NCBI GenBank assembly: GCA_905479925.1
Contig: CAJQOL010000009.1
Coordinates: forward strand, 1 to 64,000
Source: an uncultured Kangiellaceae bacterium
GTDB taxonomy: Bacteria; Pseudomonadota; Gammaproteobacteria; Enterobacterales; Kangiellaceae
DNA length: 64,000 nt
Reading direction: 5' to 3'
Shown: positions 1 to 64,000 of the stretch, piece by piece
How positions within the stretch are numbered: position 1 is the stretch's first letter
Layout of the letters: every line of letters begins with the position of its first letter
Translations under genes and position numbers: made by a program
The notes under the pieces: generated by a model
Told to the model about the DNA's origin: nothing
The model's input: the letters and a program-made list of their open reading frames with translations, nothing else
Database searches by the model: none

Positions 1-79
1 ATGAATCACCTTTCTTCCAGCGGTCCCACATGAGAGATTTTTGTTTTTCAGTGTAATATATTCTGGGTCTTTGCTTCAT
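1..79 (-). CDS. IS30-family transposase, N-terminal fragment (runs off the window)
   Basis: Reading leftward from an ATG at 79, the first 26 codons give MKQRPRIYYTEKQ and then a segment with the motif LMWDRWKKGDS. This matches the N-terminus of IS30-family transposases, where a helix-turn-helix region binds the terminal repeats ahead of the DDE catalytic core. The GGAG at 92-89 on the minus strand is a reasonable ribosome binding site. Only the N-terminus is in the window, so it cannot be told whether the transposase is intact. The family call rests on this short but characteristic start. Confidence 0.75.
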   Translation of the reverse strand, partial: MKQRPRIYYTEKQKSLMWDRWKKGDS

Positions 80-137
80 AATCAACACTCCTGTTCTTTT
101 TTAAGAATAGCAGTGTTGCGTCGACCGGTTGAATTCA
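1..137 (-). mobile_element. IS30-family insertion sequence, 5' end (cut by window edge)
   Basis: The window opens inside an insertion sequence. It holds the first codons of an IS30-type transposase and, just outside, an AT/GC-mixed terminal stretch at about 112-137 (AGTGTTGCGTCGACCGGTTG on the plus strand, then AATTCA). This resembles the inverted repeats I associate with IS30 elements. The outer boundary is estimated, because the other end lies outside the window and no target duplication can be seen. Confidence 0.7.
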
Positions 138-328
138 CAAGATGTAGCGTGCTCTAAGATAACTGAGTGTCCGCTTATTCGGAGAACTTTTCAAATGCCT
201 AAATCTGCGAACAATTGCAATGCAATACTCAGCGAAAAGTACCACAGTTGATGAAAATTTGATTATTTTTATCGTTTAGAAAAATCTTAGTGATAGACGT
301 TATTGACCTGCAAAGGCGCCGTATACGA

Positions 329-706
329 TTACGGCCACTGAATAGTTGGAATAAACTGAAGCTCTTCATCTGGATATTTCTCGGCTAACTCTTCCGCGAC
401 TTTGTCTCTTATTGTCAATTTATCATCCCGGTCAACACCATATTTAAGCGCTAAAAGCCTATAATCTTCTTCACTTAATCTTATGGTTAATTTAGCTGGC
501 GCTATTTTTTCCCGCAGCATTAGCCCTAGGACTTGCCTAGCTTTTTCCGAGGGAGTTATATCTTCCACTGCGGCTTCTATGGTGAGTTTCTTTCGCCCAT
601 TAACGGACAAATCAACCGCTATCTGTTTTGTTTTACCAGTGGTGGAAGCAGAGATTAATGAGTTAAATATCTCTTGTGTTATAAATTTTTTATCCTTCCT
701 AGCCAT
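329..706 (-). CDS. Hypothetical protein of 125 residues
   Basis: I do not recognise this protein. The start is set at the ATG at 706 (MARKDKKFITQ), because GGAGGAC lies a few bases upstream; a longer reading to 778 has no such site. The protein is soluble, mixed-charge and has no signal peptide or membrane segment. The C-terminal half (KLTIRLSEEDYRLLALKYGV, then a Lys/Glu-rich helix) looks like a helical domain and slightly recalls small DNA-binding or antitoxin-like proteins, but no family motif is clear. It lies between an IS30 element and a DsbA-family gene, so it may be accessory DNA. A short AT-rich leader precedes it. Confidence 0.65.
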   Translation of the reverse strand: MARKDKKFITQEIFNSLISASTTGKTKQIAVDLSVNGRKKLTIEAAVEDITPSEKARQVLGLMLREKIAPAKLTIRLSEEDYRLLALKYGVDRDDKLTIRDKVAEELAEKYPDEELQFIPTIQWP

Positions 707-778
707 TAAGGTCCTCCAAAAAAACGAGTAGTTTTTTATCTCAAAGCGACTATATCTGTAGAGCCAATAAACATACAC

Positions 779-1105
779 CTTTGATATTTAATGTCAAACG
801 AATCAAGCACAGAAGTAAGGATAACCTGAGCGGAACGGTGGAGGCGGTAGACTTCTCCCGACAAACGGGCACTTGGAAATATGATTTAGAGAGGAGATAT
901 GGGTTAGAGGGGGATATGGTTTAGAAGAGGCGCTATATAATGGGATCTGCCTGATGCCGAGACAATATGAGACGATATAAGACCGGCATATACAGAGACA
1001 CTGAACTACTAGAGCTAATTTAGAAACTTAATTTAGAGAGCTAATTTTTGAGGCCTTATTGCTCTCAAGGTTTACACGCCCGATACTCGCAACAAAGCTA
1101 ATCGA
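779..1105. other. Intergenic stretch without a recognised gene
   Basis: No open reading frame with a credible start, no hairpin followed by a T-run and no tRNA-like fold were seen. It carries purine-rich short runs (GAGGCGGTAGAC, GAGAGGAGATATGG). The promoter for the leftward 125-residue gene should lie in its left part, but no clear -35/-10 pair was found. Confidence 0.5.
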
Positions 1106-1792
1106 CTAACACCAGCTAGCCTGTTTTCCGCCACCTTCAGATAACAGTTCCTGAACGTTGGCTTTCATTATTTTATAACCGACATTGCCAAACAATTTTT
1201 GTCGATTATTATTCAGCACATAAGTCGGGCTGCCCTCTAGCTTATGTTTGTCCTTCATTTCCATTTCCGAAGTAAACAGACTCATTGCAGAACCATCATT
1301 TAATTGCGCTTCAATAGCAGCACGGTTGATGCCATTTTGTTGAGCAATATCAAAAAGGACAGCCATATCACTGATATCTCGGGCATCTCTAAAAAATGCC
1401 AGTCTGACTTGCCACTCCATAAGTTTTAGTAGCTCTTTATTCTCTTTGGTCTCGGAATTAGAATCAAGCAGCTGAATAGCTTTTAAGAACAGATGCGCAT
1501 TGCCAGAGGTCTTGGGTCGACAAATTTTCCAGATATCACGATTAATAGCAACATGCGGGAATTGCTTTCCTATTTCAATCACATGCTGATTGAAACCCGC
1601 ATAGCCCCCACGGTCGGCCCAGCCCTCTCCAATGCGGGTAGCGGTATCACCAAATAACGTCACGTGAAAAGGTGTCACTTCAATCTTGTCACTAAAGGTC
1701 TCTTTTAACGTTTCTAGCCTGATTTGAGCCACATAAGCCCAAACGCAGAGTACGTCTGAGTAATAAGAAATCTCAATTTTCTTTTTTAACAT
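1106..1792 (-). CDS. DsbA-family oxidoreductase, FrnE/HCCA-isomerase-like, single-cysteine active site
   Basis: The 228-residue protein has the start IEISYYSDVLCVWAY, which is the beta-alpha opening of the DsbA-like thioredoxin fold in FrnE and 2-hydroxychromene-2-carboxylate isomerase proteins. The rest fits that family: a helical insertion in the middle and a C-terminal segment with GSPTYVLNNNRQKLFGNVGY, the cis-proline-containing strand. Members often have CPWC at the active site. Here the motif is CVWA, so the resolving cysteine is gone and a dithiol exchange cycle at this site is unlikely. There is one more cysteine at the very C-terminus (ASWC). No signal peptide is present, so it should act in the cytoplasm. 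A GST-like or isomerase role is possible; the substrate cannot be named. Confidence 0.8.
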   Translation of the reverse strand: MLKKKIEISYYSDVLCVWAYVAQIRLETLKETFSDKIEVTPFHVTLFGDTATRIGEGWADRGGYAGFNQHVIEIGKQFPHVAINRDIWKICRPKTSGNAHLFLKAIQLLDSNSETKENKELLKLMEWQVRLAFFRDARDISDMAVLFDIAQQNGINRAAIEAQLNDGSAMSLFTSEMEMKDKHKLEGSPTYVLNNNRQKLFGNVGYKIMKANVQELLSEGGGKQASWC

Positions 1793-2012
1793 TTTCTTGC
1801 CCTAGTCAAAACCTAAACCATGCCTTACAGCGGTACTTAAGCGCCATTTCAGCGGCATTTGCATCATTTAATCTGGACGGCTAGTGTCGCATAACCAATG
1901 GAAAGGCCATTGATCTAGGGCAAAAACTCAAGCGGAATTGTTAAATAGTAAGCAAACGCAGGGAACGACTGGGTAGTTTACAAACGTCGGAAGTGATTAG
2001 AGAATACATCGA

Positions 2013-2045
2013 AATTAAAAAGGGCCCCATCAGCAAAAGACCCTT
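2013..2045 (-). terminator. Rho-independent terminator of sfsA
   Basis: On the minus strand AAGGGTC pairs with GGCCCTT (one G-U pair) around an 11-13 nt loop, followed by TTTTTAATTT. It sits about 40 bases past the sfsA stop codon. Confidence 0.75.
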
Positions 2046-2080
2046 ACCCATGCGACGGTTTGGTTTGGTTTGGTTATGTT

Positions 2081-2833
2081 TTATATGCAAAAAGGAATGG
2101 AATGGGACACCTTAATGGATGTTGGCGTAATCTCAGTACAATAGGCAATAACTTCAACACCGTTACTAAGCGCCTCTTTAATCAGTTGCGCATAATCAGG
2201 GTCGATTGACTGAGCAATTTCAACCGTTTCAATACCGGTATGCTGGACCAGAAAAAATAGAATCGCTCGATGTCCCTGTGAAGCGCAATGCATTAGTTCG
2301 CGAATATGCTTCTGACCACGTGTTGTTACCGCATCGGGAAAACAACCTTTCGCGCGACCTTCATTATCTTTGACTTCATTTAGATGACCGTTTTCATCGG
2401 GTATTCCTTTTAAGGTAACGCTCTTTACTTCGATATAGGTTTTAGATTGTTTACTGTCGGTAACTAAAATATCGATACGGCTATTTTCTTCTCCGTATTT
2501 AACTTCCGTTTCAACCGCTTCAACATCAGACAGCTCAGTGATTTTACCCTCGGAAATAGCATCAAAGACCAAGCGATTGGCTCCTTGAGAATTTATACCA
2601 ATAAACTCCCCGGCAGGGTTTTCAGCCAGCACCCAGGTATAACGATACTTTCGTTTCAAGTTTTGGCTATCTTGCAACCAAACGTTCCAGCCGGGTTGCC
2701 AACAATTTTTCATTGAACCAGTATTTGGGCAGTGGGCGGTGAAGCTGCCCTTGCTTGGATGTTCTACATCCGCTAAGAATCGCTTGTATCGTTTAACAAG
2801 GGTAGCTTTTTCTAGGGGAGGATCAAAAATCAT
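2081..2833 (-). CDS. sfsA: SfsA, DNA-binding protein / nuclease-like
   Basis: This 250-residue protein matches SfsA along its whole length. It has the opening FDPPLEKATLVKRYKRFLAD, the HCPNTGSM segment, RIDILVTDS with the acidic residues, YIEVKSVTL and the FPDAVTTRGQKH motif. SfsA has an OB-like DNA-binding N-terminus and a C-terminal PD-(D/E)XK nuclease-like fold; E. coli SfsA was first found as a maltose-metabolism stimulator. The D-x-L and E-V-K residues are the expected metal-site set. The ATG at 2833 is preferred over a GTG three codons earlier, since it gives the family N-terminus; neither has a strong ribosome site. It is monocistronic, with its own terminator. Confidence 0.92.
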   Translation of the reverse strand: MIFDPPLEKATLVKRYKRFLADVEHPSKGSFTAHCPNTGSMKNCWQPGWNVWLQDSQNLKRKYRYTWVLAENPAGEFIGINSQGANRLVFDAISEGKITELSDVEAVETEVKYGEENSRIDILVTDSKQSKTYIEVKSVTLKGIPDENGHLNEVKDNEGRAKGCFPDAVTTRGQKHIRELMHCASQGHRAILFFLVQHTGIETVEIAQSIDPDYAQLIKEALSNGVEVIAYCTEITPTSIKVSHSIPFCI

Positions 2834-2992
2834 GTTGCTCACGGATTAGGTTAGAATCGGTTAGGATTGATTAAAATAAGGTTAATTAGAATTGAGTAAA
2901 TTAATAACCAGAAAGATAAGGGCCGAGAACATCGATTGTCAATGGCTATTAGTGGATAACTCAAAAAATAAATGAGCGTCTAATCAGTTGCG

Positions 2993-3076
2993 ATAGATTG
3001 TAGTGATGTCTTGTTGCGATAAATTGTTGTGATGTCTTGTTGTGATGTCTTGTTGTGACATATAGTTGTGATAAAT
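2993..3076. repeat. Short degenerate direct repeats (TTGTTGTGATGTC type)
   Basis: Between sfsA and the GGDEF gene the words GTGATGTCTTGTTG and GATAAATTGTTG recur in a head-to-tail array of about four imperfect 14-26 nt copies. The pattern looks like replication slippage. No gene, promoter or terminator is obvious here. Confidence 0.6.
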
Positions 3077-3097
3077 AAATTCGCAATTTCTATTGCG

Positions 3098-4339
3098 CTA
3101 TTCATAAAGCACAATATCTTGTCCCGCTTCCTGAGCTCTTTGAAGTAGCTCATCACAATCTTTGAGTAAAGACGTTAAACAACCCTCTTTCGATGTTTTG
3201 AGACCGACGCTGACTGTCATTGCTTTTTCTTGGTTATCAAAAACCAACGGTAAGTCTTTTATGCGTCTTCTAAAAGCGTCTAATTGGTCAAAAGCATTTT
3301 GCGGTTCTACGTCTTTCAAAAAAACCACATATTCAGAACCATTTAAACGCCCGGTTAAAGCATCATCGAAACCAGCTTCTAGGCGACTAGCAAATTCCTT
3401 AACCAATATATCTCCATAAGCATGATAAACATTATTAAACTCTTTAAAGTTATCCACTTCTAAAATAGCCACAGCGTAACCACTGTCATTTTTTATGCAT
3501 TGGTCAATTGATTTTTCAGCCGCTTGGTAGAAATAACGTCGGTTATATAAACCGCTTAGGTAATCGCGATTTGCTGAGTCTCTAATTTGTTCGATTGCCT
3601 CTAACGATTCGATGTTATGCATAATTCGGCAATAGAATTCTTCTTGTATGAAAGGTTTTCTAAGAAAATCATTAGCGCCATTTTTAATAAATTTTGCAGA
3701 CAAGGACGCATTGCCATCACCGGATAAACCAATAATAGTTAAATCCTGCTTATCGTATTTGCCTCTAATCAGTTTAACGAGTTCAAATCCGTCAACGTCA
3801 GGCATGTTGTAATCGGTAATGACTAACCTTATATCTGGATTATCGATTAATTGCCGGATGGCATTTTTGGCGCCATCGGCTTCTACAACTTGAAAGCGAT
3901 ACTTATTGAGTAGGTTAGAACATTGCTTACGCGCAACTAAAGAATCATCAACCACTAACACCTTAATCCGGTGGTTTCGGTTTAATCGGTTCATCAGTTT
4001 TAGTGCATAATTATAGGAATAACGGCTTTCTTTTATGACGTAATCAACTATGCCTTTCTCGTAGAGCGCATCTCGTCGCTTTTCATCGTAGGTGGCTGTT
4101 AGCACGATGGTTGGTATTTTGTTTTTTAGCACCAGATCAACAACTTCACCGTTGGGCGCGTCAGGCAGATTTAAATCGACCACCGCGGCAAAATAATCAC
4201 CTGGAGCTTTTACCACTAAAGCTTCTGCTTGGGCGTAATCTTCAGCAAAATCTGCGTCGAATTCACCGCTATCGCCAATCAGCCGCTTCATAATTTTTAA
4301 GACCATTGAGCTGTCTTCAACAATTAAGATCTTTTTCAT
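3098..4339 (-). CDS. Response regulator REC-REC-GGDEF with a degenerate GGDEF active site
   Basis: The 413-residue protein has two receiver domains and a GGDEF domain. REC1 spans residues 3-118 (phospho-acceptor Asp55 in VVDLNLP). REC2 spans about 126-245 (Asp176 in ITDYNMP, with a DD pair at 131-132 and Lys228 in RKPF). GGDEF spans about 255-413. The GGDEF domain keeps its fold landmarks (DYLSGLYNRRYF, VDNFKEFNN, YGD). The signature, however, reads NGSEY at 333-337 instead of GG(D/E)EF, so the catalytic acidic residue is Ser and the first Gly is Asn. A diguanylate cyclase activity is therefore doubtful; it may be a GTP-binding or purely protein-binding output. No I-site RxxD was found. Start ATG is supported by GAGGGGAA. 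No EAL domain is present. Confidence 0.88.
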   Translation of the reverse strand: MKKILIVEDSSMVLKIMKRLIGDSGEFDADFAEDYAQAEALVVKAPGDYFAAVVDLNLPDAPNGEVVDLVLKNKIPTIVLTATYDEKRRDALYEKGIVDYVIKESRYSYNYALKLMNRLNRNHRIKVLVVDDSLVARKQCSNLLNKYRFQVVEADGAKNAIRQLIDNPDIRLVITDYNMPDVDGFELVKLIRGKYDKQDLTIIGLSGDGNASLSAKFIKNGANDFLRKPFIQEEFYCRIMHNIESLEAIEQIRDSANRDYLSGLYNRRYFYQAAEKSIDQCIKNDSGYAVAILEVDNFKEFNNVYHAYGDILVKEFASRLEAGFDDALTGRLNGSEYVVFLKDVEPQNAFDQLDAFRRRIKDLPLVFDNQEKAMTVSVGLKTSKEGCLTSLLKDCDELLQRAQEAGQDIVLYE

Positions 4340-4933
4340 TATTCCCCTCGAGCTATAAGGGCAGACTTATATAGCCCTTAGTATTGCATACTCGTTTATT
4401 TCAGTTTCTGACTTTGAAAACAAGTATAGTCAAGAACCTTGATTCCTGCTTTTTTCTGACACTTCAGTACTAATGCAAGGGTTTGAAATATCTCAATTTA
4501 ACGGTTAAAGCGGCTTTTGAGTCATGTTGCAGCGCAATTTTATTCATCATTGGAGCAAATTCCAGCGGTGAGATTAATAAATTAATAGAACATATAAAAA
4601 TAAATAAAGATTAGCTAAAAAAACTGCCGAAAAAGGGAATGATTATTGACCAATAAAACACGCCAGATGCCAATAATTTACTGCGCTAAGGCAATTTTTA
4701 GCGCTAAATTCATTAACAATCAAAACAAAGCATCGCAAAGAAAATGGCGATTAAATGCCGCCAACTGGTTAGACCACAGTCCTCCGATCATTGCTTTACA
4801 ACCGCTATTTGATTGGTTTAGCTTGTTTGGGCCGATTTGATTATCACGGAAAGACGGGTAGGACCGAATCAAGCAGTTAGGCGTATTCACCTTAAAAAGA
4901 AAAATTCTAATTAATCAACTAAGGAAATTCGCT
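4340..4933. other. 594-bp intergenic stretch between divergent genes
   Basis: This is the shared upstream region of the leftward GGDEF gene and the rightward lipase-like gene. It is AT-rich. A 64-codon reading frame from a TTG at 4646 has no ribosome site and no protein-like pattern. The lipase gene's ribosome site (AAGGAA at 4920-4925) is clear. Promoters must lie here but no confident -35/-10 pair is visible. Confidence 0.5.
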
Positions 4934-7072
4934 ATGATCAATAAAAAATTAATCGCAGCAGTTTGTTTGTCACTGACTGCCGCATCAACTTCCGCGCTGA
5001 CTAGTACCCCAAAACACGTTGCTGTAGCCCCTGAAAATGCCGCCAAACAAAAACTCGTTAGCGCGCAACAGCAAGGGATCTTTAGTCATTCCACCATGAT
5101 GCCCGTCTACCTGTCTAAAAGCACTAACCGACTAGCGACAAATGATTCCGTCAGCTTATCGCTGCCGTTTGATGGTGAACAACAGGGCTCTTTAATTTTT
5201 CTATCGCCAAATGCTGAGCAATGGCAAGTATCTATTGCCGATAGCCAAGGTAAGTTACTGGCTAATGAGCAACAACAGACATTAAAACGACTGGCATCCG
5301 AGTCTATTTCTATTGGTCAACAGGATTTTAAAGGCAGGCAATTTCCAATGGCTGGTGCCAGCAAAGGGACCTTGAACATTACCATTTCGTCTACAAAACA
5401 AAAAGCTAGTCAGGCGACCAACAGCCTTGGCAAACAACCAAAAAAACTATCACAAAACGGTCTCGTTGATAACAATCAACCAATCGGATTTTTAATGTTT
5501 AAAGGTGACGTTAATTTTAAACTCTATTCCCATTTAGATAACAATTACACCACCTTAGGCAGTCAACTGAACCTATCAGCCTATATGGTTAACGACTTCG
5601 GTCAATCAACCAATCGACAAAAACAGCTTTCCCAGCAAGTCGCCAAAAACACCATCGATAGCGCTACGCTAACAATTACTTCGCCGAGTAATAAGACCCG
5701 CGTACTAAAACTATTAGACAATGGTCGTAACGGAGACAAACTGGCTGGAGACGGCCGTTTTGGCGCCAATCTTCCCACCAACGAAATTGGCAACTATACA
5801 ACGCAGCTTCAGGTAACCGGAATACGTCCAGATGGCTTTGCGTTTTCTAGGACAATTAACGATATCTATCCTATCGCGTCATCTCCGTATCAGTTTAAAG
5901 GCTCTAAAGCGTTATTATCTTTTGTTAAAAGTAACCAAACCCAGTTAAGCATTCCTGTCATTAGCGACCTAAGCGAACGTTCGGTTTATTTATCCGGCGA
6001 GGTTTGGGGAACTAACCAACAAGGCCAACTTCAGCTTGCCAGCTGGGTCGGCGGTTTAGCTTCGGCGAAATCAGCCAACAGGCAGACGTCACTGGATTTA
6101 AATTTTGATACCCGCTGGATTACTAGGCTGAATCTTAAGGCACCCTTTTATGTTCGCTCACTTCGCTTACAAGACGCCAACAATCATGTACCTGTGGCTA
6201 AAAGCAAACCTCTAAGCCTGCAGCTTAGCCACTCGGTATCCCGCAGCCTAAAACAGCAGTTTGGTTTCAACGGCAAGTTTGGTTACAACAGCATGTCAGG
6301 TCTCAACGGCAAGTCTGGTTTCAACAGCAATTCTAACTCGATTAGCCAAGCAATCACCGACGATATGCGTATGTCTAATGCTCCGGCAATTGCTGAAACG
6401 CAATCTAAGGCAACCAGTAACCCTAAACTGCTACTAGTTCATGGTTATTGCTCTAGCAGCGTTTGGAATACGGGCAACTTTAGTAATTCGGTAGAGTTTC
6501 AGGACTTTAGCAAAAACCGTAGTCACGAAGCGTTCGCACAACAAATTCTTAACTTTGGGAACTCCTATACTTCCTATGGAATAGTAGCCCACAGTCAAGG
6601 GGGAGCAGCGGCACTGCATTTATATAGTCGTTATTGGAGCGGTTTAGATTATGCTACCGGCGGTCGAATCATTCAGTCGGTCGGAACGCCATACCAAGGG
6701 ACGGCATTAGCGGGTAACCTTGCAATATTGGGAAGCATTTTTGGCGCGGGCTGCGGAACAAATACCGACTTAACCTATAGCGGTGCATCCAACTGGTTAT
6801 CAACTATCCCAAGCTGGGCTCGCTCTCAAGTTGATTATTACACCACGTCTTTCTCGACAAAGTGGTGGCGCTACGATTACTGCAATATTGCAACGGATTT
6901 ATTCCTTAACGATCCGGAAGATGGAACCACTGAGCAATGGGCAGGACAGCTAAGTGGCGCAGCCAATATGGGACACAAAAAAGGCTGGTGCCATACCAGA
7001 GGAATGAGAGATACCGCTCAATTCTTAGACTCTGGTCGAAATTCTTCAATGAATTCAAGGGCAGCACGCTAA
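4934..7072 (+). CDS. Secreted lipase-like alpha/beta hydrolase with long N-terminal beta-rich region
   Basis: The 712-residue protein starts with a signal peptide (MINKKLIAAVCLSLTAAS, cleavage near TSA-LT). Residues about 30-440 look like beta-sandwich modules, including a stretch with DNGRNGDKLAGDGRFGA that resembles the Asp/Gly-rich Ca-site loops of exported proteins. A short low-complexity region of FGFNGKFGYN-type repeats (about 447-468) leads to an alpha/beta hydrolase domain. The oxyanion motif is VHGYC at 502-506 and the nucleophile is Ser554 in AHSQGG, as in bacterial lipases and in conditioned-medium-factor-like proteins. The family's His is probably in NMGHKKGWCHT near the C-terminus. 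Several cysteines in the hydrolase domain suggest disulfides. It should be extracellular or periplasmic and act on an ester; the substrate is unknown. It is followed by its own terminator. Confidence 0.85.
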   Translation: MINKKLIAAVCLSLTAASTSALTSTPKHVAVAPENAAKQKLVSAQQQGIFSHSTMMPVYLSKSTNRLATNDSVSLSLPFDGEQQGSLIFLSPNAEQWQVSIADSQGKLLANEQQQTLKRLASESISIGQQDFKGRQFPMAGASKGTLNITISSTKQKASQATNSLGKQPKKLSQNGLVDNNQPIGFLMFKGDVNFKLYSHLDNNYTTLGSQLNLSAYMVNDFGQSTNRQKQLSQQVAKNTIDSATLTITSPSNKTRVLKLLDNGRNGDKLAGDGRFGANLPTNEIGNYTTQLQVTGIRPDGFAFSRTINDIYPIASSPYQFKGSKALLSFVKSNQTQLSIPVISDLSERSVYLSGEVWGTNQQGQLQLASWVGGLASAKSANRQTSLDLNFDTRWITRLNLKAPFYVRSLRLQDANNHVPVAKSKPLSLQLSHSVSRSLKQQFGFNGKFGYNSMSGLNGKSGFNSNSNSISQAITDDMRMSNAPAIAETQSKATSNPKLLLVHGYCSSSVWNTGNFSNSVEFQDFSKNRSHEAFAQQILNFGNSYTSYGIVAHSQGGAAALHLYSRYWSGLDYATGGRIIQSVGTPYQGTALAGNLAILGSIFGAGCGTNTDLTYSGASNWLSTIPSWARSQVDYYTTSFSTKWWRYDYCNIATDLFLNDPEDGTTEQWAGQLSGAANMGHKKGWCHTRGMRDTAQFLDSGRNSSMNSRAAR

Positions 7073-7104
7073 CCATTAGACACTAACTAACTCAGGTAAA
7101 CTCT

Positions 7105-7138
7105 AAAAAACGGGGGGAGCAATCCTCCCGTTTTTTTC
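7105..7138 (+). terminator. Rho-independent terminator of the lipase-like gene
   Basis: AAAAAACGGGGGGA pairs with TCCTCCCGTTTTTT across a GCAA loop (one G-T wobble in the stem) and runs into TTTTTTTCTTT. It lies 33 bases after the stop codon. Confidence 0.92.
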
Positions 7139-7380
7139 TTTAAACCGCCGGTGTCATAAACCTTTAATCAACCCAAATTATTATCAACCTCGATTTGTTT
7201 TTGATTACTGGATTGCAAAAGCCGCTCACTAATCCCTCTCCGCCCCTTTGAAGCAAAGCGAATAAAGGGCTTATTAATTGAAATTTAAGCATTATTAGTC
7301 TTTAATTGGTTCAGTTAATAGCGGTCATCTCCGCTAAATTATTGATATTTGGTCTATTAGGCCTTAATGAGACATCGTTT

Positions 7381-9933
7381 TTGCTTTTTATTCAAAGGAT
7401 TGTAAGCCAGGTATTTTTTTGCAGCCTAATGATAAGCCTGCTTGTAATACCCTTTTCGGTAGCTGGAGAAGCTATCCACAAAGCCGATCCTATCGACCTT
7501 TCCACCGCTGTTAAGATCCCGTTAGATGGTAAAATTGATTTTCTCGAAGATAGCTCCCGAAGCGTTACACCGACAAACCTTCTAGCGCCGCATAATCAAT
7601 CAAAATTTAAACCTTTACTCAAAGATAAAAACTCTTTTGGAGTAACTCAAAGCGCATGGTGGTTTCGAGTACAGGTGGATTTTTCTGCTATCCCTAATGA
7701 ATCTCGGATGTTATTGATAAAAAATTCGTTAATTAATGATGCGCGTTTGTATCGACAAAATGGCGAACAAATCGACCTCATGTCTAAGGCTGGAATAGCC
7801 TACCCCGCGGACGACAGGGCAGTCTATGATTCATTATTAATTTTTCCGTTAGAACAACAAGCCTCTATTACCACTTATTATTTACGCATTCACAATCAAG
7901 GAGCCTTGCAAGCACCACTAGAAATATGGCACCCCAATGAGTTAATGGGCCAAAGAAATATTGACCACTGGATTATGGGAATCTATTTCGGACTGATTTT
8001 ATCAATGGCCATCTATAATTTCTTTATCGGTTACTCTACAAAAGATAAAGCCTACTTTTATTATGTTGGTTACCTGTTATCCCTTAGCCTAGTTATTTCT
8101 CTTAATGACGGTTACGGTCAGCTACTTCTATTTCCTGACTCTCCCTACGTTGCTTATATGAGCATCAACTGGTCATCTGCGATATTGATCATATTTGCTT
8201 CGCTATTTACCCAGAGTTTCTTGAATAGTAAAAAGAACACCCCGGCTATCAATTATTGGTTAGTCGCCAATATGACATTGGCCGTTTTATTCTTAGCGGC
8301 GGACCCATTTTTATCCGGTTTTGCAAAAGCCAACTTGATCCTATTACTTATTTTGAGTTTTATCGCTTCAATGCTTAGTGCCGGTATAGCGGCATTTATT
8401 CAACAGGTTCCTGCGGCCAAGTTTTTTTTGGCAGCATGGATTTCTATGCTGTTAGGTAGCTTATTATTAGCGTTCACAAAATTAGATGCCATTCCCTATT
8501 TCGCCATGGCCGAATACGGACTGCATATAGGAACATCGATTGAAGCCATGTTACTTTCGTTTGCTCTAGCTTCAAAAATTAATCGGTTGGAAGAAAGTCG
8601 AAAGCTTGCCGAAGATAAAGCTCGACGTTCTTTAGAACAGAGCAATCAAACGCTACAAGATAGTCATAGAATTAAGGATGATTTTTTCAGTTTATTAAGC
8701 CACGAACTCAGAACCCCCATGCATGGCGTTAGCGGTATTATAGAGTTATTTTCAACGGATAATTTGGACAATGAACAAAAAGAAAAACTCAGCTTTTTAA
8801 ATCGTTCATCCATCGAAATGGTCAGTTATATTGATAACCTTCTGATCCTTTCCCAGCTTCAGTCGGACTCATTAACACTTAACGAATTACCTTTTTCACC
8901 GGAGAAAGTATTACAACAAATTGAAAATCGATTTAATCATGAGGCTCAAGATCAAAAAATTGCCTTTAATTTTAAATACCCGAGACCAATGGTCGCAAAA
9001 GTCATAGGTGACAAACGGGTATTATCGGTCATTACCAGCCAACTACTCAATGAAGCCTTTCAAAAGGTAAACTTAAAATCGATTAGCTTTAACTTTGACT
9101 ATCAGGCTTTTCCTTTAACAGCAAAGTCCGAATCAAATGCTGATACTAGTACTGGTTCTGGCTCAGACTCGAATTCAGAAACTCTCAATGCCGAGCAATT
9201 AGATCGTCAACGAAGGTTATTGATCAATGCCACAGTCACGACTGAAACCTACCATAAAGAAGACCCCAATTATTTACCGGGAAATGCGCAACAATTGCAT
9301 TATGAACCGGTTACATCGCGAATCAAAACAGAGTTCAGCAGAAACTCAGCGCGAGTACTCAGTACAACCAAAGAGCTACAACAAAAACTGATTAAGTTAC
9401 TTAACGGTACCATCAGTGAGAAAAAGATTTCTAGCAACGTTCAGGAAAAGCAGCTTAATATCGAAATGATTATTAAGCTTTCGGATGAAAAACCGAAAGA
9501 CGACCATGACCTAATATCGTCTCGTTCAAATGCTGAACGACTTGCCTTAGTCGTGGATGATAACTCCGTTAACCGAGTAGTCGCGGAAAAATACTTACAA
9601 TATCTTGGTTACCAAGTTGATTCAGCTTGTGATGGAAAAGAGGCGTTTGAAAAATCTCAAAACGAAAATTTTGATTTTATATTAATGGATTGTCATATGC
9701 CGGTACTAAACGGGTTTCAGGCCACTGAAAAAATCAGACATGGAAAAAACCATACAAACGTGCCGATTATTGCAGTAACCGCCGATGTAACCAAAGAAAG
9801 TGCTGACGCCTGTGAAAACTGTGGTATGAATGCAATATTGCATAAACCCATGAGTATTGGTGATTTGCAAAGACAGTTAATGCAACAGAATGTTTTTAGC
9901 GAATCAGAAAAGGCCTTCTCTATAGAGCACTAA
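7381..9933 (+). CDS. 7TMR-DISM hybrid histidine kinase with a receiver domain
   Basis: The domains are, in order: a signal peptide; a periplasmic 7TMR-DISMED2 sensor fold (about residues 45-180, with SAWWFRVQVD and YYLRIHNQG); a seven-helix 7TMR-DISM membrane bundle (about 195-395); a coiled stretch; a HisKA domain with His441 in SHELRTP; an ATPase region; and a receiver domain with Asp770 in MDCHMP and Lys in HKPM. The ATPase region lacks any DxGxG or GxGxG box and has a Ser/Asp/Glu-rich insertion (about 590-615), so autophosphorylation is doubtful. Start: no ATG gives a full signal peptide. I chose the TTG at 7381, which gives a normal one (basic residue, hydrophobic core, AGEA); a TTG at 7306 and an ATG at 7429 are alternatives. 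Ligand unknown; 7TMR-DISM sensors often bind carbohydrates. It is alone between lipase and metK. Confidence 0.85.
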   Translation: MLFIQRIVSQVFFCSLMISLLVIPFSVAGEAIHKADPIDLSTAVKIPLDGKIDFLEDSSRSVTPTNLLAPHNQSKFKPLLKDKNSFGVTQSAWWFRVQVDFSAIPNESRMLLIKNSLINDARLYRQNGEQIDLMSKAGIAYPADDRAVYDSLLIFPLEQQASITTYYLRIHNQGALQAPLEIWHPNELMGQRNIDHWIMGIYFGLILSMAIYNFFIGYSTKDKAYFYYVGYLLSLSLVISLNDGYGQLLLFPDSPYVAYMSINWSSAILIIFASLFTQSFLNSKKNTPAINYWLVANMTLAVLFLAADPFLSGFAKANLILLLILSFIASMLSAGIAAFIQQVPAAKFFLAAWISMLLGSLLLAFTKLDAIPYFAMAEYGLHIGTSIEAMLLSFALASKINRLEESRKLAEDKARRSLEQSNQTLQDSHRIKDDFFSLLSHELRTPMHGVSGIIELFSTDNLDNEQKEKLSFLNRSSIEMVSYIDNLLILSQLQSDSLTLNELPFSPEKVLQQIENRFNHEAQDQKIAFNFKYPRPMVAKVIGDKRVLSVITSQLLNEAFQKVNLKSISFNFDYQAFPLTAKSESNADTSTGSGSDSNSETLNAEQLDRQRRLLINATVTTETYHKEDPNYLPGNAQQLHYEPVTSRIKTEFSRNSARVLSTTKELQQKLIKLLNGTISEKKISSNVQEKQLNIEMIIKLSDEKPKDDHDLISSRSNAERLALVVDDNSVNRVVAEKYLQYLGYQVDSACDGKEAFEKSQNENFDFILMDCHMPVLNGFQATEKIRHGKNHTNVPIIAVTADVTKESADACENCGMNAILHKPMSIGDLQRQLMQQNVFSESEKAFSIEH

Positions 9934-10082
9934 AGGTGCTCCAGGGGACTTTTTGCCAACATTCCCCATTTTGCCTGCATTCCCCATTTTGACCATAGGG
10001 CTTTGACTATTAATACCCACTCAACGAGGCGGTTCTGTAGGTTGGAGTTTGGCCAGCGCCGGTAATATCTCAAAGATAAAAC

Positions 10083-10126
10083 TAGCCCCTATTTAACCGA
10101 GTGTTAACTCAATTGAAAATGGGCTA
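10083..10126 (+). other. Possible structured leader of metK (nested hairpins)
   Basis: TAGCCC and ATTT at 10083-10094 can pair with AAAT and GGGCTA at 10117-10126. Inside is a second hairpin, GAGT-GTTA-ACTC. No T-run follows, so this is not a plain terminator. It does not match any SAM riboswitch class I know by sight. It could equally be chance or DNA-level symmetry in the promoter region. Confidence 0.3.
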
Positions 10127-10234
10127 TAAAATCCCCAAGATAAGCGATACAATCCTATCTACTTTTCGTACAATAGTTCATCGTCGCTAAATAACGCATT
10201 AGATAGTACTAAATAAAGCTAAAAGGACCCGTTC

Positions 10235-11395
10235 ATGGCTCAATATACTACGTTTACTTCTGAATCTGTTTCTGAAGGCCACCCTGATAAAATTGCTGAC
10301 CAGATTTCCGATGCCGTATTGGATGCGATTTTGGAGAAAGACCAGAATGCACGTGTTGCGGTTGAAACCATGGTTAAAACAGGAATGGCTATCATTGCTG
10401 GAGAGGTAACCACATCAGCATGGGTCGATTTAGAAGATATTGTACGAAATACCATCTGTGATATTGGATATACAAGCTCCGATATGGGGTTTGACGGTAA
10501 GACTTGCGCGGTTATCAACGCAATTGGCAAACAATCCCCCGATATCAACCAAGGTGTTGATCGCGTAGAAAAAGAGCAACAGGGAGCCGGTGACCAAGGC
10601 TTAATGTTTGGTTATGCAACAAACGAAACCGATGTTTTAATGCCAGCCGCTATAACTTGGTCCCATCAACTGGTGGCCAAACAAGCTGAAATAAGAAAAA
10701 ACAATACGCTTTCTTGGTTACGTCCTGACGCAAAAAGCCAGGTGACGCTACGATACGATAACGGTAAACCGGTTGCCATTGACGCTGTAGTGCTCTCAAC
10801 TCAACATAACGAAGACATCAGCCAACCAGAACTTCAAGAGGCGGTTCGTGAGTTAATCATAAACCCGGTCTTACCAAGTGAGCTTATTCATGCGGATACA
10901 AAATTCCATATAAACCCCACCGGTAACTTTGTAATTGGTGGTCCAGTAGGTGATTGCGGATTAACAGGACGCAAAATCATTGTTGATACCTACGGTGGCT
11001 CCGCTCACCATGGTGGTGGCGCATTTTCTGGTAAAGATCCATCAAAAGTTGACCGTTCGGCAGCTTATGCAGGTCGATACGTAGCGAAAAATATCGTCGC
11101 CGCGGGCCTTGCAGACAGGTGTGAAATTCAAATTTCTTACGCCATAGGTGTAGCGGAACCTACCAGTATTAGCTTAAATACTTTTGGTACCGCAAAAATT
11201 AGCGAAGATAAATTAGAAGCTTTAGTACACAAACACTTCGATTTAACCCCGTTTGGTTTGATTAAGATGCTCAATCTAATTCGTCCAATTTATCAAAAAA
11301 CCGCTGCTTATGGCCATTTCGGCCGCGAAGATATTGACTTTACTTGGGAAGCTACCGACAAAGCCGATGCCTTAAGAGCTGATGCAAACCTTTAA
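10235..11395 (+). CDS. metK: S-adenosylmethionine synthase
   Basis: The 386-residue enzyme makes S-adenosylmethionine from methionine and ATP, releasing phosphate and pyrophosphate, in the cytoplasm. It has all the family landmarks: [18 protein letters not shown] at the N-terminus, [15 protein letters not shown] in the middle, [17 protein letters not shown], and the P-loop-like [16 protein letters not shown]. The length is that of the E. coli enzyme. AAGGA is placed 9 bases before the ATG. ahcY follows, separated by a riboswitch leader, so synthesis and recycling of the methyl donor are adjacent. No MetJ-type AGACGTCT boxes were seen upstream. Confidence 0.98.
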
Positions 11396-11561
11396 TATAT
11401 CTCTATAACTCTGGGCCCTTATATCAGATGCCCATTGTTGCGTTTTGCAACAACTGCGAGAGGTCGTATCGCTTAAAGTATTTTGACCATTGGACGATAC
11501 TATTAACCAATATATACAAAACAAAATACGCAAAACAATAAGTTTGATTTAAATACTAACT

Positions 11562-11650
11562 CCAATTGAGGGGCGCTGCAGCAGGCCAGTTAATTCTATA
11601 ACTTGGCTTGTCACGCTCAGTTGGATCTTCATTTTTTAAAGGGCGCTCAT
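11562..11650 (+). promoter_or_regulatory. S-adenosylhomocysteine (SAH) riboswitch upstream of ahcY
   Basis: The sequence shows the layout of the SAH riboswitch. P1 is formed by CCAATTGAG (11562-11570) and CTCAGTTGG (11616-11624), nine pairs with one G-U. Straight after P1 comes GGGCGCTGCAGC, matching the conserved GAGCGCTGCRRC core. The inner arm pairs GCCAGTT with AACTTGGC (one bulge). After P1 a short linker leads to GCGCTC (11643-11648), which pairs with GGGCGC at 11571-11576 to make the closing helix of the family. The Shine-Dalgarno GGAG at 11665 and the ahcY ATG at 11677 follow. In known cases SAH binding switches on ahcY, so excess SAH triggers its own removal. A covariance-model scan was not possible here. 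Confidence 0.87.
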
Positions 11651-11676
11651 TCTGAACCTAGAATGGAGACAACCTA

Positions 11677-13104
11677 ATGTCTAACAACACTCAAGAAAAC
11701 ACCTTTGATAATGACGGTGATTTTTTCATTAAAGATTTATCGCTTGCACCTTGGGGTGATAAAGAAATAGCCATTGCAGAAACTGAAATGCCCGGTTTAA
11801 TGTATATGCGTAAAGAGTTTGGCGATTCAAAACCGCTTAAAGGCGCACGAATTGCTGGCTCATTGCACATGACCATTCAAACCGCTGTTCTCATGGATAC
11901 CTTGGTTGCTCTTGGCGCCGAAGTACGTTGGGTATCTTGTAATATCTACTCTACTCAAGATCACGCAGCAGCAGCAATGGTTGCTAAAGGGATCCCCGTT
12001 TTCGCTTATAAAGGCGAAAGCTTGAAAGAATACTGGGAGTTTACTCACCGTATTCTAGATTGGGGGAATGGTGAAGTTGCTAACATGATTTTAGATGACG
12101 GCGGCGATGCGACTATGGCGGTAGTACTAGGCCAAAAAGCAGCTAAAGATATAAGCGTACTTGATAACCCTGGTAGCGAAGAAGAAATCGAAATGTTTAA
12201 TTCGATTAAAATTCAGCTTGAAAAAGATCCAACCCTTTATGACCGTTGCGCTGAGTCAATTCAGGGCGTTACCGAAGAAACAACAACCGGTGTGAAACGT
12301 CTTTATCAAATGCAGCAAGAAGGTGGTCTTCCTTTCTCAGCGATTAATGTTAATGACTCGGTTACTAAGTCTAAATTTGATAATCTTTATGGTTGTCGCG
12401 AAAGCCTATTAGATGGAATTAAACGTGCAACGGATGTAATGATTGCCGGTAAAGTTGCACTCGTTTGTGGCTATGGTGACGTTGGAAAAGGTTGTGCTCA
12501 ATCATTACGCGGCCAAGGTGCTACGGTTATGGTCACAGAGATCGATCCTATTTGTGCTTTACAAGCGGCAATGGAAGGTTACCGAGTTGTACGGACGGAA
12601 GATGTATGCCACGACGTTGATATCTTTGTTACCACAACCGGAAACTTCGATATCATAACTGAACAACATATGCTTAAAATGAAAAATGAAGCGATTGTTT
12701 GTAACATTGGTCATTTCGATAACGAAATTCAAATTGCTGCAATGAAAGAGTATCAGTGGGAAAACATTAAGCCACAGGTTGACCACATAGTATTACCAAA
12801 TGGCAATAAGATCATTATGCTTGCCGAAGGCCGTTTGGTTAACCTAGGTTGTGCTACTGGTCACCCTAGCTTTGTTATGTCTAATTCGTTTACCAACCAA
12901 GTTCTCGCGCAAATTGAACTTTGGGAAAATGGTGATAACTACGGCAACGAAGTTTATGTTTTACCTAAACATTTGGATGAAAAAGTTGCTCGATTACACC
13001 TTGAAAAAATTGGTGCTAAATTGACAGTTTTATCTAAAGAGCAGGCTGACTATATCGGTGTCGAGATTGACGGCCCGTACAAACCAGACCACTATCGTTA
13101 CTAA
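11677..13104 (+). CDS. ahcY: Adenosylhomocysteinase (S-adenosyl-L-homocysteine hydrolase)
   Basis: The 475-residue NAD-dependent cytosolic enzyme splits S-adenosylhomocysteine into homocysteine and adenosine. It relieves product inhibition of methyltransferases. Visible motifs are [13 protein letters not shown] near the N-terminus, the NAD-binding loop [42 protein letters not shown], the conserved [14 protein letters not shown] and the C-terminal PDHYRY whose Lys/Tyr reach the cofactor of the neighbouring subunit. Length and termini are standard. The SAH riboswitch in its leader suggests feedforward control. A strong terminator follows the stop, so the transcript ends there and rsmE needs readthrough or its own promoter. 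Confidence 0.98.
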
Positions 13105-13116
13105 GCTACACACTAA

Positions 13117-13150
13117 ACTCGCAAGCAAAAATGCTTGCGAGTTTTTTATT
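13117..13150 (+). terminator. Rho-independent terminator of ahcY
   Basis: ACTCGCAAGC (13117-13126) pairs perfectly with GCTTGCGAGT (13133-13142) over a 6-base loop, followed by TTTTTATTT. Confidence 0.95.
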
Positions 13151-13173
13151 TATTTCAACAAAAAACAATAATA

Positions 13174-13941
13174 ATGCGAAGCCACCGTTTCTTTACCGAT
13201 ATTCCACTCGGCATCAACTGCCAGGTAGAACTACCTGCAGATGCTAGCCATCATTGCGCGCAAGTCTTACGCTACAAAGAAGGTGATCAACTGACTGTTT
13301 TTAACGGTGACGGTTTTGATTACTTAGCGACTATTATTACTATAAATAAAAAACGTTGCGAAATAGATATTAACAAACAAATTGCGGTAAATAATGAGTC
13401 GCCACTAACTATTCACTTATTTCAGGGAATTGCAAAAGGTGACAAGATGGACTTAATCATCCAAAAGGCGGTTGAGTTAGGCGTTGCTGAGATAACCCCA
13501 CTATTTACCGAAAGATGTAATGTAAAGCTAAACAACAAACGCTTGGCTAAAAAGCTTGAGCACTGGAATAAAGTAAGCATTAGTGCTTGCGAGCAATCAG
13601 GGCGAGCTGTAATACCAAAAATAAATCAGGCAATTCAAATAGAAAATCTACAAATAGACAATCAACAAACCGCCAATCAACAAACCGACAATCAAAAAAT
13701 CGGTAAACTGATAACTTTCTATTTAGAGCCTACCAGTGAAAAGTCCTTTTCGGACTACCAAATAGAAAACAAAAATGTAGCCTTGTTAGTTGGTCCCGAA
13801 GGTGGTTTCTCCGATAGAGATTTACAACAAGCAGATAAGAAAAACCTTTACGGCGTATCAATGGGCCCAAGAATTTTAAGAACTGAAACGGCCGGTCTGT
13901 CTGCGATAGCCATCTTACAAAGCCATTTTGGTGACCTGTAA
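13174..13941 (+). CDS. rsmE: 16S rRNA (uracil-1498-N3)-methyltransferase
   Basis: This is a 255-residue SPOUT-family methyltransferase that makes m3U1498 in 16S rRNA using S-adenosylmethionine. The N-terminal PUA-like domain starts MRSHRFFTD with ADASHHCAQVLRYKEGD. The C-terminal trefoil-knot domain has KGDKMDLIIQKAVELGV, CEQSGRAVIPKI, LLVGPEGGFSDRD and MGPRILRTETAGLSAI. The ATG at 13174 is chosen because an earlier TTG at 13135 lies inside the ahcY terminator. Between SGRA and the knot strand there is a Gln/Asn-rich insertion of about 20 residues (DNQQTANQQTDNQ) encoded by short tandem DNA repeats, which is unusual for this enzyme. It follows metK-ahcY, fitting a methylation theme. Confidence 0.95.
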   Translation: MRSHRFFTDIPLGINCQVELPADASHHCAQVLRYKEGDQLTVFNGDGFDYLATIITINKKRCEIDINKQIAVNNESPLTIHLFQGIAKGDKMDLIIQKAVELGVAEITPLFTERCNVKLNNKRLAKKLEHWNKVSISACEQSGRAVIPKINQAIQIENLQIDNQQTANQQTDNQKIGKLITFYLEPTSEKSFSDYQIENKNVALLVGPEGGFSDRDLQQADKKNLYGVSMGPRILRTETAGLSAIAILQSHFGDL

Positions 13942-13978
13942 TTAATTATTAGCGACCACAAAGTCACGACTAGGGCAA

Positions 13979-14037
13979 AAACTATAACTGCAACTACAAC
14001 TACAATTACAACGACAACGACAACGACAACGACAATC
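13979..14037 (+). repeat. Trinucleotide microsatellite, (ACA/ACG/ACT)n
   Basis: About 18 consecutive triplets of the form ACN or its shifts (ending in ACGACAACGACAACGAC) fill most of the gap between rsmE and the threonine synthase gene. This may be a slippage-prone spacer. It carries no hairpin. Confidence 0.85.
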
Positions 14038-14076
14038 ATTATCTGCCGTTAGACAACTGACAAAAGGGAAAAACTA

Positions 14077-15333
14077 ATGAGTTACGTTAAACACCTTCAA
14101 TGCTCTGGCTGTAAAACCTGTTTCCCTTTCTCTCAACTGCTTAACCTTTGTCCCCACGACCATAGACCGATTGAACTGGTTATTGATATTGAACGTTTAA
14201 AATCTGATAAACCTAACTTTGAATGGTATCGACCGGATATCAAATCACTGTGGCGATTTGGATCCCTATTAGGTTTAGATATTAACGATCAGCAGGACAA
14301 ACAAAATATTGTATCACTCGGCGAAGGTTTTACCCCAGAAATCCCCTATCCTCAGAATCTAATCGCTAACAAGCATGGATTCGAACTTACCATAAAAGAT
14401 GAGGGCCAACCTCACCGGGGTTGGGGAAGTAATCCAACCGGAAGTTTTAAGGATCGCGGAATGAGCATGGCGATATCAATGGCAAAGCATTATGGAGTCC
14501 GTAAAGTTGTCGTGCCTACTCAAGGAAACGCCGGCGACTCACTTGCGGAATATGCAATGAAAGCGGCAATGCAAGCGGTGATTATTATGCCTGACGATAC
14601 ACCAATGCCTATCCTAGGCCGGGTCTCTGCTTTGGCGAAAATGCGCGAAGATATTAGCCTTGAATTAGTTAAAGGTACTATCCCCGAAGCTGGCCTATTG
14701 ATGAAAGAAAAATACCTTCCAGAAGGTTACTTTAACATGGCAACCTTTCAAGAACCTGGCTGGCGAATTGATGGCAAAAAAACATTAGGGTATGAGTTAG
14801 CTGAGCCAGCTAATGGCAAAACAGACCCGTGGCAACTGCCCGATGTAATTTTATACCCGACCGGCGGTGGAACCGGTATTCTAGGCATGTGGAAAGCTTT
14901 CGATGAGCTTGAAGCAATGGGCTTAATTGATGATCGACGGCCAAAGATTATTTCGGTGCAGTCGAATTCAACCGCTCCCATTGTTAATGCCTATAATCAC
15001 GGGCTACAGGACTCCGCACCCGTAGAGCCAGGTCAAACTATTGCTACCGGTCTAAACGTCCCTGGAGGGGTTGGACATTTTAAGGTTTTAGACATCATTG
15101 CCAAAAGTGGTGGAATGGCGATAGCGGTGGACGAAAAATCAATTGAAGAAAGTTTTAGACTCACTTATCAACAAACAGGGGTTTGGATTTGCCCTGAAGG
15201 GGCCGCAACAATAGCCGCCCTTGAGCAAGCGGTTGCTCACGACATGATAAAGACAGGGAATAAAGTGGTCGCTTTCAATACCGGTTCGTTTGAAAAATAC
15301 TTACCTAATTTGCGTCATTTAATTTTTCAATAG
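14077..15333 (+). CDS. thrC: Threonine synthase (PLP-dependent), with N-terminal zinc-ribbon
   Basis: The 418-residue protein is a fold-type II PLP enzyme. PTGSFKDRG contains the PLP lysine, TQGNAGDSLAEYA binds phosphate or substrate, and PTGGGTGILGMW is the glycine-rich cofactor loop. VCPEGAAT-like text near the C-terminus (WICPEGAAT) is typical of threonine synthase. The first 30 residues hold CSGCKTC and NLCPHDH, a small metal-ribbon that appears in one threonine synthase branch. The reaction is O-phosphohomoserine to threonine. A related threonine dehydratase or other beta-family lyase cannot be excluded from sequence alone, but the ribbon and length favour threonine synthase. Its neighbours are not thr genes, so the usual thrABC operon is absent here. 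Confidence 0.85.
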   Translation: MSYVKHLQCSGCKTCFPFSQLLNLCPHDHRPIELVIDIERLKSDKPNFEWYRPDIKSLWRFGSLLGLDINDQQDKQNIVSLGEGFTPEIPYPQNLIANKHGFELTIKDEGQPHRGWGSNPTGSFKDRGMSMAISMAKHYGVRKVVVPTQGNAGDSLAEYAMKAAMQAVIIMPDDTPMPILGRVSALAKMREDISLELVKGTIPEAGLLMKEKYLPEGYFNMATFQEPGWRIDGKKTLGYELAEPANGKTDPWQLPDVILYPTGGGTGILGMWKAFDELEAMGLIDDRRPKIISVQSNSTAPIVNAYNHGLQDSAPVEPGQTIATGLNVPGGVGHFKVLDIIAKSGGMAIAVDEKSIEESFRLTYQQTGVWICPEGAATIAALEQAVAHDMIKTGNKVVAFNTGSFEKYLPNLRHLIFQ

Positions 15334-15381
15334 CAAGGATATTTTTATAAAAAACAGATATTCCATCATCATTTTTTTGCC

Positions 15382-15456
15382 AGATTGGTCGCGTCTATTA
15401 TTGGCCGCATCTAGATTGAACTCGATTAAATTAACCGCCTCTAGATTGGTCGCGTC
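15382..15456. repeat. 14-bp direct repeat with flanking half copies
   Basis: AGATTGGTCGCGTC occurs at 15382-15395 and 15443-15456. CTAGATTG occurs next to CCGC(A/C)T at two nearby positions. The region lies between convergent genes. Translated on the minus strand it gives a pentapeptide-like string, which is probably a by-product of the repeats. Confidence 0.6.
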
Positions 15457-15485
15457 CGGATTGACATTATATAGTTGTGCTATTT

Positions 15486-15764
15486 TTATGCGCTGACAGC
15501 GGGTTTTTTCTTCAAATAAAACTCGACTGGTATAAAAGCAAAAGGAATGATCGACGCGATAAAAACCAACAGCCATACCAGCAACGACCATTTCTGCTTG
15601 TGAGATAGCATCAATGACGAAATCAAATAGGCAATAAATAATACACCGTGAGTTATTCCAAGTGGAAAAACATATTGTCGACTAATAAACTCCAAAGTTA
15701 CGCTTAAAATGACAAGATAAGAAATCCCTTCAATCACACTGATATATCTAAAAAACTTTAACAT
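15486..15764 (-). CDS. DUF3817-family small membrane protein
   Basis: The 92-residue protein has three hydrophobic helices (about 10-24, 36-53, 60-80) and opens FFRYISVIEGISYLVIL, with ITHGVLFIAYLISS in the middle. These are the family marks of DUF3817, whose function is unknown. It ends in a basic cytoplasmic tail (KKKPAVSA). The GAGG at the right distance from the ATG at 15764 supports the start. It is transcribed convergently with the threonine synthase gene and shares no operon. Confidence 0.85.
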   Translation of the reverse strand: MLKFFRYISVIEGISYLVILSVTLEFISRQYVFPLGITHGVLFIAYLISSLMLSHKQKWSLLVWLLVFIASIIPFAFIPVEFYLKKKPAVSA

Positions 15765-16103
15765 CTAAAACCTCAAAATGGACTAGGGGTGGCAGTAGCA
15801 AACCGACAGCAAATCAATTGCAAGCAGACAAAAACCGATAACCATTTTTCTACGGCTACAATCATGCAAACGGATAGAGCTAATTTCTTCGATATTCGCC
15901 CTATCACTTTGTTATTTTAGTCCAACTGCAATCGCGCGATCACATTATTTTATGCCTTTAGCGCTCTAGTTTATCGTTATCACCGTTTCAGCATAAATTG
16001 AGTCACATTTTTTCAAAGCAAACGGCCACCAATCAACTGCACTAAGCGACTAATTCTGTTAGTATTTTCATTCTAATAACAAATCCATGCTCGGGAAATG
16101 ACC
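15765..16103. other. Intergenic region upstream of the tricorn-type gene
   Basis: AT-rich DNA between divergent genes. No hairpin-T run and no small gene with a ribosome site was found. Promoters for both flanking genes must lie here, but none stands out. Confidence 0.45.
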
Positions 16104-19100
16104 ATGCCAAAAAGTCTCTTTAGAAGCCTCTTACCCAAACTAACTGGATTAGCGCTCGCTGCCAGTTCATTTTTATCTGCACCGCTTTTTGCGGATGACG
16201 CTACCAGACTTCTGCGTTTTGCTGATATTCATAAAGACAAAGTCACTTTTGTCTATTCTGGCGACATTTATATCGCTGATATTAATAGCGGAAAATCCGT
16301 TCGATTAACGTCTCATATAGGCTTTGAAACTTTTCCTAAATTCTCGAGAGCTGGAGATAAAATAGCCTTTGCTGCTGAGTTTAATGGTTCTAGACAGGTA
16401 TATACCATGAACTTAGATGGCAGCGATATGAAGCAAATTACCTTTTACAACGACGTTGGTGCGATGCCTCCCCGTGGCGGCTATGATTACCGAGTTATGG
16501 ACTGGTCAGCGGATGATAAAAACGTTCTGGTAAGGGGTAACCGTTTACCTTGGGGCGTTAGAATGGGTAAGCCTTATTTGGTGCCAATCGATGGTGGATT
16601 AGCCAAGCCAATGGCTGTTCCTGAAACCGGTGGCGGTATGCTTTCACCGGATGGTAAAAAATACCTATATACCCCTATCGACCGAGAATTTAGAACTTGG
16701 AAGCGATACCGGGGCGGCCGAGCACAAGATGTTTGGGTATATGATTTAGAGAAAAATATCAGTGAACGACTAACCACTAACCCAGCAACAGATAATCAAC
16801 CGGTTTGGGTTGGCGATAAAATCTATTTTCTAAGTGACCGCGAATACACCTTAAACCTTTTTGAGTACCAAAAAGGAAGCCAGCCAAAGAAGCTAACTGA
16901 GCATAAAACCCACGATTCACTTTGGGCTTCGGCAGGACCTGAAGCCTTGATTTATGAAAATAACGGCTTTTTATGGCGCTTTGATCCGAAGGAGCAGCAA
17001 ACCAAAAAGTTAAGCATTCAAATACAAGGACACCAGCAGGAGTTGATGCCTCAATTTAAGAATGTTAGTAATAATATTGAATCCATGGCTATTTCAAAAG
17101 ACGGAAGCCGTGCTGCCTTTGCGGCGAGAGGCGAAATTTTTACAGTGCCAGCGAAAAACGGGGAGATCCGAAACATTTCTAATTCGGCAGCTGCCAGAGA
17201 AATTAGCCTGTCATGGTCTCCAAACGGAAAGCATGTAGCCTATTTAAGCGATAAGTCTGGTGAGTATGAAATTTACCTGCGCCGCCAAGATGGCCTAGGT
17301 AAAGAAACGCAAATTACCAATAATGGAAAAATTTGGCGTTTTGCGCCAGTGTGGTCACCGGATAGTAAAAAGCTAGCCTTTTCTGACAAGAACCAAACCT
17401 TATGGGTTGTTGACATTAAATCTAAAAAAATGAATAAGCTCGATCGCTCTGATACCAACGATATCCAAGATTATAGTTGGTCACCCGATAGCCAGTGGCT
17501 TACTTATACTAAGCAAGAAGATAGCGGTTATGGCTCTATTTGGTTGGCAAATATTGAAACCAAAAAATCCCGCCAACTTTCTTCTGCGAATACTAGCGAG
17601 CAAGAACCTGTTTTTGGCAGTAACGGCAATTACTTATTCTTTTTATCAAATAGAGATTATAACCTGTCCTTTAGTAGCTATGAATTTAACTACCTGTATC
17701 ATCGAGCGACTCGTGTATATGCGGTACAGTTAAACAGCTCAGCGCCTGCACTTTACCCTTATCAAAGTGATGAAGTTGAGCTATCAAAAGACAAGGCTAA
17801 AAAATCTGAAGACGAAGACAGCGTTGAAGTAAATATTGAATTTAATAACTTCGAAAGCAGAGTTGTAGCACTTTCACCATCTTCTGGGGACTACCGTAAT
17901 CTGCAAACTAGTGGCGATAAAGTTTTCGTTATAAAAGCCGTCAATAATGATAACCAATTAATCGCTATTGATTTAACCGAGGACAAAGATGCGGATGTCG
18001 TTGTAAAGAACGCAACCACTTATTTGTTGTCTGCTAACGGAAAGAAAATGCTGGTAAGGCAAGGTGGCAGTTTTGCAATCATTGACGCAAAAGCTAAACA
18101 GACATTTGCTGACGGAAAACTTAACCTTAAAAACCTAACCCTAAAAATTGATCCAAAAGTTGAGTGGCAACAAATGTATGTTGATGGATGGAGAATCTTT
18201 AGGGATTGGTTCTACGATCCAAACATTCATGGTATGGATTGGTTGGCTATCAGAGAAAAATATCAACCTTGGGTTGATGCGGCGAAACACAGAACCGACC
18301 TTGATTATGCCTTTGGAGAAATTGCCGGTGAGCTCAATGCCGGTCATATTTATGTGAACGCTGGCGATCAACCTACAGCTGAAAGGCGCAACCATGGTTT
18401 ATTAGGTGCAGAGTTTTCTCAGCATAGCAGCGGTTTCTTCAAAATAGAGAAGATATTCTCCGGTGAAAACTGGCATGATAACTTCCGTTCGCCACTCACC
18501 CAGCCGGGAGTTAAAGCGGCGGCCGGCAATTATATTATTGCTATCAATGATCAACCTACCTCAACGGTAAATAATATTTACCAGCTACTCGAGGATACCC
18601 TAGGAAGAGATATAAAGCTGACACTAAATAACCGACCAAGCCTAAAAGGAAGCTGGACCGCGACCGTAAAACCGATAGCACGTGAACATAACCTACGATA
18701 TTTAGAGTGGGTAAATACTCGAGCGAAAATGGTCGATGAATTGTCTAATGGCCGAATTGGTTATATGCATTTACCGAATACCGCCATCGAGGGTAACAGG
18801 GAGCTTAATAAGCGCTTTTTGCCACAGGTGACAAAAGATGCACTAATCATTGATGATCGATATAACGGCGGTGGCTTTATTCCCGATAGGATGATTGAGC
18901 TACTTTCAAGAAAAACACTTAACTATTGGAAGTTTCGTGGTCTAAAACCTAACGCAACTCCGCTGATTGCTCATGATGGTCCAAAAGCGATGCTGATTAA
19001 TGGCTACTCAAGTTCCGGTGGTGATGCTCTACCTTATTACTTTAGAAAGTTAGGCTTAGGAAAATTAATCGGTACACGTACGTGGGGTGGATTAATAGGC

Positions 19101-19352
19101 ATTAGTGGAAATCCTAATTTAGCCGATGGAGGGCTATTATTAGCGGCGACTTTTAGAACCATGGATACCGATGGTAACTGGGTTGTTGAAAACGTTGGTG
19201 TCTCGCCAGATATCGAAGTCATTGACCGTCCGGAATTGATTCATGCGGGACAGGATCCGTCATTAGAGCGTGCAGTGAAGGAGTTATTAAAAGACCTTGC
19301 TGACAATCCAAGAAAATCAATTAAGGCACCTGCGGCACCAACCAAGTTCTAA
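16104..19352 (+). CDS. Exported tricorn-type protease (S41C), intact copy
   Basis: The 1,082-residue protein has a signal peptide (MPKSLFRSLLPKLTGLALAA, cleavage near LFA-DD). The N-terminal half (about 30-650) is a string of PD40/WD40-like beta-propeller repeats such as SPDGKKYLYTP, SWSPNGKHVAYLSD and WSPDSKKLAFSD. Next come a C1-like helical domain (WRIFRDWFYDPNIHGMDW), a PDZ domain (about 795-850) and the S41 protease core. Ser971 in YSSSGGD is the likely nucleophile; the His is in LNAGHIY-like text. Family members are large peptide-chewing enzymes. This one, with its signal peptide, should act in the periplasm. The ATG at 16104 is preferred over the one at 16098, since GGGA then has a 7-base spacer. 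A paralogue with an in-frame stop lies at 40.5-43.8 kb. Confidence 0.92.
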   Translation: MPKSLFRSLLPKLTGLALAASSFLSAPLFADDATRLLRFADIHKDKVTFVYSGDIYIADINSGKSVRLTSHIGFETFPKFSRAGDKIAFAAEFNGSRQVYTMNLDGSDMKQITFYNDVGAMPPRGGYDYRVMDWSADDKNVLVRGNRLPWGVRMGKPYLVPIDGGLAKPMAVPETGGGMLSPDGKKYLYTPIDREFRTWKRYRGGRAQDVWVYDLEKNISERLTTNPATDNQPVWVGDKIYFLSDREYTLNLFEYQKGSQPKKLTEHKTHDSLWASAGPEALIYENNGFLWRFDPKEQQTKKLSIQIQGHQQELMPQFKNVSNNIESMAISKDGSRAAFAARGEIFTVPAKNGEIRNISNSAAAREISLSWSPNGKHVAYLSDKSGEYEIYLRRQDGLGKETQITNNGKIWRFAPVWSPDSKKLAFSDKNQTLWVVDIKSKKMNKLDRSDTNDIQDYSWSPDSQWLTYTKQEDSGYGSIWLANIETKKSRQLSSANTSEQEPVFGSNGNYLFFLSNRDYNLSFSSYEFNYLYHRATRVYAVQLNSSAPALYPYQSDEVELSKDKAKKSEDEDSVEVNIEFNNFESRVVALSPSSGDYRNLQTSGDKVFVIKAVNNDNQLIAIDLTEDKDADVVVKNATTYLLSANGKKMLVRQGGSFAIIDAKAKQTFADGKLNLKNLTLKIDPKVEWQQMYVDGWRIFRDWFYDPNIHGMDWLAIREKYQPWVDAAKHRTDLDYAFGEIAGELNAGHIYVNAGDQPTAERRNHGLLGAEFSQHSSGFFKIEKIFSGENWHDNFRSPLTQPGVKAAAGNYIIAINDQPTSTVNNIYQLLEDTLGRDIKLTLNNRPSLKGSWTATVKPIAREHNLRYLEWVNTRAKMVDELSNGRIGYMHLPNTAIEGNRELNKRFLPQVTKDALIIDDRYNGGGFIPDRMIELLSRKTLNYWKFRGLKPNATPLIAHDGPKAMLINGYSSSGGDALPYYFRKLGLGKLIGTRTWGGLIGISGNPNLADGGLLLAATFRTMDTDGNWVVENVGVSPDIEVIDRPELIHAGQDPSLERAVKELLKDLADNPRKSIKAPAAPTKF

Positions 19353-19360
19353 AGCAATAT

Positions 19361-19395
19361 GCGAGCTCATGCAATATGGGCTCGCTAGCTTTTTT
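19361..19395 (+). terminator. Rho-independent terminator of the tricorn-type gene
   Basis: GCGAGCTCAT (19361-19370) pairs with ATGGGCTCGC (one G-U) over a 5-base loop, followed by TAGCTTTTTTG. Confidence 0.85.
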
Positions 19396-19548
19396 GTGAC
19401 TGATAAGTTAAACAATTGGATTTCTGAACGCTTATTTTTTAAGAGCGATTTGGATTTAAAAAAATCCTTGGATTCTAAAAAAAGTCTTGGGTTTTAGAAA
19501 AGCTTAGAGTGTTTGACTAGCATTGAATAGCAAGAGTGCTAAAAATTA

Positions 19549-19596
19549 GCTAACCTTAGTTCAGGAATACTAGCTAACCTAAGCTCAGGAATACTA
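19549..19596. repeat. 24-bp tandem duplication
   Basis: Two adjacent copies of a 24-mer (GCTAACCTTAGTTCAGGAAT plus ACTA) differ at two bases. They lie just beyond the stop codon of the leftward SpoIIAA-like gene. Confidence 0.85.
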
Positions 19597-19989
19597 GATA
19601 GTTGCCTTCTTGGTCCATTCCAATGCTGCAGTTAATTCAGTGAATAATTCAACCTTCCAAGGGATAGATAAAGACTTAAGCGCTTCCTTGTACAAGGTAG
19701 CCAGCGCTCTGGCGGTTTCATCGGTAGCTATTACCGCTAGTTTTACTCGAGAGTTAGTTTTGGCACCGGCTTCAGTAATATGAGCGTGCATCGCTAATTC
19801 ATCCCGAAAACTTTCGACTTCGACCTGAAATTTTTCAATTCCAGAAAAGTCGCTTACAAAAACACGTAAGCTGTCAAAGTTGGCTGTTCCGAATAACGCA
19901 AGATTAGCATCCATCATTTCCTTTCCAGTGATAACTCCACTGTACTGACGGTATAAAACCGGCCCGTCCCACTTTTCAACGTATGGCAT
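19594..19989 (-). CDS. STAS/SpoIIAA-like protein
   Basis: The 131-residue soluble protein shows the alternating beta-alpha pattern of the SpoIIAA-like (STAS-related) fold. It has VLYRQYSGVITGKEMMDANLAL, a central FVSDFSGIEKF strand-loop, a VKLAVIATDETARALATLY helix and a C-terminal VELFTELTAALEWTKK helix. Proteins of this kind are common in proteobacteria, often with no partner known; anti-sigma-antagonist-like roles are guesses. A second, diverged member lies at 37372-37776. GGGAGT supports the ATG. Its right neighbours are the bacterioferritin genes on the same strand, but 130 bases apart. Confidence 0.7.
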   Translation of the reverse strand: MPYVEKWDGPVLYRQYSGVITGKEMMDANLALFGTANFDSLRVFVSDFSGIEKFQVEVESFRDELAMHAHITEAGAKTNSRVKLAVIATDETARALATLYKEALKSLSIPWKVELFTELTAALEWTKKATI

Positions 19990-20119
19990 TATTACTCCCT
20001 AAAATACCCACCAATAAAACAACCCTATTATGACAAAAACTAAACCATGTAGCCTTGAAGCTAGCCAAGGCAACCGCATGTAAGGCTACGAGAGGTTTCA
20101 ACAGTTTACGACAATTGGA

Positions 20120-20587
20120 TTACATCTGTTTTTGAATATAGTTTTCTATTCCTATTTTTTTAATTAGTCCTAGCTGCTGCTCTAACCAGTACATGTGATC
20201 TTCTTCAGTATCCTCAAGTAACTTCAACAGAATTTGTCTACTCTGAAAGTCACTTTCTTGCTCACAAATCGCGATTGCAACTTTAAGCTTTTTTGCTACA
20301 TCATATTCATAATCTAAATCACTCTGTAGCATTGAAGGAACATCGTTACCTATATTTAATGCAACACGTTTAGACATATCTGGAACCGCTTCTAAGAATA
20401 ATATCCGATCAATTAAAAGCTGCGCATGAAGTCGCTCTTCTTCAGCTTCATGGGTTATTCTTTCATCCAGTGCACTTAGTCCCCAATCGGCGTACATACG
20501 TGCGTGAATGAAGTATTGATCAAACGCCGATAATTCAGATTCTAATAATAACTGTAATTGTTCAATGACCTTTTGACTGCCTTTCAT
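20120..20587 (-). CDS. bfr: Bacterioferritin, ferroxidase-type subunit lacking the heme methionine
   Basis: The 155-residue subunit forms the four-helix bundle of the 24-meric iron-storage cage. All ferroxidase ligands are at standard positions: Glu18, Tyr25, Glu51, His54, Glu94, Glu127 and His130. The residue that binds the bridging heme, Met52 in E. coli, is Arg here. So it can oxidise Fe(II) but should not bind heme on its own. It has about the length of the family. Its ATG is preceded by AGGAAA. The gene follows a second, complementary Bfr gene by about 65 bases on the same strand, so the two are probably co-transcribed and assemble together, as described for paired Bfr subunits in Neisseria and Pseudomonas. 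Confidence 0.95.
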   Translation of the reverse strand: MKGSQKVIEQLQLLLESELSAFDQYFIHARMYADWGLSALDERITHEAEEERLHAQLLIDRILFLEAVPDMSKRVALNIGNDVPSMLQSDLDYEYDVAKKLKVAIAICEQESDFQSRQILLKLLEDTEEDHMYWLEQQLGLIKKIGIENYIQKQM

Positions 20588-20653
20588 AAATTTTCCTAGC
20601 TGCTAATTTTCTAACTTTCTAATTTAGTTAAAACGGTTAAATTTTTCTAACGG

Positions 20654-21118
20654 TTACATCATGGATTGCAAATAATTCTGCAAGCCTGCTTTTTCTATTA
20701 GATATTCTTGAGACTCCATCCAATCGATTTGCTCTTCGCATTCGTGGAGAATTTTAGTTAAACAGTCACGACTAATATAGTCACTAACTGACTCACAATA
20801 AGTGACAGCATCAATCAGGATATTTCTAAGCTCTACCTCAAACTTCATGTTTCCAGCTAAAGACTCCGGAACATCCTCACCAATATAAAGTTTTCCTAAG
20901 TCCTGTAAATTAGCTAAGCCTTCGAGAAATAGAATTCGCTTTATCACCTCATCAGACTCTTTCATCAATTCAATCGAATACTGATAATTCTTACTTTTCA
21001 GTTGCCCAAAGCCCCAGTTTTCGCACATTCTTGAATGGAGAAAATATTGGTTAATACCGGTCAGTAACAGCTTAAGTACTTGGTTAAGTTTTGCATTCAC
21101 CATTTTGTCGGTTTTCAT
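20654..21118 (-). CDS. bfr: Bacterioferritin, heme-type subunit with a lost ferroxidase centre
   Basis: The 154-residue subunit has the bacterioferritin fold and the INQYFLHSRM and ILFLEGLANLQDLGKLYIGE signatures. Ferroxidase ligands are largely lost: Glu18 is Leu, Glu51 is Leu, His54 is Glu, Glu127 is Cys and His130 is Gln. Tyr25 and Glu94 remain. The heme ligand Met52 is kept. It is the mirror image of its neighbour. ATG at 21118 (MKTDKMV) has AGGAAA 6-8 bases away, whereas a longer reading to 21154 has none. It should be the heme and electron-exit subunit of a mixed cage. The divergent bfd gene encodes the ferredoxin that reduces Bfr heme. Confidence 0.93.
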   Translation of the reverse strand: MKTDKMVNAKLNQVLKLLLTGINQYFLHSRMCENWGFGQLKSKNYQYSIELMKESDEVIKRILFLEGLANLQDLGKLYIGEDVPESLAGNMKFEVELRNILIDAVTYCESVSDYISRDCLTKILHECEEQIDWMESQEYLIEKAGLQNYLQSMM

Positions 21119-21331
21119 CGTTTTCCTATCTTTAATTCTTAGTAGATTAAGCAAACTATACGCCTTTTTGCGCTAGCTAGGTAGGGCTTAATAACGCCTT
21201 AGACTCATTTTACCAAGTATTATTTTAAGGTAAATACCGCCGCCTAACTAAAAATGAGAGTCACATTCCTTGATTAATGTGACCGAAATCAACCAATTGT
21301 TCAAAAAAACGACTATTATTACTATTAACAC

Positions 21332-21364
21332 TTGACGCAAATGAGAATGATTCCTATAATCATT
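21332..21364 (+). promoter_or_regulatory. bfd promoter with overlapping Fur box
   Basis: TTGACG (21332-21337) and TATAAT (21355-21360) are 17 bases apart, an almost ideal sigma-70 promoter. An inverted repeat AATGATT-CCTAT-AATCATT (21346-21364) covers the -10 region and resembles the Fur box half-sites. Iron-loaded Fur would block the promoter, so bfd should be made under iron limitation. Confidence 0.85.
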
Positions 21365-21387
21365 AACACTTAGATTGAGGTTGTCCC

Positions 21388-21603
21388 ATGTATATCTGTA
21401 TTTGTAACGCCGTAACAGACAAACAAATTATTGAAGCTCAGCAAGATGGTTGTAGCTCTATTGATGAAATCACCCGCGCTTTGGGCGTTGGCGATTGCTG
21501 TGGAAGCTGTATTGAGCAAGCTGAAGACCTTTTAATGCAAAATTCAGGCGCTAAGTCGTTCAATCCCGCTCTTGCCGCATCATTGTCTTATAACGCGGCC
21601 TAA
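21388..21603 (+). CDS. bfd: Bacterioferritin-associated ferredoxin
   Basis: The 71-residue protein has the Bfd fold with a [2Fe-2S] cluster held by Cys4 and Cys6 (CIC) and Cys38 and Cys41 (CGSC). Bfd docks on heme-carrying Bfr and reduces the stored ferric iron so that it can leave. It lies divergent from the two bfr genes. Its own promoter carries a Fur-like palindrome. The C-terminal 20 residues (after LLMQNSG) are poorly conserved. The ribosome site is GAGG upstream of the ATG. Confidence 0.95.
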   Translation: MYICICNAVTDKQIIEAQQDGCSSIDEITRALGVGDCCGSCIEQAEDLLMQNSGAKSFNPALAASLSYNAA

Positions 21604-22045
21604 TACCTAGTCGTATCCATTCAAATCGTTATTCATCGTCAATCAAAATTGTCGCTTAAGCTCATCTTGATTCGTTTCCGTTAAAACGCTCTCCCCCTAA
21701 CCCTTTGCATCAGGTCGCACAATTATCATCAGGAGCAAATGATTACATTGTAGATGTGCACCTTAGCAATACGAATAAATAGCTGTTCAATTGCCATTAG
21801 TTCTGTGACTTGATAACAGTGGTTGATTCTTGCGATCTAAATCCGTTGTGAAAATGCTGTAACTATTAATAATTGCGGATTACTTCAATTTCACCTCCAG
21901 AAATTCTGCATTTTTTTGAGCGAACGAATCTATACTATGTTTGAATATGTTTGAGAAAATATGCTGTACTCGCTGTCTTTTGGCCTGGCTGCCAGTAATT
22001 GCCATGACCGATTATCAAAAATAATAGAAAGGCTTTTTGACTAGA
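21604..22045. other. 442-bp intergenic region upstream of the TIR-WD40 gene
   Basis: AT-rich, with no small gene, terminator or tRNA seen. The gene that follows has an AAAGG near its start. No promoter pair was convincing. Confidence 0.45.
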
Positions 22046-25000
22046 ATGGATCACAATAAAATAGAATATCATGCATTTATTTCCTATCGACACCTTGATA
22101 ACGTTGAGTCTGGACGGCAGTGGGCGACTTGGCTACATCAAACAATCGAAACTTATCGAGTGCCAAGCGAACTAGTTGGAAAAATTAACAACCGTGGAGA
22201 GCCGATACCAGAGAGAGTTTTCCCTATCTTTAGAGATGAAGAGGCGCTTCCCGCTGATGCCGATTTATCGAACTCAATCGTACGAGCGTTAGAACAGTCA
22301 AAATTCCTTATCGTTTTATGCTCGCCACGCTCACGTACATCAACATTTGTGGCGGATGAAATTGACTACTTTAAAAAACTTGGCAGAAGTAATCACATAA
22401 TCGCCGGTATTATCGACGGCGAGCCTAATACGAGTTTAGATGACGGAAAGATTGACGCAGGTTTCACCAAGCAAGATGAATGCTTTCCTGAACCGCTGCA
22501 ATATACCTATGATGAAAAAGGTAATCGAACCAATAATCGTTCTGAACCCATTGCTTCAGATTTTCGTCTGACATTAGACAATAGAAAGCAACAAGGGTGG
22601 ACTAGCCCAGAAGCATTAAAACAGTACTTAGTTCAAAAAGACTCATTTAGTAAATCACAGATCAAAGAACTTTGTACGAGCTACGAAAAACAAATTAACC
22701 TGATGCTGCTCAAGATTATTGCTGGAATAATTGGTGTTCCACTGGATGATCTAACTCAAAGGGATAAGGAGTATCAATTAGCTCTTGAGAGACAGCGTGC
22801 TAAACGACTGACCCAATGGTTAGCAGCTATCGCAGTTCTCGCAATTATGGCGATAGGTGCTGGGGCGATGGCATGGCAACAAAAAGAGCAAGCAACCAAA
22901 GAGCGCAATAGCGCGCTCAGTACTCAAAGCCTTTTTCTCGCAGATCTAGGGCGCCAAAAATTTGATGAGCACCGTTATAATGAAGCAGTGCTTCTTGGCC
23001 TTAACGCCACACCCGGCCATTATGGAGGTGAACGCCCCTTAGTAGCCGAAGCTAGAGATGAACTCTACAGGGCAACAATCAATCAATCGAAACTGCAACA
23101 GTTTGATCATTGGACTGCTAATAAATTTATCATTTCGCCGGACCGTTCAACCGCGCTACTAACCTATGTTGCTAAAGCAGAGATTGTTTCTTTAACAAAT
23201 TTTGGCGTTGCGCATACTCTCACATACCGTAACAACCAGAATAGTTTTGAAAATATTGTGTCAGCTGACTTCGATAAGCCTAGCGAACGACTTTTAGTTG
23301 GAACAAAAAGTACATTTGCGCTAAATGCCGGTGAAACATACGAAGAACGCCTCTATTCAGGTACGGTTGAGTTGTGGTCGGTCAAAGGTGGCAATAAGTT
23401 GTTGAGCGTTGATTATGATGAGCCAATCAATAAGGTCATATTTAGTCCCGATGAGTCAAAGGCGTTGGTAGCTAGTGACAATGGAACGGCAAGTGTTATT
23501 GACTTTTCAACCGGCTCAATCGAGTTAACACTAGCTCATGAAGCCGCGGTGACTTGGGTAAGCTATTATGATGATGGGAATAAGCTCCTTACGATGGCTC
23601 AAGATCAATCGATAAAAATCTGGTCTGCCGATACTGGAGAAAAAATTCACTCGTTTGAATTTGATAACCAACCTGTTTCAGCTGTCATCAGTAATGATCA
23701 ATCGTTGCTGTTGGTGACTTTAGAAAACCAAGCCGATCTTTATTCTTTAGACTCATTTAAGCGAATTCAAAGCTATCCTCATAATTCCAAGGTTCCAGCA
23801 ATTTTTTCATCAAAAGACAACGTATTGACCACCGAGTACTATAGCATTTCAGAATCATCCACTCTGGATGGGGAAATACTAGCCATTTCAAGCTACGCTC
23901 ATGAAGAGGCTCTGAAATCAATGAAGGTCATCGGCGATAAGTTAATTTCAACCGATAGCAATAATCGAATTTATATTTGGTCAATGACTGACAAACGTTT
24001 ACTCAAGCAATTTAACCATGACGCAACAGCCGAGGCTCTTGAGCTTTTTGAAGAGCATAACAAACTGATAACCTCCTCAGACAGCGGTATCGTCGTTTGG
24101 GATGCTTCCCCTGAGTATAAAGATAATTATCAACTAAGCCCGGCGGAGACCTTTATCGAGCGACCTCGCTACACGCCATCAGGAAACAATATTGTCGACT
24201 CGGTGAATAACAAGCAAACTAAGTCTTACTTTCGGCACCTGCCAAGTAATAACATAGTTCATGGTGAAACGGTTTGGCCGGATCAGTGGAAAATGGCCTA
24301 CGACCATCAATCTCGAAAAGTTCTTTTACCCAAGTACCGCCAAAATGCAACTTTACTGTCGCTGGCCAGCCATGCGAGGATAGAGCTTCTAAAATCATCT
24401 CAAGTCGACTTAAGGGACGCTGTATTCAGCGCCGATGACCAGTCTTTGGCGCTAGTAGGATCGTCGATAAAGATCTATGATACCAATGACGGAACTATTC
24501 TTTTTGAGTTAGAGCATTCGGGCTCTACAAAAGGTTTCTTTATAAACGATGATTCGGAGTTTGTGAGTTTTTCCCAATACGATATGATTTTTTGGTCATT
24601 AGAAACAGGAGAAACGATTGGCAAGTACAGTATCGATAAATCCTTCTCCATCAAAGAAATAGCTTTAACTCCGAACAACAAAAATATTTTTATATATTCA
24701 GAAGGGAGCTATCGTCGATTTAAGCCTACTAAGGGCAGGTCTTATCTTATCTCGCCCGAAAATAAGAAAGCTCTTTTTACCTTTGAGCATGAACGCAAAA
24801 TAGATGAACCTCTCTTTTCCGCCGATGGTAAAATTTTTGTGGCGCCCGGGGCAGATCGCTTCTCCGAAAGTTATATCACCTATTGGTCTCTTGAAACCGG
24901 TAAAAAACTAACGACCTTAGAACACAACGGCTTTATTGAGAATGTTGGCCTTGCCAAAAACGGAAAGTATCTTTATAGCTGGACCGATGAAAAACACAAA

Positions 25001-26542
25001 ACGAAAACAGCAACATCTGATCGTGCTAAGGCGCTTCAAATTTGGAGTTTCCCTGGCGGTAGCAAAATTAGTGAAGTCCTGGTTGACCATGACCTACGCC
25101 GAGTAGAATTTAATTCTGACAGTTCTTATTTTCTGACAAAAGATGGCTACCAACAAGCAAAGCTTTGGCACACCACTAGTGGTGACTTGGTCAAGCAGTT
25201 TTCTGAGGAAGACTCAAACTACCAGCTAAGTCCCATCGAGAATAAACTGTATGTTTCTCGTAGCGATAAGACGCTTGAAATCTATTCGGGGCCCAGCTTT
25301 GAAAACGTAAAATCGATGACTATTGGTCATAAAGTTTCTGAAATTAAAATTTTCACCAACAACTCAACCCTAGCATTAGTTGGCGATGGGATATCGTTAT
25401 TGTCATTTGAAGACAAGCTACTACTTCATGACAAGCAGGCAAATTTTATTAGTCCTACTGGGGAAACGTTTTTCGCGAGCACGCCTATCAACGAGAATGT
25501 CATCAATGTTCGAGTTGCAAACGAGGGAATAACACTTAAGAGTTTTGGTCCATTTCTCAACCCGCCGACATTTACTATCGACAGAAAAGAGCGGTTTATC
25601 GCCGTAATGAGCACCGGCGCCGATAAAACATCGCACGCTCTGCAAGTGTTTGACTTCAACAGTGGCAAATTAATTAAAAATCTAAATATTGAAAGTGAGC
25701 GCTATTACTCTCCAACTTTTACCTTGGGCGGAGACTCTATTGTTTATAATTTCACTCCTAAATCGTTAAAGTCGTGGTCACTATTGGACAGTAGTCATAG
25801 CTATAAACATTCGGAAAATGTCGAGAATTTTGCCATTGGCACAAAAGGAGACCTTCTCGCCGTTTACTCCGCAGACCATAGAGCCGACATCTTTCGTATC
25901 ACCCTTTGGTCAATAAAGGACCAGAAAATAAAACTAGACCTTCCGCTGACCAGTAAAGTTTATGGTATGGCTTTTGACGATAAACAAAGCTACTTAGCTA
26001 TCGACCAGTCGGACTCTTTCAGTTTAATCAACCTTAACGACTTCGAAATCGAGAAAACCATCAGCGCAGACACCTATGTAACTAAACGGCACAACTCCAT
26101 TAGTTTTTTGGGCAATAGATTGCTGAGAGTACGAAGCGAAATCAACTTGTGGAATTTATCGACCGAGTCAATCGAAATGAATTTCGATTCCAAAACAAGG
26201 ATTGGCGACGTTTACAGTTATGAAACAGATTCGGAGCTAGAGAAGCTACTAATAAATCACAGCGATGGTGGAACTCTTTTTTCAATTGATACCGGAAAGC
26301 TCTTACAAACATTTCCAGAAAATCTGCAATCATCAGGTTTTAGCTCTCAAGGACTACCGCTAGTTTTGACCGATGTCGGTGCTAAAAGAGCTGTATCAAC
26401 CGACAATATTGAGTTTGAGCAACTCTATGACTATGCCGCTTCAAAACTTATTAATAACAAGCGATGTTTGACCGACAGCCAAAGAGCGCTTTTCTACCTA
26501 CCCACAGTGGATGATGAAAATGTAAAGAAAAAAGGCTGTTAG
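22046..26542 (+). CDS. TIR domain / transmembrane / WD40-repeat protein, 1,498 residues
   Basis: The protein has three parts. Residues about 5-210 are a TIR-like domain. It opens YHAFISYRH, has FRDEEALPADADLSNSI and IVLCSPRSRTSTFVADEIDYF. The Glu in VADEID (105 from this start) takes the place of the catalytic Glu of NAD-cleaving TIR domains. One transmembrane helix (about 255-277) follows, with RQRAKR before and KEQATKER after it. The remaining 1,200 residues are WD40-like repeats, seen as IKIWSADTGEKI, IYIWSMTDKRL, IFWSLETGETIG, ITYWSLETGKKL, ALQIWSFPGG, ITLWSIKDQK and INLWNLSTE. That is enough for two or more beta-propellers. By the charge pattern the TIR is cytoplasmic and the propellers periplasmic. 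A TTG at 22037 is an alternative start. No defence genes are adjacent. Roles as NADase or stress sensor are inference. Confidence 0.88.
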   Translation: MDHNKIEYHAFISYRHLDNVESGRQWATWLHQTIETYRVPSELVGKINNRGEPIPERVFPIFRDEEALPADADLSNSIVRALEQSKFLIVLCSPRSRTSTFVADEIDYFKKLGRSNHIIAGIIDGEPNTSLDDGKIDAGFTKQDECFPEPLQYTYDEKGNRTNNRSEPIASDFRLTLDNRKQQGWTSPEALKQYLVQKDSFSKSQIKELCTSYEKQINLMLLKIIAGIIGVPLDDLTQRDKEYQLALERQRAKRLTQWLAAIAVLAIMAIGAGAMAWQQKEQATKERNSALSTQSLFLADLGRQKFDEHRYNEAVLLGLNATPGHYGGERPLVAEARDELYRATINQSKLQQFDHWTANKFIISPDRSTALLTYVAKAEIVSLTNFGVAHTLTYRNNQNSFENIVSADFDKPSERLLVGTKSTFALNAGETYEERLYSGTVELWSVKGGNKLLSVDYDEPINKVIFSPDESKALVASDNGTASVIDFSTGSIELTLAHEAAVTWVSYYDDGNKLLTMAQDQSIKIWSADTGEKIHSFEFDNQPVSAVISNDQSLLLVTLENQADLYSLDSFKRIQSYPHNSKVPAIFSSKDNVLTTEYYSISESSTLDGEILAISSYAHEEALKSMKVIGDKLISTDSNNRIYIWSMTDKRLLKQFNHDATAEALELFEEHNKLITSSDSGIVVWDASPEYKDNYQLSPAETFIERPRYTPSGNNIVDSVNNKQTKSYFRHLPSNNIVHGETVWPDQWKMAYDHQSRKVLLPKYRQNATLLSLASHARIELLKSSQVDLRDAVFSADDQSLALVGSSIKIYDTNDGTILFELEHSGSTKGFFINDDSEFVSFSQYDMIFWSLETGETIGKYSIDKSFSIKEIALTPNNKNIFIYSEGSYRRFKPTKGRSYLISPENKKALFTFEHERKIDEPLFSADGKIFVAPGADRFSESYITYWSLETGKKLTTLEHNGFIENVGLAKNGKYLYSWTDEKHKTKTATSDRAKALQIWSFPGGSKISEVLVDHDLRRVEFNSDSSYFLTKDGYQQAKLWHTTSGDLVKQFSEEDSNYQLSPIENKLYVSRSDKTLEIYSGPSFENVKSMTIGHKVSEIKIFTNNSTLALVGDGISLLSFEDKLLLHDKQANFISPTGETFFASTPINENVINVRVANEGITLKSFGPFLNPPTFTIDRKERFIAVMSTGADKTSHALQVFDFNSGKLIKNLNIESERYYSPTFTLGGDSIVYNFTPKSLKSWSLLDSSHSYKHSENVENFAIGTKGDLLAVYSADHRADIFRITLWSIKDQKIKLDLPLTSKVYGMAFDDKQSYLAIDQSDSFSLINLNDFEIEKTISADTYVTKRHNSISFLGNRLLRVRSEINLWNLSTESIEMNFDSKTRIGDVYSYETDSELEKLLINHSDGGTLFSIDTGKLLQTFPENLQSSGFSSQGLPLVLTDVGAKRAVSTDNIEFEQLYDYAASKLINNKRCLTDSQRALFYLPTVDDENVKKKGC

Positions 26543-26567
26543 CGAGGTATACTTTCCACCGCGCAAT

Positions 26568-26582
26568 TGATAATGATTATCA
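26568..26582 (+). promoter_or_regulatory. Perfect Fur box (7-1-7)
   Basis: TGATAAT-G-ATTATCA is a perfect palindrome with the classic 7-1-7 Fur pattern. The word GCAATTGATAAT repeats at 26563 and 26587, giving a second half-site. It lies 60-74 bases before the ATG of the 74-residue gene. It is the strongest Fur site in the window. Confidence 0.85.
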
Positions 26583-26641
26583 TTTGCAATTGATAATTTC
26601 ATAAGCTACTATTTGGTTACTTACTGTCAATAGCGTAAAAA

Positions 26642-26866
26642 ATGATCATGAGCTATCAAATTGAAGCGTTTTTGGAAAATGGTAATCCTTCGTTAAAAAT
26701 ATGGGATTCAAAGGATCATTCACTCTGCTTATCCTGGACTTACCGAGGCAATGAGATAAATAAAAGCCAAGAAATCAAAAAGGAAGTTCACCGATTATTT
26801 AGGCAGTTACTTTTGTTAACACTCAAGGAAGATGTTAATAATGTTCGAGTATTTAAAGCCAAGTAA
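26642..26866 (+). CDS. Small hypothetical protein, probably Fur-regulated
   Basis: I do not recognise this 74-residue protein. It has an N-terminal beta-like part (SYQIEAFLENGNPSLKIWD, then SLCLSWTYRG) and a C-terminal amphipathic helix with IKKEVHRLFRQLLLLTL and a basic end. It has no signal peptide or membrane helix. Two in-frame ATGs (26642, 26648) have no obvious ribosome site. The perfect Fur box upstream is the main clue: it should be repressed by iron. The reading frame is well defined, but it could still be a short spurious frame. Confidence 0.6.
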   Translation: MIMSYQIEAFLENGNPSLKIWDSKDHSLCLSWTYRGNEINKSQEIKKEVHRLFRQLLLLTLKEDVNNVRVFKAK

Positions 26867-26903
26867 ATGCGTCTATTGTTAATCTAACAGCGCTTTGTAA
26901 GCT

Positions 26904-27020
26904 TCAATTATGTGGCTTTGAAAGGAGTTTTGAAAGCTGTAGACGTATGGCTATTTTGTAACTGAGAATAACGAAGGCAACAATCGCAATAATTTCGAGC
27001 GTGTAGTTTTCTATATTCAT
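26904..27020 (-). CDS. Possible single-helix membrane peptide of 38 residues
   Basis: The frame reads MNIENYTLEIIAIVAFVILS, then a basic tail ending LLSKPHN. It has one hydrophobic helix of about 18 residues. The ATG lies 24 bases downstream of the stop codon of the 262-residue exported protein on the same strand, with AAGG about 10 bases before it. It is too short to be certain and I know no relative. Confidence 0.4.
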   Translation of the reverse strand: MNIENYTLEIIAIVAFVILSYKIAIRLQLSKLLSKPHN

Positions 27021-27044
27021 AGTCTGTTCGCCTTAATATTTCAA

Positions 27045-27833
27045 TTAGTGGCTATGGCCATGCTCATGTGCATCGCCAGAAACCGGATACACGCCTTTCT
27101 CGCTGCTATAATAGGAGGTTTCGGAATGTGCGATAAATCCAAGATTGATCATCTTTTGAAGAAAAGGATCAGACTCGTTATCTCCTACATCCGCATAGTC
27201 AACGAGATCAAAATTATCGTATTTTTTAAAGTAAGCGTTTACAGCAGTTGGTTCGGTCTCTAAGCTCATTAATTTCCATGTCACTTCTCGAACATAGGTA
27301 TTCAGCTTAAATTTTTCAGGTAGGTTATATTTTGTTAGTTTCAATACTTTCGCAGTTTCAGTGACGTTAGCTTTCGCGTTAACCCGTTGAAAGGAGGTTA
27401 AAACTTTGCAATCGTTTTGCGTTGTTTCGGTGACATCCATTGTGCCAAACATGCTTTGAGTAATCAGTCCTTTCTTGTCTCCCCAGCTATCGGATGCTCC
27501 CGCTAAAATTTCATTCGGCTGATATTCAATCCCTTTTTCAAACTGATCGAAGTATTTAAAGAGCTTCATTTTGCCATTTTTAGTAAGCTCCCAAATCTCT
27601 GAAATATCATTTTGGGTATAAATAATTTGGTTTCTCTGCCGCGCAAATAACAAAGACTTTTTTTCCTTTTTTCCGTTCTTTTGAGTCGTCTCGATTTGGT
27701 AGAGAGCAGCGACGCTTTGACCGGAACCAAGTTTTTCCTGACTTTCGCAGCCATATTTGGCAGCTAACACCTGAGGCGTTACAAGGAAAGGAGTGACAGC
27801 AAAAATAAAGAAAGTAGAAATTCGTTTTTTCAT
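27045..27833 (-). CDS. Exported hypothetical protein with a histidine-rich C-terminus
   Basis: The 262-residue protein has a signal peptide (MKKRISTFFIFAVTPFLVTP, cleavage near VLA-AK) and mature text that I do not recognise. Two cysteines (CESQ near the N-terminus and DCKV in the middle) could form a disulfide. The charge pattern is basic in the first half. The last 10 residues (DAHEHGHSH) are rich in His, which often binds divalent metal ions. It follows a Fur-controlled small gene on the opposite strand. Start: ATG at 27833; a TTG at 27842 is possible but less likely. A metal-linked role is inference from the tail only. Confidence 0.7.
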   Translation of the reverse strand: MKKRISTFFIFAVTPFLVTPQVLAAKYGCESQEKLGSGQSVAALYQIETTQKNGKKEKKSLLFARQRNQIIYTQNDISEIWELTKNGKMKLFKYFDQFEKGIEYQPNEILAGASDSWGDKKGLITQSMFGTMDVTETTQNDCKVLTSFQRVNAKANVTETAKVLKLTKYNLPEKFKLNTYVREVTWKLMSLETEPTAVNAYFKKYDNFDLVDYADVGDNESDPFLQKMINLGFIAHSETSYYSSEKGVYPVSGDAHEHGHSH

Positions 27834-27972
27834 TTTAATCAAAGCTCATTTAGCAATGTTTACCAATGCCGCTAGATTAGTTTTGATTTATTTCATCTAT
27901 GTGTCTTTTGTTTGACAGTAATATTACAGTCACAAGAATTTAACAAGGAAGGAATGGGCTAGTCACTAATAA

Positions 27973-28241
27973 CTAGTACTCGAACACAGGGATTTTGATG
28001 AGTTCAGAGTTCACCCAACAATCTAGTGCAAGGCGTGATTCGAAGGGAATGGCTAGCCCTTTTCAAGAGTCACAACACTGTAATAGATTGTTGGGTGAGC
28101 TCCCTTCGGGCCAGTCGAGAAGCCGGCCAGCCCGTTGTTACTCCCCTTTGAAATAGCTTGCTAGTCCCGCAGGTGAGCGCCTAGCTCTAACCGACTTCTC
28201 GGCTGGCTGAACTCATCAAAATCCCTGTGTTCGAGTACTAG
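27973..28241. mobile_element. 269-bp element with perfect 35-bp terminal inverted repeats (MITE-like)
   Basis: Bases 27973-28007 and 28207-28241 are exact inverted copies of 35 bases, beginning CTAGTACTCGAACACAGGGA. Inside is a second pair: TCACCCAACAATCT at 28011-28024 and AGATTGTTGGGTGA near 28086-28099. Further in, CGAGAAG-type and CTTCTCG arms can pair. The element holds no protein frame. It may be a miniature inverted-repeat transposable element, with CTAG at each end as part of the repeat or as a 4-bp target duplication. The left flank also carries GGGCTAGT about 14 bases further out, mirroring the right flank. No transposase for it is in the window. Confidence 0.82.
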
Positions 28242-28347
28242 CCCTTTGAAAAGAATAGATTGTCCAATTATTACAGGAGCTGTTTATTGCTACCAGCTCG
28301 CTCTTCCAAGCCGGCAGTCAATTTTAACTTGCTGAGATTACAGCTTT

Positions 28348-31300
28348 TTATTCCAAAACTATCTTTCTCATATTGTCATTAGAATTACGGTCAATCATCT
28401 TAATATAAGGATCAACACCGGCATATTCCGGCAATGTCTCTACTTCGATGACTAACGAATTTTCTCCTTTTTCTATCGTATGCTTCTCAAAATAGATGAC
28501 GTGCTCACTACCCTTACTTTTATCAGGGTCCTTTGAGAAAATACCGATATCAAACGGCGCAGATAAATCCGTTTCCGTTTCTTCGCCCTGACCGTCCGCG
28601 TAGAATTTATTAGCCTCAACCGTAAGAGTCAATTGGTAATTTCCATTATCCAATTTTTTAGCGGTCGCCTCTTTCATTTTTAAATCAAAAATCGTTATCT
28701 TCTTAAACAAATCGTCGATAAACGAATAATCCTCTTGATTGGCTTCAGCCTTTAAGAAGGTCAACAGATCTAAAGTAGTCGGATAGGGGTCAGCCACGTA
28801 TTGAAACTTCTCTAGGAATTTCTTCAAAGCCGTATTAACAGCTACTTCACCCATTCTATCTCTTAAGGCGTACATCACAACACCGCCCTTCTGATAGTGG
28901 ATATATTGCTGATTTTCAGCCCGGTACAGAGGCATTTCTTCTATCACTTCTGCACTTCGTCCTCTAAGGTAACGGTCCATTTCCCATTTAAGAAACTTTC
29001 TCAACTGGTCCTTACCGAGGTGTTTTTCCATTACCATATAAGCGGAATATTCCGATAACGTTTCAGATAGAACCGCGCTGCCCTGCACATTCGCTGGGGT
29101 AATTTGATGACCCCACCATTGATGCGCCATTTCGTGAGCAGTTACGAAATAAACATAGTCAATCGCATCGATATCTCTTAGGTCTGCGATGAATCCAATA
29201 TCTTCTGAGTATGGAATGGTATTCGAGAAACTCTGAGCGAAACTGGCATACCGTGGAAATTCGATGATTCTTACTTGACGATGCTGGTAAGGTGAAAACT
29301 GCTCACCAAAATAATCCAATGAATCTTTGACAGACTTTACCATTCGCTCCACATTTTTATCGTGCTTAGGATGATGGTAAACTTCAATCTTAACGTCGTT
29401 ATGAACATCTTCCTTAACTTGGTAACTACCAGATAAAAAGGAAACAAAGTTGAAGATAGGTGCATCCATTTTATAATGGTAGTAATTGCGACCGTTTTCA
29501 GTCCATTCCTTTTGCAGATAACCAGGAGAAATAGCGAACTGATCATCACTCGTCGAAACAATGGTTTCGAAGTTAATGAAGTCCGCTTCCTTACCGATAA
29601 AATTAGTTCCGTATTGAGATTCATCTTCTAACTTAGGTAACCGCTGTGGTGGTGGTAAGTCATGTTTACGTCGTTCATGTCGATCACTTATTTCACCGCC
29701 AGCGTTATAGCCAAAATGTGGGAATATCGCAAAGTTATTAACGAAGGAACCGTTAGCAACTACACCAGTATCTGAACCACGGTCCACAAAACCTTTGTTT
29801 GAACGCTCAAACTCAAAATCTAAACGGGAGCTACTTCCTGCCTCCATTGGAGGATTAAATTCGATCCAAGTAATTCCATATTGTTCGTCTCTTTCACCTT
29901 CGGAAGCGCCGTCAATTGAGAAAGATAACGATCGATTCTTGCCGGAATCCCAAGTCAACATCACTTTTTCTAACGGTGTAGAATTTTTGTTGGTTATTAA
30001 ATAATGACCTTTGGCCACTAGCTTTCTTTCCGTTGGATAAAAATCAACTTCCGCATAAACATCAGTAATTGTAGGCACTTCAAGATTTTCAAATTGTTTG
30101 TATTTCACTTCAAAAGCTGCCTGTAGGTCTAAGCTTTCTTCACGTGATACGTAATCATTCAAAACGCGAGTGTTGTAGTATATAAAACTACCTGTACCAA
30201 CAAATGTCACTAAACCGATAAAGATTGATGCTAGACCTAGTGTTCCCATATTTTTTGTTAACATCTTAAAGCGATACTTTAATTCATACTCGCTTCCTCG
30301 TCGCCATAAACCATATCCCAAGATAATAAGGATAAGAGTAAACCCGCTCCAATAAAGGTTGTACCAAAACCTAGGCTGTAAGAAATGACCATACTGATTA
30401 ATATCTGAGTAAACCATTCCAGGTGCCTCACCAAAATGCCACATATTATGCTCGAGGCCTAACTGTGAGAGCACGACCGTGGAAATAATGTAACCAACAA
30501 ATATCATCATTCCAATATACTTGTTTGGGCTAAGCACCTGAATCAAGATAGCCAAAATCGTCGTCATTACCATAGGCACAATAAAAGTAAGTGCTAGAAT
30601 TCCAAAATACACTGACCATTCGAAGTTAGCGTATGATTTTGTCATTTGATAAAAAACGGTGAAGGCCATTCCTGCTAAGCACAAACTGACAATAACGGAT
30701 ACTAACGCCAACAGTTTGGGAAAATAGATACTCCAGTTCTTAGTAGGAGTACTTTCGACAATATCCCCAATCCCTAAGTTTCTTTCTTGCCAAACAATCT
30801 CTGCGGAGTAATAGGTCATAACTATCATAACCATGAGTCCAAACGCGCCAACAATGTAGTCCGCCATATTTCTAGTCAATGGCCAATTGCTGGTCCCAAA
30901 CGAGCCGTTACTATCAAAGAACAATGTAATAAGCATGAACATGGAAAATACGCACAAAATAACGAATGGTGCACTTTTAATGATCTGCAGCACTTCGAAT
31001 CGTGTCCTAGCGAAGAATCGCAACCAATCGACACCTATGCCGTTCTCGGGCTTGCTTAATTTGAATCGTGAAGGTGGTTTTAGAGTACTAAGTTGTTTAT
31101 TCTTTTCTGATTTGATGTTTTTGGGTTTTCTTACATCATGGAAGTAGTGGGTTAAACCGACTAGAAGTAGAGTGACGGCCATCCAAATAACGCGATTGAC
31201 AAGTAGAACGCCTTCCAAGGGTACCAAATTGTTGTTTCTTTCGAACGGTGTCCAGTATTTAGTTAACTGACTAAACGCACCAAAACCAAGTGGATCAAGA

Positions 31301-31920
31301 AGTGCCGATACATCAATATAGTCCGGATTACTAAGCAACTGCCTTGAAATCGTATATAAGATAAAAAAGCCGACAACCCCTAGATACATCCCCATCATTG
31401 AACGAGTTTTCAAAGCAAAAATATAGAACATTGCCGAAAAGAATAAGAAGTTAGGAATTACAAAAACGATGTAAGTCCAGAGGTAAGGTAATAGGTTAGT
31501 GTCCCCTAGTCTTTCAGCATCGACAGTGGGCCAAAAACTTCCAATAAATGTTCCAAGGGGTACCATTAAGAAAATGGTCAAACAAAATAAATAGGCTCCG
31601 AATAATCGTCCCCATAAATATGCTCCATTATCGATAGGCATGGTCAACATGATGCCATCCATTTTAAAGTTAGTATCACGCACAGCGGTACCACCGACAA
31701 AATTGGCAACGACAAACATGCCAACAATAAGACTCATTATCAGCATAGTTTGGGTGATAGCATGTGGACTATTAAAGTTTACGTTAGATGATCCGCCAAT
31801 CTGAACGTTTGTCGAGATCATGGCGAAGAATGGCAATAAGAAAAAAAGCAGCAAAGTAACATAAAAAGAAGGCTGCTTTCGGAAGTAGTTAAATTCAAAC
31901 TTTGCGAGTTTTAGAAACAT
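28348..31920 (-). CDS. ABC-2 type permease fused to an M1-family aminopeptidase
   Basis: The 1,190-residue protein has about 600 residues of ABC-2 permease with at least 12 predicted membrane helices in two blocks (roughly 20-260 and 315-600). It then turns into an M1 peptidase domain. That part has HEMAHQWWGH beginning at His929, the zinc-binding HExxH, followed about 19 residues on by Glu in SETLSEY. A conserved Tyr (YIHYQKGG) is also there. The C-terminal part has a Ser/Glu-rich beta-sandwich. This fusion is a known architecture in annotated genomes. The adjacent upstream ATPase gene should power it. It may export peptides or process substrates in or outside the membrane; the substrate is not known. 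GGGGGGAAAT sits before the ATG. Confidence 0.92.
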   Translation of the reverse strand: MFLKLAKFEFNYFRKQPSFYVTLLLFFLLPFFAMISTNVQIGGSSNVNFNSPHAITQTMLIMSLIVGMFVVANFVGGTAVRDTNFKMDGIMLTMPIDNGAYLWGRLFGAYLFCLTIFLMVPLGTFIGSFWPTVDAERLGDTNLLPYLWTYIVFVIPNFLFFSAMFYIFALKTRSMMGMYLGVVGFFILYTISRQLLSNPDYIDVSALLDPLGFGAFSQLTKYWTPFERNNNLVPLEGVLLVNRVIWMAVTLLLVGLTHYFHDVRKPKNIKSEKNKQLSTLKPPSRFKLSKPENGIGVDWLRFFARTRFEVLQIIKSAPFVILCVFSMFMLITLFFDSNGSFGTSNWPLTRNMADYIVGAFGLMVMIVMTYYSAEIVWQERNLGIGDIVESTPTKNWSIYFPKLLALVSVIVSLCLAGMAFTVFYQMTKSYANFEWSVYFGILALTFIVPMVMTTILAILIQVLSPNKYIGMMIFVGYIISTVVLSQLGLEHNMWHFGEAPGMVYSDINQYGHFLQPRFWYNLYWSGFTLILIILGYGLWRRGSEYELKYRFKMLTKNMGTLGLASIFIGLVTFVGTGSFIYYNTRVLNDYVSREESLDLQAAFEVKYKQFENLEVPTITDVYAEVDFYPTERKLVAKGHYLITNKNSTPLEKVMLTWDSGKNRSLSFSIDGASEGERDEQYGITWIEFNPPMEAGSSSRLDFEFERSNKGFVDRGSDTGVVANGSFVNNFAIFPHFGYNAGGEISDRHERRKHDLPPPQRLPKLEDESQYGTNFIGKEADFINFETIVSTSDDQFAISPGYLQKEWTENGRNYYHYKMDAPIFNFVSFLSGSYQVKEDVHNDVKIEVYHHPKHDKNVERMVKSVKDSLDYFGEQFSPYQHRQVRIIEFPRYASFAQSFSNTIPYSEDIGFIADLRDIDAIDYVYFVTAHEMAHQWWGHQITPANVQGSAVLSETLSEYSAYMVMEKHLGKDQLRKFLKWEMDRYLRGRSAEVIEEMPLYRAENQQYIHYQKGGVVMYALRDRMGEVAVNTALKKFLEKFQYVADPYPTTLDLLTFLKAEANQEDYSFIDDLFKKITIFDLKMKEATAKKLDNGNYQLTLTVEANKFYADGQGEETETDLSAPFDIGIFSKDPDKSKGSEHVIYFEKHTIEKGENSLVIEVETLPEYAGVDPYIKMIDRNSNDNMRKIVLE

Positions 31921-31934
31921 ATTTCCCCCCTCGT

Positions 31935-32813
31935 CTAACCGTTATTACGTGAATTAAACAAGCAAGAGAAATAGACATCTTCCAAATCTGGGGTTAACGC
32001 CTCAAACTCCTCATCGGGTCTTTCGTCAGCAAGCGCATGGATTACGGTTTTGCCTGCCTTTAAACGAGTAGAGATAATTTGATATTTATCTTGATGTGCA
32101 CTCAGGTCGTTCTTGTCTATGATTTTCCTCCAAACCTGCCCGTTTAAAGTATCGACTAATTCACCAGGCTCTCCCGCTAACACAATTTTTCCACCGGCGA
32201 GGATTGCTAATTTGGAGCAAAGCTCTTCGACATCATCAACAATATGAGTTGATAAAATAACGACTTTATTTTCTCCAACCGTTGAAAGTAAATTATGAAA
32301 TCGATTACGCTCTTCAGGGTCAAGGCCCGCAGTCGGCTCATCGACAATTATAAGGTCAGGGTCCCCTACCAATGCCTGTGCGATACCAAACCGCTGACGC
32401 ATTCCACCAGAAAAAGTACTTACTGCTTTCTTACGAGCGTCCCACAAGTTGGTCTGTGCTAACAGTCCATCAACGGACTCTTGCCTAAGCTTTTTATTAC
32501 TAATGCCTTTTAGAATCGCAATGTGATCTAATAAATCCTGAGCATTAATTCGAGGGTAAACATCAAAATCCTGCGGAAGGTAACCTAATTTTTGTCTTAT
32601 TAATTGAGGGTCGTCTTGAACATTTATTCCGTCAAATTTTATCGAGCCGCTATCTGCCTGTTGTAAGGTAGCAATCGTTCTCATTAATGAAGATTTACCT
32701 GCGCCATTGGGACCTAAGAGCCCAAACATCCCCTTATCAATTGACAAGTTAACATCACTTAGCGCTTTAACGCCATTACTATAAGTTTTGGATAGATTGT
32801 TTATCTGTAGCAT
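31935..32813 (-). CDS. ABC transporter ATP-binding protein partner of the permease-aminopeptidase
   Basis: The 292-residue ATPase has a Walker A GPNGAGKSS, a Q-loop, signature FSGGMRQRFGIAQAL, Walker B LIIVDEPTAGLDPEE and the H-loop STHIV. The C-terminal 70 residues form the usual ABC-2 exporter tail (DUF4162-like). It ends 14 bases before the permease-aminopeptidase gene starts, on the same strand, so the two are co-translated and form one exporter. AAGGGAT is placed before the ATG. Confidence 0.95.
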   Translation of the reverse strand: MLQINNLSKTYSNGVKALSDVNLSIDKGMFGLLGPNGAGKSSLMRTIATLQQADSGSIKFDGINVQDDPQLIRQKLGYLPQDFDVYPRINAQDLLDHIAILKGISNKKLRQESVDGLLAQTNLWDARKKAVSTFSGGMRQRFGIAQALVGDPDLIIVDEPTAGLDPEERNRFHNLLSTVGENKVVILSTHIVDDVEELCSKLAILAGGKIVLAGEPGELVDTLNGQVWRKIIDKNDLSAHQDKYQIISTRLKAGKTVIHALADERPDEEFEALTPDLEDVYFSCLFNSRNNG

Positions 32814-32923
32814 GGGATCCCTTCAATTTATTATTTATTTTTAAGCAATTATTCATATAGTCTATAAAAATCGATTTTCATTACACCGTTATTGAGAATT
32901 AATTCAAAAACTGCAATGAAAAC

Positions 32924-33316
32924 CTACATTTGTCCAAAATATTTCATCAACGCACCAACGATCGCACCAATAATCATTATAAAGTTCGGTATCATTGTCG
33001 TGATCATTCCTACCGCTCTTGTCTTCGGTTCCTTGACGTAAGAAGAGGCATAAATAGCGCGACCTACAAGATATAAACCGCCGAGCCCTGCGGCATAAAT
33101 CTCAGAAATATAGTATCCAAATCCCCACAAAGCAGGAATAAATAGAATCAACTGCTCCATGGTATTGTATTGAACGCGATAATGACGCTCGAACTCTTCG
33201 TGACCCGAGGTCGCGGGAGCATCTACTCCATACTTTGCTCTTGCGCCACCAACTTTCATGGCAAATAAAATAAACTGCAACAAAGCTAACATTGTAATAA
33301 CGGTCAATAATTCCAT
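32924..33316 (-). CDS. MAPEG-family membrane protein
   Basis: The 130-residue protein has four hydrophobic helices and the MAPEG hallmark FERHYRVQYNTMEQLILFIP, followed by ALWGFGYY and YLVGRAIYASSYVK. MAPEG proteins are membrane glutathione transferases and relatives. Here the family function is known, but the substrate is not. GAGGAA precedes the ATG. The gene sits 110 bases upstream of the ABC ATPase on the same strand, though without a clear operon link. Confidence 0.92.
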   Translation of the reverse strand: MELLTVITMLALLQFILFAMKVGGARAKYGVDAPATSGHEEFERHYRVQYNTMEQLILFIPALWGFGYYISEIYAAGLGGLYLVGRAIYASSYVKEPKTRAVGMITTMIPNFIMIIGAIVGALMKYFGQM

Positions 33317-33458
33317 GGTAAGTTCCTCGTTAAAAAATCTCAGTTATATTCAAGGGTATTAGCTAGGGTAGCTAATATTAAGCGATATTATTTCTACTAC
33401 TCTCTTAATCTTTATTGATTCTATCTTTTATTAGTTTTACTGTTAACTTCAACCAGTC

Positions 33459-33932
33459 CTACTCCGCATATTCAATAAACTTGACGTTTTTCGGCACTGC
33501 ATCCAATTCAAGACGTGTGGAATGAAGCATTTGAATTTTCCATTGTCCATCAATGTTTTTTAATACCGCACTCTCTAACCAGGCGACGGTATTATCGAGC
33601 TTTCCTTCAACCTTGTAGGTCGCTTTGTTCCAATAACTCACCCAAGCAGTCTTATTATTAATGTCCAACTTAACAAGGTCAAAATAGTTACGTCTTTGGT
33701 AGGTACTTCCGTTCGGCTGGATTGCGCTGGCTAACATGTCGATATCCCAAATCTCGCCAACTTCTAATAGTTGAAAATCATCTGTAACAATTTGTTTCAT
33801 TGCGTTGCTATCAAACGCAGACATTGCTGCAAATAGTCTTTGTACCGAATGAAATGGATCTTTATCATTCGCTAAACAGTAATTACTTACCGTTAAACAT
33901 AATAAAAAGCCTATCGATTTAATTAGTTTCAT
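33459..33932 (-). CDS. Exported NTF2-like (SnoaL/lumazine-binding type) protein
   Basis: The 157-residue protein has a signal peptide (MKLIKSIGFLLCLTVSNYCL, cut near LA-ND). Its mature part follows the NTF2-like cone fold: an opening helix (HSVQRLFAAMSAFDSNAMKQI), a beta strand with DDFQLLEVGEIWDID, and the closing strands WLESAVLKNIDGQWKIQMLHST. No catalytic Asp/His pair stands out. The ATG at 33932 is supported by AGAGA; a longer reading to 34016 would add a non-signal stretch. Proteins of this kind are widespread with few known roles. Confidence 0.8.
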   Translation of the reverse strand: MKLIKSIGFLLCLTVSNYCLANDKDPFHSVQRLFAAMSAFDSNAMKQIVTDDFQLLEVGEIWDIDMLASAIQPNGSTYQRRNYFDLVKLDINNKTAWVSYWNKATYKVEGKLDNTVAWLESAVLKNIDGQWKIQMLHSTRLELDAVPKNVKFIEYAE

Positions 33933-34383
33933 TTTTATCTCTCTATTAGCGAATTTAAAGTCATTATTACTACTCAACCCATCAGTGCAGCACTTTAAAT
34001 AAGCGGATTTCAGCATAATGTGCGCTGAACGATGTTTAGAGCAGTATGCGGCAATTAGAGCGTTATTCCACTTAACTTAACACATATTTTGCGACATTGT
34101 TTGGATCTGAGCGCAGGGGCTAATTAAGCCCGTTAGTGACATAACCATTTCCTATGTATATTCGTACATAATAGCGAGCTGCTCTCAGGCCAATGACACT
34201 AATGTCAAGCTTTGCAAACTAGTGACCCAAAGCCGGTAATCTGTTAGTCTTTGAGCGGATAAGTCCAGCGTCTTATATTGCCAGTTTCAGTTGATTGATT
34301 TGTTACTTAGTCGAATAAAAATTGGGCGCTTATATTGACGGACAAACAGATTTTATTCACCGACAAACAGCAAGGACCCTCTA
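33933..34383. other. 451-bp intergenic region between divergent genes
   Basis: AT-rich DNA between the NTF2-like gene and the S9 peptidase gene, which point away from each other. No small gene, hairpin-T run or recognised site was found. Confidence 0.45.
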
Positions 34384-36573
34384 ATGAAAAGAGCCATAAT
34401 AACAACAGCCTGTATTTGCGCGTTGTTAGGTTGCAGTGACAATAAAGAACAAAGCGCAGCAACTGAAAAACAAACAACACTAACTGAGCAGCCAACTATG
34501 CCGACTACCGCTGATAAAAATATGCCGCCAATAGCCAAAAAAGTTGATCACCTTATGTCCATTCACGGACACGAAAGAAATGATCAGTATTATTGGCTAA
34601 GAGACGACACTAGGAAAAACGAGCAAGTACTCGATTACTTAAATGCAGAAAATGACTTTACTGAAAAAAGCCTAGCCCATACGGAAGATCTGCAAAAGCA
34701 ATTATTTGAAGAAATGACGGCACGATTAGAACCTAATGTTGAATCAGTACCTGTTTTTGATAAAGGCTACTGGTTCCTGGCTAAATATGAAGAAGGCAAA
34801 GACTATCCTATTCACGTTAGAAAGAAAGGAACACTGGACGCAAAAGAGGAAATTTTAGTTGATCAAAATTTGAGAGCCGAAGGTCATGAGTACTATAATT
34901 TAGGCGACTTAGAAATAAGCACTAATCAATCGTTGATGGCCATATCTGAAGATACGGTGAGCCGTCGACGATATGATATCCGCGTCAAAAATCTGCAAAC
35001 CGGCGAATTCTTTCCAGAAGTTATAGAGAACACATCAGGCCAAGTTGTTTGGGCGAATGATAATAAGACACTCTTTTATGTAAGAAAGCACCCTACTACG
35101 CTTTTGCCATTTCAGGTGTATCGTCACGAACTCGGAACATCACCGGAAAAAGACGTATTGGTTTATGAAGAAAAAGACTCTACTTTTTATACTTTTGTCT
35201 ACAAGACTCGATCTGAAAAGTTTATTGGCATTGGTGTTTCTTCAACAATGAATAGTGAATTTAGATTTGTATCCGCTGATTCTCCCGCAGAAGAGTTTCA
35301 AGTTCTTCTACCTCGTGAAAAAGACCATAAGTATCGTGCAGACCATATCGACAACCATTTTTATGTTCAGTCTGATTTCGAAGCACTCAATGAAAGAGTC
35401 TGGAAAGTCGAAGAGTCTAAAATAGGTTCGAAAGAGCACTGGAATGAACTTATTGCTCATCGTGACGACACACTCATTCAAGATGTTGAACTGTTTAATG
35501 AGTACATGGTAGTCAACGAACGAGTTAACGGCGTTGAAAAACTAAGGATCCGTGATTATCAAGGCAAGTTAATTGAAGAAGTAACATTCAATGATGCTGC
35601 GTACAATACTCGTTTCGGCAATAACCCAGACCCTGCGTCACGAGTATTTCGATACGGTTACTCGAGTATGACAACTCCAAGCTCGGTGTATGACTATCAC
35701 TTAGATAGCAAAAAGAGCGAGTTAAAAAAACAAGATAAAGTTATTGGCGATTTCCATCCAGAGCAATATAAGAGCGAGAGAATTATGATCGAAGCTCGTG
35801 ATGGCAAACAGGTTCCAGTTTCTATCGTATACCGAAAAGATCGTTTTAAGAAAGATGGTACCAACCCACTTCTAAACTATGCCTATGGTTCCTACGGCGC
35901 AACAATGGATCCTTCGTTTAGTATTTCTCGATTAAGCTTGCTTGATCGTGGGATGGTTTTTGCTATTTCTCATATTAGAGGAAGTAAAATGCTGGGTCGT
36001 CAGTGGTACGAGGATGGAAAGAAGCTGACAAAAATGAACACCTTCACTGATTTTAATGATGTCACTAAGGCACTAGTAAAACAGGGCTACGGCAATCCTA
36101 AGCAAATTTATGCTATGGGTGGCAGCGCAGGCGGAATGCTAATGGGTGGTATCATTAATATGGAACCGGAGCTCTACCACGGCGTCATTGCTGCAGTTCC
36201 CTTTGTAGATGTTGTAACGACAATGCTAGATGAATCTATACCACTAACTACCGGAGAATTTGACGAATGGGGCAATCCGAAGAATAAGGAGTATTATGAC
36301 TATATGCTAGCTTACTCGCCTTACGACCAAATCAAAGCTCAGGATTACCCGCATCTATTAGTAACAACCGGACTACATGACTCTCAAGTTCAATATTGGG
36401 AGCCAGCAAAGTGGGTTGCGAAATTAAGAGACATGAAAACGGATAATAATCGACTATTACTGGATACCGATATGGAAGTTGGTCATGGCGGAAAATCAGG
36501 GCGCTATAAGAGTTACCTTGATAGAGCTAAGCAGTATGCCTTTTTGCTGGACTTAGCAAACCTTAAAGAATAG
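34384..36573 (+). CDS. Prolyl oligopeptidase family protease (oligopeptidase B-like), lipoprotein
   Basis: The 729-residue enzyme has a lipoprotein signal (lipobox LLGC near residue 17), an N-terminal seven-bladed propeller region and the alpha/beta hydrolase core of S9A. The catalytic Ser581 is in GGSAGGML, the Asp is in TGLHDSQVQYWEP and the His is in EVGHGGKSG. YWLRDDTRKN and the ENDFTEKSL segment match oligopeptidase B (protease II), which cleaves peptides after Arg or Lys. The cytoplasmic E. coli homologue lacks a lipid anchor; this copy should be on the outer or inner membrane, facing the periplasm. AAGGA precedes the ATG. A terminator shared with the opposite gene follows the stop. Confidence 0.9.
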   Translation: MKRAIITTACICALLGCSDNKEQSAATEKQTTLTEQPTMPTTADKNMPPIAKKVDHLMSIHGHERNDQYYWLRDDTRKNEQVLDYLNAENDFTEKSLAHTEDLQKQLFEEMTARLEPNVESVPVFDKGYWFLAKYEEGKDYPIHVRKKGTLDAKEEILVDQNLRAEGHEYYNLGDLEISTNQSLMAISEDTVSRRRYDIRVKNLQTGEFFPEVIENTSGQVVWANDNKTLFYVRKHPTTLLPFQVYRHELGTSPEKDVLVYEEKDSTFYTFVYKTRSEKFIGIGVSSTMNSEFRFVSADSPAEEFQVLLPREKDHKYRADHIDNHFYVQSDFEALNERVWKVEESKIGSKEHWNELIAHRDDTLIQDVELFNEYMVVNERVNGVEKLRIRDYQGKLIEEVTFNDAAYNTRFGNNPDPASRVFRYGYSSMTTPSSVYDYHLDSKKSELKKQDKVIGDFHPEQYKSERIMIEARDGKQVPVSIVYRKDRFKKDGTNPLLNYAYGSYGATMDPSFSISRLSLLDRGMVFAISHIRGSKMLGRQWYEDGKKLTKMNTFTDFNDVTKALVKQGYGNPKQIYAMGGSAGGMLMGGIINMEPELYHGVIAAVPFVDVVTTMLDESIPLTTGEFDEWGNPKNKEYYDYMLAYSPYDQIKAQDYPHLLVTTGLHDSQVQYWEPAKWVAKLRDMKTDNNRLLLDTDMEVGHGGKSGRYKSYLDRAKQYAFLLDLANLKE

Positions 36574-36597
36574 TTAATTAGAAGCTATCTGATTTAA

Positions 36598-36648
36598 AAA
36601 GGGATTATTAAAAGTTGCTTGACCGCTTTTGTTAGTCCCTTTCTTTTT
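36598..36648. terminator. Bidirectional terminator between S9 peptidase and GDSL hydrolase genes
   Basis: AAAGGGATTATTAAAAG at 36598-36614 pairs with CTTTTGTTAGTCCCTTT at 36626-36642 (17 positions, three mismatches or wobbles near the loop), with CTTTTT on the plus side and a T-rich end on the minus side. It overlaps the stop codon of the GDSL gene, so it can end both transcripts. Confidence 0.8.
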
Positions 36649-37375
36649 CAGCCGACATATCTCGACTGAAAACACTTGTTACGAACGCGTCCGCGGCCCC
36701 CTGTCCTAATTCACTATAAGAAGCCTCCGATGGATGAAAACCATCCAGTGCGAATTTTCCTGGACCGTTTTCAAAATCTAACTCAAGATAAACAACCGTA
36801 CTATTTTTCTCTATCATTTGACGAGCGACATCAGCAAATCGTTTTGCTCTCATTCCAAACAAACGACGCAATAATCTTGGTAACAACGGAAAGATTTCAA
36901 GAGGAGGGACACCAGCTATCGCAATAATCGCGTTTGGCGAATGTTGTTTAAGCGATGCGATTAATGCTTGCAGGTTTTCTTTCCACTGGTTTATTCGATT
37001 AAGTGAGGTAACATCATTAACACCTACCGATACTAGAATAAAATCTTGTTGAGTGGCATCTAGATTCGGAACAAGTTCATTTAATACCGCTTTGGAATCA
37101 GCGCCAATTTTTCCGCGGGCGGTCCAATGTATTTGACCGTTAAGTTGTGACGCTAGATGAGTCGCAGTTTGCCCGGCAAAGGCATTAGACATGCGTTCGG
37201 CACCGACTCCGGAAATGATAGAATCACCGATAGCAAGAAATCGATAGGTTTTTCCGTTTCCAACCACCCCTGACTTTGGGCCACTGGCCCCTGCAAATCT
37301 AGGCGCATTACGACGTAACAATAGCGCTTGAGGGATAACAAATGGGAGTAACCCCCAAAATAATAGACTTCTCAC
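36632..37375 (-). CDS. SGNH/GDSL-family esterase or lipase
   Basis: The 247-residue protein has the four SGNH blocks: GDSIISGVGA with the nucleophile Ser, a block with RGKIGADSKAV, GVNDVTSL with the Asn, and DGFHPSEASY with the Asp and His. The first 25 residues (LLFWGLLPFVIPQALLL) are a membrane anchor or signal. It is an esterase or lipase acting outside the cytoplasm; the substrate is unknown. Its ATG overlaps the TGA of the SpoIIAA-like gene (ATGA overlap at 37372-37375), so the two are translationally coupled. Confidence 0.9.
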   Translation of the reverse strand: MRSLLFWGLLPFVIPQALLLRRNAPRFAGASGPKSGVVGNGKTYRFLAIGDSIISGVGAERMSNAFAGQTATHLASQLNGQIHWTARGKIGADSKAVLNELVPNLDATQQDFILVSVGVNDVTSLNRINQWKENLQALIASLKQHSPNAIIAIAGVPPLEIFPLLPRLLRRLFGMRAKRFADVARQMIEKNSTVVYLELDFENGPGKFALDGFHPSEASYSELGQGAADAFVTSVFSRDMSAEKERD

Positions 37376-37776
37376 TTATTTCCTAAATCATTGGCTGCAT
37401 CGTTTACCAGCCATTCTAGCGCAGCTTTTTCATTACTAAAAGTTTTCATGGGATAACCTCGACTAGCGGCAATTGTTTCGTTGTATAAGTTGCCTTTCAT
37501 CGACTTGGTATGCAAGTCGGCAACCGCTAAGCGAAAGTTAGCGCTCCACCCGAGCTGCTCAGCGTGAGTTACCGCGCTATACGTCGCCATTACAGGGGTT
37601 CCGCCAACTAAATCAAATACGGCAAGAATATTGTTGTTATTTTCCTTACGACAGGTATCAGCAATGGTTTTCCATAGGAAGGCAACGTCACGCTTAGATT
37701 CGCGAGCATCACCTTCACCGGAAACATCAACTCTAATGTGGTCCTGCTTCACTGATATATTGAACTGATATGGCAT
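37372..37776 (-). CDS. SpoIIAA-like (STAS-related) protein
   Basis: The 134-residue soluble protein has beta-alpha repeats like the one at 19594-19989. It has an opening FNISVKQDHIRVDVSGEGDA, a central ILAVFDLVG strand and a final EKAALEWLVNDAAND helix. It may have a regulatory or partner-binding role. It overlaps the start of the GDSL esterase gene by 4 bases, a coupling that suggests a shared task. No ribosome site is clear before the ATG. Confidence 0.65.
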   Translation of the reverse strand: MPYQFNISVKQDHIRVDVSGEGDARESKRDVAFLWKTIADTCRKENNNNILAVFDLVGGTPVMATYSAVTHAEQLGWSANFRLAVADLHTKSMKGNLYNETIAASRGYPMKTFSNEKAALEWLVNDAANDLGNK

Positions 37777-37897
37777 AACAAACTAGCCCGGCAACTTACC
37801 GCTTAAATAGTGTTCTCTATATCTAAAACATAGAGCGAATTTGCCAATGTTTCAACTTTTTAGCTAAAATTCCATCTTTCAAACAGCCTAACACAGC

Positions 37898-38269
37898 TTA
37901 ATCAAAGACGTAGGGACAACCGGAATAAAGATTAAAATCATCATCCCAGCGCTGTACGTCGTTAGCCCTGCGCCACCTAGAGTGAAAAAACTGCATTAAA
38001 CAGGTTCCCTGCTTTACCGTAACAAGAAAGGTATCGAACTCGTTGACCTCATCATAGTTGGGATATTCATTACTGGTTTCCCAGTATTTCGAACGATTGG
38101 TATTAGAAAAGTGGGTCCAAAAATCGTCGATACTGGTCCATTTTTCGCTATCCTTATTCCACGTTTGGAACTTATTGTCCGCGAAAGAGCGGACTTCACC
38201 GTGGCGGTTATCCTCGGCAAAAATCGGCCCGATAAAGCAGAGCAACAATAGCGATACGAATGTTTTCAT
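37898..38269 (-). CDS. Small exported hypothetical protein
   Basis: The 123-residue protein has a signal peptide (MKTFVSLLLLCFIGPIF, cut at FA-ED). The mature part is rich in Trp, Asp, Tyr and Ser (KWTSIDDFWTHFSNTNRS, HSRWRRANDVQRW). It has two cysteines (GTCLMQF and SGCPYVFD), which may form a disulfide. I know no family for it. GGAAA lies before the ATG at 38269; a longer reading to 38314 has no support. Confidence 0.7.
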   Translation of the reverse strand: MKTFVSLLLLCFIGPIFAEDNRHGEVRSFADNKFQTWNKDSEKWTSIDDFWTHFSNTNRSKYWETSNEYPNYDEVNEFDTFLVTVKQGTCLMQFFHSRWRRANDVQRWDDDFNLYSGCPYVFD

Positions 38270-38430
38270 GAATATTTCCAAGGTAACAATATGAGTGCAA
38301 ATTAAGATTAGCAAACTATCAGTTGAAATCTGCGGTGCGAATCTTTTCGTTTGATGGTTCTAAACAGACTCAAATGGTTGACGATAGTTACAAATAGTAA
38401 TGACTACCGTTAAATAGCTTTAACTAGTTA

Positions 38431-38463
38431 AGAAAAAGGCGAAAAGATTAGCTCCATTCGCCT
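38431..38463 (-). terminator. Terminator-like hairpin downstream of the amylase gene
   Basis: On the minus strand AGGCGAA pairs with TTCGCCT over a 13-base loop and is followed by TTTTTCTT. It lies about 140 bases after the amylase stop codon. Confidence 0.6.
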
Positions 38464-38471
38464 ATAGGAGA

Positions 38472-38551
38472 TTTACAGATTTGACACTTTACAGATTTGA
38501 CACGTTACCGAATTGAAACTTTCCCAGTTTGAAACATACCAATTTTTGAAA
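38472..38551. repeat. 16-bp tandem repeat, five units
   Basis: The units are TTTACAGATTTGACAC (twice, identical), GTTACCGAATTGAAAC, TTTCCCAGTTTGAAAC and ATACCAATTTTTGAAA. Identity falls along the array. It lies between the amylase and the terminator-like hairpin. Confidence 0.85.
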
Positions 38552-38600
38552 TTTACCAAGACTGCCTCGTTTTTTATCAAGGTTCAATCGGTCAAGTTAA

Positions 38601-39890
38601 TTACTTAGGCGCCCAAACGGAGTAGTCGTCGCCGGGGGATCCTAGCTCTACCCACCCCGAACCGTTTGTCCATTTAGTATAGTTTAGATGCCCAGTGTAA
38701 TCTTTAAGCTCCGTGTTTGCCCACTTGGTCTTAACCCAACGGTATTTATTATCACTACTGTTATTAAAATAAACGACCAAACCTGGACTGCCGTTACGTT
38801 GATCAATTAGCTCATCATTATCAACAAACAAGGTACTCGTGGAACCCTTCGCTTTGTTATTGTAAATCCACATCAGGTTAACTAATCGATCTTTGTCCAA
38901 CCATTGCTCGTAGTCACTGTAGAATAAAGTGGGAACACCTTCATGAGTAAAAATATATGCGTATGCCATATTTTTTTTCCAAATAATATCGGTATCATGA
39001 TTAGCAACAAAGGTTACCGACTTCTGAGGGTTAATACTAATTAGTCCTGCATTGGTTAAGCGATTTAAGTTGTTGCCATCAAAAGCTTCGTCCATTGCGT
39101 AATATAAAGAAAAATCAAAAGCTGATGCTCTGCCTCCGGTCGAGTTTACCCAATCATTTAACAGATATTTATTTGAGTCCCAGTATTCGCCAACTGCAAA
39201 ACCACCGACAGAATCTACCCAGTCTTTAACTACCCATCCGTCAAAGCCTTTCACATAGTCAAAGCGCCAGCCATCGAACTTGACATCGTTCTTATAGAAT
39301 TTTGCAACACTATCACCTCGCTTCCATAACCAGTCTTGAACATAGCTCTTGCAGTGCGCTAAATCGGGAAAACCGCCGAATATGCCGCTATCATTTCCAC
39401 AGTCTAAGTTAGGATGAAAATCATTATAGCTGCGCGGAAATTTGCCACTCAAAGTGTTAAAACTAGTCCAGGTGTTTGAGTTAGTAAACACATTCCACTC
39501 CAACTCACCGCCACTATTGTGATTAAGAACAATATCAGCATAAACCCCCATATCAAATTGATGTGCGGTATCGATAAGATCTTTTAATTCGCTGTAAGAG
39601 CCTGCTCGAGTCTCAATGGTTTGCTTCTGGTCATATTGACCTAGGTCGTGATAGTCATAAGGGTTATAACCCATTGAAAACTTGCCACCATCACTTTTTT
39701 GCGCTGGTGGTAGCCAAATATCGGTAACCCCCGCAGCTTTCCAATCGGGTATTTTTGTTTCTATGGTTGACCACCAATTACCTCCCATTGGGTAGTCCCA
39801 ATAAAACGCCTGCATAATAATCTGACTTCTCGCATTTAGTACGATTAGAAAACAACTTGATACAGCGATTAACATGAGTATTTTTTTCAT
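38601..39890 (-). CDS. Secreted alpha-amylase (GH13)
   Basis: The 429-residue protein has a signal peptide (MKKILMLIAVSSCFLIVLNA) and the TIM-barrel GH13 core. The four conserved regions are visible: region I YADIVLNH, region II GWRFDYVKG with the nucleophile Asp, region III FAVGEYWD with the acid/base Glu, and region IV FVANHDTD with the transition-state Asp. It opens IIMQAFYWD as in small alpha-amylases. A short C-terminal beta domain ends DDYSVWAPK. It should cut alpha-1,4-glucans outside the cell or in the periplasm. GGAGAT sits at proper distance from the ATG at 39890; a TTG at 39902 has no such support. Confidence 0.93.
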   Translation of the reverse strand: MKKILMLIAVSSCFLIVLNARSQIIMQAFYWDYPMGGNWWSTIETKIPDWKAAGVTDIWLPPAQKSDGGKFSMGYNPYDYHDLGQYDQKQTIETRAGSYSELKDLIDTAHQFDMGVYADIVLNHNSGGELEWNVFTNSNTWTSFNTLSGKFPRSYNDFHPNLDCGNDSGIFGGFPDLAHCKSYVQDWLWKRGDSVAKFYKNDVKFDGWRFDYVKGFDGWVVKDWVDSVGGFAVGEYWDSNKYLLNDWVNSTGGRASAFDFSLYYAMDEAFDGNNLNRLTNAGLISINPQKSVTFVANHDTDIIWKKNMAYAYIFTHEGVPTLFYSDYEQWLDKDRLVNLMWIYNNKAKGSTSTLFVDNDELIDQRNGSPGLVVYFNNSSDNKYRWVKTKWANTELKDYTGHLNYTKWTNGSGWVELGSPGDDYSVWAPK

Positions 39891-40479
39891 TCTGATCTCC
39901 AAAGTTAATATCGATATACTTTTTCAACTTCGCTATCTTTTTCTACAATTGATTTTAAATTGACTACAGTTATGAACAGCATAAAAAATGGACGAAACTA
40001 ATCATACAAAGAGTTTGGGGGGGCTTAACAAGGGTATGCATACGTATTCAATGAGATATAAGTTGAGATAATGGCTATTCGAGACAACAGCCAATTAATA
40101 TAACGCCGAATAAAAATAGAATTGTTATTGTGGTGGTTTTACTGATAGCTTTGCGTAGCGAACGGTCATGAAAAAACTGCGGCAACTAAAAACGAAAAAT
40201 TGGGCGTTAAGTGAGAATTTTTGCAAGAACTAAACTTAGCAATACGAACATTTACTTGCCCTATTTTCGATGAAAACTTTCGCCCAAATTTGTTATCCAG
40301 AAGCGAACATTATTCAAAAAGTTAAAATGCGTTTTGCGATGAATTTTTTTGTACAAATAGGATTGTTTTTTCATAACAGATACAAACACCGAAAGCTGGT
40401 AAATTTCTAGATTTAGAAATTTACCAGCTTCAATTAGAGCTGTGTTTTATTTGCGTAACTTTGATAGGACTTACTTACG
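39891..40479. other. 589-bp intergenic region between amylase and tricorn-type pseudogene
   Basis: AT-rich and gene-free. Its only clear structure is a 17-bp perfect hairpin at 40393-40430. Promoter of the leftward amylase gene should lie at the left side (about 39890-40100). Confidence 0.5.
40393..40430 (-). terminator. Perfect 17-bp hairpin, probable terminator of the tricorn-type pseudogene
   Basis: AAGCTGGTAAATTTCTA pairs exactly with TAGAAATTTACCAGCTT over a 4-base loop. It lies 50 bases beyond the stop codon of the leftward tricorn-type gene. The T-run is weak, so it may instead protect the 3' end or bind a protein. Confidence 0.55.
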
Positions 40480-43400
40480 CTATAAAGAAACATCCCCGGC
40501 TTTACCATTATCCTTAGGGTAAGAATTGGGTTTAAGCGGTTTAATAGGTTCTTTCTTCATTTTTTCCTTAAGATACTCAATGGCAGCTTCAAGCTGAGCA
40601 TCTTTGCCTTTGTAGGTCGCATGGGGAAGGTTGTCGACTTCTATCGTTGGTTCAATTCCGTGACCTTCAATAATCCACCGCCCGTCCATTGCGTACTGCG
40701 AGAACTCAGCAACTCTTGCCATTCCGTTATCAACCAATCGATTTTGTCCTCGCAACCAAACTCCGGCACCGGCGGTACGTTTGCCAATCACAGGGGCAAT
40801 ATTAAGGGCTTTTATTCCCGCAGCAAATGTTTCTCCATCTGAATAGGTATACTCATCCGCTAGGATCACCAAATGGCCTCTGAAGGTTTGTTGCATATTG
40901 GTTTCATTAAACGATGGCCAAAATGCCCACGCTCTTCTTAGTAATTTTTCAATAACCCAACTATCAATATTGCCACCACGATTTCTTCTAACATCAATAA
41001 TCAAACCACTTTTTCGGTAATTGGCATAAAACTCACGGGCAAAATTTGAAACATCGTTTCTACCCATGGCATACAGGTGTAAGTAACCTATATCGTTGTC
41101 GGCTTTATCAACCTTTGAACGAGTAGAAGTTACCCAGTCATTGTATCGCAGGCGAGAATCATTACGCGTGCTAGTAGGCACAACAATCGTTTGATATGTT
41201 TTCTTCTTTCGTTTTAAGGTGAGTAATACTTGTTTACCAGCCTGATTTCTTAGTAGCCTTTGAAGTTCCGAAATATTGGTTATTTTTAATCCGTTAATTG
41301 CAATAATAGTATCGCCTTCTTTAGCGTCGACACCCGGTTGCAGTAATGGAGCAGCGAGCATGGGTAACTCTTTATCATGGCGGTATATGTGCTTAATTTT
41401 CACGCCTTTAGCATTTTGAGCCAAAATAGCACCCAATGCAGCACCGTTTGAGCGCTCTTTGTCTACAGCCACGTCGCCACCGTAGACTTGAGAATGCAAA
41501 GCGTTTAACTCGCCCATCATTTGTTTGAAAATATCATTGAGTTCATGACGGTCAGTAATACGCTCAAGCATCGGCTGATATTTCTTTTTTACCCCATTCC
41601 AATTAACGCCGCGCATACTCCGGTCAAACAAAGAATCACGATGCATTAACCACGCATCATGAAAAATCTGACTCCACTCGTCCCTAGGGTTTATTAGTAA
41701 CTGCCAATCTTTGGTTTGTACTTTTTGATCGCTTGTATCACCTGGAAACTTAGCTCCGGCAGAGACTATAAAAAGGTTCGAATTATCATTTCCGGACTTC
41801 ATAACGAACATTTTTTTGCCGTCATTAGAAAGTGAAAAGGAAACGATATTATTAGTAAATGATTCCAGTTTTGTGTTTGGCTTAATCGCTATTGCTTTAA
41901 GCTATGGTTGAGTTCCGGGCTCGTTAACTTGATCCTGTACATACAAAAATTTGTCATTAGCGGCCAACCGAGAATAGTTCCCTGCAGCTACCGGTACCTG
42001 CCACAACCGATCTTCAATACCTTTCCAATCAACAACCGGTTTAGCCTTCTCTTTGCTCGCTTTCGCCTTCTTTTCCTTTTTGTCTTTATCACTTTCCGTA
42101 GCTTCTTTTGTTTTCTCTTTCTTAGCGTTAAGTAGTTCATTAGCCTTTTGGAAAGGGAAATCAGCATCTTGTTTTAAACTATAGGCATAAATAAGAGAAC
42201 GTCGGTCAAATGTTGCTCCCATATTTCTATCTCCCCATGGCGAGTTGGGATAAGCATTAAACTCGCGGTCAGAGAGAAAATACAGCCAGTTTCCATCGGT
42301 ACTAAATGCTGGAGAAGAGGAATTATATTTGTCCGTTGTCAAGACCTTGTGTGTCATGTCTTGGATATCAATTAGAGAAATTCGGCTACGACTGTCATCT
42401 TTGTGTGAGCGAGTGACCGCTAGAAGCTTGCTATCACTAGACCATGTTACATCCTGATAAGGACTATCGGCCATATTGTGCGATAGTATCTTCTCGTTTT
42501 TATTAGTTTTAGTATTGAGTAACCAAAGGTCGCCGTTTTTATCATCATTAGCAATCCATTTACCGTCGGGAGAAAGGTTAATATTCCACTTAAATATTTT
42601 TCCCCCTTTGGTTAATTGCTTCGCGTTGTTACTTCCGTTCGCAGCGAACCGCCAAATTTCAAGTTCTCCACTAGCATCGTTAATGGCGTAAACCCACTTT
42701 CCATCATTGCTTAAAATAGCATTTCTTGTTCTTGATTTTGGGTTAGTTGCAACAGTGGTTAATCGAGAACCGTCGATAGATGCAACTGCAACTTGTCCTC
42801 GAGCGGTAATTACCACCTTATCGGTTTCTCCTGCTTGACGCATTGAAGTTGCGTAACTGAGTGGTTTATTCAACCACTTTTCTCTTAAATTGGGAAAATC
42901 CGACGTAAGATCAAATTCTAGCAATTGAGATTTTTCAGTTTTCAAATCCAACACTTTTAGATCAGCGCCTAACTGATAAATGATTCTGTTATTGTGCAGT
43001 GATGCCGAACGTACTTGCCAATCTTGGTATTGGGTAAGCTGCTTAAAGTTTCGCCCATCTAGACTGACAGACCAAAGATTATCGTTACCACTAGCATCAC
43101 TAATAAAATAGAGTTTATCCCCGCTAACCATTGGCTCTCTAGCAGAACCAATATGCTCTTTAGTCAATAACTTTGCTTCATTTTGTGTACCTAAGCGATA
43201 CTTCCATAACTCTCCTTCCGCTCCACCTCGATAGATTTTTACGTTATCGGTTGAAACTTGTAATCCGAAGCGAGCGAAATAGACTTGCTTGTTGTTATCA
43301 TCAATAGCGCCTTCAACAGCGTCAGCAAGGGGAATAAATTCAGTTTCTAAGGTTGTGGGGTCGACTAATTTCAGTGTCCAATTTCCAGCGGGTCCAACAG

Positions 43401-43776
43401 AGGAAGAAGTGCTAAATAGAATTTTTCCATTACCAGTCCAACTGTGCACTTTTACTGCACTGTTTTCAAAAGTCACTCGCTTAGCAACTCCGCCGGTTAT
43501 ACCTATAACATAAACTTCGGTGTTTCCTTCATAATTAGCAGCATAAGCGATCTGCTCTCCATCATTGGAGATAGCAGCTTGTGTTTCCTCGGCGGGGTGG
43601 GTGGTTAATCGAGAGGCTTTGTTTTCACCAATTTTGGTATGCCATAAGTCACCCTCTGCGGTGAATACAACGGAATCATCATGTAAGGCGGGGAATCGGT
43701 AATAACCGTTTGATGCGTGTGTCGTCGTTGTCATTAAAAACAGAATCAAAAACATCATTGATACGCGGATTTTCAT
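40480..43776 (-). pseudogene. Tricorn-type protease gene split by one in-frame TAG
   Basis: This is one gene of 1,099 codons broken by a single in-frame TAG at codon 625 (41902-41904). The first part (41902-43776, 624 residues) has a signal peptide (MKIRVSMMFLILFLMTTTTH), PD40/WD40-like propellers and a Lys/Glu-rich linker, then ends PGTQP. The second part resumes directly after the stop in the same frame (LKAIAI, then SFSLSNDGKKMFVMKSG) and carries the C1 domain (HDAWLMHRDSLFDRSM), a PDZ domain (about 150-215 of that part) and the S41 core with the likely nucleophile in YTYSDGE. No base is missing or added. The start has AAGGAAA. So one substitution or a sequence error may have made it a pseudogene, or readthrough occurs. 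An intact paralogue lies at 16.1-19.4 kb. Confidence 0.88.
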
Positions 43777-43859
43777 AGGTTATTTTCCTTTTATTTTGGC
43801 TGTTATTTTCCCGTGCTAATTTTTCGCAACGAGACTAGCTTACCTGTCTCGTTATTTCT

Positions 43860-43977
43860 ATTGCCTAGCTGATTGAAAAGTCTAATTGTTTAAAAAGCTT
43901 TGCTAGTTAGAAGCCTAGTTGTTTAGAAGCCTAGTTGTTTAAAAAGCTAGGCTAGTTAGAAGACCTAGTTGATTAGG
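43860..43977. repeat. AGCCTAGTTGTTTA-type tandem repeats
   Basis: Short, imperfect units built from GCCTAGTTGTTTAGAA and TTTAAAAAGCT recur head to tail six or seven times between the tricorn-type gene and fpr. Also seen are CTAGTTAGAAG at two positions. No gene is there. Confidence 0.75.
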
Positions 43978-44015
43978 TCGCCTTGTTAAATGTTTTTCAA
44001 TTGCTGGTATTGTTG

Positions 44016-44798
44016 TTAGCTTTCAACAAAGGCTCTCTCAACAACATAATCACCTTGCACACCTTTTTTACGGCTTTCTTCAAAACCTAACTGATCAAGG
44101 ATTTCGCAGGTATCTTTTAACATTGATGGACTGCCACACATCATGACGCGGTCCTGTGCCGGGTCGAGAGCAGGCAAATTGATGTCCTTGCACAGTTTAC
44201 CTGTTTTAATTAGGTCGGTGATTCTTCCCTGGTTTTGATAACGCTCGCGAGTAACGCAAGGATAATAGATCAGTTGCTCGGTTACCATTTCACCAAGGTA
44301 CTCATGTTCGGTAAGTTCTTCGCTTAACATTTTGTGATAAGCAACTTCATTAATAAAACGTACTCCATGAAACAAAACAACCTTATCAAAACGTTCATAG
44401 GTTTCGGGGTCTTTGATAATACTTAGAAATGGCGCTAAACCGGTACCAGTACCAATTAAAAATAGATTACGCCCATCTTTTAAATCATCAATAACCAGCG
44501 TTCCAGTAGGTTTGCTACCAATTAGTACTTCATCACCTTTTTGTAGGTGTTGCAATTTAGAGGTTAAAGCACCGTCGGGCACTTTAATACTAAAAAACTC
44601 AAGATATTCTTCATGATTAGCGCTCGCAATACTGTAAGCTCGCATAATAGGCTTTGCCTCTCCCTGCGCAAGACCGATCATTATGAACTCACCATTTCTG
44701 AACCTAAGTCCTTGATCTCTGGTGGTCTTAAAAGAAAAAAGGGTATCGTTCCAATGAATGACATCTATCACTTTTTCAGTATTGTATTTGCTGGCCAT
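44016..44798 (-). CDS. fpr: Ferredoxin--NADP reductase
   Basis: The 260-residue flavoenzyme moves electrons between NADPH and ferredoxin or flavodoxin in the cytoplasm. It has the FAD-binding RAYSIAS, the FAD/NADP interface GTGTGLAPFLS, a VMMCGSPSML segment and the C-terminal VERAFVES typical of the bacterial Fpr type. It should also lend electrons to Bfd-type release of iron, but this is inference. The gene stands alone, with only a weak GAGCGA before its ATG. Confidence 0.96.
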   Translation of the reverse strand: MASKYNTEKVIDVIHWNDTLFSFKTTRDQGLRFRNGEFIMIGLAQGEAKPIMRAYSIASANHEEYLEFFSIKVPDGALTSKLQHLQKGDEVLIGSKPTGTLVIDDLKDGRNLFLIGTGTGLAPFLSIIKDPETYERFDKVVLFHGVRFINEVAYHKMLSEELTEHEYLGEMVTEQLIYYPCVTRERYQNQGRITDLIKTGKLCKDINLPALDPAQDRVMMCGSPSMLKDTCEILDQLGFEESRKKGVQGDYVVERAFVES

Positions 44799-45058
44799 AA
44801 TCGCTCGTTTTTCGCCTTAAATATCGTTAGTTTACGCTAACCGCTAGTTGCTTTGTTACGGTTCGCGATCATACCTTAAAGTTAGAGAGTAACAAAAGAA
44901 ATCGGTCGTTTATTGCTCAAATTGGGGGAAATTGCTCTGATAAACAAGCGGTTTAGATTGGATAGAGGATATTCGCTAGAGATTTGTCTCAAGAACAAAT
45001 CTAACCACAGTCATTTTGGGATAAAACTCATAAAATAATAGGGTTATATCGACGACAA

Positions 45059-46480
45059 CTAGTTGGCTAATTGCATGATTTTTCTAGCGAGGCTGTTTTC
45101 TTTAAGCTCTAACTTGCGCTTCTTAGTCTTCGCTAATACAACACCAAGTTTATCGAATGTCTCTTGATACTCTGGAAACTCCTCGCTTTGTGAAAACTTA
45201 TCGAACAAAGGCAAGAATATTTGTTCATCAGCCAACTGATCAAGTTTTGCCGCAAGCTCTCTTCCTTGCCAAATTTTACCACCGTTGATACAACAACGGT
45301 TCAGCCTAAGCAATACGTCATTTAAACCTACCTTACCACCTGAGCGCTCGCGTAAAGCAACGTCAGCTTTCATAAAATAGAGTGCGCCACTCCAATAGAT
45401 TCGCATCGTTCGACCTGCTCGACCGCCTCTACTTCGACGCTCTGAGGCCTGTTGAAGCGTTTCAGGCTTTAATTTCTTAGTACCTTTTTCGCCACGCTTT
45501 AAGCCACTAAACAACTTATACCAGGCGTGCTCTGCAGGTATAACATTGGCCTGCCCCATCAAGACGTATTGTAAATAGGAAGATAAGCCTTCGGATAGCC
45601 ATATATCGTCATAGTTAATTTTAGGAAGAAGTTGGTGACTGAACTCATGGGTAGCGGTCCAATCAGCGTAAAAATCTTCTATACCCACTGAAGGCACAAC
45701 CACAAATAGAATCCCAAAACCATTGCCACGGCTAAAAGACCCCCAAGGTACAGGGCTATTCTTATATTTGGGTTTAGGGATCAAGATGACTTGGGTTTGT
45801 GAAGCGGGATAGTCGCCAAGGTAATTTTCAAGCGATTTAGCGATATCCACTAGCCATTGATCTATCTTATCCGTTTGCTGCATGTTATTGGAACTAGCAA
45901 TGCTTAAGACATGACCATTAGAAACCGTTACAAATCTCTGCTCAAAGTCACCTATCATCAAATTATACCCCCAATCCTGAGGGTGATGACCAATTCGGTA
46001 AGTTTCCGCTTTTTCTGAAACTTTCATCCAGGGTGTGGATATAGAAGCCCATTTGGGCAACTTAAAGGTGACTTCAATTTCGTCGCTTTTAGCGATTGTT
46101 TCGGGCAACCATAACCAAGAGTTTTCATCGACAAAAAATATATTTCGCCTATCTTTGGTTTCTTTACGACGTTTAGCATGATGACGGGACAAATCCACTC
46201 GATAATCGATGCAGGCATTTTCCGCTAAAGCACGAATATTCCAATAACGTCCCTGAATCTCTATATGCCCTTGTTTCGACCGGGGAAATTTGATGAGTGC
46301 AGAATTACCTTTTCGTTTATCCACTGCCAAATACTCAGGGGGCTTTCCGTCAAAACAGATATTAATGTCGGCAGAATCTATATTATCATCAACAGAAACG
46401 GTATAGCTGTGCGTTGCCGCTTGGCAATAGCCAGCAAACACGGTTATCAATAGTGTCAGTATTATTGAGTTTTTAGCCAT
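45059..46480 (-). CDS. Exported zinc metallopeptidase, M61/M1-like
   Basis: The 473-residue protein has a signal peptide (MAKNSIILTLLITVFAGYCQ, cut near A-ATH) and a beta-rich N-terminus. The HExxH motif HEFSH is at 278-282. WLSEGLSSY with Glu297 follows, 14 residues after the second His, shorter than in M1 peptidases. M61-like glycyl aminopeptidases have a related layout, so this is a gluzincin of uncertain subfamily. The gene is followed, after a gap of about 150 bases, by the GTPase/DUF2868 genes on the same strand, but shows no overlap. No ribosome site is strong. The substrate is not known. Confidence 0.85.
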   Translation of the reverse strand: MAKNSIILTLLITVFAGYCQAATHSYTVSVDDNIDSADINICFDGKPPEYLAVDKRKGNSALIKFPRSKQGHIEIQGRYWNIRALAENACIDYRVDLSRHHAKRRKETKDRRNIFFVDENSWLWLPETIAKSDEIEVTFKLPKWASISTPWMKVSEKAETYRIGHHPQDWGYNLMIGDFEQRFVTVSNGHVLSIASSNNMQQTDKIDQWLVDIAKSLENYLGDYPASQTQVILIPKPKYKNSPVPWGSFSRGNGFGILFVVVPSVGIEDFYADWTATHEFSHQLLPKINYDDIWLSEGLSSYLQYVLMGQANVIPAEHAWYKLFSGLKRGEKGTKKLKPETLQQASERRSRGGRAGRTMRIYWSGALYFMKADVALRERSGGKVGLNDVLLRLNRCCINGGKIWQGRELAAKLDQLADEQIFLPLFDKFSQSEEFPEYQETFDKLGVVLAKTKKRKLELKENSLARKIMQLAN

Positions 46481-46631
46481 TTTGTTTAAGTGAGTTCGAT
46501 TTTATCAACCATGATTTAAGTTAACTAGCAGACAATGAGTAAACAATAGGTGAGTAGAAAAGAAAAGTCGACTAGATAATTGTAACCAATTTTGAGCGTG
46601 TTTTGTTGAGCTTGTTTTGTTTAGCTCACAA

Positions 46632-48020
46632 CTAGCTATCTATGGTAGCTCTTGTGAAAAGAGAAGTAAGTACCTCTACCAGATCCGTGGCGGTCTTTTG
46701 ATTAGCTAATTGTTTGCAACATAAATGTAAACGTTTGCTATCCGCTTTTTGCATTAACTCAATGCGCTCTTTTAAGACTTCGCTATTTAGCTCTACTTGG
46801 CTTCGATCCGCATGATTCTTATGTTTTAACTGCTCATACAAATACAAAAAACGGCCAATAACAACATAGGGAAAGTTAGGGTTCTTAATTGGGCCTTGAA
46901 CCGCCATATAACCACCAAGCGGTAGTCCTTTAATGCTGGAAGAGGCCAATTTATCAGCCCCAAACCAAGCACTAGAAAAACCTACTATGCTGCCACCAAC
47001 GGCGCCTAACATAAAGCTATGGCCTGCTACCGCGGCATCGAGTGCGGCTCCCGCTAATGCTCCTGTCATAGTGCTTACCGCCGCTAACTGCTTTTTATTC
47101 AACCCCCAAACATACCACTGTTCGCTATCAAAGAGATCCGGTGGATATTGGATCGCCTCACTTTGGAGCTCGCAGTTAGCGTGTGAAAACAGTTGGCACA
47201 AGCTAGTGAATGCTTGCTTTTCTCTGTTGGCCATCCATTGATTATATTGTTTTGCTAAAAGTTGTTTAAGAGACTCAGCTTGGCCCTTTGTTAATACTTT
47301 CTGCTGATTTTGGTAGTGACATAAATCGGTTAACAACTCCGAAAGTAAAATAATTGCTTGCTGTTCATTTAGCGCCACTTGCTCGGTTAAATCCGCAACA
47401 ACCTGCGCTAACGTATCTTGCCACTCGGGCTCTAAGTGAGAAAAGGCTTTTAGCAATGAAAGCTGTTTATTAAAGTCCGCCTGCATGGGATTAAACACCG
47501 TTACAATCTTAAAGTACTGCTGCAACGCATTTTTCCAAGAATCCACATAACTTTCGTTTTCGATTGGGTTAATCAACGCCATGCTAGGACGACCCGTCCA
47601 ACGTAGAATCTCCATCTCTGCTTCGTACTCAACACCGTAAGGACGAGAACCATCAACGACATATAAAATTGCTGCCCCATTCATTAACGGCGTTAACAAT
47701 CGGACTTCATCCGGAAAGTCATTTTGACATTCAATATCATTAATAAATGCTTGAACCGCCGCTGATCGCTGATCGGCGCTGTCAGCTTTTTGCTTTAACC
47801 AATGAAGTGCCTTTTTAGGACGTTGGAAACCCGGCGTATCGATTAATTCATAACCAGCATTACCGGTATCTATCATATAACTATCAGAATGCGTTGTAGT
47901 CCCACTCTGCTGAGAAACTAATACCGAATCATCCCGTGCTAGAGTTGAGACAATCGATGACTTTCCCTTATTAGGGTGCCCTACAACCGCAAAAGATGCC
48001 CTGTTTCTAGAAAAATGCAT
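46632..48020 (-). CDS. GTPase with C-terminal DUF3482 domain
   Basis: The 462-residue protein has a TRAFAC-type G domain in its first half: G1 GHPNKGKSS, G2 with SGTTTH, G3 DTPGFQ and a G4-like NPIEN (not NKxD). The C-terminal half is DUF3482, including a Gly/Ala-rich hydrophobic stretch (TGALAGAALDAAVAGHSFML, then GGSIVGFSS) that may touch the membrane. DUF3482 GTPases pair almost always with DUF2868 proteins, as here. The next upstream gene ends 3 bases from this start. Cell role is unknown. Confidence 0.92.
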   Translation of the reverse strand: MHFSRNRASFAVVGHPNKGKSSIVSTLARDDSVLVSQQSGTTTHSDSYMIDTGNAGYELIDTPGFQRPKKALHWLKQKADSADQRSAAVQAFINDIECQNDFPDEVRLLTPLMNGAAILYVVDGSRPYGVEYEAEMEILRWTGRPSMALINPIENESYVDSWKNALQQYFKIVTVFNPMQADFNKQLSLLKAFSHLEPEWQDTLAQVVADLTEQVALNEQQAIILLSELLTDLCHYQNQQKVLTKGQAESLKQLLAKQYNQWMANREKQAFTSLCQLFSHANCELQSEAIQYPPDLFDSEQWYVWGLNKKQLAAVSTMTGALAGAALDAAVAGHSFMLGAVGGSIVGFSSAWFGADKLASSSIKGLPLGGYMAVQGPIKNPNFPYVVIGRFLYLYEQLKHKNHADRSQVELNSEVLKERIELMQKADSKRLHLCCKQLANQKTATDLVEVLTSLFTRATIDS

Positions 48021-48023
48021 TGG

Positions 48024-49124
48024 TTATGTTTCCAATTGAAGCAGTTGCCAACAAGCGAGGTTGTTTAAGAATCGCTGCCATTCCTGTAAATGAGTATTCG
48101 ATAACTTTTGAAACCCGTCATCGTTCCAATCAACCGGTAACAAATAACCACAGCCATTTTGCATGTAGTCAGACAGTTCAGCCAAGGGAGGCTCCCACCC
48201 TTTAACGATTAACAGTTGTGGCTCTTGCCAACGTTCTGAAACTAACTGCTCGGCGTAACTGGCTGCTGGGCCTGCGGGTAAATCGTTTATTGAACTGCCT
48301 GTTAGTTTCAATTTAACCTGCTCAATTAATGTATCTTTTAAACCAGCCCAGTTTGTAACTGCATAATCTTCCGCGATATCACTTACACGCTGCAACTCGC
48401 GCTCATAAGTTAATGGGTTTTCTGTTTCGCGATGACGTTTAACAAGAACGCTCTTTGAGCGCTTTAATTCCTTAAAGCGCAGCACGCTAGCCGACGCAAC
48501 AACCATGAGTGAACGAAGTAATAACGCATAAACAACCTGGGTAGCAAGTACAAACTGCCACCATGCACTAGCTGAAGCAGCCATTAGCTGGTTATTATTG
48601 ATGCGGGAGTCTTGGGTCGCTGTTAATAATTCAAGGCTTGGTTGCGCGGACTCAATATAAAACCAAGGTGTTGCGATAAGACTAAGCAGCGGAAAAATTT
48701 GTTCTGCGTCTAATATGGTACTACGCCAGACAAAATTAATGTCAGTCGTTAACAACAACAACAGAAAAATTAGCAGGCTAGCTAAACTGAAACTAATAGC
48801 CGCTAGCTGACTTTGATAGAAAAGAACTAGACGACTATCCGGATGCTGTTTTTGTTTTTGTAACTGCACTTTTTTTGATGTTGGCCATACCGGCAAGCTA
48901 GCCAGCAAGCCCGCAAAATTGGCACTTTTATTTAAAGCTAACGAAGTCAAAGAAACTAACATGCTCAATATTGGCAACAACACATAAATCGCTATCAAAT
49001 AAAGCAGATTAACGCGGCCTTGGGAATCCCCCGTGAGCACGCCCCAGCTAAGTAACGCACCAACAAAAAGGCCAACTATAATAATTGGCCCTGTAGTTGT
49101 TCGGTATTGACGGTTAACAAGCAA
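48024..49124 (-). CDS. DUF2868-domain membrane protein
   Basis: The 366-residue protein has four hydrophobic segments (near residues 13-32, 40-62, 110-130 and 190-215) and a C-terminal soluble part with LIVKGWEPPLAEL. This is the usual DUF2868 plan. The start is a TTG at 49124: no Met lies near, and AAAGGACGAT sits the right distance upstream. It ends 3 bases before the DUF3482 GTPase, so both make one unit, possibly a membrane-bound GTPase complex. The function is unknown. It directly follows the chp operon. Confidence 0.9.
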   Translation of the reverse strand: MLVNRQYRTTTGPIIIVGLFVGALLSWGVLTGDSQGRVNLLYLIAIYVLLPILSMLVSLTSLALNKSANFAGLLASLPVWPTSKKVQLQKQKQHPDSRLVLFYQSQLAAISFSLASLLIFLLLLLTTDINFVWRSTILDAEQIFPLLSLIATPWFYIESAQPSLELLTATQDSRINNNQLMAASASAWWQFVLATQVVYALLLRSLMVVASASVLRFKELKRSKSVLVKRHRETENPLTYERELQRVSDIAEDYAVTNWAGLKDTLIEQVKLKLTGSSINDLPAGPAASYAEQLVSERWQEPQLLIVKGWEPPLAELSDYMQNGCGYLLPVDWNDDGFQKLSNTHLQEWQRFLNNLACWQLLQLET

Positions 49125-49151
49125 GGTTATCGTCCTTTGTTCTTGAAAAAA

Positions 49152-49625
49152 TTATTCAATGCCATTGGCCTCAAGCACCATTGTTTCTAGACGATCTAAA
49201 TCAGGAATTGAAGCCATAACCGAATCTATTTCTACCCGCATTTTTTCAGCTTCCGATAACTGTTGATCTTGCATATACTCAATATTATCTTCGCGAACAT
49301 GGGACAAGCGAGGTATGCCTTGTACCACTAGTGCTAGGTATGGAAGTTCGCGATTCATGTTAAGCGTGTGGGCAATGGCAACACGAGAACGTTTATTCGC
49401 TTGCGCATCTTTTTCACCTTTCATTAGGTCGATTGATAGCAGCGGGATATCAATACCACGCCACAACAAATGCCCCAAATACCATTTGGGTTTTGTCGAT
49501 TCCTCGCCAAACAATTCAACATTACTGAAAGGTACAACCTCAGCTACATTGGTATTGGGCAACAGAATATTACTGTTTACCGTTGGGATCATTAAACTAT
49601 AAACTTCTTGAATACTTTCAGCCAT
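49152..49625 (-). CDS. chpC: ChpC, CheW-like coupling protein
   Basis: The 157-residue protein is a CheW-domain adaptor (YSLMIPTVNSNILLPNTNVAEVV, then WYLGHLLWRGIDIPLLSID) with a late ALVVQGIPRLSHVREDN strand. It is the last gene of the pil-chp operon, in the place of P. aeruginosa chpC. ChpC is thought to link receptors to the ChpA kinase besides PilI. The ATG is preceded by GAGAGAT. The spacing to chpB (91 bases) is larger than elsewhere in the operon. Confidence 0.85.
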   Translation of the reverse strand: MAESIQEVYSLMIPTVNSNILLPNTNVAEVVPFSNVELFGEESTKPKWYLGHLLWRGIDIPLLSIDLMKGEKDAQANKRSRVAIAHTLNMNRELPYLALVVQGIPRLSHVREDNIEYMQDQQLSEAEKMRVEIDSVMASIPDLDRLETMVLEANGIE

Positions 49626-49716
49626 AATTTTATCTCTCGTTTTTTGGGCAAATCCGTCTCTTTACCCAAGTGGAAGATTTCTCAGCCACTAGAATTAATT
49701 ACTAACCTTTTTAAAT

Positions 49717-52700
49717 CTACTGACTCTTAATCAGCCGGCTTAGTCGTTCTGCCAATACTTCAGGTGCCGCGATCACACTCGCAATATTGGCATTGATAAC
49801 GGCTTCTGGCATTGATGAGTTGGCACATGTGTCGACAGACTGCGCCCACACTGCACCACCACTATCAAGCATTTTTCGCGAGCCCGTCAGTCCGTCCTGG
49901 CCCATACCGCTAAAAATAATGGCGCCACATTTTTCTTTATAGACACTAGACATTGACTCTATAACATCATCAATACAAGGTGAATAAGGTTCACTCCATT
50001 TCTGCGAGCGGTCTACTAACATACTACCGTCTTGAAGAAAAATGAGCTTTCCTTTTAGCGGAGCCAAATAAATTTTCCCCGGACACATATCATTACTGCC
50101 ATTTGCTACAACTACGTCAAAATGACTGCTTCCGGTTAAAATATCAGCCAAAACCGGCAAGAAATTCTCATCAATATGTTGTGCAATAACAAAACTCGCA
50201 TTGATATCCGCAGGCAGTGATTGCAAGAAACGCTTTACCGCTGCTGGCCCCCCTAACGAAGCACCAATTACCCAACAATTGCCTAACGTCGTTTGACTAG
50301 TCTTAGGGGTTTCGGCATTAAAATCAACGCCAGTTGCAGCATCGTCAAGCATGGGTATATCAAATAGCTCTTCTTCTTCGGAGCTAGCTTCTAAATCTGG
50401 ATGTACTTCTACTTGAGGGTCCGGCACCGTTGCTGCGCTTTTTTGCGGTTCGGATAATTGTTCGGGTTCCTCAGGCTCGACTGGTTGCATCAACTCAATC
50501 GATTCGCCGGTCTCTATTGCTGGTTCAGAATCATTACTAGGCTCAACAATATCATAAGACTCAGAACTTGCAGCCTCGAGATCATCAAGTTCGCTCTCCT
50601 CATCTAAAGAAAATTCATCCAGTGACAGGTTATCGTCAATCGTCAACTCTTCTTCTAAAAGAGGCTCTTCCTCAGTTATTAAACTATCCTCGCTATCCGA
50701 CAAGTCTAAAGAAAAATCATTGTTTTCTTCTAACCCAATAGCTTCCGGCTCAATAACTTCTGTTCCTGTAGCTTCTGTTTCAGAAACCTCTGGTTCAGTA
50801 ATTTCTGGTTCAACAGTTAAAGATTCTTTTTCAATCGGTGGAAGAGTTTCTTCGAGCACTTCACCGTCAATTTTATACTGAGCCTTTCCCGATGTTGGCT
50901 CGTCACCAATCGACTCAAGCGTGAGTCCACCGCTTTCCAGTTGCTCTGATGGTTGCTGAGGCTCAGGTTCTTGTTGAGACGCTGATACGTGGGATTCTTC
51001 TTCTTCAATAAATACCGCTTTGCCGCTCACCTTAGGCTCATCAATTGATTCAAGTTGCAACCCACCTTCAGAACCGAGCAATGATTGTTCACTCAGTTCG
51101 TCAGTAGACGTTACTTCCTCTGAATCAAACAGCTGGTTTTGTTCATCTAGCTGTATTGAGTCCTGTTGAGAGTCATCGGATGGTTCCATCGACTCTAAAG
51201 ATAACCCCGAAGCTTCGAGTTCCGTTTCTGGCGAATCTGAGTCCATATCCAAAGAGAAAGAGGAATCAACTTGTTCTTCCGCAGAGTCTGAGAGATTAAA
51301 TTCTTCAGATGACCGTTCATCAACTTCAGCATCAATGCTTTCTAATGTCAGAGAGTCGCCATCTAAATCAGGTTCAAGCAGCTCGATCTCCGAGGATTCT
51401 TGCTCGCCCAAATCCAAACCTATATCTAACTCTAAATCCGGTAATTCAACTTCCGGCTCAATTGCTTCCGATAGTTCATCGCGAATTGGCTGGTCGTTAT
51501 TTTTCATAGAATCCGAATCGGATTCTGACTCTGATTCATTTTCTTCGGTGACATCGTAAACCGATTGCAGCACCTGCTGATCGTCATCTCTCATAGACTC
51601 CAATACAGGTATTGAACTACTTGAGAAGTCAATTTCTTCAAAAGCAGAACTATCAAGCGTTTGATCTGAATCTTGATTTTCTAACGAAGCGTCGGAGCTT
51701 AACGACGAAAATTCATCAATAGCGTTAGATTCTAATGACTCTAATGATTCTAATGATTCTGATGACTCTAACGATCCCGAAGGCTCTAATGGCTCTAACG
51801 ACTCTGTGGCCTCGTTAGCTTTGGCCAGCTCCAGAATTTCGTTTCCAATTTCTTCGGTTTCTTGAACCGATGACAAATCGCTCTCTAAGGGTGGTTCTTC
51901 TGGAACATCAAAATCAATCGTTTCGGTACTTAATTCTGAGTCAAAACCAAGATCGATTTCCTGTTGCGTTTCCTGAGGAGCATCTGCAACATCAATATCT
52001 TCTAGCTCAATCTCATCAATCCCGTCAACCAGATCAACATCTAATTCCGCGGTCTCGTCTAAAGAAACATCGATATCTTCACTCAGGTCGACTCCATTAT
52101 CGGATTCACTGAGTTCTATTTCGTCATTGCTATCAATATTTTCGTCAAGACTAAATTCTCCGAAATCTTCAAGTTCGATAACTTCTTCATCAACCGTTTC
52201 TGCATCCGCAACGTTTCCGGCTTCATCACTCGTATCCTCGGCCTCGTCGCTAGCAGCATCTAACCCAGCGTCTAATCCAGCATCTGATAATGCCGTACTT
52301 TCTATCTTTGAATCGAGTGCTACGGCGTCTTCAATAGCAGAGTCTAAGTCCGGAGAAATCTCTTCTAACTCGGAAACTAATTCAGCAGCAATATCACTTG
52401 GTAATCCAATTGAATTTATTTCAAGCTCTTGCAAAGCGCTATTAAGGCTTTCATCATCGGCTATTGCGTCACCCAACTGGTCATTTTGCGAGTCATTAGT
52501 TTCAGGCTCAATTGTCCAGGTTTGCGCTTCAGTGGTAGATTGTTCGGTCTGATGTTCGTCAGCGATTGTTTCGGAACGATCTTGTGTCGTTTCTTGAACA
52601 GATTCTTCTGGGGAATTAGGCTTTTGAACATCAGCAGACGCCGGCTGCTTTTCCGCCGCATCAGTTGTCGGTGTCTTTGAATTTGTGTCTGAATTTGCGT

Positions 52701-53040
52701 CTAAATCATCGGATTGACTAAGACCGGTTAGCTCATACAAACGATCAACTAGTTTTGAACACCAAAACTTAGGATGCGCCTGCTTAGCCAATGTACCTGG
52801 CTCATTAAAATAGATTGACGCCTCTGATTCATCTAACAACTCATCAATTTTATCATCCCAATGGTCGTCATCGACGTTAAGCAGCCAAGCATTTACAGCA
52901 CTATTTTCTATGTGCTGACTCTCTATTGCATTTGGGGCGATGTTATATGTGACTTCGATTCCCGAAGCTAGTAGCAACTCGACCAGTTGTTTACTTTCTT
53001 CGTTTGGCGAGGTAACCAAGCCAATAGATAATTTACTCAC
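49717..53040 (-). CDS. chpB: ChpB, CheB-type methylesterase with a very long acidic linker
   Basis: The 1,107-residue protein has three parts. Residues 1-110 look like a receiver-like fold (IGLVTSPNEESKQLVELLLA) but lack the acidic pocket and a clear phospho-Asp. Residues about 115-915 are disordered and rich in Glu, Asp, Ser and Leu, with repeated GLxLES(I/M) motifs. Residues 920-1107 are the CheB methylesterase with Ser928 in GASLGGP, His in AQHID and Asp in MGQDG. It removes methyl groups from PilJ. A normal CheB has about 350 residues. A GTG start at 53040 is supported by GAGGAA and lies 8 bases past the chpA stop. Confidence 0.9.
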   Translation of the reverse strand: MSKLSIGLVTSPNEESKQLVELLLASGIEVTYNIAPNAIESQHIENSAVNAWLLNVDDDHWDDKIDELLDESEASIYFNEPGTLAKQAHPKFWCSKLVDRLYELTGLSQSDDLDANSDTNSKTPTTDAAEKQPASADVQKPNSPEESVQETTQDRSETIADEHQTEQSTTEAQTWTIEPETNDSQNDQLGDAIADDESLNSALQELEINSIGLPSDIAAELVSELEEISPDLDSAIEDAVALDSKIESTALSDAGLDAGLDAASDEAEDTSDEAGNVADAETVDEEVIELEDFGEFSLDENIDSNDEIELSESDNGVDLSEDIDVSLDETAELDVDLVDGIDEIELEDIDVADAPQETQQEIDLGFDSELSTETIDFDVPEEPPLESDLSSVQETEEIGNEILELAKANEATESLEPLEPSGSLESSESLESLESLESNAIDEFSSLSSDASLENQDSDQTLDSSAFEEIDFSSSSIPVLESMRDDDQQVLQSVYDVTEENESESESDSDSMKNNDQPIRDELSEAIEPEVELPDLELDIGLDLGEQESSEIELLEPDLDGDSLTLESIDAEVDERSSEEFNLSDSAEEQVDSSFSLDMDSDSPETELEASGLSLESMEPSDDSQQDSIQLDEQNQLFDSEEVTSTDELSEQSLLGSEGGLQLESIDEPKVSGKAVFIEEEESHVSASQQEPEPQQPSEQLESGGLTLESIGDEPTSGKAQYKIDGEVLEETLPPIEKESLTVEPEITEPEVSETEATGTEVIEPEAIGLEENNDFSLDLSDSEDSLITEEEPLLEEELTIDDNLSLDEFSLDEESELDDLEAASSESYDIVEPSNDSEPAIETGESIELMQPVEPEEPEQLSEPQKSAATVPDPQVEVHPDLEASSEEEELFDIPMLDDAATGVDFNAETPKTSQTTLGNCWVIGASLGGPAAVKRFLQSLPADINASFVIAQHIDENFLPVLADILTGSSHFDVVVANGSNDMCPGKIYLAPLKGKLIFLQDGSMLVDRSQKWSEPYSPCIDDVIESMSSVYKEKCGAIIFSGMGQDGLTGSRKMLDSGGAVWAQSVDTCANSSMPEAVINANIASVIAAPEVLAERLSRLIKSQ

Positions 53041-53048
53041 GCCGTTCC

Positions 53049-56000
53049 TCAGGAATTTTCCGTTAACAAGCCGTTGATGGTATCCAACAAGTCGACTTCA
53101 TTATAAGGTTTACCCATATATTGGTTAACACCTATGGCTTCAGCTCTTTCTCTATGTTTCTCACCGGTTCGCGAGGTAATCATAATAATTGGTATACCTT
53201 TCAATCGCTCATCATGACGAATAATAGTTGCTAACTCAAAACCGTCCATACGAGGCATTTCGATATCAAGTAACATTACATCAGGTATTGTGTCGGCTAG
53301 TACCGTGACCGCATCAACACCATCCTTCGCCGTTACAACTTCAAAATCATGACGCTCTAATAAACGCGTAGTAACTTTTCTCACCGTTATTGAATCATCA
53401 ACAACCATAACAGTTGGAACCTTCTGCTCTTCTACAACCTCGCGAAGTTCAAAGAAGTCTTCAACCTGAGCATCGACTCTACGAATCAATGCTGGCATAT
53501 CCAAGATTAGAACAACTCGTCCATCACCTTGTATGGTTGCTCCAGACAATCCACTGACAGAGCTCAATTGACTACCAATCGATTTTACAACTATTTCACG
53601 ACTTCCTAGCAAGTCATCAACTTGTAGTGCGGTTGGATGGTCTGCTCCGTGCAGTAGCAGAACCGGTAGCGGCTGAGAAACACCTTCAAGGTTTGCCTTG
53701 GTATGATGATCAAGCATTTGTCCGAGATAATACATCGAATAATCAATGCCTGCGTACGCAAACTTGGTATCAGAGTCAGAATAGTACTCTTCCAATTCGA
53801 AAGGACTTACCCGCACTATACCTTCGATATTTGAAAGAGGTATTGCATAAACTTCTTCACCGATTTGAACCATTAAGGCCTGATTAACCGAAACGGTAAA
53901 TGGTAAACGAACGGTGAATACCGAACCAACCCCTTCTTCGGAATCAATTTCAATGACTCCACCCAACTGTTTTATTTCGCTATTTACAACATCCATACCA
54001 ACGCCACGGCCAGATATCTGAGTGACCTGTTCAGCTGTACTAAAACCAGCCTCCAGTATTAACTGCTGTAATTCATGCTCATTTAAATCAGTGTCTTCAG
54101 TAATAAGGCCACGCTCCAGCGCTTTTTGCCTAATCGCCTTAAGGTTTAGTCCGCGACCATCATCTTTAATTTTTATAAATACTTCGCTACCTTCACGGAA
54201 TAACGAAATAAGAATTTTTCCGGTCTCAGGTTTTTTGGCTGCTTTTCTGTCCGCTGGAGATTCTATTCCATGGTCCATCGCATTTCGAAGCATATGCTCC
54301 AGAGGTGCAACCATTCTTTCTAAAACACTTCTATCCATTTCACCATCGGCGCTGATAGAAAGCTCTATCGTTTTACCTAGCTCGGTACTGATTTGACGAA
54401 CCATTCGTCTCAGTCTTGGTACCAAACTATCAAACGGGGTCATGCGAGTTTGCATGAGACTTTCCTGCATCTCAGTATTAACCCGCCCCTGTTGCAGCAA
54501 TAAAGTTTCTGAGTCAGAAGTCAAGAAATCAAGCGTTTCCTTCAAGTTCATTAAATCGACCGCACTTTCGCCCAAGCTTCGAGTCAGCTCTTGCTGTCTT
54601 GTGTATCGATCCATCTCAAGCGGATCAAAGTCTTCATATTCGGTACCGCCACTTATTTCTCGACGATAAGATATTTGTGCTTCCGTTTCGATATCAAGGT
54701 TTCTCAACTGGTCTTTTAAACGCTCAACCGTTGCACTCATTTCATCTAAGTTGTATCGCAACACACTCATTTGTTGCTCAAGACGCGAACGGAAGATACT
54801 TGTTTCACCGGCGAGGTTAACCAAGTTTTCCAACTGATTAGAGTTGACCCTTACGGTGTCTGAAACCGCCACGGTTTTATTTCGTTTGTCCTCTTCTTCT
54901 TGCTTGCGTTTTTCAAAGGAAACGATGTCAGCGGTCGCTTTTTTGCCAGAATCAGGCTCAGCTGTGGAAGGCCCTTTCTCTTGTTCTATGTCAGCTACTG
55001 ACGGTGCACTTTCTGTAACAGCATCTGCGCTAATCTCTGACGCAGATTGTTCCAGAGGCTCTTCACCGGCAATAATTAGTTTTAAATTATTGAAGTAGGC
55101 TTCAGGAACTGTCATCTGATGTTCGTTTTTAACTTCGTTAACTAATGCTTCGATTACATCATAGCCCTGTAACATACAAGTAATGTGTGACGGTTTTACT
55201 TGAAGAGTTCCTGCATTAACCAATTCAAAATAAGTTTCCATTTCATGGGTTAAATCACCTAATACAACAAGGTCAGCAAGACGAGCGCCACCTTTGAATG
55301 TATGGAAGGTTCGCTGCATGGTATCAACTGCTTCTGTGTTTGCATTGTCTTCACTCCATGCATGCATGGCTTCATCCAAAGCTATTAGAAGTTCGTCAGC
55401 TTCCTCCAAATAAATTTCAAGTACTTCCTGTCCATCTTCATCTAAATCAATTTTGTAAACATTACCACTCGCAACCATTGGAGCTGCGGGGGCAATCGTA
55501 TCTTCAGTTAGCGTTGCTTCACTGGAATCTTTTCTTGCTTGAACCGGCAATTCACTTACTTCGTCAATACTCTCAGGCTGCTCTACCACAGAAGTTGGTG
55601 ACGGCTCGGTTGCCTCTTCTTCTAGTTGCGACTCGTTGTCTTGCAGCTCAGTATCAGTATCTTCTACAACCGCAGTGTCATCAGCGGCTTGAGTCTCTTC
55701 CACAGCAAGCGATTCATCATCGTTGCCTGCGACTGTTTCCAGAGACTGTAACTCTTCATCTACCACAACCTCGCTAAGCTCTGGAACGTCAAGCTCTGGA
55801 ACGTCAAGCTCCGGTTCATCAACTTCTTCAACGCTTGCAATTTCTTCGACGTTTGTAATTTCTTCAACTTCTACGAGCTCGTCATCAATACTGATATCAT
55901 CAATGTCAAGTTCACTTGTAGCATCAACCGTTGTAAGCGCATCTTGCTCAGCATCGTCGACAGGCGTTTCTAGCGTCGGAATATCGTCTTCAACGTCACT

Positions 56001-59000
56001 TGCTTGTTCGTCGAGACTTAACTCTTCAACAGGTTCCTCTGAAATAGCTTCTTCTTTCTCTTCTTCAACCACAACCTCGGTAACTGGCTCTTCTTCAACA
56101 GCAGCTTCAATCACAAGTGGCTCAACTTCACCCGGCTTCAGGTAAACTTCAATTCTATTAATTTCAAGTGGAGCAGGTTCCGGCCATCGGAAGTTTCTTA
56201 ACTCATTAACCATTCCGGTTAATTTTTCGGTTGCCATATCTACAAGCTGCACATCATCACTTGCTAGGCTGCGCCCAAAGTCTACATGTGTATTAAAAAT
56301 CTCTTCAACGGCAAAAGCTAAATCACCAATATTCATGGCGCCAGCCATTCGAGAGCTGCCCTTGAAGGTATGGTAAATTCTTCTCAGCTCTTTGGTGATT
56401 TCCTTACTTTCAATATGTCCTTTCCAGCGCTCTAGCAGCCCACCTAATGACTCTACCAACTCGTCGGCTTCTTCAACAAATAGCTCAACTAGCTCTTGAT
56501 CCATATCTTCTGGCGCTTCACTTCTAGAAGAGTCTTGAATCCATTGATGCATTTCACTCTCTAGGTCTTCAGGCACAAACATATCTTCTTCGGAAACCAA
56601 TCGATTAAGCATTCCAGAAAGAGCTTCGACTCCGGATGTCAGTAGTCTTAAATACCCCTCTGAGGTTGCTTCATTATCTACTCGAACTTGGCTAACTAAT
56701 TCACAAGAAGTAGCGAGTTTCTGAATCTCAGGAATTCCAACCATTTCACTTCCACGCTTAAAAGTATGGAATTCTGAACTAATTTTTTCGTTGATTGAAA
56801 GGTCATTTGGTGACGCTTTAGACGCTGCCAATAAGGCTCCAACCTCTTGCAAGATATCGGAACCTTCGGTTAAGAAAATGGAAACTAATTGCTGATCTCT
56901 TTGTTTTACTTGCCCATCACTTGACGACCCCTTTCCACCGCCACTTGATAGCCCATCAATTCTAGTCATCAAATTGGCGAATTCAGCGTTCTCAACGGGA
57001 TAGGCATCTTTCAAATTAGACACCACGCCAACTAGGTAGGCACTAACATCAGACAATAAATCCATTGCCTCAGAGTCTAAACGGCCATTGCCGCCTTTAG
57101 TTACTCGAGCAAACTGCTCCAGTGGCCCAGAAATTTTTGCAATGGTAATGACTTTGGCCATGTGCGCACTACCTTTTAAGGTGTGCAATGCCCGTATCAA
57201 ATCGTCCGTTACAGCGACACTGCTAGCCTGACCATGATCCGCAATGAAATCATTCATAACTTTAAGATGTACGTGCGCTTCAGCGACAAATATTTCTAAT
57301 AAAACCGGGTCAATGGGTTCTTCTTCTAGCGAACTTTCTTCTGGCTCATTGACGTTAATAGTGTCATCGACTTGTGCTGGCTCATCGCCACTAACAAACT
57401 CAAACTCAGAAAGGTTTCCACCCTGAGAAAGAAAATCAGCTCGAGCCATTAGCTCAAGAATATCATCGCCTTCATGAAGGGTTTGCGTTGAAAATTCTTT
57501 TACTAATCCAGGAAGCTTTCCAAGCGCGTCATTTAAAACGGCAAATACCGGGCGTTCTGCAGGTACCGAATCTTCAATGACTTTATTCAGTAAATTTTCT
57601 ACCGCCCAACTCATTTCACTAATGGTATTGGCTCCAACCAATCTACCACTACCTTTGAAAGTGTGAAACGAACGTCTTATTGTAGAAAGCGATTCTTTAT
57701 CGTGTACATCATTTATCCATACGGGAAGATTTTGTTCAATAACTTCAATCTCTTCTTCCGCTTCCTCCATGAATATTTCTAATACTTCTTCATCGATTAG
57801 TGACTTATCGATCGGCTTATCAGCCGCAGCCTTAACCACATTTGTAGCCGCTGGCTTTGCTATTGGTAAATCAACTGGTTGAGGTATATCAGCCGGCAAC
57901 TCAACCACGTTGCTTTGTTGTGGCAATTCAACATTCGAATCAGTACTAGTATCCGGAACTTCTGGCTCAATTGACGCCTCAGGTTTGCTATTTATAGCCT
58001 CAGTTAATAAATCTTGACTTGGTTTTGCGCTTCTTAGAATTGAAACAATGGCTTTATTATTACCTTCTTCAGTATCTTCTAAATAATAATCAACGCTGGT
58101 CACAATATCAGCAAGTGCATCTAGGTACTTTTCATCCGGTGCAACTAAAGGAGTCTCTAGGCAGCGTTTAACAAATGCCTCAGCAACGGTTAGAACTTCC
58201 GCCGCATCGGTAAACTGGACTATTTTCATAGCTCCTAATACTTCGCTTAGTAATAAAGGAACTTGTTCTAGTTCGCCGATTTTGAACGACGATGCTATGT
58301 AACTAATCATGCCGTCTTTAGCCAACTGCAAATTCTTACGGGCTACACCAACGAGCGCTATAGTCGCTTCGTCGACTTGACTATCTTTTGAGCGCTGCTC
58401 TCCGATCTCTGCATTAACTTCTTCAGACTCAACTTCTTCCGCATTTTCAAATCGATCAAGATCAAAATTACTCAGATTGGCATCAACAAATAAAAGCGCC
58501 CCTGCGATATCCATGATAGATGAATCATCCGGCATCTGTTCAAGATCAATAGCTCTTTGTAAGGTACGGACTTGCTCTCTTATAACGTCTCTTGGTATAG
58601 GTAATTCTAAAATCGTTAAGGTATCGGCAATTCTCACTAAGGAGTCATACAATGCCTGTAGTTGCGCTGGCTCTTTTGCCTGGGCGCGAACAAATAGATC
58701 TAACTGATCTTTAACTGACGCAAGCTCTTCCCCAATGGCAGTAACAACACTTGCCATCGCTGTAGAGTCCGGGCGAGCTAGTTTTTCTTGTTGTTTCTTA
58801 ACTGTTGCACTTTCTGGCAATGCTTGGTCTAAATTAAATTCTTTCTTGAGGCTTTGAATCCTGCTATTTTTTGAGGTAGAGCGAGCCACAAAATAAAGTA
58901 ACTTCGAAAGAAGTTTCTTTGGGATTTTATCACCAAGAGCTTCCTCACCACTTTCCGCAATTCGCTTTATTTGGCGATCAACTTGGCTTAGCAGCACGTG

Positions 59001-59705
59001 CACTTCTTTCTTTTTAAACAGTCCTTTTTCGGCAATCGAGAAAATAAAACCGTCAGCTATCCACCAAAGACGAGCGACAGAATGACCTTCTGTTAACGCT
59101 TCTAACCGCACCAGCACTTTGTGAATTCGCGACAGCGATTCTTTTATAGATTGTCCTCTGATGACACCAGCAAGACCTTTCTGAAAATGTGCTCTAAGTT
59201 TCTTGGCATTTTCTTGAAAAAGTGATTTTTCTTGTTCTGAAATTTGCTCGTTTGGCTTTGGCGGCTCAACATCACCGGTATCTGCAACGAAGAATTCATT
59301 TTCTTTTACTGGAGCTAAGCCAGATTGAGCACGTAACTCATTAATAAGAGGCAATAGAATAACCGGTATATCTTTTTGGCCACTCTCAACACGCTCCAGG
59401 TATCCCGGCATCTGCATCATTGAACGCATTAATACTTCAAACGATGACTCATTTAACCGGCTAGTATCGCCAGCCATTTTCTCAGCAAGACTTTCCATTT
59501 CAGATGCCAGTCTAGCAGCACCTTCAAAGCCTAACATTTGCAGGGTTCCTTGCACTTGGTGCAAGCAATTTATACAAAACTGAATTTGAGTTTGGTCATG
59601 ATTGTCGTCAGCAAACGTTTCAAGTCCTTGGCGGGCTTGTTCAAGCGTATTGTTGATTTCTTTTCTGACCCAACTTAAAGCCAATTGGTCATAATTGTCG
59701 GTCAT
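53049..59705 (-). CDS. chpA: ChpA, multi-Hpt hybrid chemotaxis kinase
   Basis: The 2,218-residue protein is the signalling centre of the Pil-Chp system. It has five canonical histidine-phosphotransfer (Hpt) domains with HT(F/L)K at His681, His841, His980, His1112 and His1468, and an N-terminal degenerate one with His49 in HQVQG. The His980 site reads HTFKRGSE, the others HTFKGS, HTLKGS or HTFKGG. An acidic, Val/Glu-rich linker lies at about 1,200-1,410. Then follow the CheA dimer region, the ATPase (N-box RNAMDHG, DDGRGL, GRGVGMDVV), a CheW domain and a C-terminal receiver with Asp in LLDIEMP. ChpA in P. aeruginosa phosphorylates PilG and PilH to control pilus motors. Its ATG overlaps the pilK stop by 4 bases. 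Confidence 0.95.
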   Translation of the reverse strand: MTDNYDQLALSWVRKEINNTLEQARQGLETFADDNHDQTQIQFCINCLHQVQGTLQMLGFEGAARLASEMESLAEKMAGDTSRLNESSFEVLMRSMMQMPGYLERVESGQKDIPVILLPLINELRAQSGLAPVKENEFFVADTGDVEPPKPNEQISEQEKSLFQENAKKLRAHFQKGLAGVIRGQSIKESLSRIHKVLVRLEALTEGHSVARLWWIADGFIFSIAEKGLFKKKEVHVLLSQVDRQIKRIAESGEEALGDKIPKKLLSKLLYFVARSTSKNSRIQSLKKEFNLDQALPESATVKKQQEKLARPDSTAMASVVTAIGEELASVKDQLDLFVRAQAKEPAQLQALYDSLVRIADTLTILELPIPRDVIREQVRTLQRAIDLEQMPDDSSIMDIAGALLFVDANLSNFDLDRFENAEEVESEEVNAEIGEQRSKDSQVDEATIALVGVARKNLQLAKDGMISYIASSFKIGELEQVPLLLSEVLGAMKIVQFTDAAEVLTVAEAFVKRCLETPLVAPDEKYLDALADIVTSVDYYLEDTEEGNNKAIVSILRSAKPSQDLLTEAINSKPEASIEPEVPDTSTDSNVELPQQSNVVELPADIPQPVDLPIAKPAATNVVKAAADKPIDKSLIDEEVLEIFMEEAEEEIEVIEQNLPVWINDVHDKESLSTIRRSFHTFKGSGRLVGANTISEMSWAVENLLNKVIEDSVPAERPVFAVLNDALGKLPGLVKEFSTQTLHEGDDILELMARADFLSQGGNLSEFEFVSGDEPAQVDDTINVNEPEESSLEEEPIDPVLLEIFVAEAHVHLKVMNDFIADHGQASSVAVTDDLIRALHTLKGSAHMAKVITIAKISGPLEQFARVTKGGNGRLDSEAMDLLSDVSAYLVGVVSNLKDAYPVENAEFANLMTRIDGLSSGGGKGSSSDGQVKQRDQQLVSIFLTEGSDILQEVGALLAASKASPNDLSINEKISSEFHTFKRGSEMVGIPEIQKLATSCELVSQVRVDNEATSEGYLRLLTSGVEALSGMLNRLVSEEDMFVPEDLESEMHQWIQDSSRSEAPEDMDQELVELFVEEADELVESLGGLLERWKGHIESKEITKELRRIYHTFKGSSRMAGAMNIGDLAFAVEEIFNTHVDFGRSLASDDVQLVDMATEKLTGMVNELRNFRWPEPAPLEINRIEVYLKPGEVEPLVIEAAVEEEPVTEVVVEEEKEEAISEEPVEELSLDEQASDVEDDIPTLETPVDDAEQDALTTVDATSELDIDDISIDDELVEVEEITNVEEIASVEEVDEPELDVPELDVPELSEVVVDEELQSLETVAGNDDESLAVEETQAADDTAVVEDTDTELQDNESQLEEEATEPSPTSVVEQPESIDEVSELPVQARKDSSEATLTEDTIAPAAPMVASGNVYKIDLDEDGQEVLEIYLEEADELLIALDEAMHAWSEDNANTEAVDTMQRTFHTFKGGARLADLVVLGDLTHEMETYFELVNAGTLQVKPSHITCMLQGYDVIEALVNEVKNEHQMTVPEAYFNNLKLIIAGEEPLEQSASEISADAVTESAPSVADIEQEKGPSTAEPDSGKKATADIVSFEKRKQEEEDKRNKTVAVSDTVRVNSNQLENLVNLAGETSIFRSRLEQQMSVLRYNLDEMSATVERLKDQLRNLDIETEAQISYRREISGGTEYEDFDPLEMDRYTRQQELTRSLGESAVDLMNLKETLDFLTSDSETLLLQQGRVNTEMQESLMQTRMTPFDSLVPRLRRMVRQISTELGKTIELSISADGEMDRSVLERMVAPLEHMLRNAMDHGIESPADRKAAKKPETGKILISLFREGSEVFIKIKDDGRGLNLKAIRQKALERGLITEDTDLNEHELQQLILEAGFSTAEQVTQISGRGVGMDVVNSEIKQLGGVIEIDSEEGVGSVFTVRLPFTVSVNQALMVQIGEEVYAIPLSNIEGIVRVSPFELEEYYSDSDTKFAYAGIDYSMYYLGQMLDHHTKANLEGVSQPLPVLLLHGADHPTALQVDDLLGSREIVVKSIGSQLSSVSGLSGATIQGDGRVVLILDMPALIRRVDAQVEDFFELREVVEEQKVPTVMVVDDSITVRKVTTRLLERHDFEVVTAKDGVDAVTVLADTIPDVMLLDIEMPRMDGFELATIIRHDERLKGIPIIMITSRTGEKHRERAEAIGVNQYMGKPYNEVDLLDTINGLLTENS

Positions 59706-60604
59706 GCCAGCTCCGATTTTTTGGTTGTACTGTACTCGTTCTTTATAAACGCTAAACAGTGTTTGTTATCTACTCGGGTTAGGCTTGGGCTATTTACTGA
59801 AGTAATTTCACCATGCCCTAAAACTAATATTCCGCCCGGTTTTAGTCGCTTTTCAAAGTCGCTAATAATTTCTTCTTTTCGTTCCTGTTTAAAATAAATA
59901 AGAACGTTTTGACAATATATAACATCAAACTTTTGACTTGGCTGAGACTCTAACTCAAGAATGTTAGCCTGCATAAAACAAGTTCGTTTTCTGATGTCTT
60001 CACTAACTTGTACCTGACGGTTTTCTAACCGTTCAAAATAGTTATTCAGTGACGTTGTCGGTAAAAAATCTAAACTTCTACCGGTATATATCCCATCGCG
60101 AGCAACGGCTAGTGATGGATAACTTACATCTATACCGGTAACGCCGTAATAAAGGTTTTTACCGGAAGATTCGCTTAAACTGAGATTCAGTTTCTCCATT
60201 TCAAGCGCAAGCGTATATGTTTCTTCGCCGGTTGAGCAGCCAACACTCCACAAATGCATATTAACGTGCTTTTGCGGGTCTATTGCCCAATCACCTAACG
60301 CTCTGTTTCTACAATAGCTGATCACCAAATTGAGGGAATCTTTATCTCGGTAGAAACAGGTTTCATGAACCGTCAGTGAGTCCACTAACTCTGCCCATTC
60401 AATACTTGATACTTCGCGACGGTCTAGTAATTCATAAAAGTCATTAAACGTCGCTATTCCTTTTTCTCGCATATGACGATGGAGGTTAGTCACCAAAAAC
60501 GCTTTTCTAGTTTCTGGTAACCATAAACCCGATCGACTTTCGAGCATTGACTGCCACATCGCAAACTCGCTTTGTGCCATCTCAGGAATTTTGAAGTTGG
60601 GCAT
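59702..60604 (-). CDS. pilK: PilK, CheR-type methyltransferase
   Basis: The 300-residue enzyme methylates glutamates of the PilJ receptor using S-adenosylmethionine. It has the CheR helical N-terminus (RSGLWLPETRKAFLVTNLHR), LTVHETCFYRD, the SAM motif LWSVGCSTGEETYTLALEM, GIDVSYPSLAVAR and YCQNVLIYF. It lies 15 bases after pilJ and overlaps chpA by 4 bases, so it is translated as part of this operon. No TPR domain is present. Confidence 0.93.
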   Translation of the reverse strand: MPNFKIPEMAQSEFAMWQSMLESRSGLWLPETRKAFLVTNLHRHMREKGIATFNDFYELLDRREVSSIEWAELVDSLTVHETCFYRDKDSLNLVISYCRNRALGDWAIDPQKHVNMHLWSVGCSTGEETYTLALEMEKLNLSLSESSGKNLYYGVTGIDVSYPSLAVARDGIYTGRSLDFLPTTSLNNYFERLENRQVQVSEDIRKRTCFMQANILELESQPSQKFDVIYCQNVLIYFKQERKEEIISDFEKRLKPGGILVLGHGEITSVNSPSLTRVDNKHCLAFIKNEYSTTKKSELA

Positions 60605-60619
60605 TTATATTCTCAAATA

Positions 60620-62680
60620 CTAAACTTCATCCGGTAGTTTAAAGCCTGCAATCGAGTCGTTTAGCTCGTCTGCCAGTTCTGCCAACTTACCGATAGAGTT
60701 TGCAGTATTTGCTGTACCTTCAGAGGTTTGATTTGTGATTTCCTGGATAACATTCATCGTATTAGATACATGACCCGCCGATGCCGCTTGTTGTCTCGCA
60801 GCATTCGAAATGTTTTGAATCAAGTCAGCCAAACTAGTTGATACCCGCTCGATTTCCTCCAGTGCAACACCCGCATCCTGAGCTAGTCGTGCTCCATGTA
60901 CCACCTCTGCAGTACTTGATTCCATTGAAATTACCGCTTCGTTTGTATCGGTTTGAATCGCTTTTACCAGCGCCTCAATTTGGTTTGTTGCATTACCCGA
61001 ACGTTCCGCAAGTCGTTGTACCTCATCCGCAACTACCGCGAAACCACGACCAGCTTCACCAGCCATCGATGCCTGTATCGCAGCGTTAAGTGCCAGTATG
61101 TTCGTTTGGTCAGAGATGTCATTGATCAGTGATACGATATCCCCGATTTCCTGAGAAGACTCACCTAGTCGTTTAATACGCTTTGATGTTTCTTGAATTT
61201 GCTCACGGATGGTATCCATGCCTTGGATGGTATTACGTACAACCTCACCACCTTTCTTTGCTATTTCAACCGATTTTTCCGCAACCGTTGTAGACTCCGA
61301 TGCGTTCGCAGATACTTGTTCGATAGATACTGCCATCTCGTTGATCGCCGCCGACGCTCCCGTTATTTCCTGTGCTTGGTTACGCGATGCTTGTGCTAGT
61401 TCAATTGATATCCCTTGTGTTTCTGTTGTCGCATCGGATAACTTTCCGACCGAATCTTTAATCGTTGCAACCAAGTTTCTTAGTTGGTCAATGGTAAAGT
61501 TCATCGCATCCGCGATGGCCCCTGTAAAGTCCTCTGTTACCGTTGCGTTGGCCGTCAAATCACCGTCAGCCAGTCCTTCCATTTCATCCAGTAATCTAAT
61601 GATTGCTTGCTGATTTCTTTCATTTTGCAGTTTTTCTTGGTCAGCCGAAACACGTGCTTTTTGGGTACGCGAACGGTCATCACTGCGTATTTTCATGAAA
61701 ATCAGTACTAGCAGGATTAAACCAAACCCACCGGCAATCGCAGACCAATACCAGTGCCCGACTCCAGTGATATTAGACTGGTTTGAGTAAGCTGATTGTA
61801 AGAGTTCGGTTAAGTCCAACATAACCGTTGCTTGAGTAAAAATTTGATCCGATGCTTCATGCACTCGGAACAGCTCGTCTTTTGAGCCTATTACAAAGGA
61901 TACGTTGTCTCTTAAAGAACCGTATAAGCTGGAAACTTCATCAAGGGACGCTCTAGCGTCAGCATTAGCAATTCGAGAAACGCCTAACATTTCATCGCCT
62001 TCTAACATACCGGTCAATATTTCCCCAAAAATATCAACATCCTGTCCAAAGTTTTCCGAAGCTAGCTCTGCGTCGCCACCACCTATCAGTACTTTTTGGA
62101 AACTTCTAATAATTCTTTCCAAATAAGTTGATTGACGCGTCGCATACATAACTTGCTCTGCTGGTGCGCGGTTATCAAGTAGCGTGTCTTGAACATTGGT
62201 GTAAAGAAATTCCATTTGCGGAATAGAAGAAGAGAGCTCTTCCTGAATTTGATATAGCTTGACGATGGTTTCACGACCCGCCGCGATTTCCGCCGCGTTT
62301 TTATTCATGTCAATCCACAGGTTTCCAACTCGTTTTACTTCGTTATCTAAAATGAGTAGGGGTGATGCTTCTAGCCCTTTCGATTCGTCCCCTCTTTCCA
62401 GGTGCCCGAACAGCGCATCAAACTCTTTAATTGAGTTATCCAATAAAGCGAACGCTTCAACATTACCTTGCGATGCCTCGGCGGCGTTTTTTGCCACCTG
62501 CTGAGATAGTACCCGAATAGTACCCGCTTTGGTTAATCGCTCTTGGTTTTGCTGGCTTTGATAAACGCCCCACCCAAGGTTAGCGGTACCCACGAAAAAG
62601 AAAAAGATTGCCAAATACAAATATACATTTGCTTTTGACTTTGACTTTTCCTGTTTATTCTTAATGTCTTCTGCGCTCAT
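60620..62680 (-). CDS. pilJ: PilJ, methyl-accepting receptor of the type IV pilus system
   Basis: The 686-residue receptor has an N-terminal transmembrane helix (about 20-40, [15 protein letters not shown]), a periplasmic PilJ-type domain, a second helix (about 310-330, [15 protein letters not shown]) and a cytoplasmic HAMP-like plus long coiled-coil signalling domain. The tip has [20 protein letters not shown] and [15 protein letters not shown]. The periplasmic part has [17 protein letters not shown], typical of the PilJ domain. PilJ senses surface contact through pili in P. aeruginosa. The gene is between pilI and pilK. No C-terminal tether motif was found. Confidence 0.95.
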
Positions 62681-62749
62681 AGTTTGATTCCTGAAAGCAA
62701 TATTTTTAAAAATTCTAAAGAGACTAAACTCGGCCTCTATTATTTGAAG

Positions 62750-63295
62750 TTACAGTGCGACCTGCCTGAAGTGAGGCGTTTCAGCTAACGTAAATAAGCT
62801 AAATACATTCCACAATTTATCGTCACTATAAAAGCCACCATTGAGGTATGGCTTCATGGTCTCGTCGGGGACATCGACCTCTTCAACCCAGTTTTCGTCC
62901 TCAAAGTGATTCAAGCCAAGAATTTCATCGACAATTACACCGCAATGAACTCCTTGATAATTAACCACTAATATTCTCTGCCGTCTTAGCGCCGAAGACG
63001 CCTTTCTTCCTAGAAAACCATGTAAATCCATTATTGGCAGAAGTGTTCCTCGAATGTTAGCTAACCCTTTGACCCAAGGTTTTGCTCCTGGGACTTTAGT
63101 ATGAGGTGGAATAGAAAGGATCTCCGCCACCTCTTTAAGATTAACCAGGTAATCATTACCTGCTATTCGAAAGCCAACACCGGTCCAAAATCGGCTTAAA
63201 TCCTCTTCACGAGTCGATAAGCCGGCGTTCTCAAAACTTCGCTTCTCAACGAGTTGTAAGAACTCAAATGCTTGTTGATTAGTAAAATCAGCCAT
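62750..63295 (-). CDS. pilI: PilI, CheW-like coupling protein
   Basis: The 181-residue CheW-domain protein joins PilJ to ChpA. It has GFRIAGNDYLVNLKEVAEIL, VKGLANIRGTLLPIMDLHGF and ILVVNYQGVHCGVIVDEILG. These are the two CheW beta-barrel signatures. It is between pilH and pilJ, as in P. aeruginosa. Confidence 0.95.
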   Translation of the reverse strand: MADFTNQQAFEFLQLVEKRSFENAGLSTREEDLSRFWTGVGFRIAGNDYLVNLKEVAEILSIPPHTKVPGAKPWVKGLANIRGTLLPIMDLHGFLGRKASSALRRQRILVVNYQGVHCGVIVDEILGLNHFEDENWVEEVDVPDETMKPYLNGGFYSDDKLWNVFSLFTLAETPHFRQVAL

Positions 63296-63303
63296 AATTG
63301 TAA

Positions 63304-63669
63304 TTAGCTACCTAAAATTGCCTGAATTGTGTTGATCAGGTTTCCCTCATCAACCGGCTTTGTTAAATAGTCCTTAGCGCCTTGCCGCATTCCCCAAATT
63401 TTATCGGTCTCTTGATCTTTGGTTGTTACTATAACAACTGGAATATGCGCGGTGGTTGGTTCCTTTTTTAGTTGCCGAGTCGCCTGAAAACCATTGAGGC
63501 CAGGCATGACGACATCCATTAACACCAAATCAGGTAATTCTACTTTTGCAACCTCGACGCCTTCTTTTCCGCTTTCAGCGGTCACCACTTGATAATTATT
63601 TGACTCAAGTATTGTTGTTAAAACGTGAGTTTCCGTTGGTGAGTCGTCGACGATTAAGATCTTAGACAT
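63304..63669 (-). CDS. pilH: PilH, CheY-like response regulator
   Basis: The 121-residue receiver domain opens MSKILIVDDSPTE (Asp pair at the acidic pocket), has Asp in LMDVVMPGLNG, Thr in VVIVTTKD and Lys in LTKPVDEG. It is thought to act opposite PilG on pilus retraction. The ATG at 63669 is chosen over a longer reading to 63702, as the shorter one starts at the standard family N-terminus and GAGG is placed about 9 bases before it. It lies between pilG and pilI. Confidence 0.95.
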   Translation of the reverse strand: MSKILIVDDSPTETHVLTTILESNNYQVVTAESGKEGVEVAKVELPDLVLMDVVMPGLNGFQATRQLKKEPTTAHIPVVIVTTKDQETDKIWGMRQGAKDYLTKPVDEGNLINTIQAILGS

Positions 63670-63755
63670 TGATGTTATCCTCGTTGTCACCCTGACATTC
63701 ATTGGTCAAGGTAATCGTTTCTAAAGTTATAAGGTACTACTTAAACAAGCAGCTA

Positions 63756-64000
63756 TTATGCATTCGTCACATGTTGGGATATTGCGCCCAACAATTCATC
63801 TCGGCTAAATGGCTTAGTCAAGTATTGGTCCGAACCAACAATTCTTCCTTTTGCTCGATCAAAAAGACCATCTTTACTTGAGAGCATAATGACAGGCGTT
63901 GATTTAAACTCTTGATTATTCTTTATTAATGCGCAGGTTTGATAACCGTCTAATCGCGGCATCATAATATCTACAAATATAATATCCGGACGATGGTCCG
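63756..64000 (-). CDS. pilG: PilG, CheY-like response regulator (cut at the window end)
   Basis: The frame continues to the right edge, so only the last 81 residues are present. It keeps the phospho-Asp in FVDIMMPRLDG and Lys in LTKPFSRDE. The text after it (YQTCALIKNNQEFKSTPVIM, then GRIVGSDQYLTK) is characteristic of PilG. PilG drives pilus extension and adenylate cyclase activation in P. aeruginosa. The first part, including the acidic pocket, lies outside the window. Confidence 0.93.
   Translation of the reverse strand, partial: DHRPDIIFVDIMMPRLDGYQTCALIKNNQEFKSTPVIMLSSKDGLFDRAKGRIVGSDQYLTKPFSRDELLGAISQHVTNA

What the first reader, a model, noticed from the sequence alone, without database searches (positions are those of the whole stretch)
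22046..26542. Giant TIR-TM-WD40 membrane protein with a possible NADase site
A TIR-like domain keeps a Glu at the expected catalytic position (VADEID), then one membrane helix, then about 1,200 residues of WD40-like repeats. By the charge rule the propellers face the periplasm. A receptor-like layout with a cytosolic TIR would resemble a bacterial surveillance or death-effector receptor. TIR domains of bacteria often cleave NAD; the rest is inference. No known defence gene lies next to it, so it would be a single-gene system.
Basis: partly seen in the sequence, partly recalled or inferred. Interest (0 to 1): 0.8.

Follow-up and report, generated by a model that had tools for sequence, protein, structure and literature searches.

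The report
Bacterial Toll-like transmembrane WD40 receptor
The gene encodes a membrane-spanning bacterial protein with a probable NAD-cutting TIR domain inside the cell and a large propeller-shaped sensor outside it, and its relatives sit beside nucleotide-sensor, channel and pore genes, so it is probably the receptor of a multi-gene alarm system rather than a one-gene toxin.

Summary
Window 22046-26542 (+) encodes 1498 aa: a TIR domain with Glu105 at the NADase catalytic position, one transmembrane helix (about 254-279), then about 1,200 aa of WD40-type propellers. Glu105 is invariant in 49 aligned homologues. The positive-inside bias (46 of 48), low ectodomain cysteine content and mostly even cysteine counts support cytosolic TIR and periplasmic propellers.

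The "single-gene system" reading is probably wrong. The TIR-TM module (50-68% identical between phyla) is joined to poorly conserved ectodomains. In other bacteria its neighbours are repeatedly predicted ADP-ribose-type sensors and membrane effectors: ion channel-TrkA_N-RyR (7 loci), SLATT with SLOG or hydrolase (6), TPR-S (4 loci plus a conjugative Rhizobium plasmid that also carries SLATT and patatin). RyR, TrkA_N and TPR-S are the three commonest families among 104 neighbour proteins.

TPR-S occurs in 47% of TIR-TM genomes against 3% of other Gammaproteobacteria. The window gene is an orphan, but its genome carries a TPR-S/SLOG-like/SLATT-like/kinase island elsewhere.

Best reading: a Toll-like receptor that makes an ADPR-type messenger for effectors encoded in trans. 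NADase activity, the ligand and anti-phage function are untested. New variant of TIR nucleotide signalling.

The parts
22046..26542 (+). Gene for the TIR-TM-WD40 protein, 1498 aa plus stop (ATG 22046; in-frame TTG at 22037)
22046..22420 (+). TIR core, residues 1-125
   Evidence: Pfam TIR_2 and ThsB_TIR; AlphaFold2 model and Foldseek
22358..22360 (+). Glu105, the catalytic-position Glu (S99-T-F-V-A-D-E105)
   Evidence: invariant in 49 of 49 homologues; aligns with the Glu of AbTir and L6/L7
22421..22804 (+). Family-specific C-terminal part of the TIR module and juxtamembrane helices, residues 126-253 (ECFPxPLQ, AEPIAxDFR, LMLLKIIAG motifs)
   Evidence: alignment A3; model with continuous helices 203-229 and 233-286
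22805..22882 (+). Transmembrane helix, residues 254-279; positive flank on the N side (RQRAKR)
   Evidence: hydropathy; positive-inside bias in 46 of 48 homologues
22883..23089 (+). Periplasmic linker with the conserved motif LLGLNATPGxYGGxRP
   Evidence: alignment A5
23090..26314 (+). Beta-propeller ectodomain (WD40-type), about residues 349-1423; residues about 440-590 modelled best
26465..26539 (+). C-terminal tail CLT..QR..FYLP...KKGC with Cys1474 and Cys1498, the only cysteines after the membrane helix; probable disulfide cap

Best explanation
A single-pass inner-membrane receptor. The ~1,200-residue WD40 ectodomain sits in the periplasm and detects an unknown extracellular or envelope cue. 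Ligand-driven clustering through the rigid transmembrane and juxtamembrane helix packs the cytosolic TIR domains together and switches on Glu105-dependent cleavage of NAD+. The product is an ADP-ribose-type second messenger. It is read by separately encoded sensor/effector proteins: in this genome most likely the TPR-S, SLOG-like and SLATT-like (two-TM pore) proteins and kinase of the island on contig C91; in relatives, RyR-TrkA_N ion channels, SLATT-hydrolases or patatin phospholipases next to the receptor gene. The outcome is membrane permeabilisation or growth arrest, most likely as a defence against phages or other attackers. Shown: fold, Glu position, layout, partner linkage and co-occurrence. 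Inferred: catalysis, messenger identity, pairing in trans, cue and defensive role.
For: TIR fold with invariant Glu105. Topology: 46 of 48 homologues have more Lys/Arg on the TIR side of the helix; ectodomain Cys 0.4% against 1.1% in the cytosolic part; even cysteine number in 18 of 21. TIR module 50-68% identical across Pseudomonadota, Verrucomicrobiota and others, while ectodomains are at most ~30% identical or unrelated (WD40, TPR, Sel1), as expected for one output joined to many inputs. Neighbour census: RyR 8, TrkA_N 5, TPR-S 4 of 104 proteins are the top families. Operon-like pairs: gaps of 3-4 bp (L042, L046, L055), about 17 bp (L059), 65 bp (L049), and immediately adjacent (L039). A conjugative Rhizobium plasmid carries SLATT, patatin, TPR-S and two TIR-TM genes in 19 kb. 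Co-occurrence: strong TPR-S hits in exactly the 4 of 21 relatives that have TIR-TM; 15 of 32 TIR-TM genomes against 11 of 361 others, Fisher 6e-12. Literature: RyR-domain proteins bind and degrade cADPR signals (PMC13232231); SLATT predicted to be an ADPr-regulated membrane effector (PMC9503650); SLOG domains bind 3'cADPR (PMC11204291).
Against: The window gene has no effector beside it; pairing with the C91 island rests on co-occurrence. No biochemical data. The motif has Phe101 where many NADase TIRs have Trp. TPR-S and TIR-TM may both favour larger genomes, and the background genomes were not size-matched or phylogenetically corrected. Many homologues (for example L033, L036, L056, L060) sit among housekeeping genes, and TPR-S was not found in three of these genomes (L033, L036, L056). 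PADLOC finds no recurrent known defence neighbours.
Confidence: 0.57

Rival explanations
1. Direct suicide NADase: on activation the TIR domains simply deplete NAD+, so the gene acts alone as an abortive-infection receptor.
For: Glu105 conserved. The window gene is an orphan. SpbK is an abortive-infection TIR NADase (PMC12847820).
Against: Repeated linkage and co-occurrence with RyR, TPR-S, SLOG and SLATT genes is not expected if the TIR acts alone. Four paralogues in one genome would be four suicide switches.
Confidence: 0.17
2. Non-defensive envelope or environment receptor: same TIR messenger chemistry, but used to regulate physiology (surface contact, envelope stress, community behaviour).
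For: Most homologues sit among ordinary chromosomal genes. The C91 island carries a Ser/Thr kinase and an FHA-trypsin protein, suggesting regulation. No relatives in phages or viral contigs.
Against: Patchy distribution (4 of 21 relatives, 8 of 369 class members); the site lacks the gene in sister species; closest TIR relatives are in another family; broken copies are frequent; presence on a conjugative plasmid. Such turnover is typical of conflict genes.
Confidence: 0.18
3. Non-enzymatic TIR: the domain only self-associates and recruits partners, as in animal TLR adaptors.
For: TIRs were first known as scaffolds. Phe101 replaces Trp of the usual motif.
Against: Glu105, Ser99, the F-R-D-E motif and Y-R-H-x-D-N are invariant in 49 homologues over several phyla, more than a scaffold needs; linkage to nucleotide-sensor domains.
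Confidence: 0.06
4. Degenerate or decaying gene of no present function.
For: Paralogue C7 has an in-frame stop, and L034, L038, L087 and L094 have frames broken within the TIR region.
Against: The window frame is intact over 1498 codons with the genome's usual GC and GC3, and all family-invariant residues are present.
Confidence: 0.02

Closest known systems
Thoeris (ThsB TIR plus ThsA SIR2-SLOG, TM-macro or caspase-like effectors)
   Same: TIR makes ADPR-type messengers; separate nucleotide-sensing effectors, some of them membrane-disrupting. ThsB_TIR Pfam model matches above its cut-off.
   Different: Here the TIR protein is itself a transmembrane receptor with a giant periplasmic ectodomain; partners in relatives are RyR-TrkA_N channels, SLATT, TPR-S or patatin rather than ThsA, and the window copy has none beside it.
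NAD/ADPr-centred conflict network (TIR, SLOG, SLATT, RyR, TPR-S) predicted by Burroughs, Iyer, Aravind and colleagues
   Same: Same parts list (partly from memory); SLATT as ADPr-gated membrane effector is their prediction (PMC9503650). Their 2015 paper was not available.
   Different: I found no description in the searchable library of a TIR-TM-WD40 receptor paired with RyR-TrkA_N channels; it may be mentioned in papers not held.
Animal Toll-like receptors
   Same: Single-pass receptor, repeat ectodomain outside, TIR inside.
   Different: TIR is N-terminal (type II topology); ectodomain is WD40, TPR or Sel1, not LRR; output probably enzymatic. Convergent layout, no evidence of common ancestry beyond the TIR domain.
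STAND/NLR-like proteins with WD40 (APAF-1, TIR-NB-ARC-WD40) and DUF4062/TEP1/Swarozyc
   Same: TIR-like NADase or death domain plus WD40 sensor.
   Different: No NB-ARC/STAND ATPase seen; a membrane helix takes its place; canonical TIR, not DUF4062.

Membership tests
TIR domain | TIR profile match and fold | tested here: met
   TIR_2 28.1 bits (cut-off 28), model pLDDT 89.4, Foldseek hits to TIRs
TIR NADase | Glu in S-x-W-x-x-x-E at the alpha-C position | tested here: met
   E105 invariant in 49 of 49, aligned with AbTir and L6/L7 Glu; Trp replaced by Phe here, mostly Tyr in homologues
TIR NADase | NAD+ cleavage | not testable with these tools
   needs purified protein
Thoeris | thsA (SIR2-SLOG, TM-macro or caspase-like) beside the TIR gene | tested here: not met
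   neighbours are bacterioferritins, tricorn protease, M1 peptidase-ABC proteins
Thoeris | ThsB model of PADLOC | tested here: inconclusive
   18 bits over 41 residues, E 3e-4
TIR messenger system with trans effector (works like) | nucleotide-sensor or membrane-effector genes linked to the family | tested here: met
   in trans only for the window genome
Toll-like receptor | single TM, TIR in cytosol, repeat ectodomain outside | tested here: met
   by prediction:
Toll-like receptor | LRR ectodomain, C-terminal TIR | tested here: not met
   WD40 ectodomain, N-terminal TIR
STAND/NLR | NB-ARC or other STAND NTPase | tested here: not met
   no such match among the best 25 of 34 Pfam families listed; residues 126-440 are TIR C-part, helix and linker

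The most novel reading that the evidence does not exclude
Bacteria have Toll-like transmembrane receptors: extracytoplasmic WD40, TPR or Sel1 ectodomains joined to a fixed cytosolic TIR enzyme whose ADPR-type messenger opens RyR-domain ion channels or SLATT pores. This would be a bacterial 'surface receptor to cyclic-ADPR to RyR channel' axis.
Probability: 0.36. Interest if true: 0.92.

Novelty: new variant of a known kind. Interest (0 to 1): 0.77.

Why it matters
Described bacterial TIR defence proteins that I could read about sense phage parts inside the cell. A receptor that senses outside the membrane and signals inside through NAD-derived messengers would give bacteria a functional counterpart of Toll-like receptor signalling. 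The operon pairing with RyR-TrkA_N channels would make the old idea of cADPR gating RyR channels testable in a two-gene bacterial system.

Tried and rejected
PADLOC and NCBIfam on the protein: only a weak ThsB match, nothing in NCBIfam. PADLOC on 104 neighbours of homologues: no recurrent known defence family. RyR in the window's genome: none, and the 14 control genomes also lack it, so this negative is weak. RyR-channel profile A6 in the genome: only weak TrkA_N-type matches. Relatives in viral contigs and phages: none. Ortholog search: no relative has an orthologue at this site; the flanking Bfr pair is syntenic in G001 and G003 without the gene. Reversed topology (propellers in the cytosol) rejected by charge bias and cysteine pattern. 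Secreted host-directed TIR effector rejected: membrane anchor, giant periplasmic part. STAND protein rejected: no NTPase domain seen.
Full report
1. The observation. The frame 22037-26542 (+) is intact; from ATG 22046 it encodes 1498 aa. Pfam finds TIR_2 at residues 11-125 (28.1 bits, cut-off 28), ThsB_TIR at 55-120 (27.4, cut-off 21.2), and many WD40/beta-propeller families at about 440-1044. Hydropathy shows one strong membrane helix at 254-279. GC and GC3 match neighbouring genes.

2. The TIR domain. An alignment of 49 homologous N-terminal regions (A3) keeps S13, Y14, R15, H16, D18, N19, E35, F62-R63-D64-E65, S99 and E105 invariant. AlphaFold2 gives pLDDT 89.4 with an alpha/beta fold followed by a continuous helix 233-286 through the membrane. 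Foldseek against the PDB returns SPARTA TIR-APAZ, AbTir, L7, RUN1, TLRs, SARM1 and ThsB. In HMM alignments E105 lies on the Glu of the S-x-W-x-x-x-E motif of AbTir and of L6/L7. The Trp of that motif is Phe here and mostly Tyr in relatives.

3. Topology. Of 49 full-length family members, 46 have more Lys/Arg on the TIR side of the helix and 2 have fewer. Cysteine is rarer after the helix (0.4% against 1.1%), and in the mainly gammaproteobacterial WD40-type set 18 of 21 have an even number. In this protein only two cysteines follow the helix, both in a conserved C-terminal tail, CLTxxER..xxL...Q..R.C. Cytosolic TIR and periplasmic propellers fit best.

4. The ectodomain. It is predicted nearly all beta (model mean pLDDT 63.8; a central stretch around residues 440-590 above 85) and its best PDB match is the repetitive WD40 propeller 2ymu. 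Across the family the TIR module is 50-68% identical for most members, from Alteromonas to Verrucomicrobia, whereas ectodomains are mostly 20-30% identical where they align over a long stretch at all. About half are WD40; others are TPR or Sel1, or match nothing. One conserved output module is combined with many unrelated input modules.

5. Family in this genome and relatives. The genome has four giant TIR-repeat proteins, on contigs C9 (this one), C217, C2 and C7; C7 is interrupted by an in-frame stop. Relatives are named Kangiellaceae in public records. Only 4 of 21 relatives, own genome included, and 8 of 369 sampled members of the class carry the family. In same-genus genomes G001 and G003 the flanking bacterioferritin pair and the genes at 10235-13938 are syntenic, but no TIR gene is there. 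The window's TIR groups with Alteromonas arenosi (support 100/97) and a Glaciecola, not with its own paralogues. This indicates turnover and horizontal transfer.

6. Partners. Clustering neighbours of the homologues and Pfam gave three recurrent classes. (a) TM or Ion_trans_2, TrkA_N, RyR, some with a GHR-type SLOG-like C-terminus: L042, L046, L055 (gap 3-4 bp upstream), L049 (65 bp downstream), L059 (about 17 bp), L061 (divergent), L086. Gene order differs between lineages. (b) SLATT with an alpha/beta-hydrolase or a SLOG-like N-terminus: L039/L041 (immediately downstream), L038, L068, L085, L090, L092; the SLOG assignment is by motif in my alignments A6/A7 and was not called by Pfam. (c) RyR-TPR-S-cyclase proteins beside L043 and L087. 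In an unselected Pfam count over 104 neighbours, RyR (8), TrkA_N (5) and TPR-S (4) lead; nearly everything else is a singleton or pair. A conjugative Rhizobium leguminosarum plasmid carries SLATT_1/DUF4231, DUF3380, patatin, TPR-S, a HEAT protein, two TIR-TM genes and a separate TIR and WD40 gene within 19 kb.

7. Partners in the window's genome. None adjoin the gene. A SLATT-trained profile matches contig C91 (E 5e-10; Pfam DUF4231 below its cut-off) beside a TPR-kinase, a 548-aa TM protein, a 317-aa SLOG-like protein and a TPR-S protein, with an FHA-trypsin gene alongside. The island is conserved in G002, G004 (split over contigs) and, without SLATT, in G008. Strong TPR-S matches (above 50 bits) are found in exactly G000, G002, G004 and G008, the four genomes with TIR-TM (Fisher 1.7e-4). 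In G002 the island contig ends in the C-terminal part of a C217-type TIR-WD40 protein, and another contig ends in its first ~1,425 residues; probably one gene, which would put receptor and island side by side (inference). Over larger samples TPR-S occurs in 15 of 32 TIR-TM genomes (8 of 17 Gammaproteobacteria) against 11 of 361 TIR-TM-free Gammaproteobacteria (Fisher 5.6e-12 and 1.5e-7). These tests are not corrected for genome size or phylogeny, and four of the 15 have TPR-S at the TIR locus itself.

8. Interpretation. RyR-domain phage proteins bind and degrade 2'/3'cADPR (PMC13232231). SLOG of ThsA binds 3'cADPR, and TM-macro ThsA is a nucleotide-triggered membrane effector (PMC11204291). 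SLATT is predicted to be an ADPr-regulated membrane effector (PMC9503650). Given these partners, the TIR most likely makes an ADPR-type messenger rather than merely depleting NAD. Patchiness, empty sites, broken copies, plasmid carriage and ectodomain diversity favour a conflict role; the ligand is unknown.

9. Known or new. All parts belong to known families. The arrangement (transmembrane receptor, fixed TIR, interchangeable periplasmic sensors, channel or pore effectors) was not found in the searchable literature, with the caveat that key papers are not held. I rate it a new variant of TIR nucleotide signalling.

Noticed in passing
G000:C7:57900-61452 (L010:3901-7452): Paralogous TIR-TM gene interrupted by one in-frame stop codon; frames are also broken within the TIR region in L034, L038, L087 and L094, so decay is common in the family.
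   Followed up: partly
G000:C91 (L109:4281-14449), also L111, L121, L122: Conserved island of FHA-trypsin, TPR-Ser/Thr kinase, SLATT/DUF4231-like, TM protein, SLOG-like and TPR-S genes; looks like an undescribed signalling cassette.
   Followed up: yes
L138 (CP050566.1 36000-55000): Rhizobium conjugative plasmid cassette: SLATT, DUF3380, patatin, TPR-S, HEAT, two TIR-TM genes and a split TIR + WD40 pair.
   Followed up: partly
L031:8642-9571 (G008): Second TIR-TM gene of G008 is followed by a protein whose start looks like a SIR2 domain (FFVGAGASRLLGLPSW), with transposase copies on both sides.
   Followed up: no
L027:350-1462 (G002): Patatin-like phospholipase two genes from a tandem pair of TIR-TM and TIR-WD40 genes.
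   Followed up: partly
window 49717-63702: Chemosensory cluster like Pil-Chp: CheW, PilJ-type MCP, CheR, 2218-aa CheA with six Hpt domains, CheB.
   Followed up: no
window 28348-31920: 1190-aa fusion of ABC-2 membrane segments with an M1 peptidase domain, next to an ABC ATPase gene.
   Followed up: no
window 16098-19352: Tricorn-type protease homologue with a propeller, upstream of the bacterioferritin pair and the TIR gene.
   Followed up: no

Follow-up and report, generated by a model that had tools for sequence, protein, structure and literature searches.

A probable diverged copy of a MITE-like, three-hairpin repeat family in a Kangiellaceae genome

The palindrome at positions 27973-28241 of the window (the whole stretch of 64,000 nucleotides of Kangiellaceae DNA that was analysed) is very probably a full-length, though highly diverged, copy from a family of MITE-like repeats that are mobile but non-autonomous. 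The ends of this family are ERIC-type (TATACCC...CAAGATGCA) in most members, and three hairpins lie between them. The assignment rests on the architecture and core in common, dispersal in one genome and through the order, empty sites at two sibling loci, intergenic location and paired changes in the stems. By analogy with other MITEs, copies would be mobilised by a transposase provided in trans and acting on both arms. In the window copy the terminal motif would have become TAGTACTCG while the arms stayed identical over 35 bp. Most likely this copy is either the only sampled representative of a subfamily whose arms differ, or an old copy whose arms were homogenised in place by template switching, the two being about equally probable. 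Its effect on neighbouring genes, if there is one, would be incidental.

The element is 269 bp long and its two 35-bp arms, the left at 27973-28007 on the plus strand and the right at 28207-28241 on the minus strand, are 100% complementary across a spacer of 199 nt, as the initial annotation had stated. They form the longest perfect inverted repeat in the window among arms starting within 400 bp of each other. Just two other inverted repeats of at least 14 bp occur in the window, one of 15 bp inside the element (28011-28098) and one of 17 bp at 40393-40430; the latter is perfect, has a 4-nt loop and is perhaps a terminator-like hairpin. Compared with 100 dinucleotide shuffles each, the fold of 27955-28255 gave z scores of -14.2 as RNA and -12.1 as DNA. 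The terminal stem (P1) is defined by this complementarity and by its register with the 31-nt TAC...CAG arms of 18 aligned siblings. Outward of the arms, GGGCTAGT at 27956-27963 pairs with ACTAGCCC at 28237-28244, and both this left continuation and the right one, CCC at 28242-28244, are included in the minimum-energy fold. The arms can accordingly be read as 38 bp long, the left one bearing a 14-nt insertion (27964-27977, or equivalently 27959-27972), which bears out the earlier remark that the left flank mirrors the right as if a short insertion had occurred there.

Three internal hairpins follow on the plus strand. The first, P2 (28007-28102), is placed by the fold, by alignment with the 18 siblings and by pair counts. 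Its arms (28007-28030 and 28079-28102) are 24 nt long and 88% complementary; this is the nested pair of the initial annotation, with a perfect run of 15 bp rather than the 14 bp first given. P2 holds the most conserved core (28029-28070, with GGGAATGGCTAGCCCTT), which stands out in the sibling alignment and on which many BLAST matches centre. The other two hairpins are additional to those first described. They are a mini-hairpin, CCCTTCGGG at 28102-28110, or CCCTTCGGGC at 28102-28111 when read as the CCCnnnGGGC found in nearly all siblings, and a second long hairpin, P4, at about 28110-28207, whose outer stem (about 28110-28122 with 28195-28207) is supported by the fold and by pair counts. No listed open reading frame of at least 60 aa overlaps the element, in agreement with the view that it carries no gene. 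Allowing up to 2 mismatches, the 12-base inner part of the arm (TGATGAGTTCAG) has 13 occurrences in the window, compared with 4.7 expected, and none of 100 shuffles reached this number.

Both neighbours of the element are read on the minus strand. An ORF of 265 aa starts 130 bp away, with the element upstream of it, and an ORF of 1190 aa has its stop 106 bp away on the other side. No terminator-like site was found in 27800-28400, and the one promoter-like site (27912-27939) lies outside the element, promoter-like sites being no more numerous than in shuffled sequence. Elsewhere in the window, a SAH riboswitch was annotated on the plus strand at 11562-11655 (46.5 bits, gathering score 37). The ORF of 1501 aa at 22037-26542 starts with a stretch that resembles a TIR-type domain followed by WD40-like repeats, as judged by eye from its translation.

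The family plan consists of 31-nt arms running from TAC to CAG, a hairpin around the core, the CCCnnnGGG(C) mini-hairpin and a second long hairpin, with most members measuring 264-270 bp. The whole window element has no second copy in its own genome, but its core matches further places there that show the same plan, and at least 8 other full-length family copies are present. A 21-mer of the family end, allowing up to 3 mismatches, was matched 24 times in this genome, 12 times on each strand, compared with 0 matches for the reversed control pattern. These 24 ends resolve into 8 full-length pairs, 2 shortened pairs and 4 unpaired ends. With the own genome counted throughout, BLAST relatives were found in 4 of 6 genomes of the genus (E 0.01) and in 6 of 40 genomes of the Kangiellaceae-level set (E 1e-6), while the core covariance model R1 matched 76 of 295 genomes of the order, representing 25 of 100 genera; copy numbers from R1 are lower bounds because 13 candidates were scored per genome. 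The window copy scored 109.5 bits with R1, having been part of its training set. No relatives of the element were found on plasmids, and the exact 24-mer core had no match in the genome_contigs collection. In Rfam no family matched the element at its gathering score, and the single sub-threshold match (30.9 bits, with 70 required) was unconvincing.

Two sets of elements were used for comparison. The first comprises 19 elements including the window copy; L021, L026 and L029 (elements of 314, 195 and 335 bp) were left aside, the element script returned none for L009, L013, L056 and L059, and L028 has no separate row, reading the same as L027. L056 is part of the core model and absent from the 19-element alignment. 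The second set has 43 rows and includes 24 of the 29 order loci, without L063, L068, L073, L080 and L083; it holds 42 distinct elements, since L064 is the same place as L055, and L080 is likewise the same place as L056. None of the 19 elements is wholly covered by an ORF of at least 90 aa, a test that scored whole-element coverage and left partial overlaps above 40 bp uncounted; mechanical ORF calls extend 13 and 18 bp into two of the elements. Incomplete derivatives were also seen. Near position 1501 of L045 and near 1501-1580 of L035, copies of about 47 and 70 bp keep both arms and have lost the inner hairpins, as if these had been deleted, and in L013 (680-1040) the element stops in the middle of P2, with unrelated sequence thereafter.

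Evidence of movement comes from two sibling copies in G001 compared with G002, another species of the genus, where the flanking sequences are separated by 5 bp at one locus and 18 bp at the other, not by about 270. Both sibling loci tested are thus empty in that second species, and the family is therefore mobile in the manner of MITEs. The initial proposal of a MITE is supported in so far as the core and architecture recur and two sibling loci have empty sites; it draws no support from the 35-mer itself, which is seen in this element alone, so that the many dispersed copies typical of MITEs belong to the family and a single-copy arm sequence to the window locus. The window element does have the terminal inverted repeats, the length below 500 bp and the absence of coding capacity that characterise MITEs. 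A single copy in the genome without an empty site in relatives had been named as an argument against mobility, and this describes the arm sequence at the window locus but not the family. At that locus, the 265-aa neighbour has no match in the five relatives of the genus, two of which are genomes of 75% and 82% completeness. For the other neighbour, three homologues were read; the 700 bp downstream of them hold other genes, with no element visible by eye.

In 11 of the 18 siblings a TA dinucleotide adjoins the TAC end on both sides, in the remaining 7 it does so on one side, and the G002 empty sites are too diverged for a target duplication to be read from them. The suggestion that the CTAG at both ends of the window element is such a duplication finds no support, as TA stands at the same place on at least one side in 18 of 18 siblings. 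As for the other suggestion, that CTAG belongs to the repeat, CTAG is its own reverse complement and reads equally well as the tip of the arms. A search of the own genome for a full-length transposon with the same ends, also proposed initially, recognised none beyond element size among the 24 family ends, the four unpaired ones having been read about 320 bp back and about 420 bp on. No transposase was found for the family. On contig C25, two family elements lie about 5 kb apart.

The arms set the window copy apart from its siblings. Among the 29 order loci, the script found the core in 27 (L064 duplicating L055), and 26 of these 27 have ATACCC in the left arm, L083 being the exception. Within the 19-element set, TACCC is missing from both arms in the window copy alone; one arm of L058 reads TACTC, and one arm of L011 is shortened by a 1-nt deletion. 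Apart from that deletion, all 19 elements keep the same TAC-to-CAG register of 31 nt. The window copy keeps this register and has TAGTACTCG as its terminal motif, the TATACCC end being absent.

These ends invite comparison with ERIC (enterobacterial repetitive intergenic consensus, RU-1, 127 bp), which resembles the family in being dispersed, intergenic, palindromic and geneless, and most sibling arms end in TATACCC. However, the family element is about twice as long, contains three internal hairpins, and in the window copy lacks the ERIC end. ERIC is not known to have an autonomous partner. REP/BIME elements, which are associated with RAYT transposases, are intergenic palindromes that fold as single strands; from their general features they are like the family in this respect and unlike it in being far shorter and without long terminal arms. 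Names in general use for bacterial MITEs include Correia/NEMIS, YPAL/RU-2, MITEAba12 and QMITE2. By the description in PMC10969869, bacterial MITEs share with the family a short length, absence of coding sequence, inverted arms and a presumed mobilisation in trans.

Sibling arms were compared in register with the E. coli ERIC sequence printed in Table 1a of PMC2759123. For 29 of 36 sibling arms, 16-19 of 24 positions match an ERIC arm; among 2000 shuffles with the first five bases kept in place, no more than 22 do as well. The remaining 7 arms (both of L020 and L057 and one each of L007, L011 and L012) reach 7-15 of 24. The arms of the window copy match at 11 of 24 positions, a level attained by 686 and 688 of 2000 shuffles. 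When whole elements were compared, 14 of the 19 members were equalled by at least 27 of 300 ERIC shuffles; the five better ones were the window copy (4 of 300), L007 (13), L027 (9), L055 (4) and L058 (5). Plain ERIC membership was rejected, as the whole-element comparison does not rise clearly above shuffles for those 14, and the term ERIC-type is kept for the arms of most siblings; a more distant link is possible for the rest. Most siblings carry TATACCC...GGGTATA ends and the window copy does not, and neither the 127-bp length nor the ERIC core sequence is found in this 269-bp element. It is not an ERIC. In openly available work on MITEs and ERIC-like elements, and on the end sequence and core motif, we found no description of the family; subscription papers lay outside this survey, among them Zo 2011, which reportedly deals with reductive divergence of ERIC and may describe longer relatives.

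The stems of the family show extensive paired change. For 79 pairs predicted alike from both strands in 19 elements, 96.7% of cells pair, compared with 31-43% when the partner is slid by 1-3 columns, although on this measure the control favours the structure, which was derived from the same sequences. Changes on both sides affect 56 of the 79 pairs and every helix, with 269 cells differing on both sides, and none of 500 shuffles reached any of five measures. The initial suggestion of a structured RNA or DNA repeat is in keeping with this abundance of two-sided change, which supports a structured nucleic acid. The window copy is again extreme, in that its arms are identical to each other at 31 of 31 positions and yet differ from each sibling at 12-19 pairs changed on both sides (15-19 against each of 17 siblings and 12 against L024).

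Two accounts of these private, matched arms carry most of the weight. The first, a serious candidate although short of an even chance, is a recent insertion of an unsampled subfamily distinguished by its arm sequence and perhaps also by a transposase of its own. Arms vary between genomes while remaining paired, so subfamilies with different arms exist, and perfect 31/31 arms also occur in L023 and L025, both of which have close siblings. The sampled sequences argue against this account. The arm sequence, whose copies the initial annotation had proposed to count, occurs nowhere else in the own genome (94.8% complete) or in the relatives searched; a 22-mer of it, with up to 3 mismatches, is absent from 393 other genomes of the order and 39 other genomes of the family (overlapping sets), and the exact 35-mer had 0 matches in the genome_contigs and viral_contigs collections, which may omit the own genome. 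Furthermore, the other arm pairs seen carry TACCC or a slight variant at their ends, except for L083 (by script) and the viral L127 (by eye).

The second account is plausible, if not probable on its own. It holds that an old, immobile copy diverged and that template switching during replication then copied one arm onto the other, in one long or several short events. The two-sided differences just described, which leave the arms alike and in register, speak for this account, as does the complementarity that extends beyond the arms into GGGCTAGT and ACTAGCCC. In 12 closely related (young) siblings, 7 matched two-sided changes were counted, compared with about 0.25 expected from independent hits. 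Template switching has been reported to create and repair stems (PMC8794818, PMC8604942). On the other hand, one-sided changes in the same 12 siblings exceed the matched ones by 32 to 7, and the matched pattern could equally arise by inheritance from different source copies. The window copy is without a close relative from which an event could be reconstructed, and the 31/31 arms of L023 and L025 indicate that perfect arms alone need no homogenisation.

Retention of the element as a structured RNA or regulatory hairpin, for instance one that processes or stabilises read-through RNA between the minus-strand neighbours, is unlikely. Its strong fold and the two-sided changes in every helix would suit such a role, and PMC10969869 reports effects of ERIC and Correia elements on mRNA levels. 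A strand signature was also sought. First counts on a structure predicted from the plus strand gave 43 G-T against 5 A-C in P2 and 45 against 7 in P4, but a plus-strand RNA signature over the whole element was rejected when pairs predicted alike from both strands were used, which left no excess in P4 (8 against 7) and a smaller one in P2 (13 against 4). In the 43 rows, the both-strand pairs gave plus-strand G-T to A-C counts of 22/27 in P1, 39/9 in P2 and 19/31 in P4, and the union of both predictions gave 22/75, 94/31 and 78/104, respectively; counted as pair types, P2 had 17 G-T and 5 A-C. The plus-strand lean is thus confined to P2, for which a strand-specific folded form is possible from these counts. 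Against an RNA role, P1 and P4 show no plus-strand excess, the folding energies of the two strands are much the same over the set (-133 and -138 kcal/mol), copies occur in either orientation relative to their neighbours, Rfam yields no match at gathering score, and both neighbours of the window copy are read on the strand opposite to the P2 bias.

We also considered a combination in which stems are renewed by arm-to-arm copying in replication and a strand-specific factor recognises the folded plus strand of P2. Movement would then proceed through a folded single strand and not as in an ordinary double-strand MITE, a reading to which we give little credence. Chance or an assembly artefact is highly improbable: the perfect arms do lack a second copy and the assembly is a draft of 224 contigs, but the element shares family homology and register, and the window holds no other close inverted repeat that is perfect over 35 bp.

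As a mobile repeat, the family provides many copies of a three-hairpin palindrome, in one genome and across the order, with two-sided changes in its stems. It constitutes a natural data set on the origin of compensatory changes, where selection on a folded molecule can be set against template switching from arm to arm, and the window copy, with arms both private and perfectly matched, is its extreme case. As a practical warning, covariation alone does not mark a bacterial repeat as a functional RNA.

Two loci deserve separate mention. The IMG/VR viral contig L127 (6900-7100) contains the exact 17-mer core and a similar hairpin with GC-rich stems of different sequence, TATACCC ends not being seen by eye in the printed stretch. 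At L057 (2416-2845), a match to the cspA thermoregulator just below threshold (70.8 bits, gathering score 78) adjoins the sibling element.
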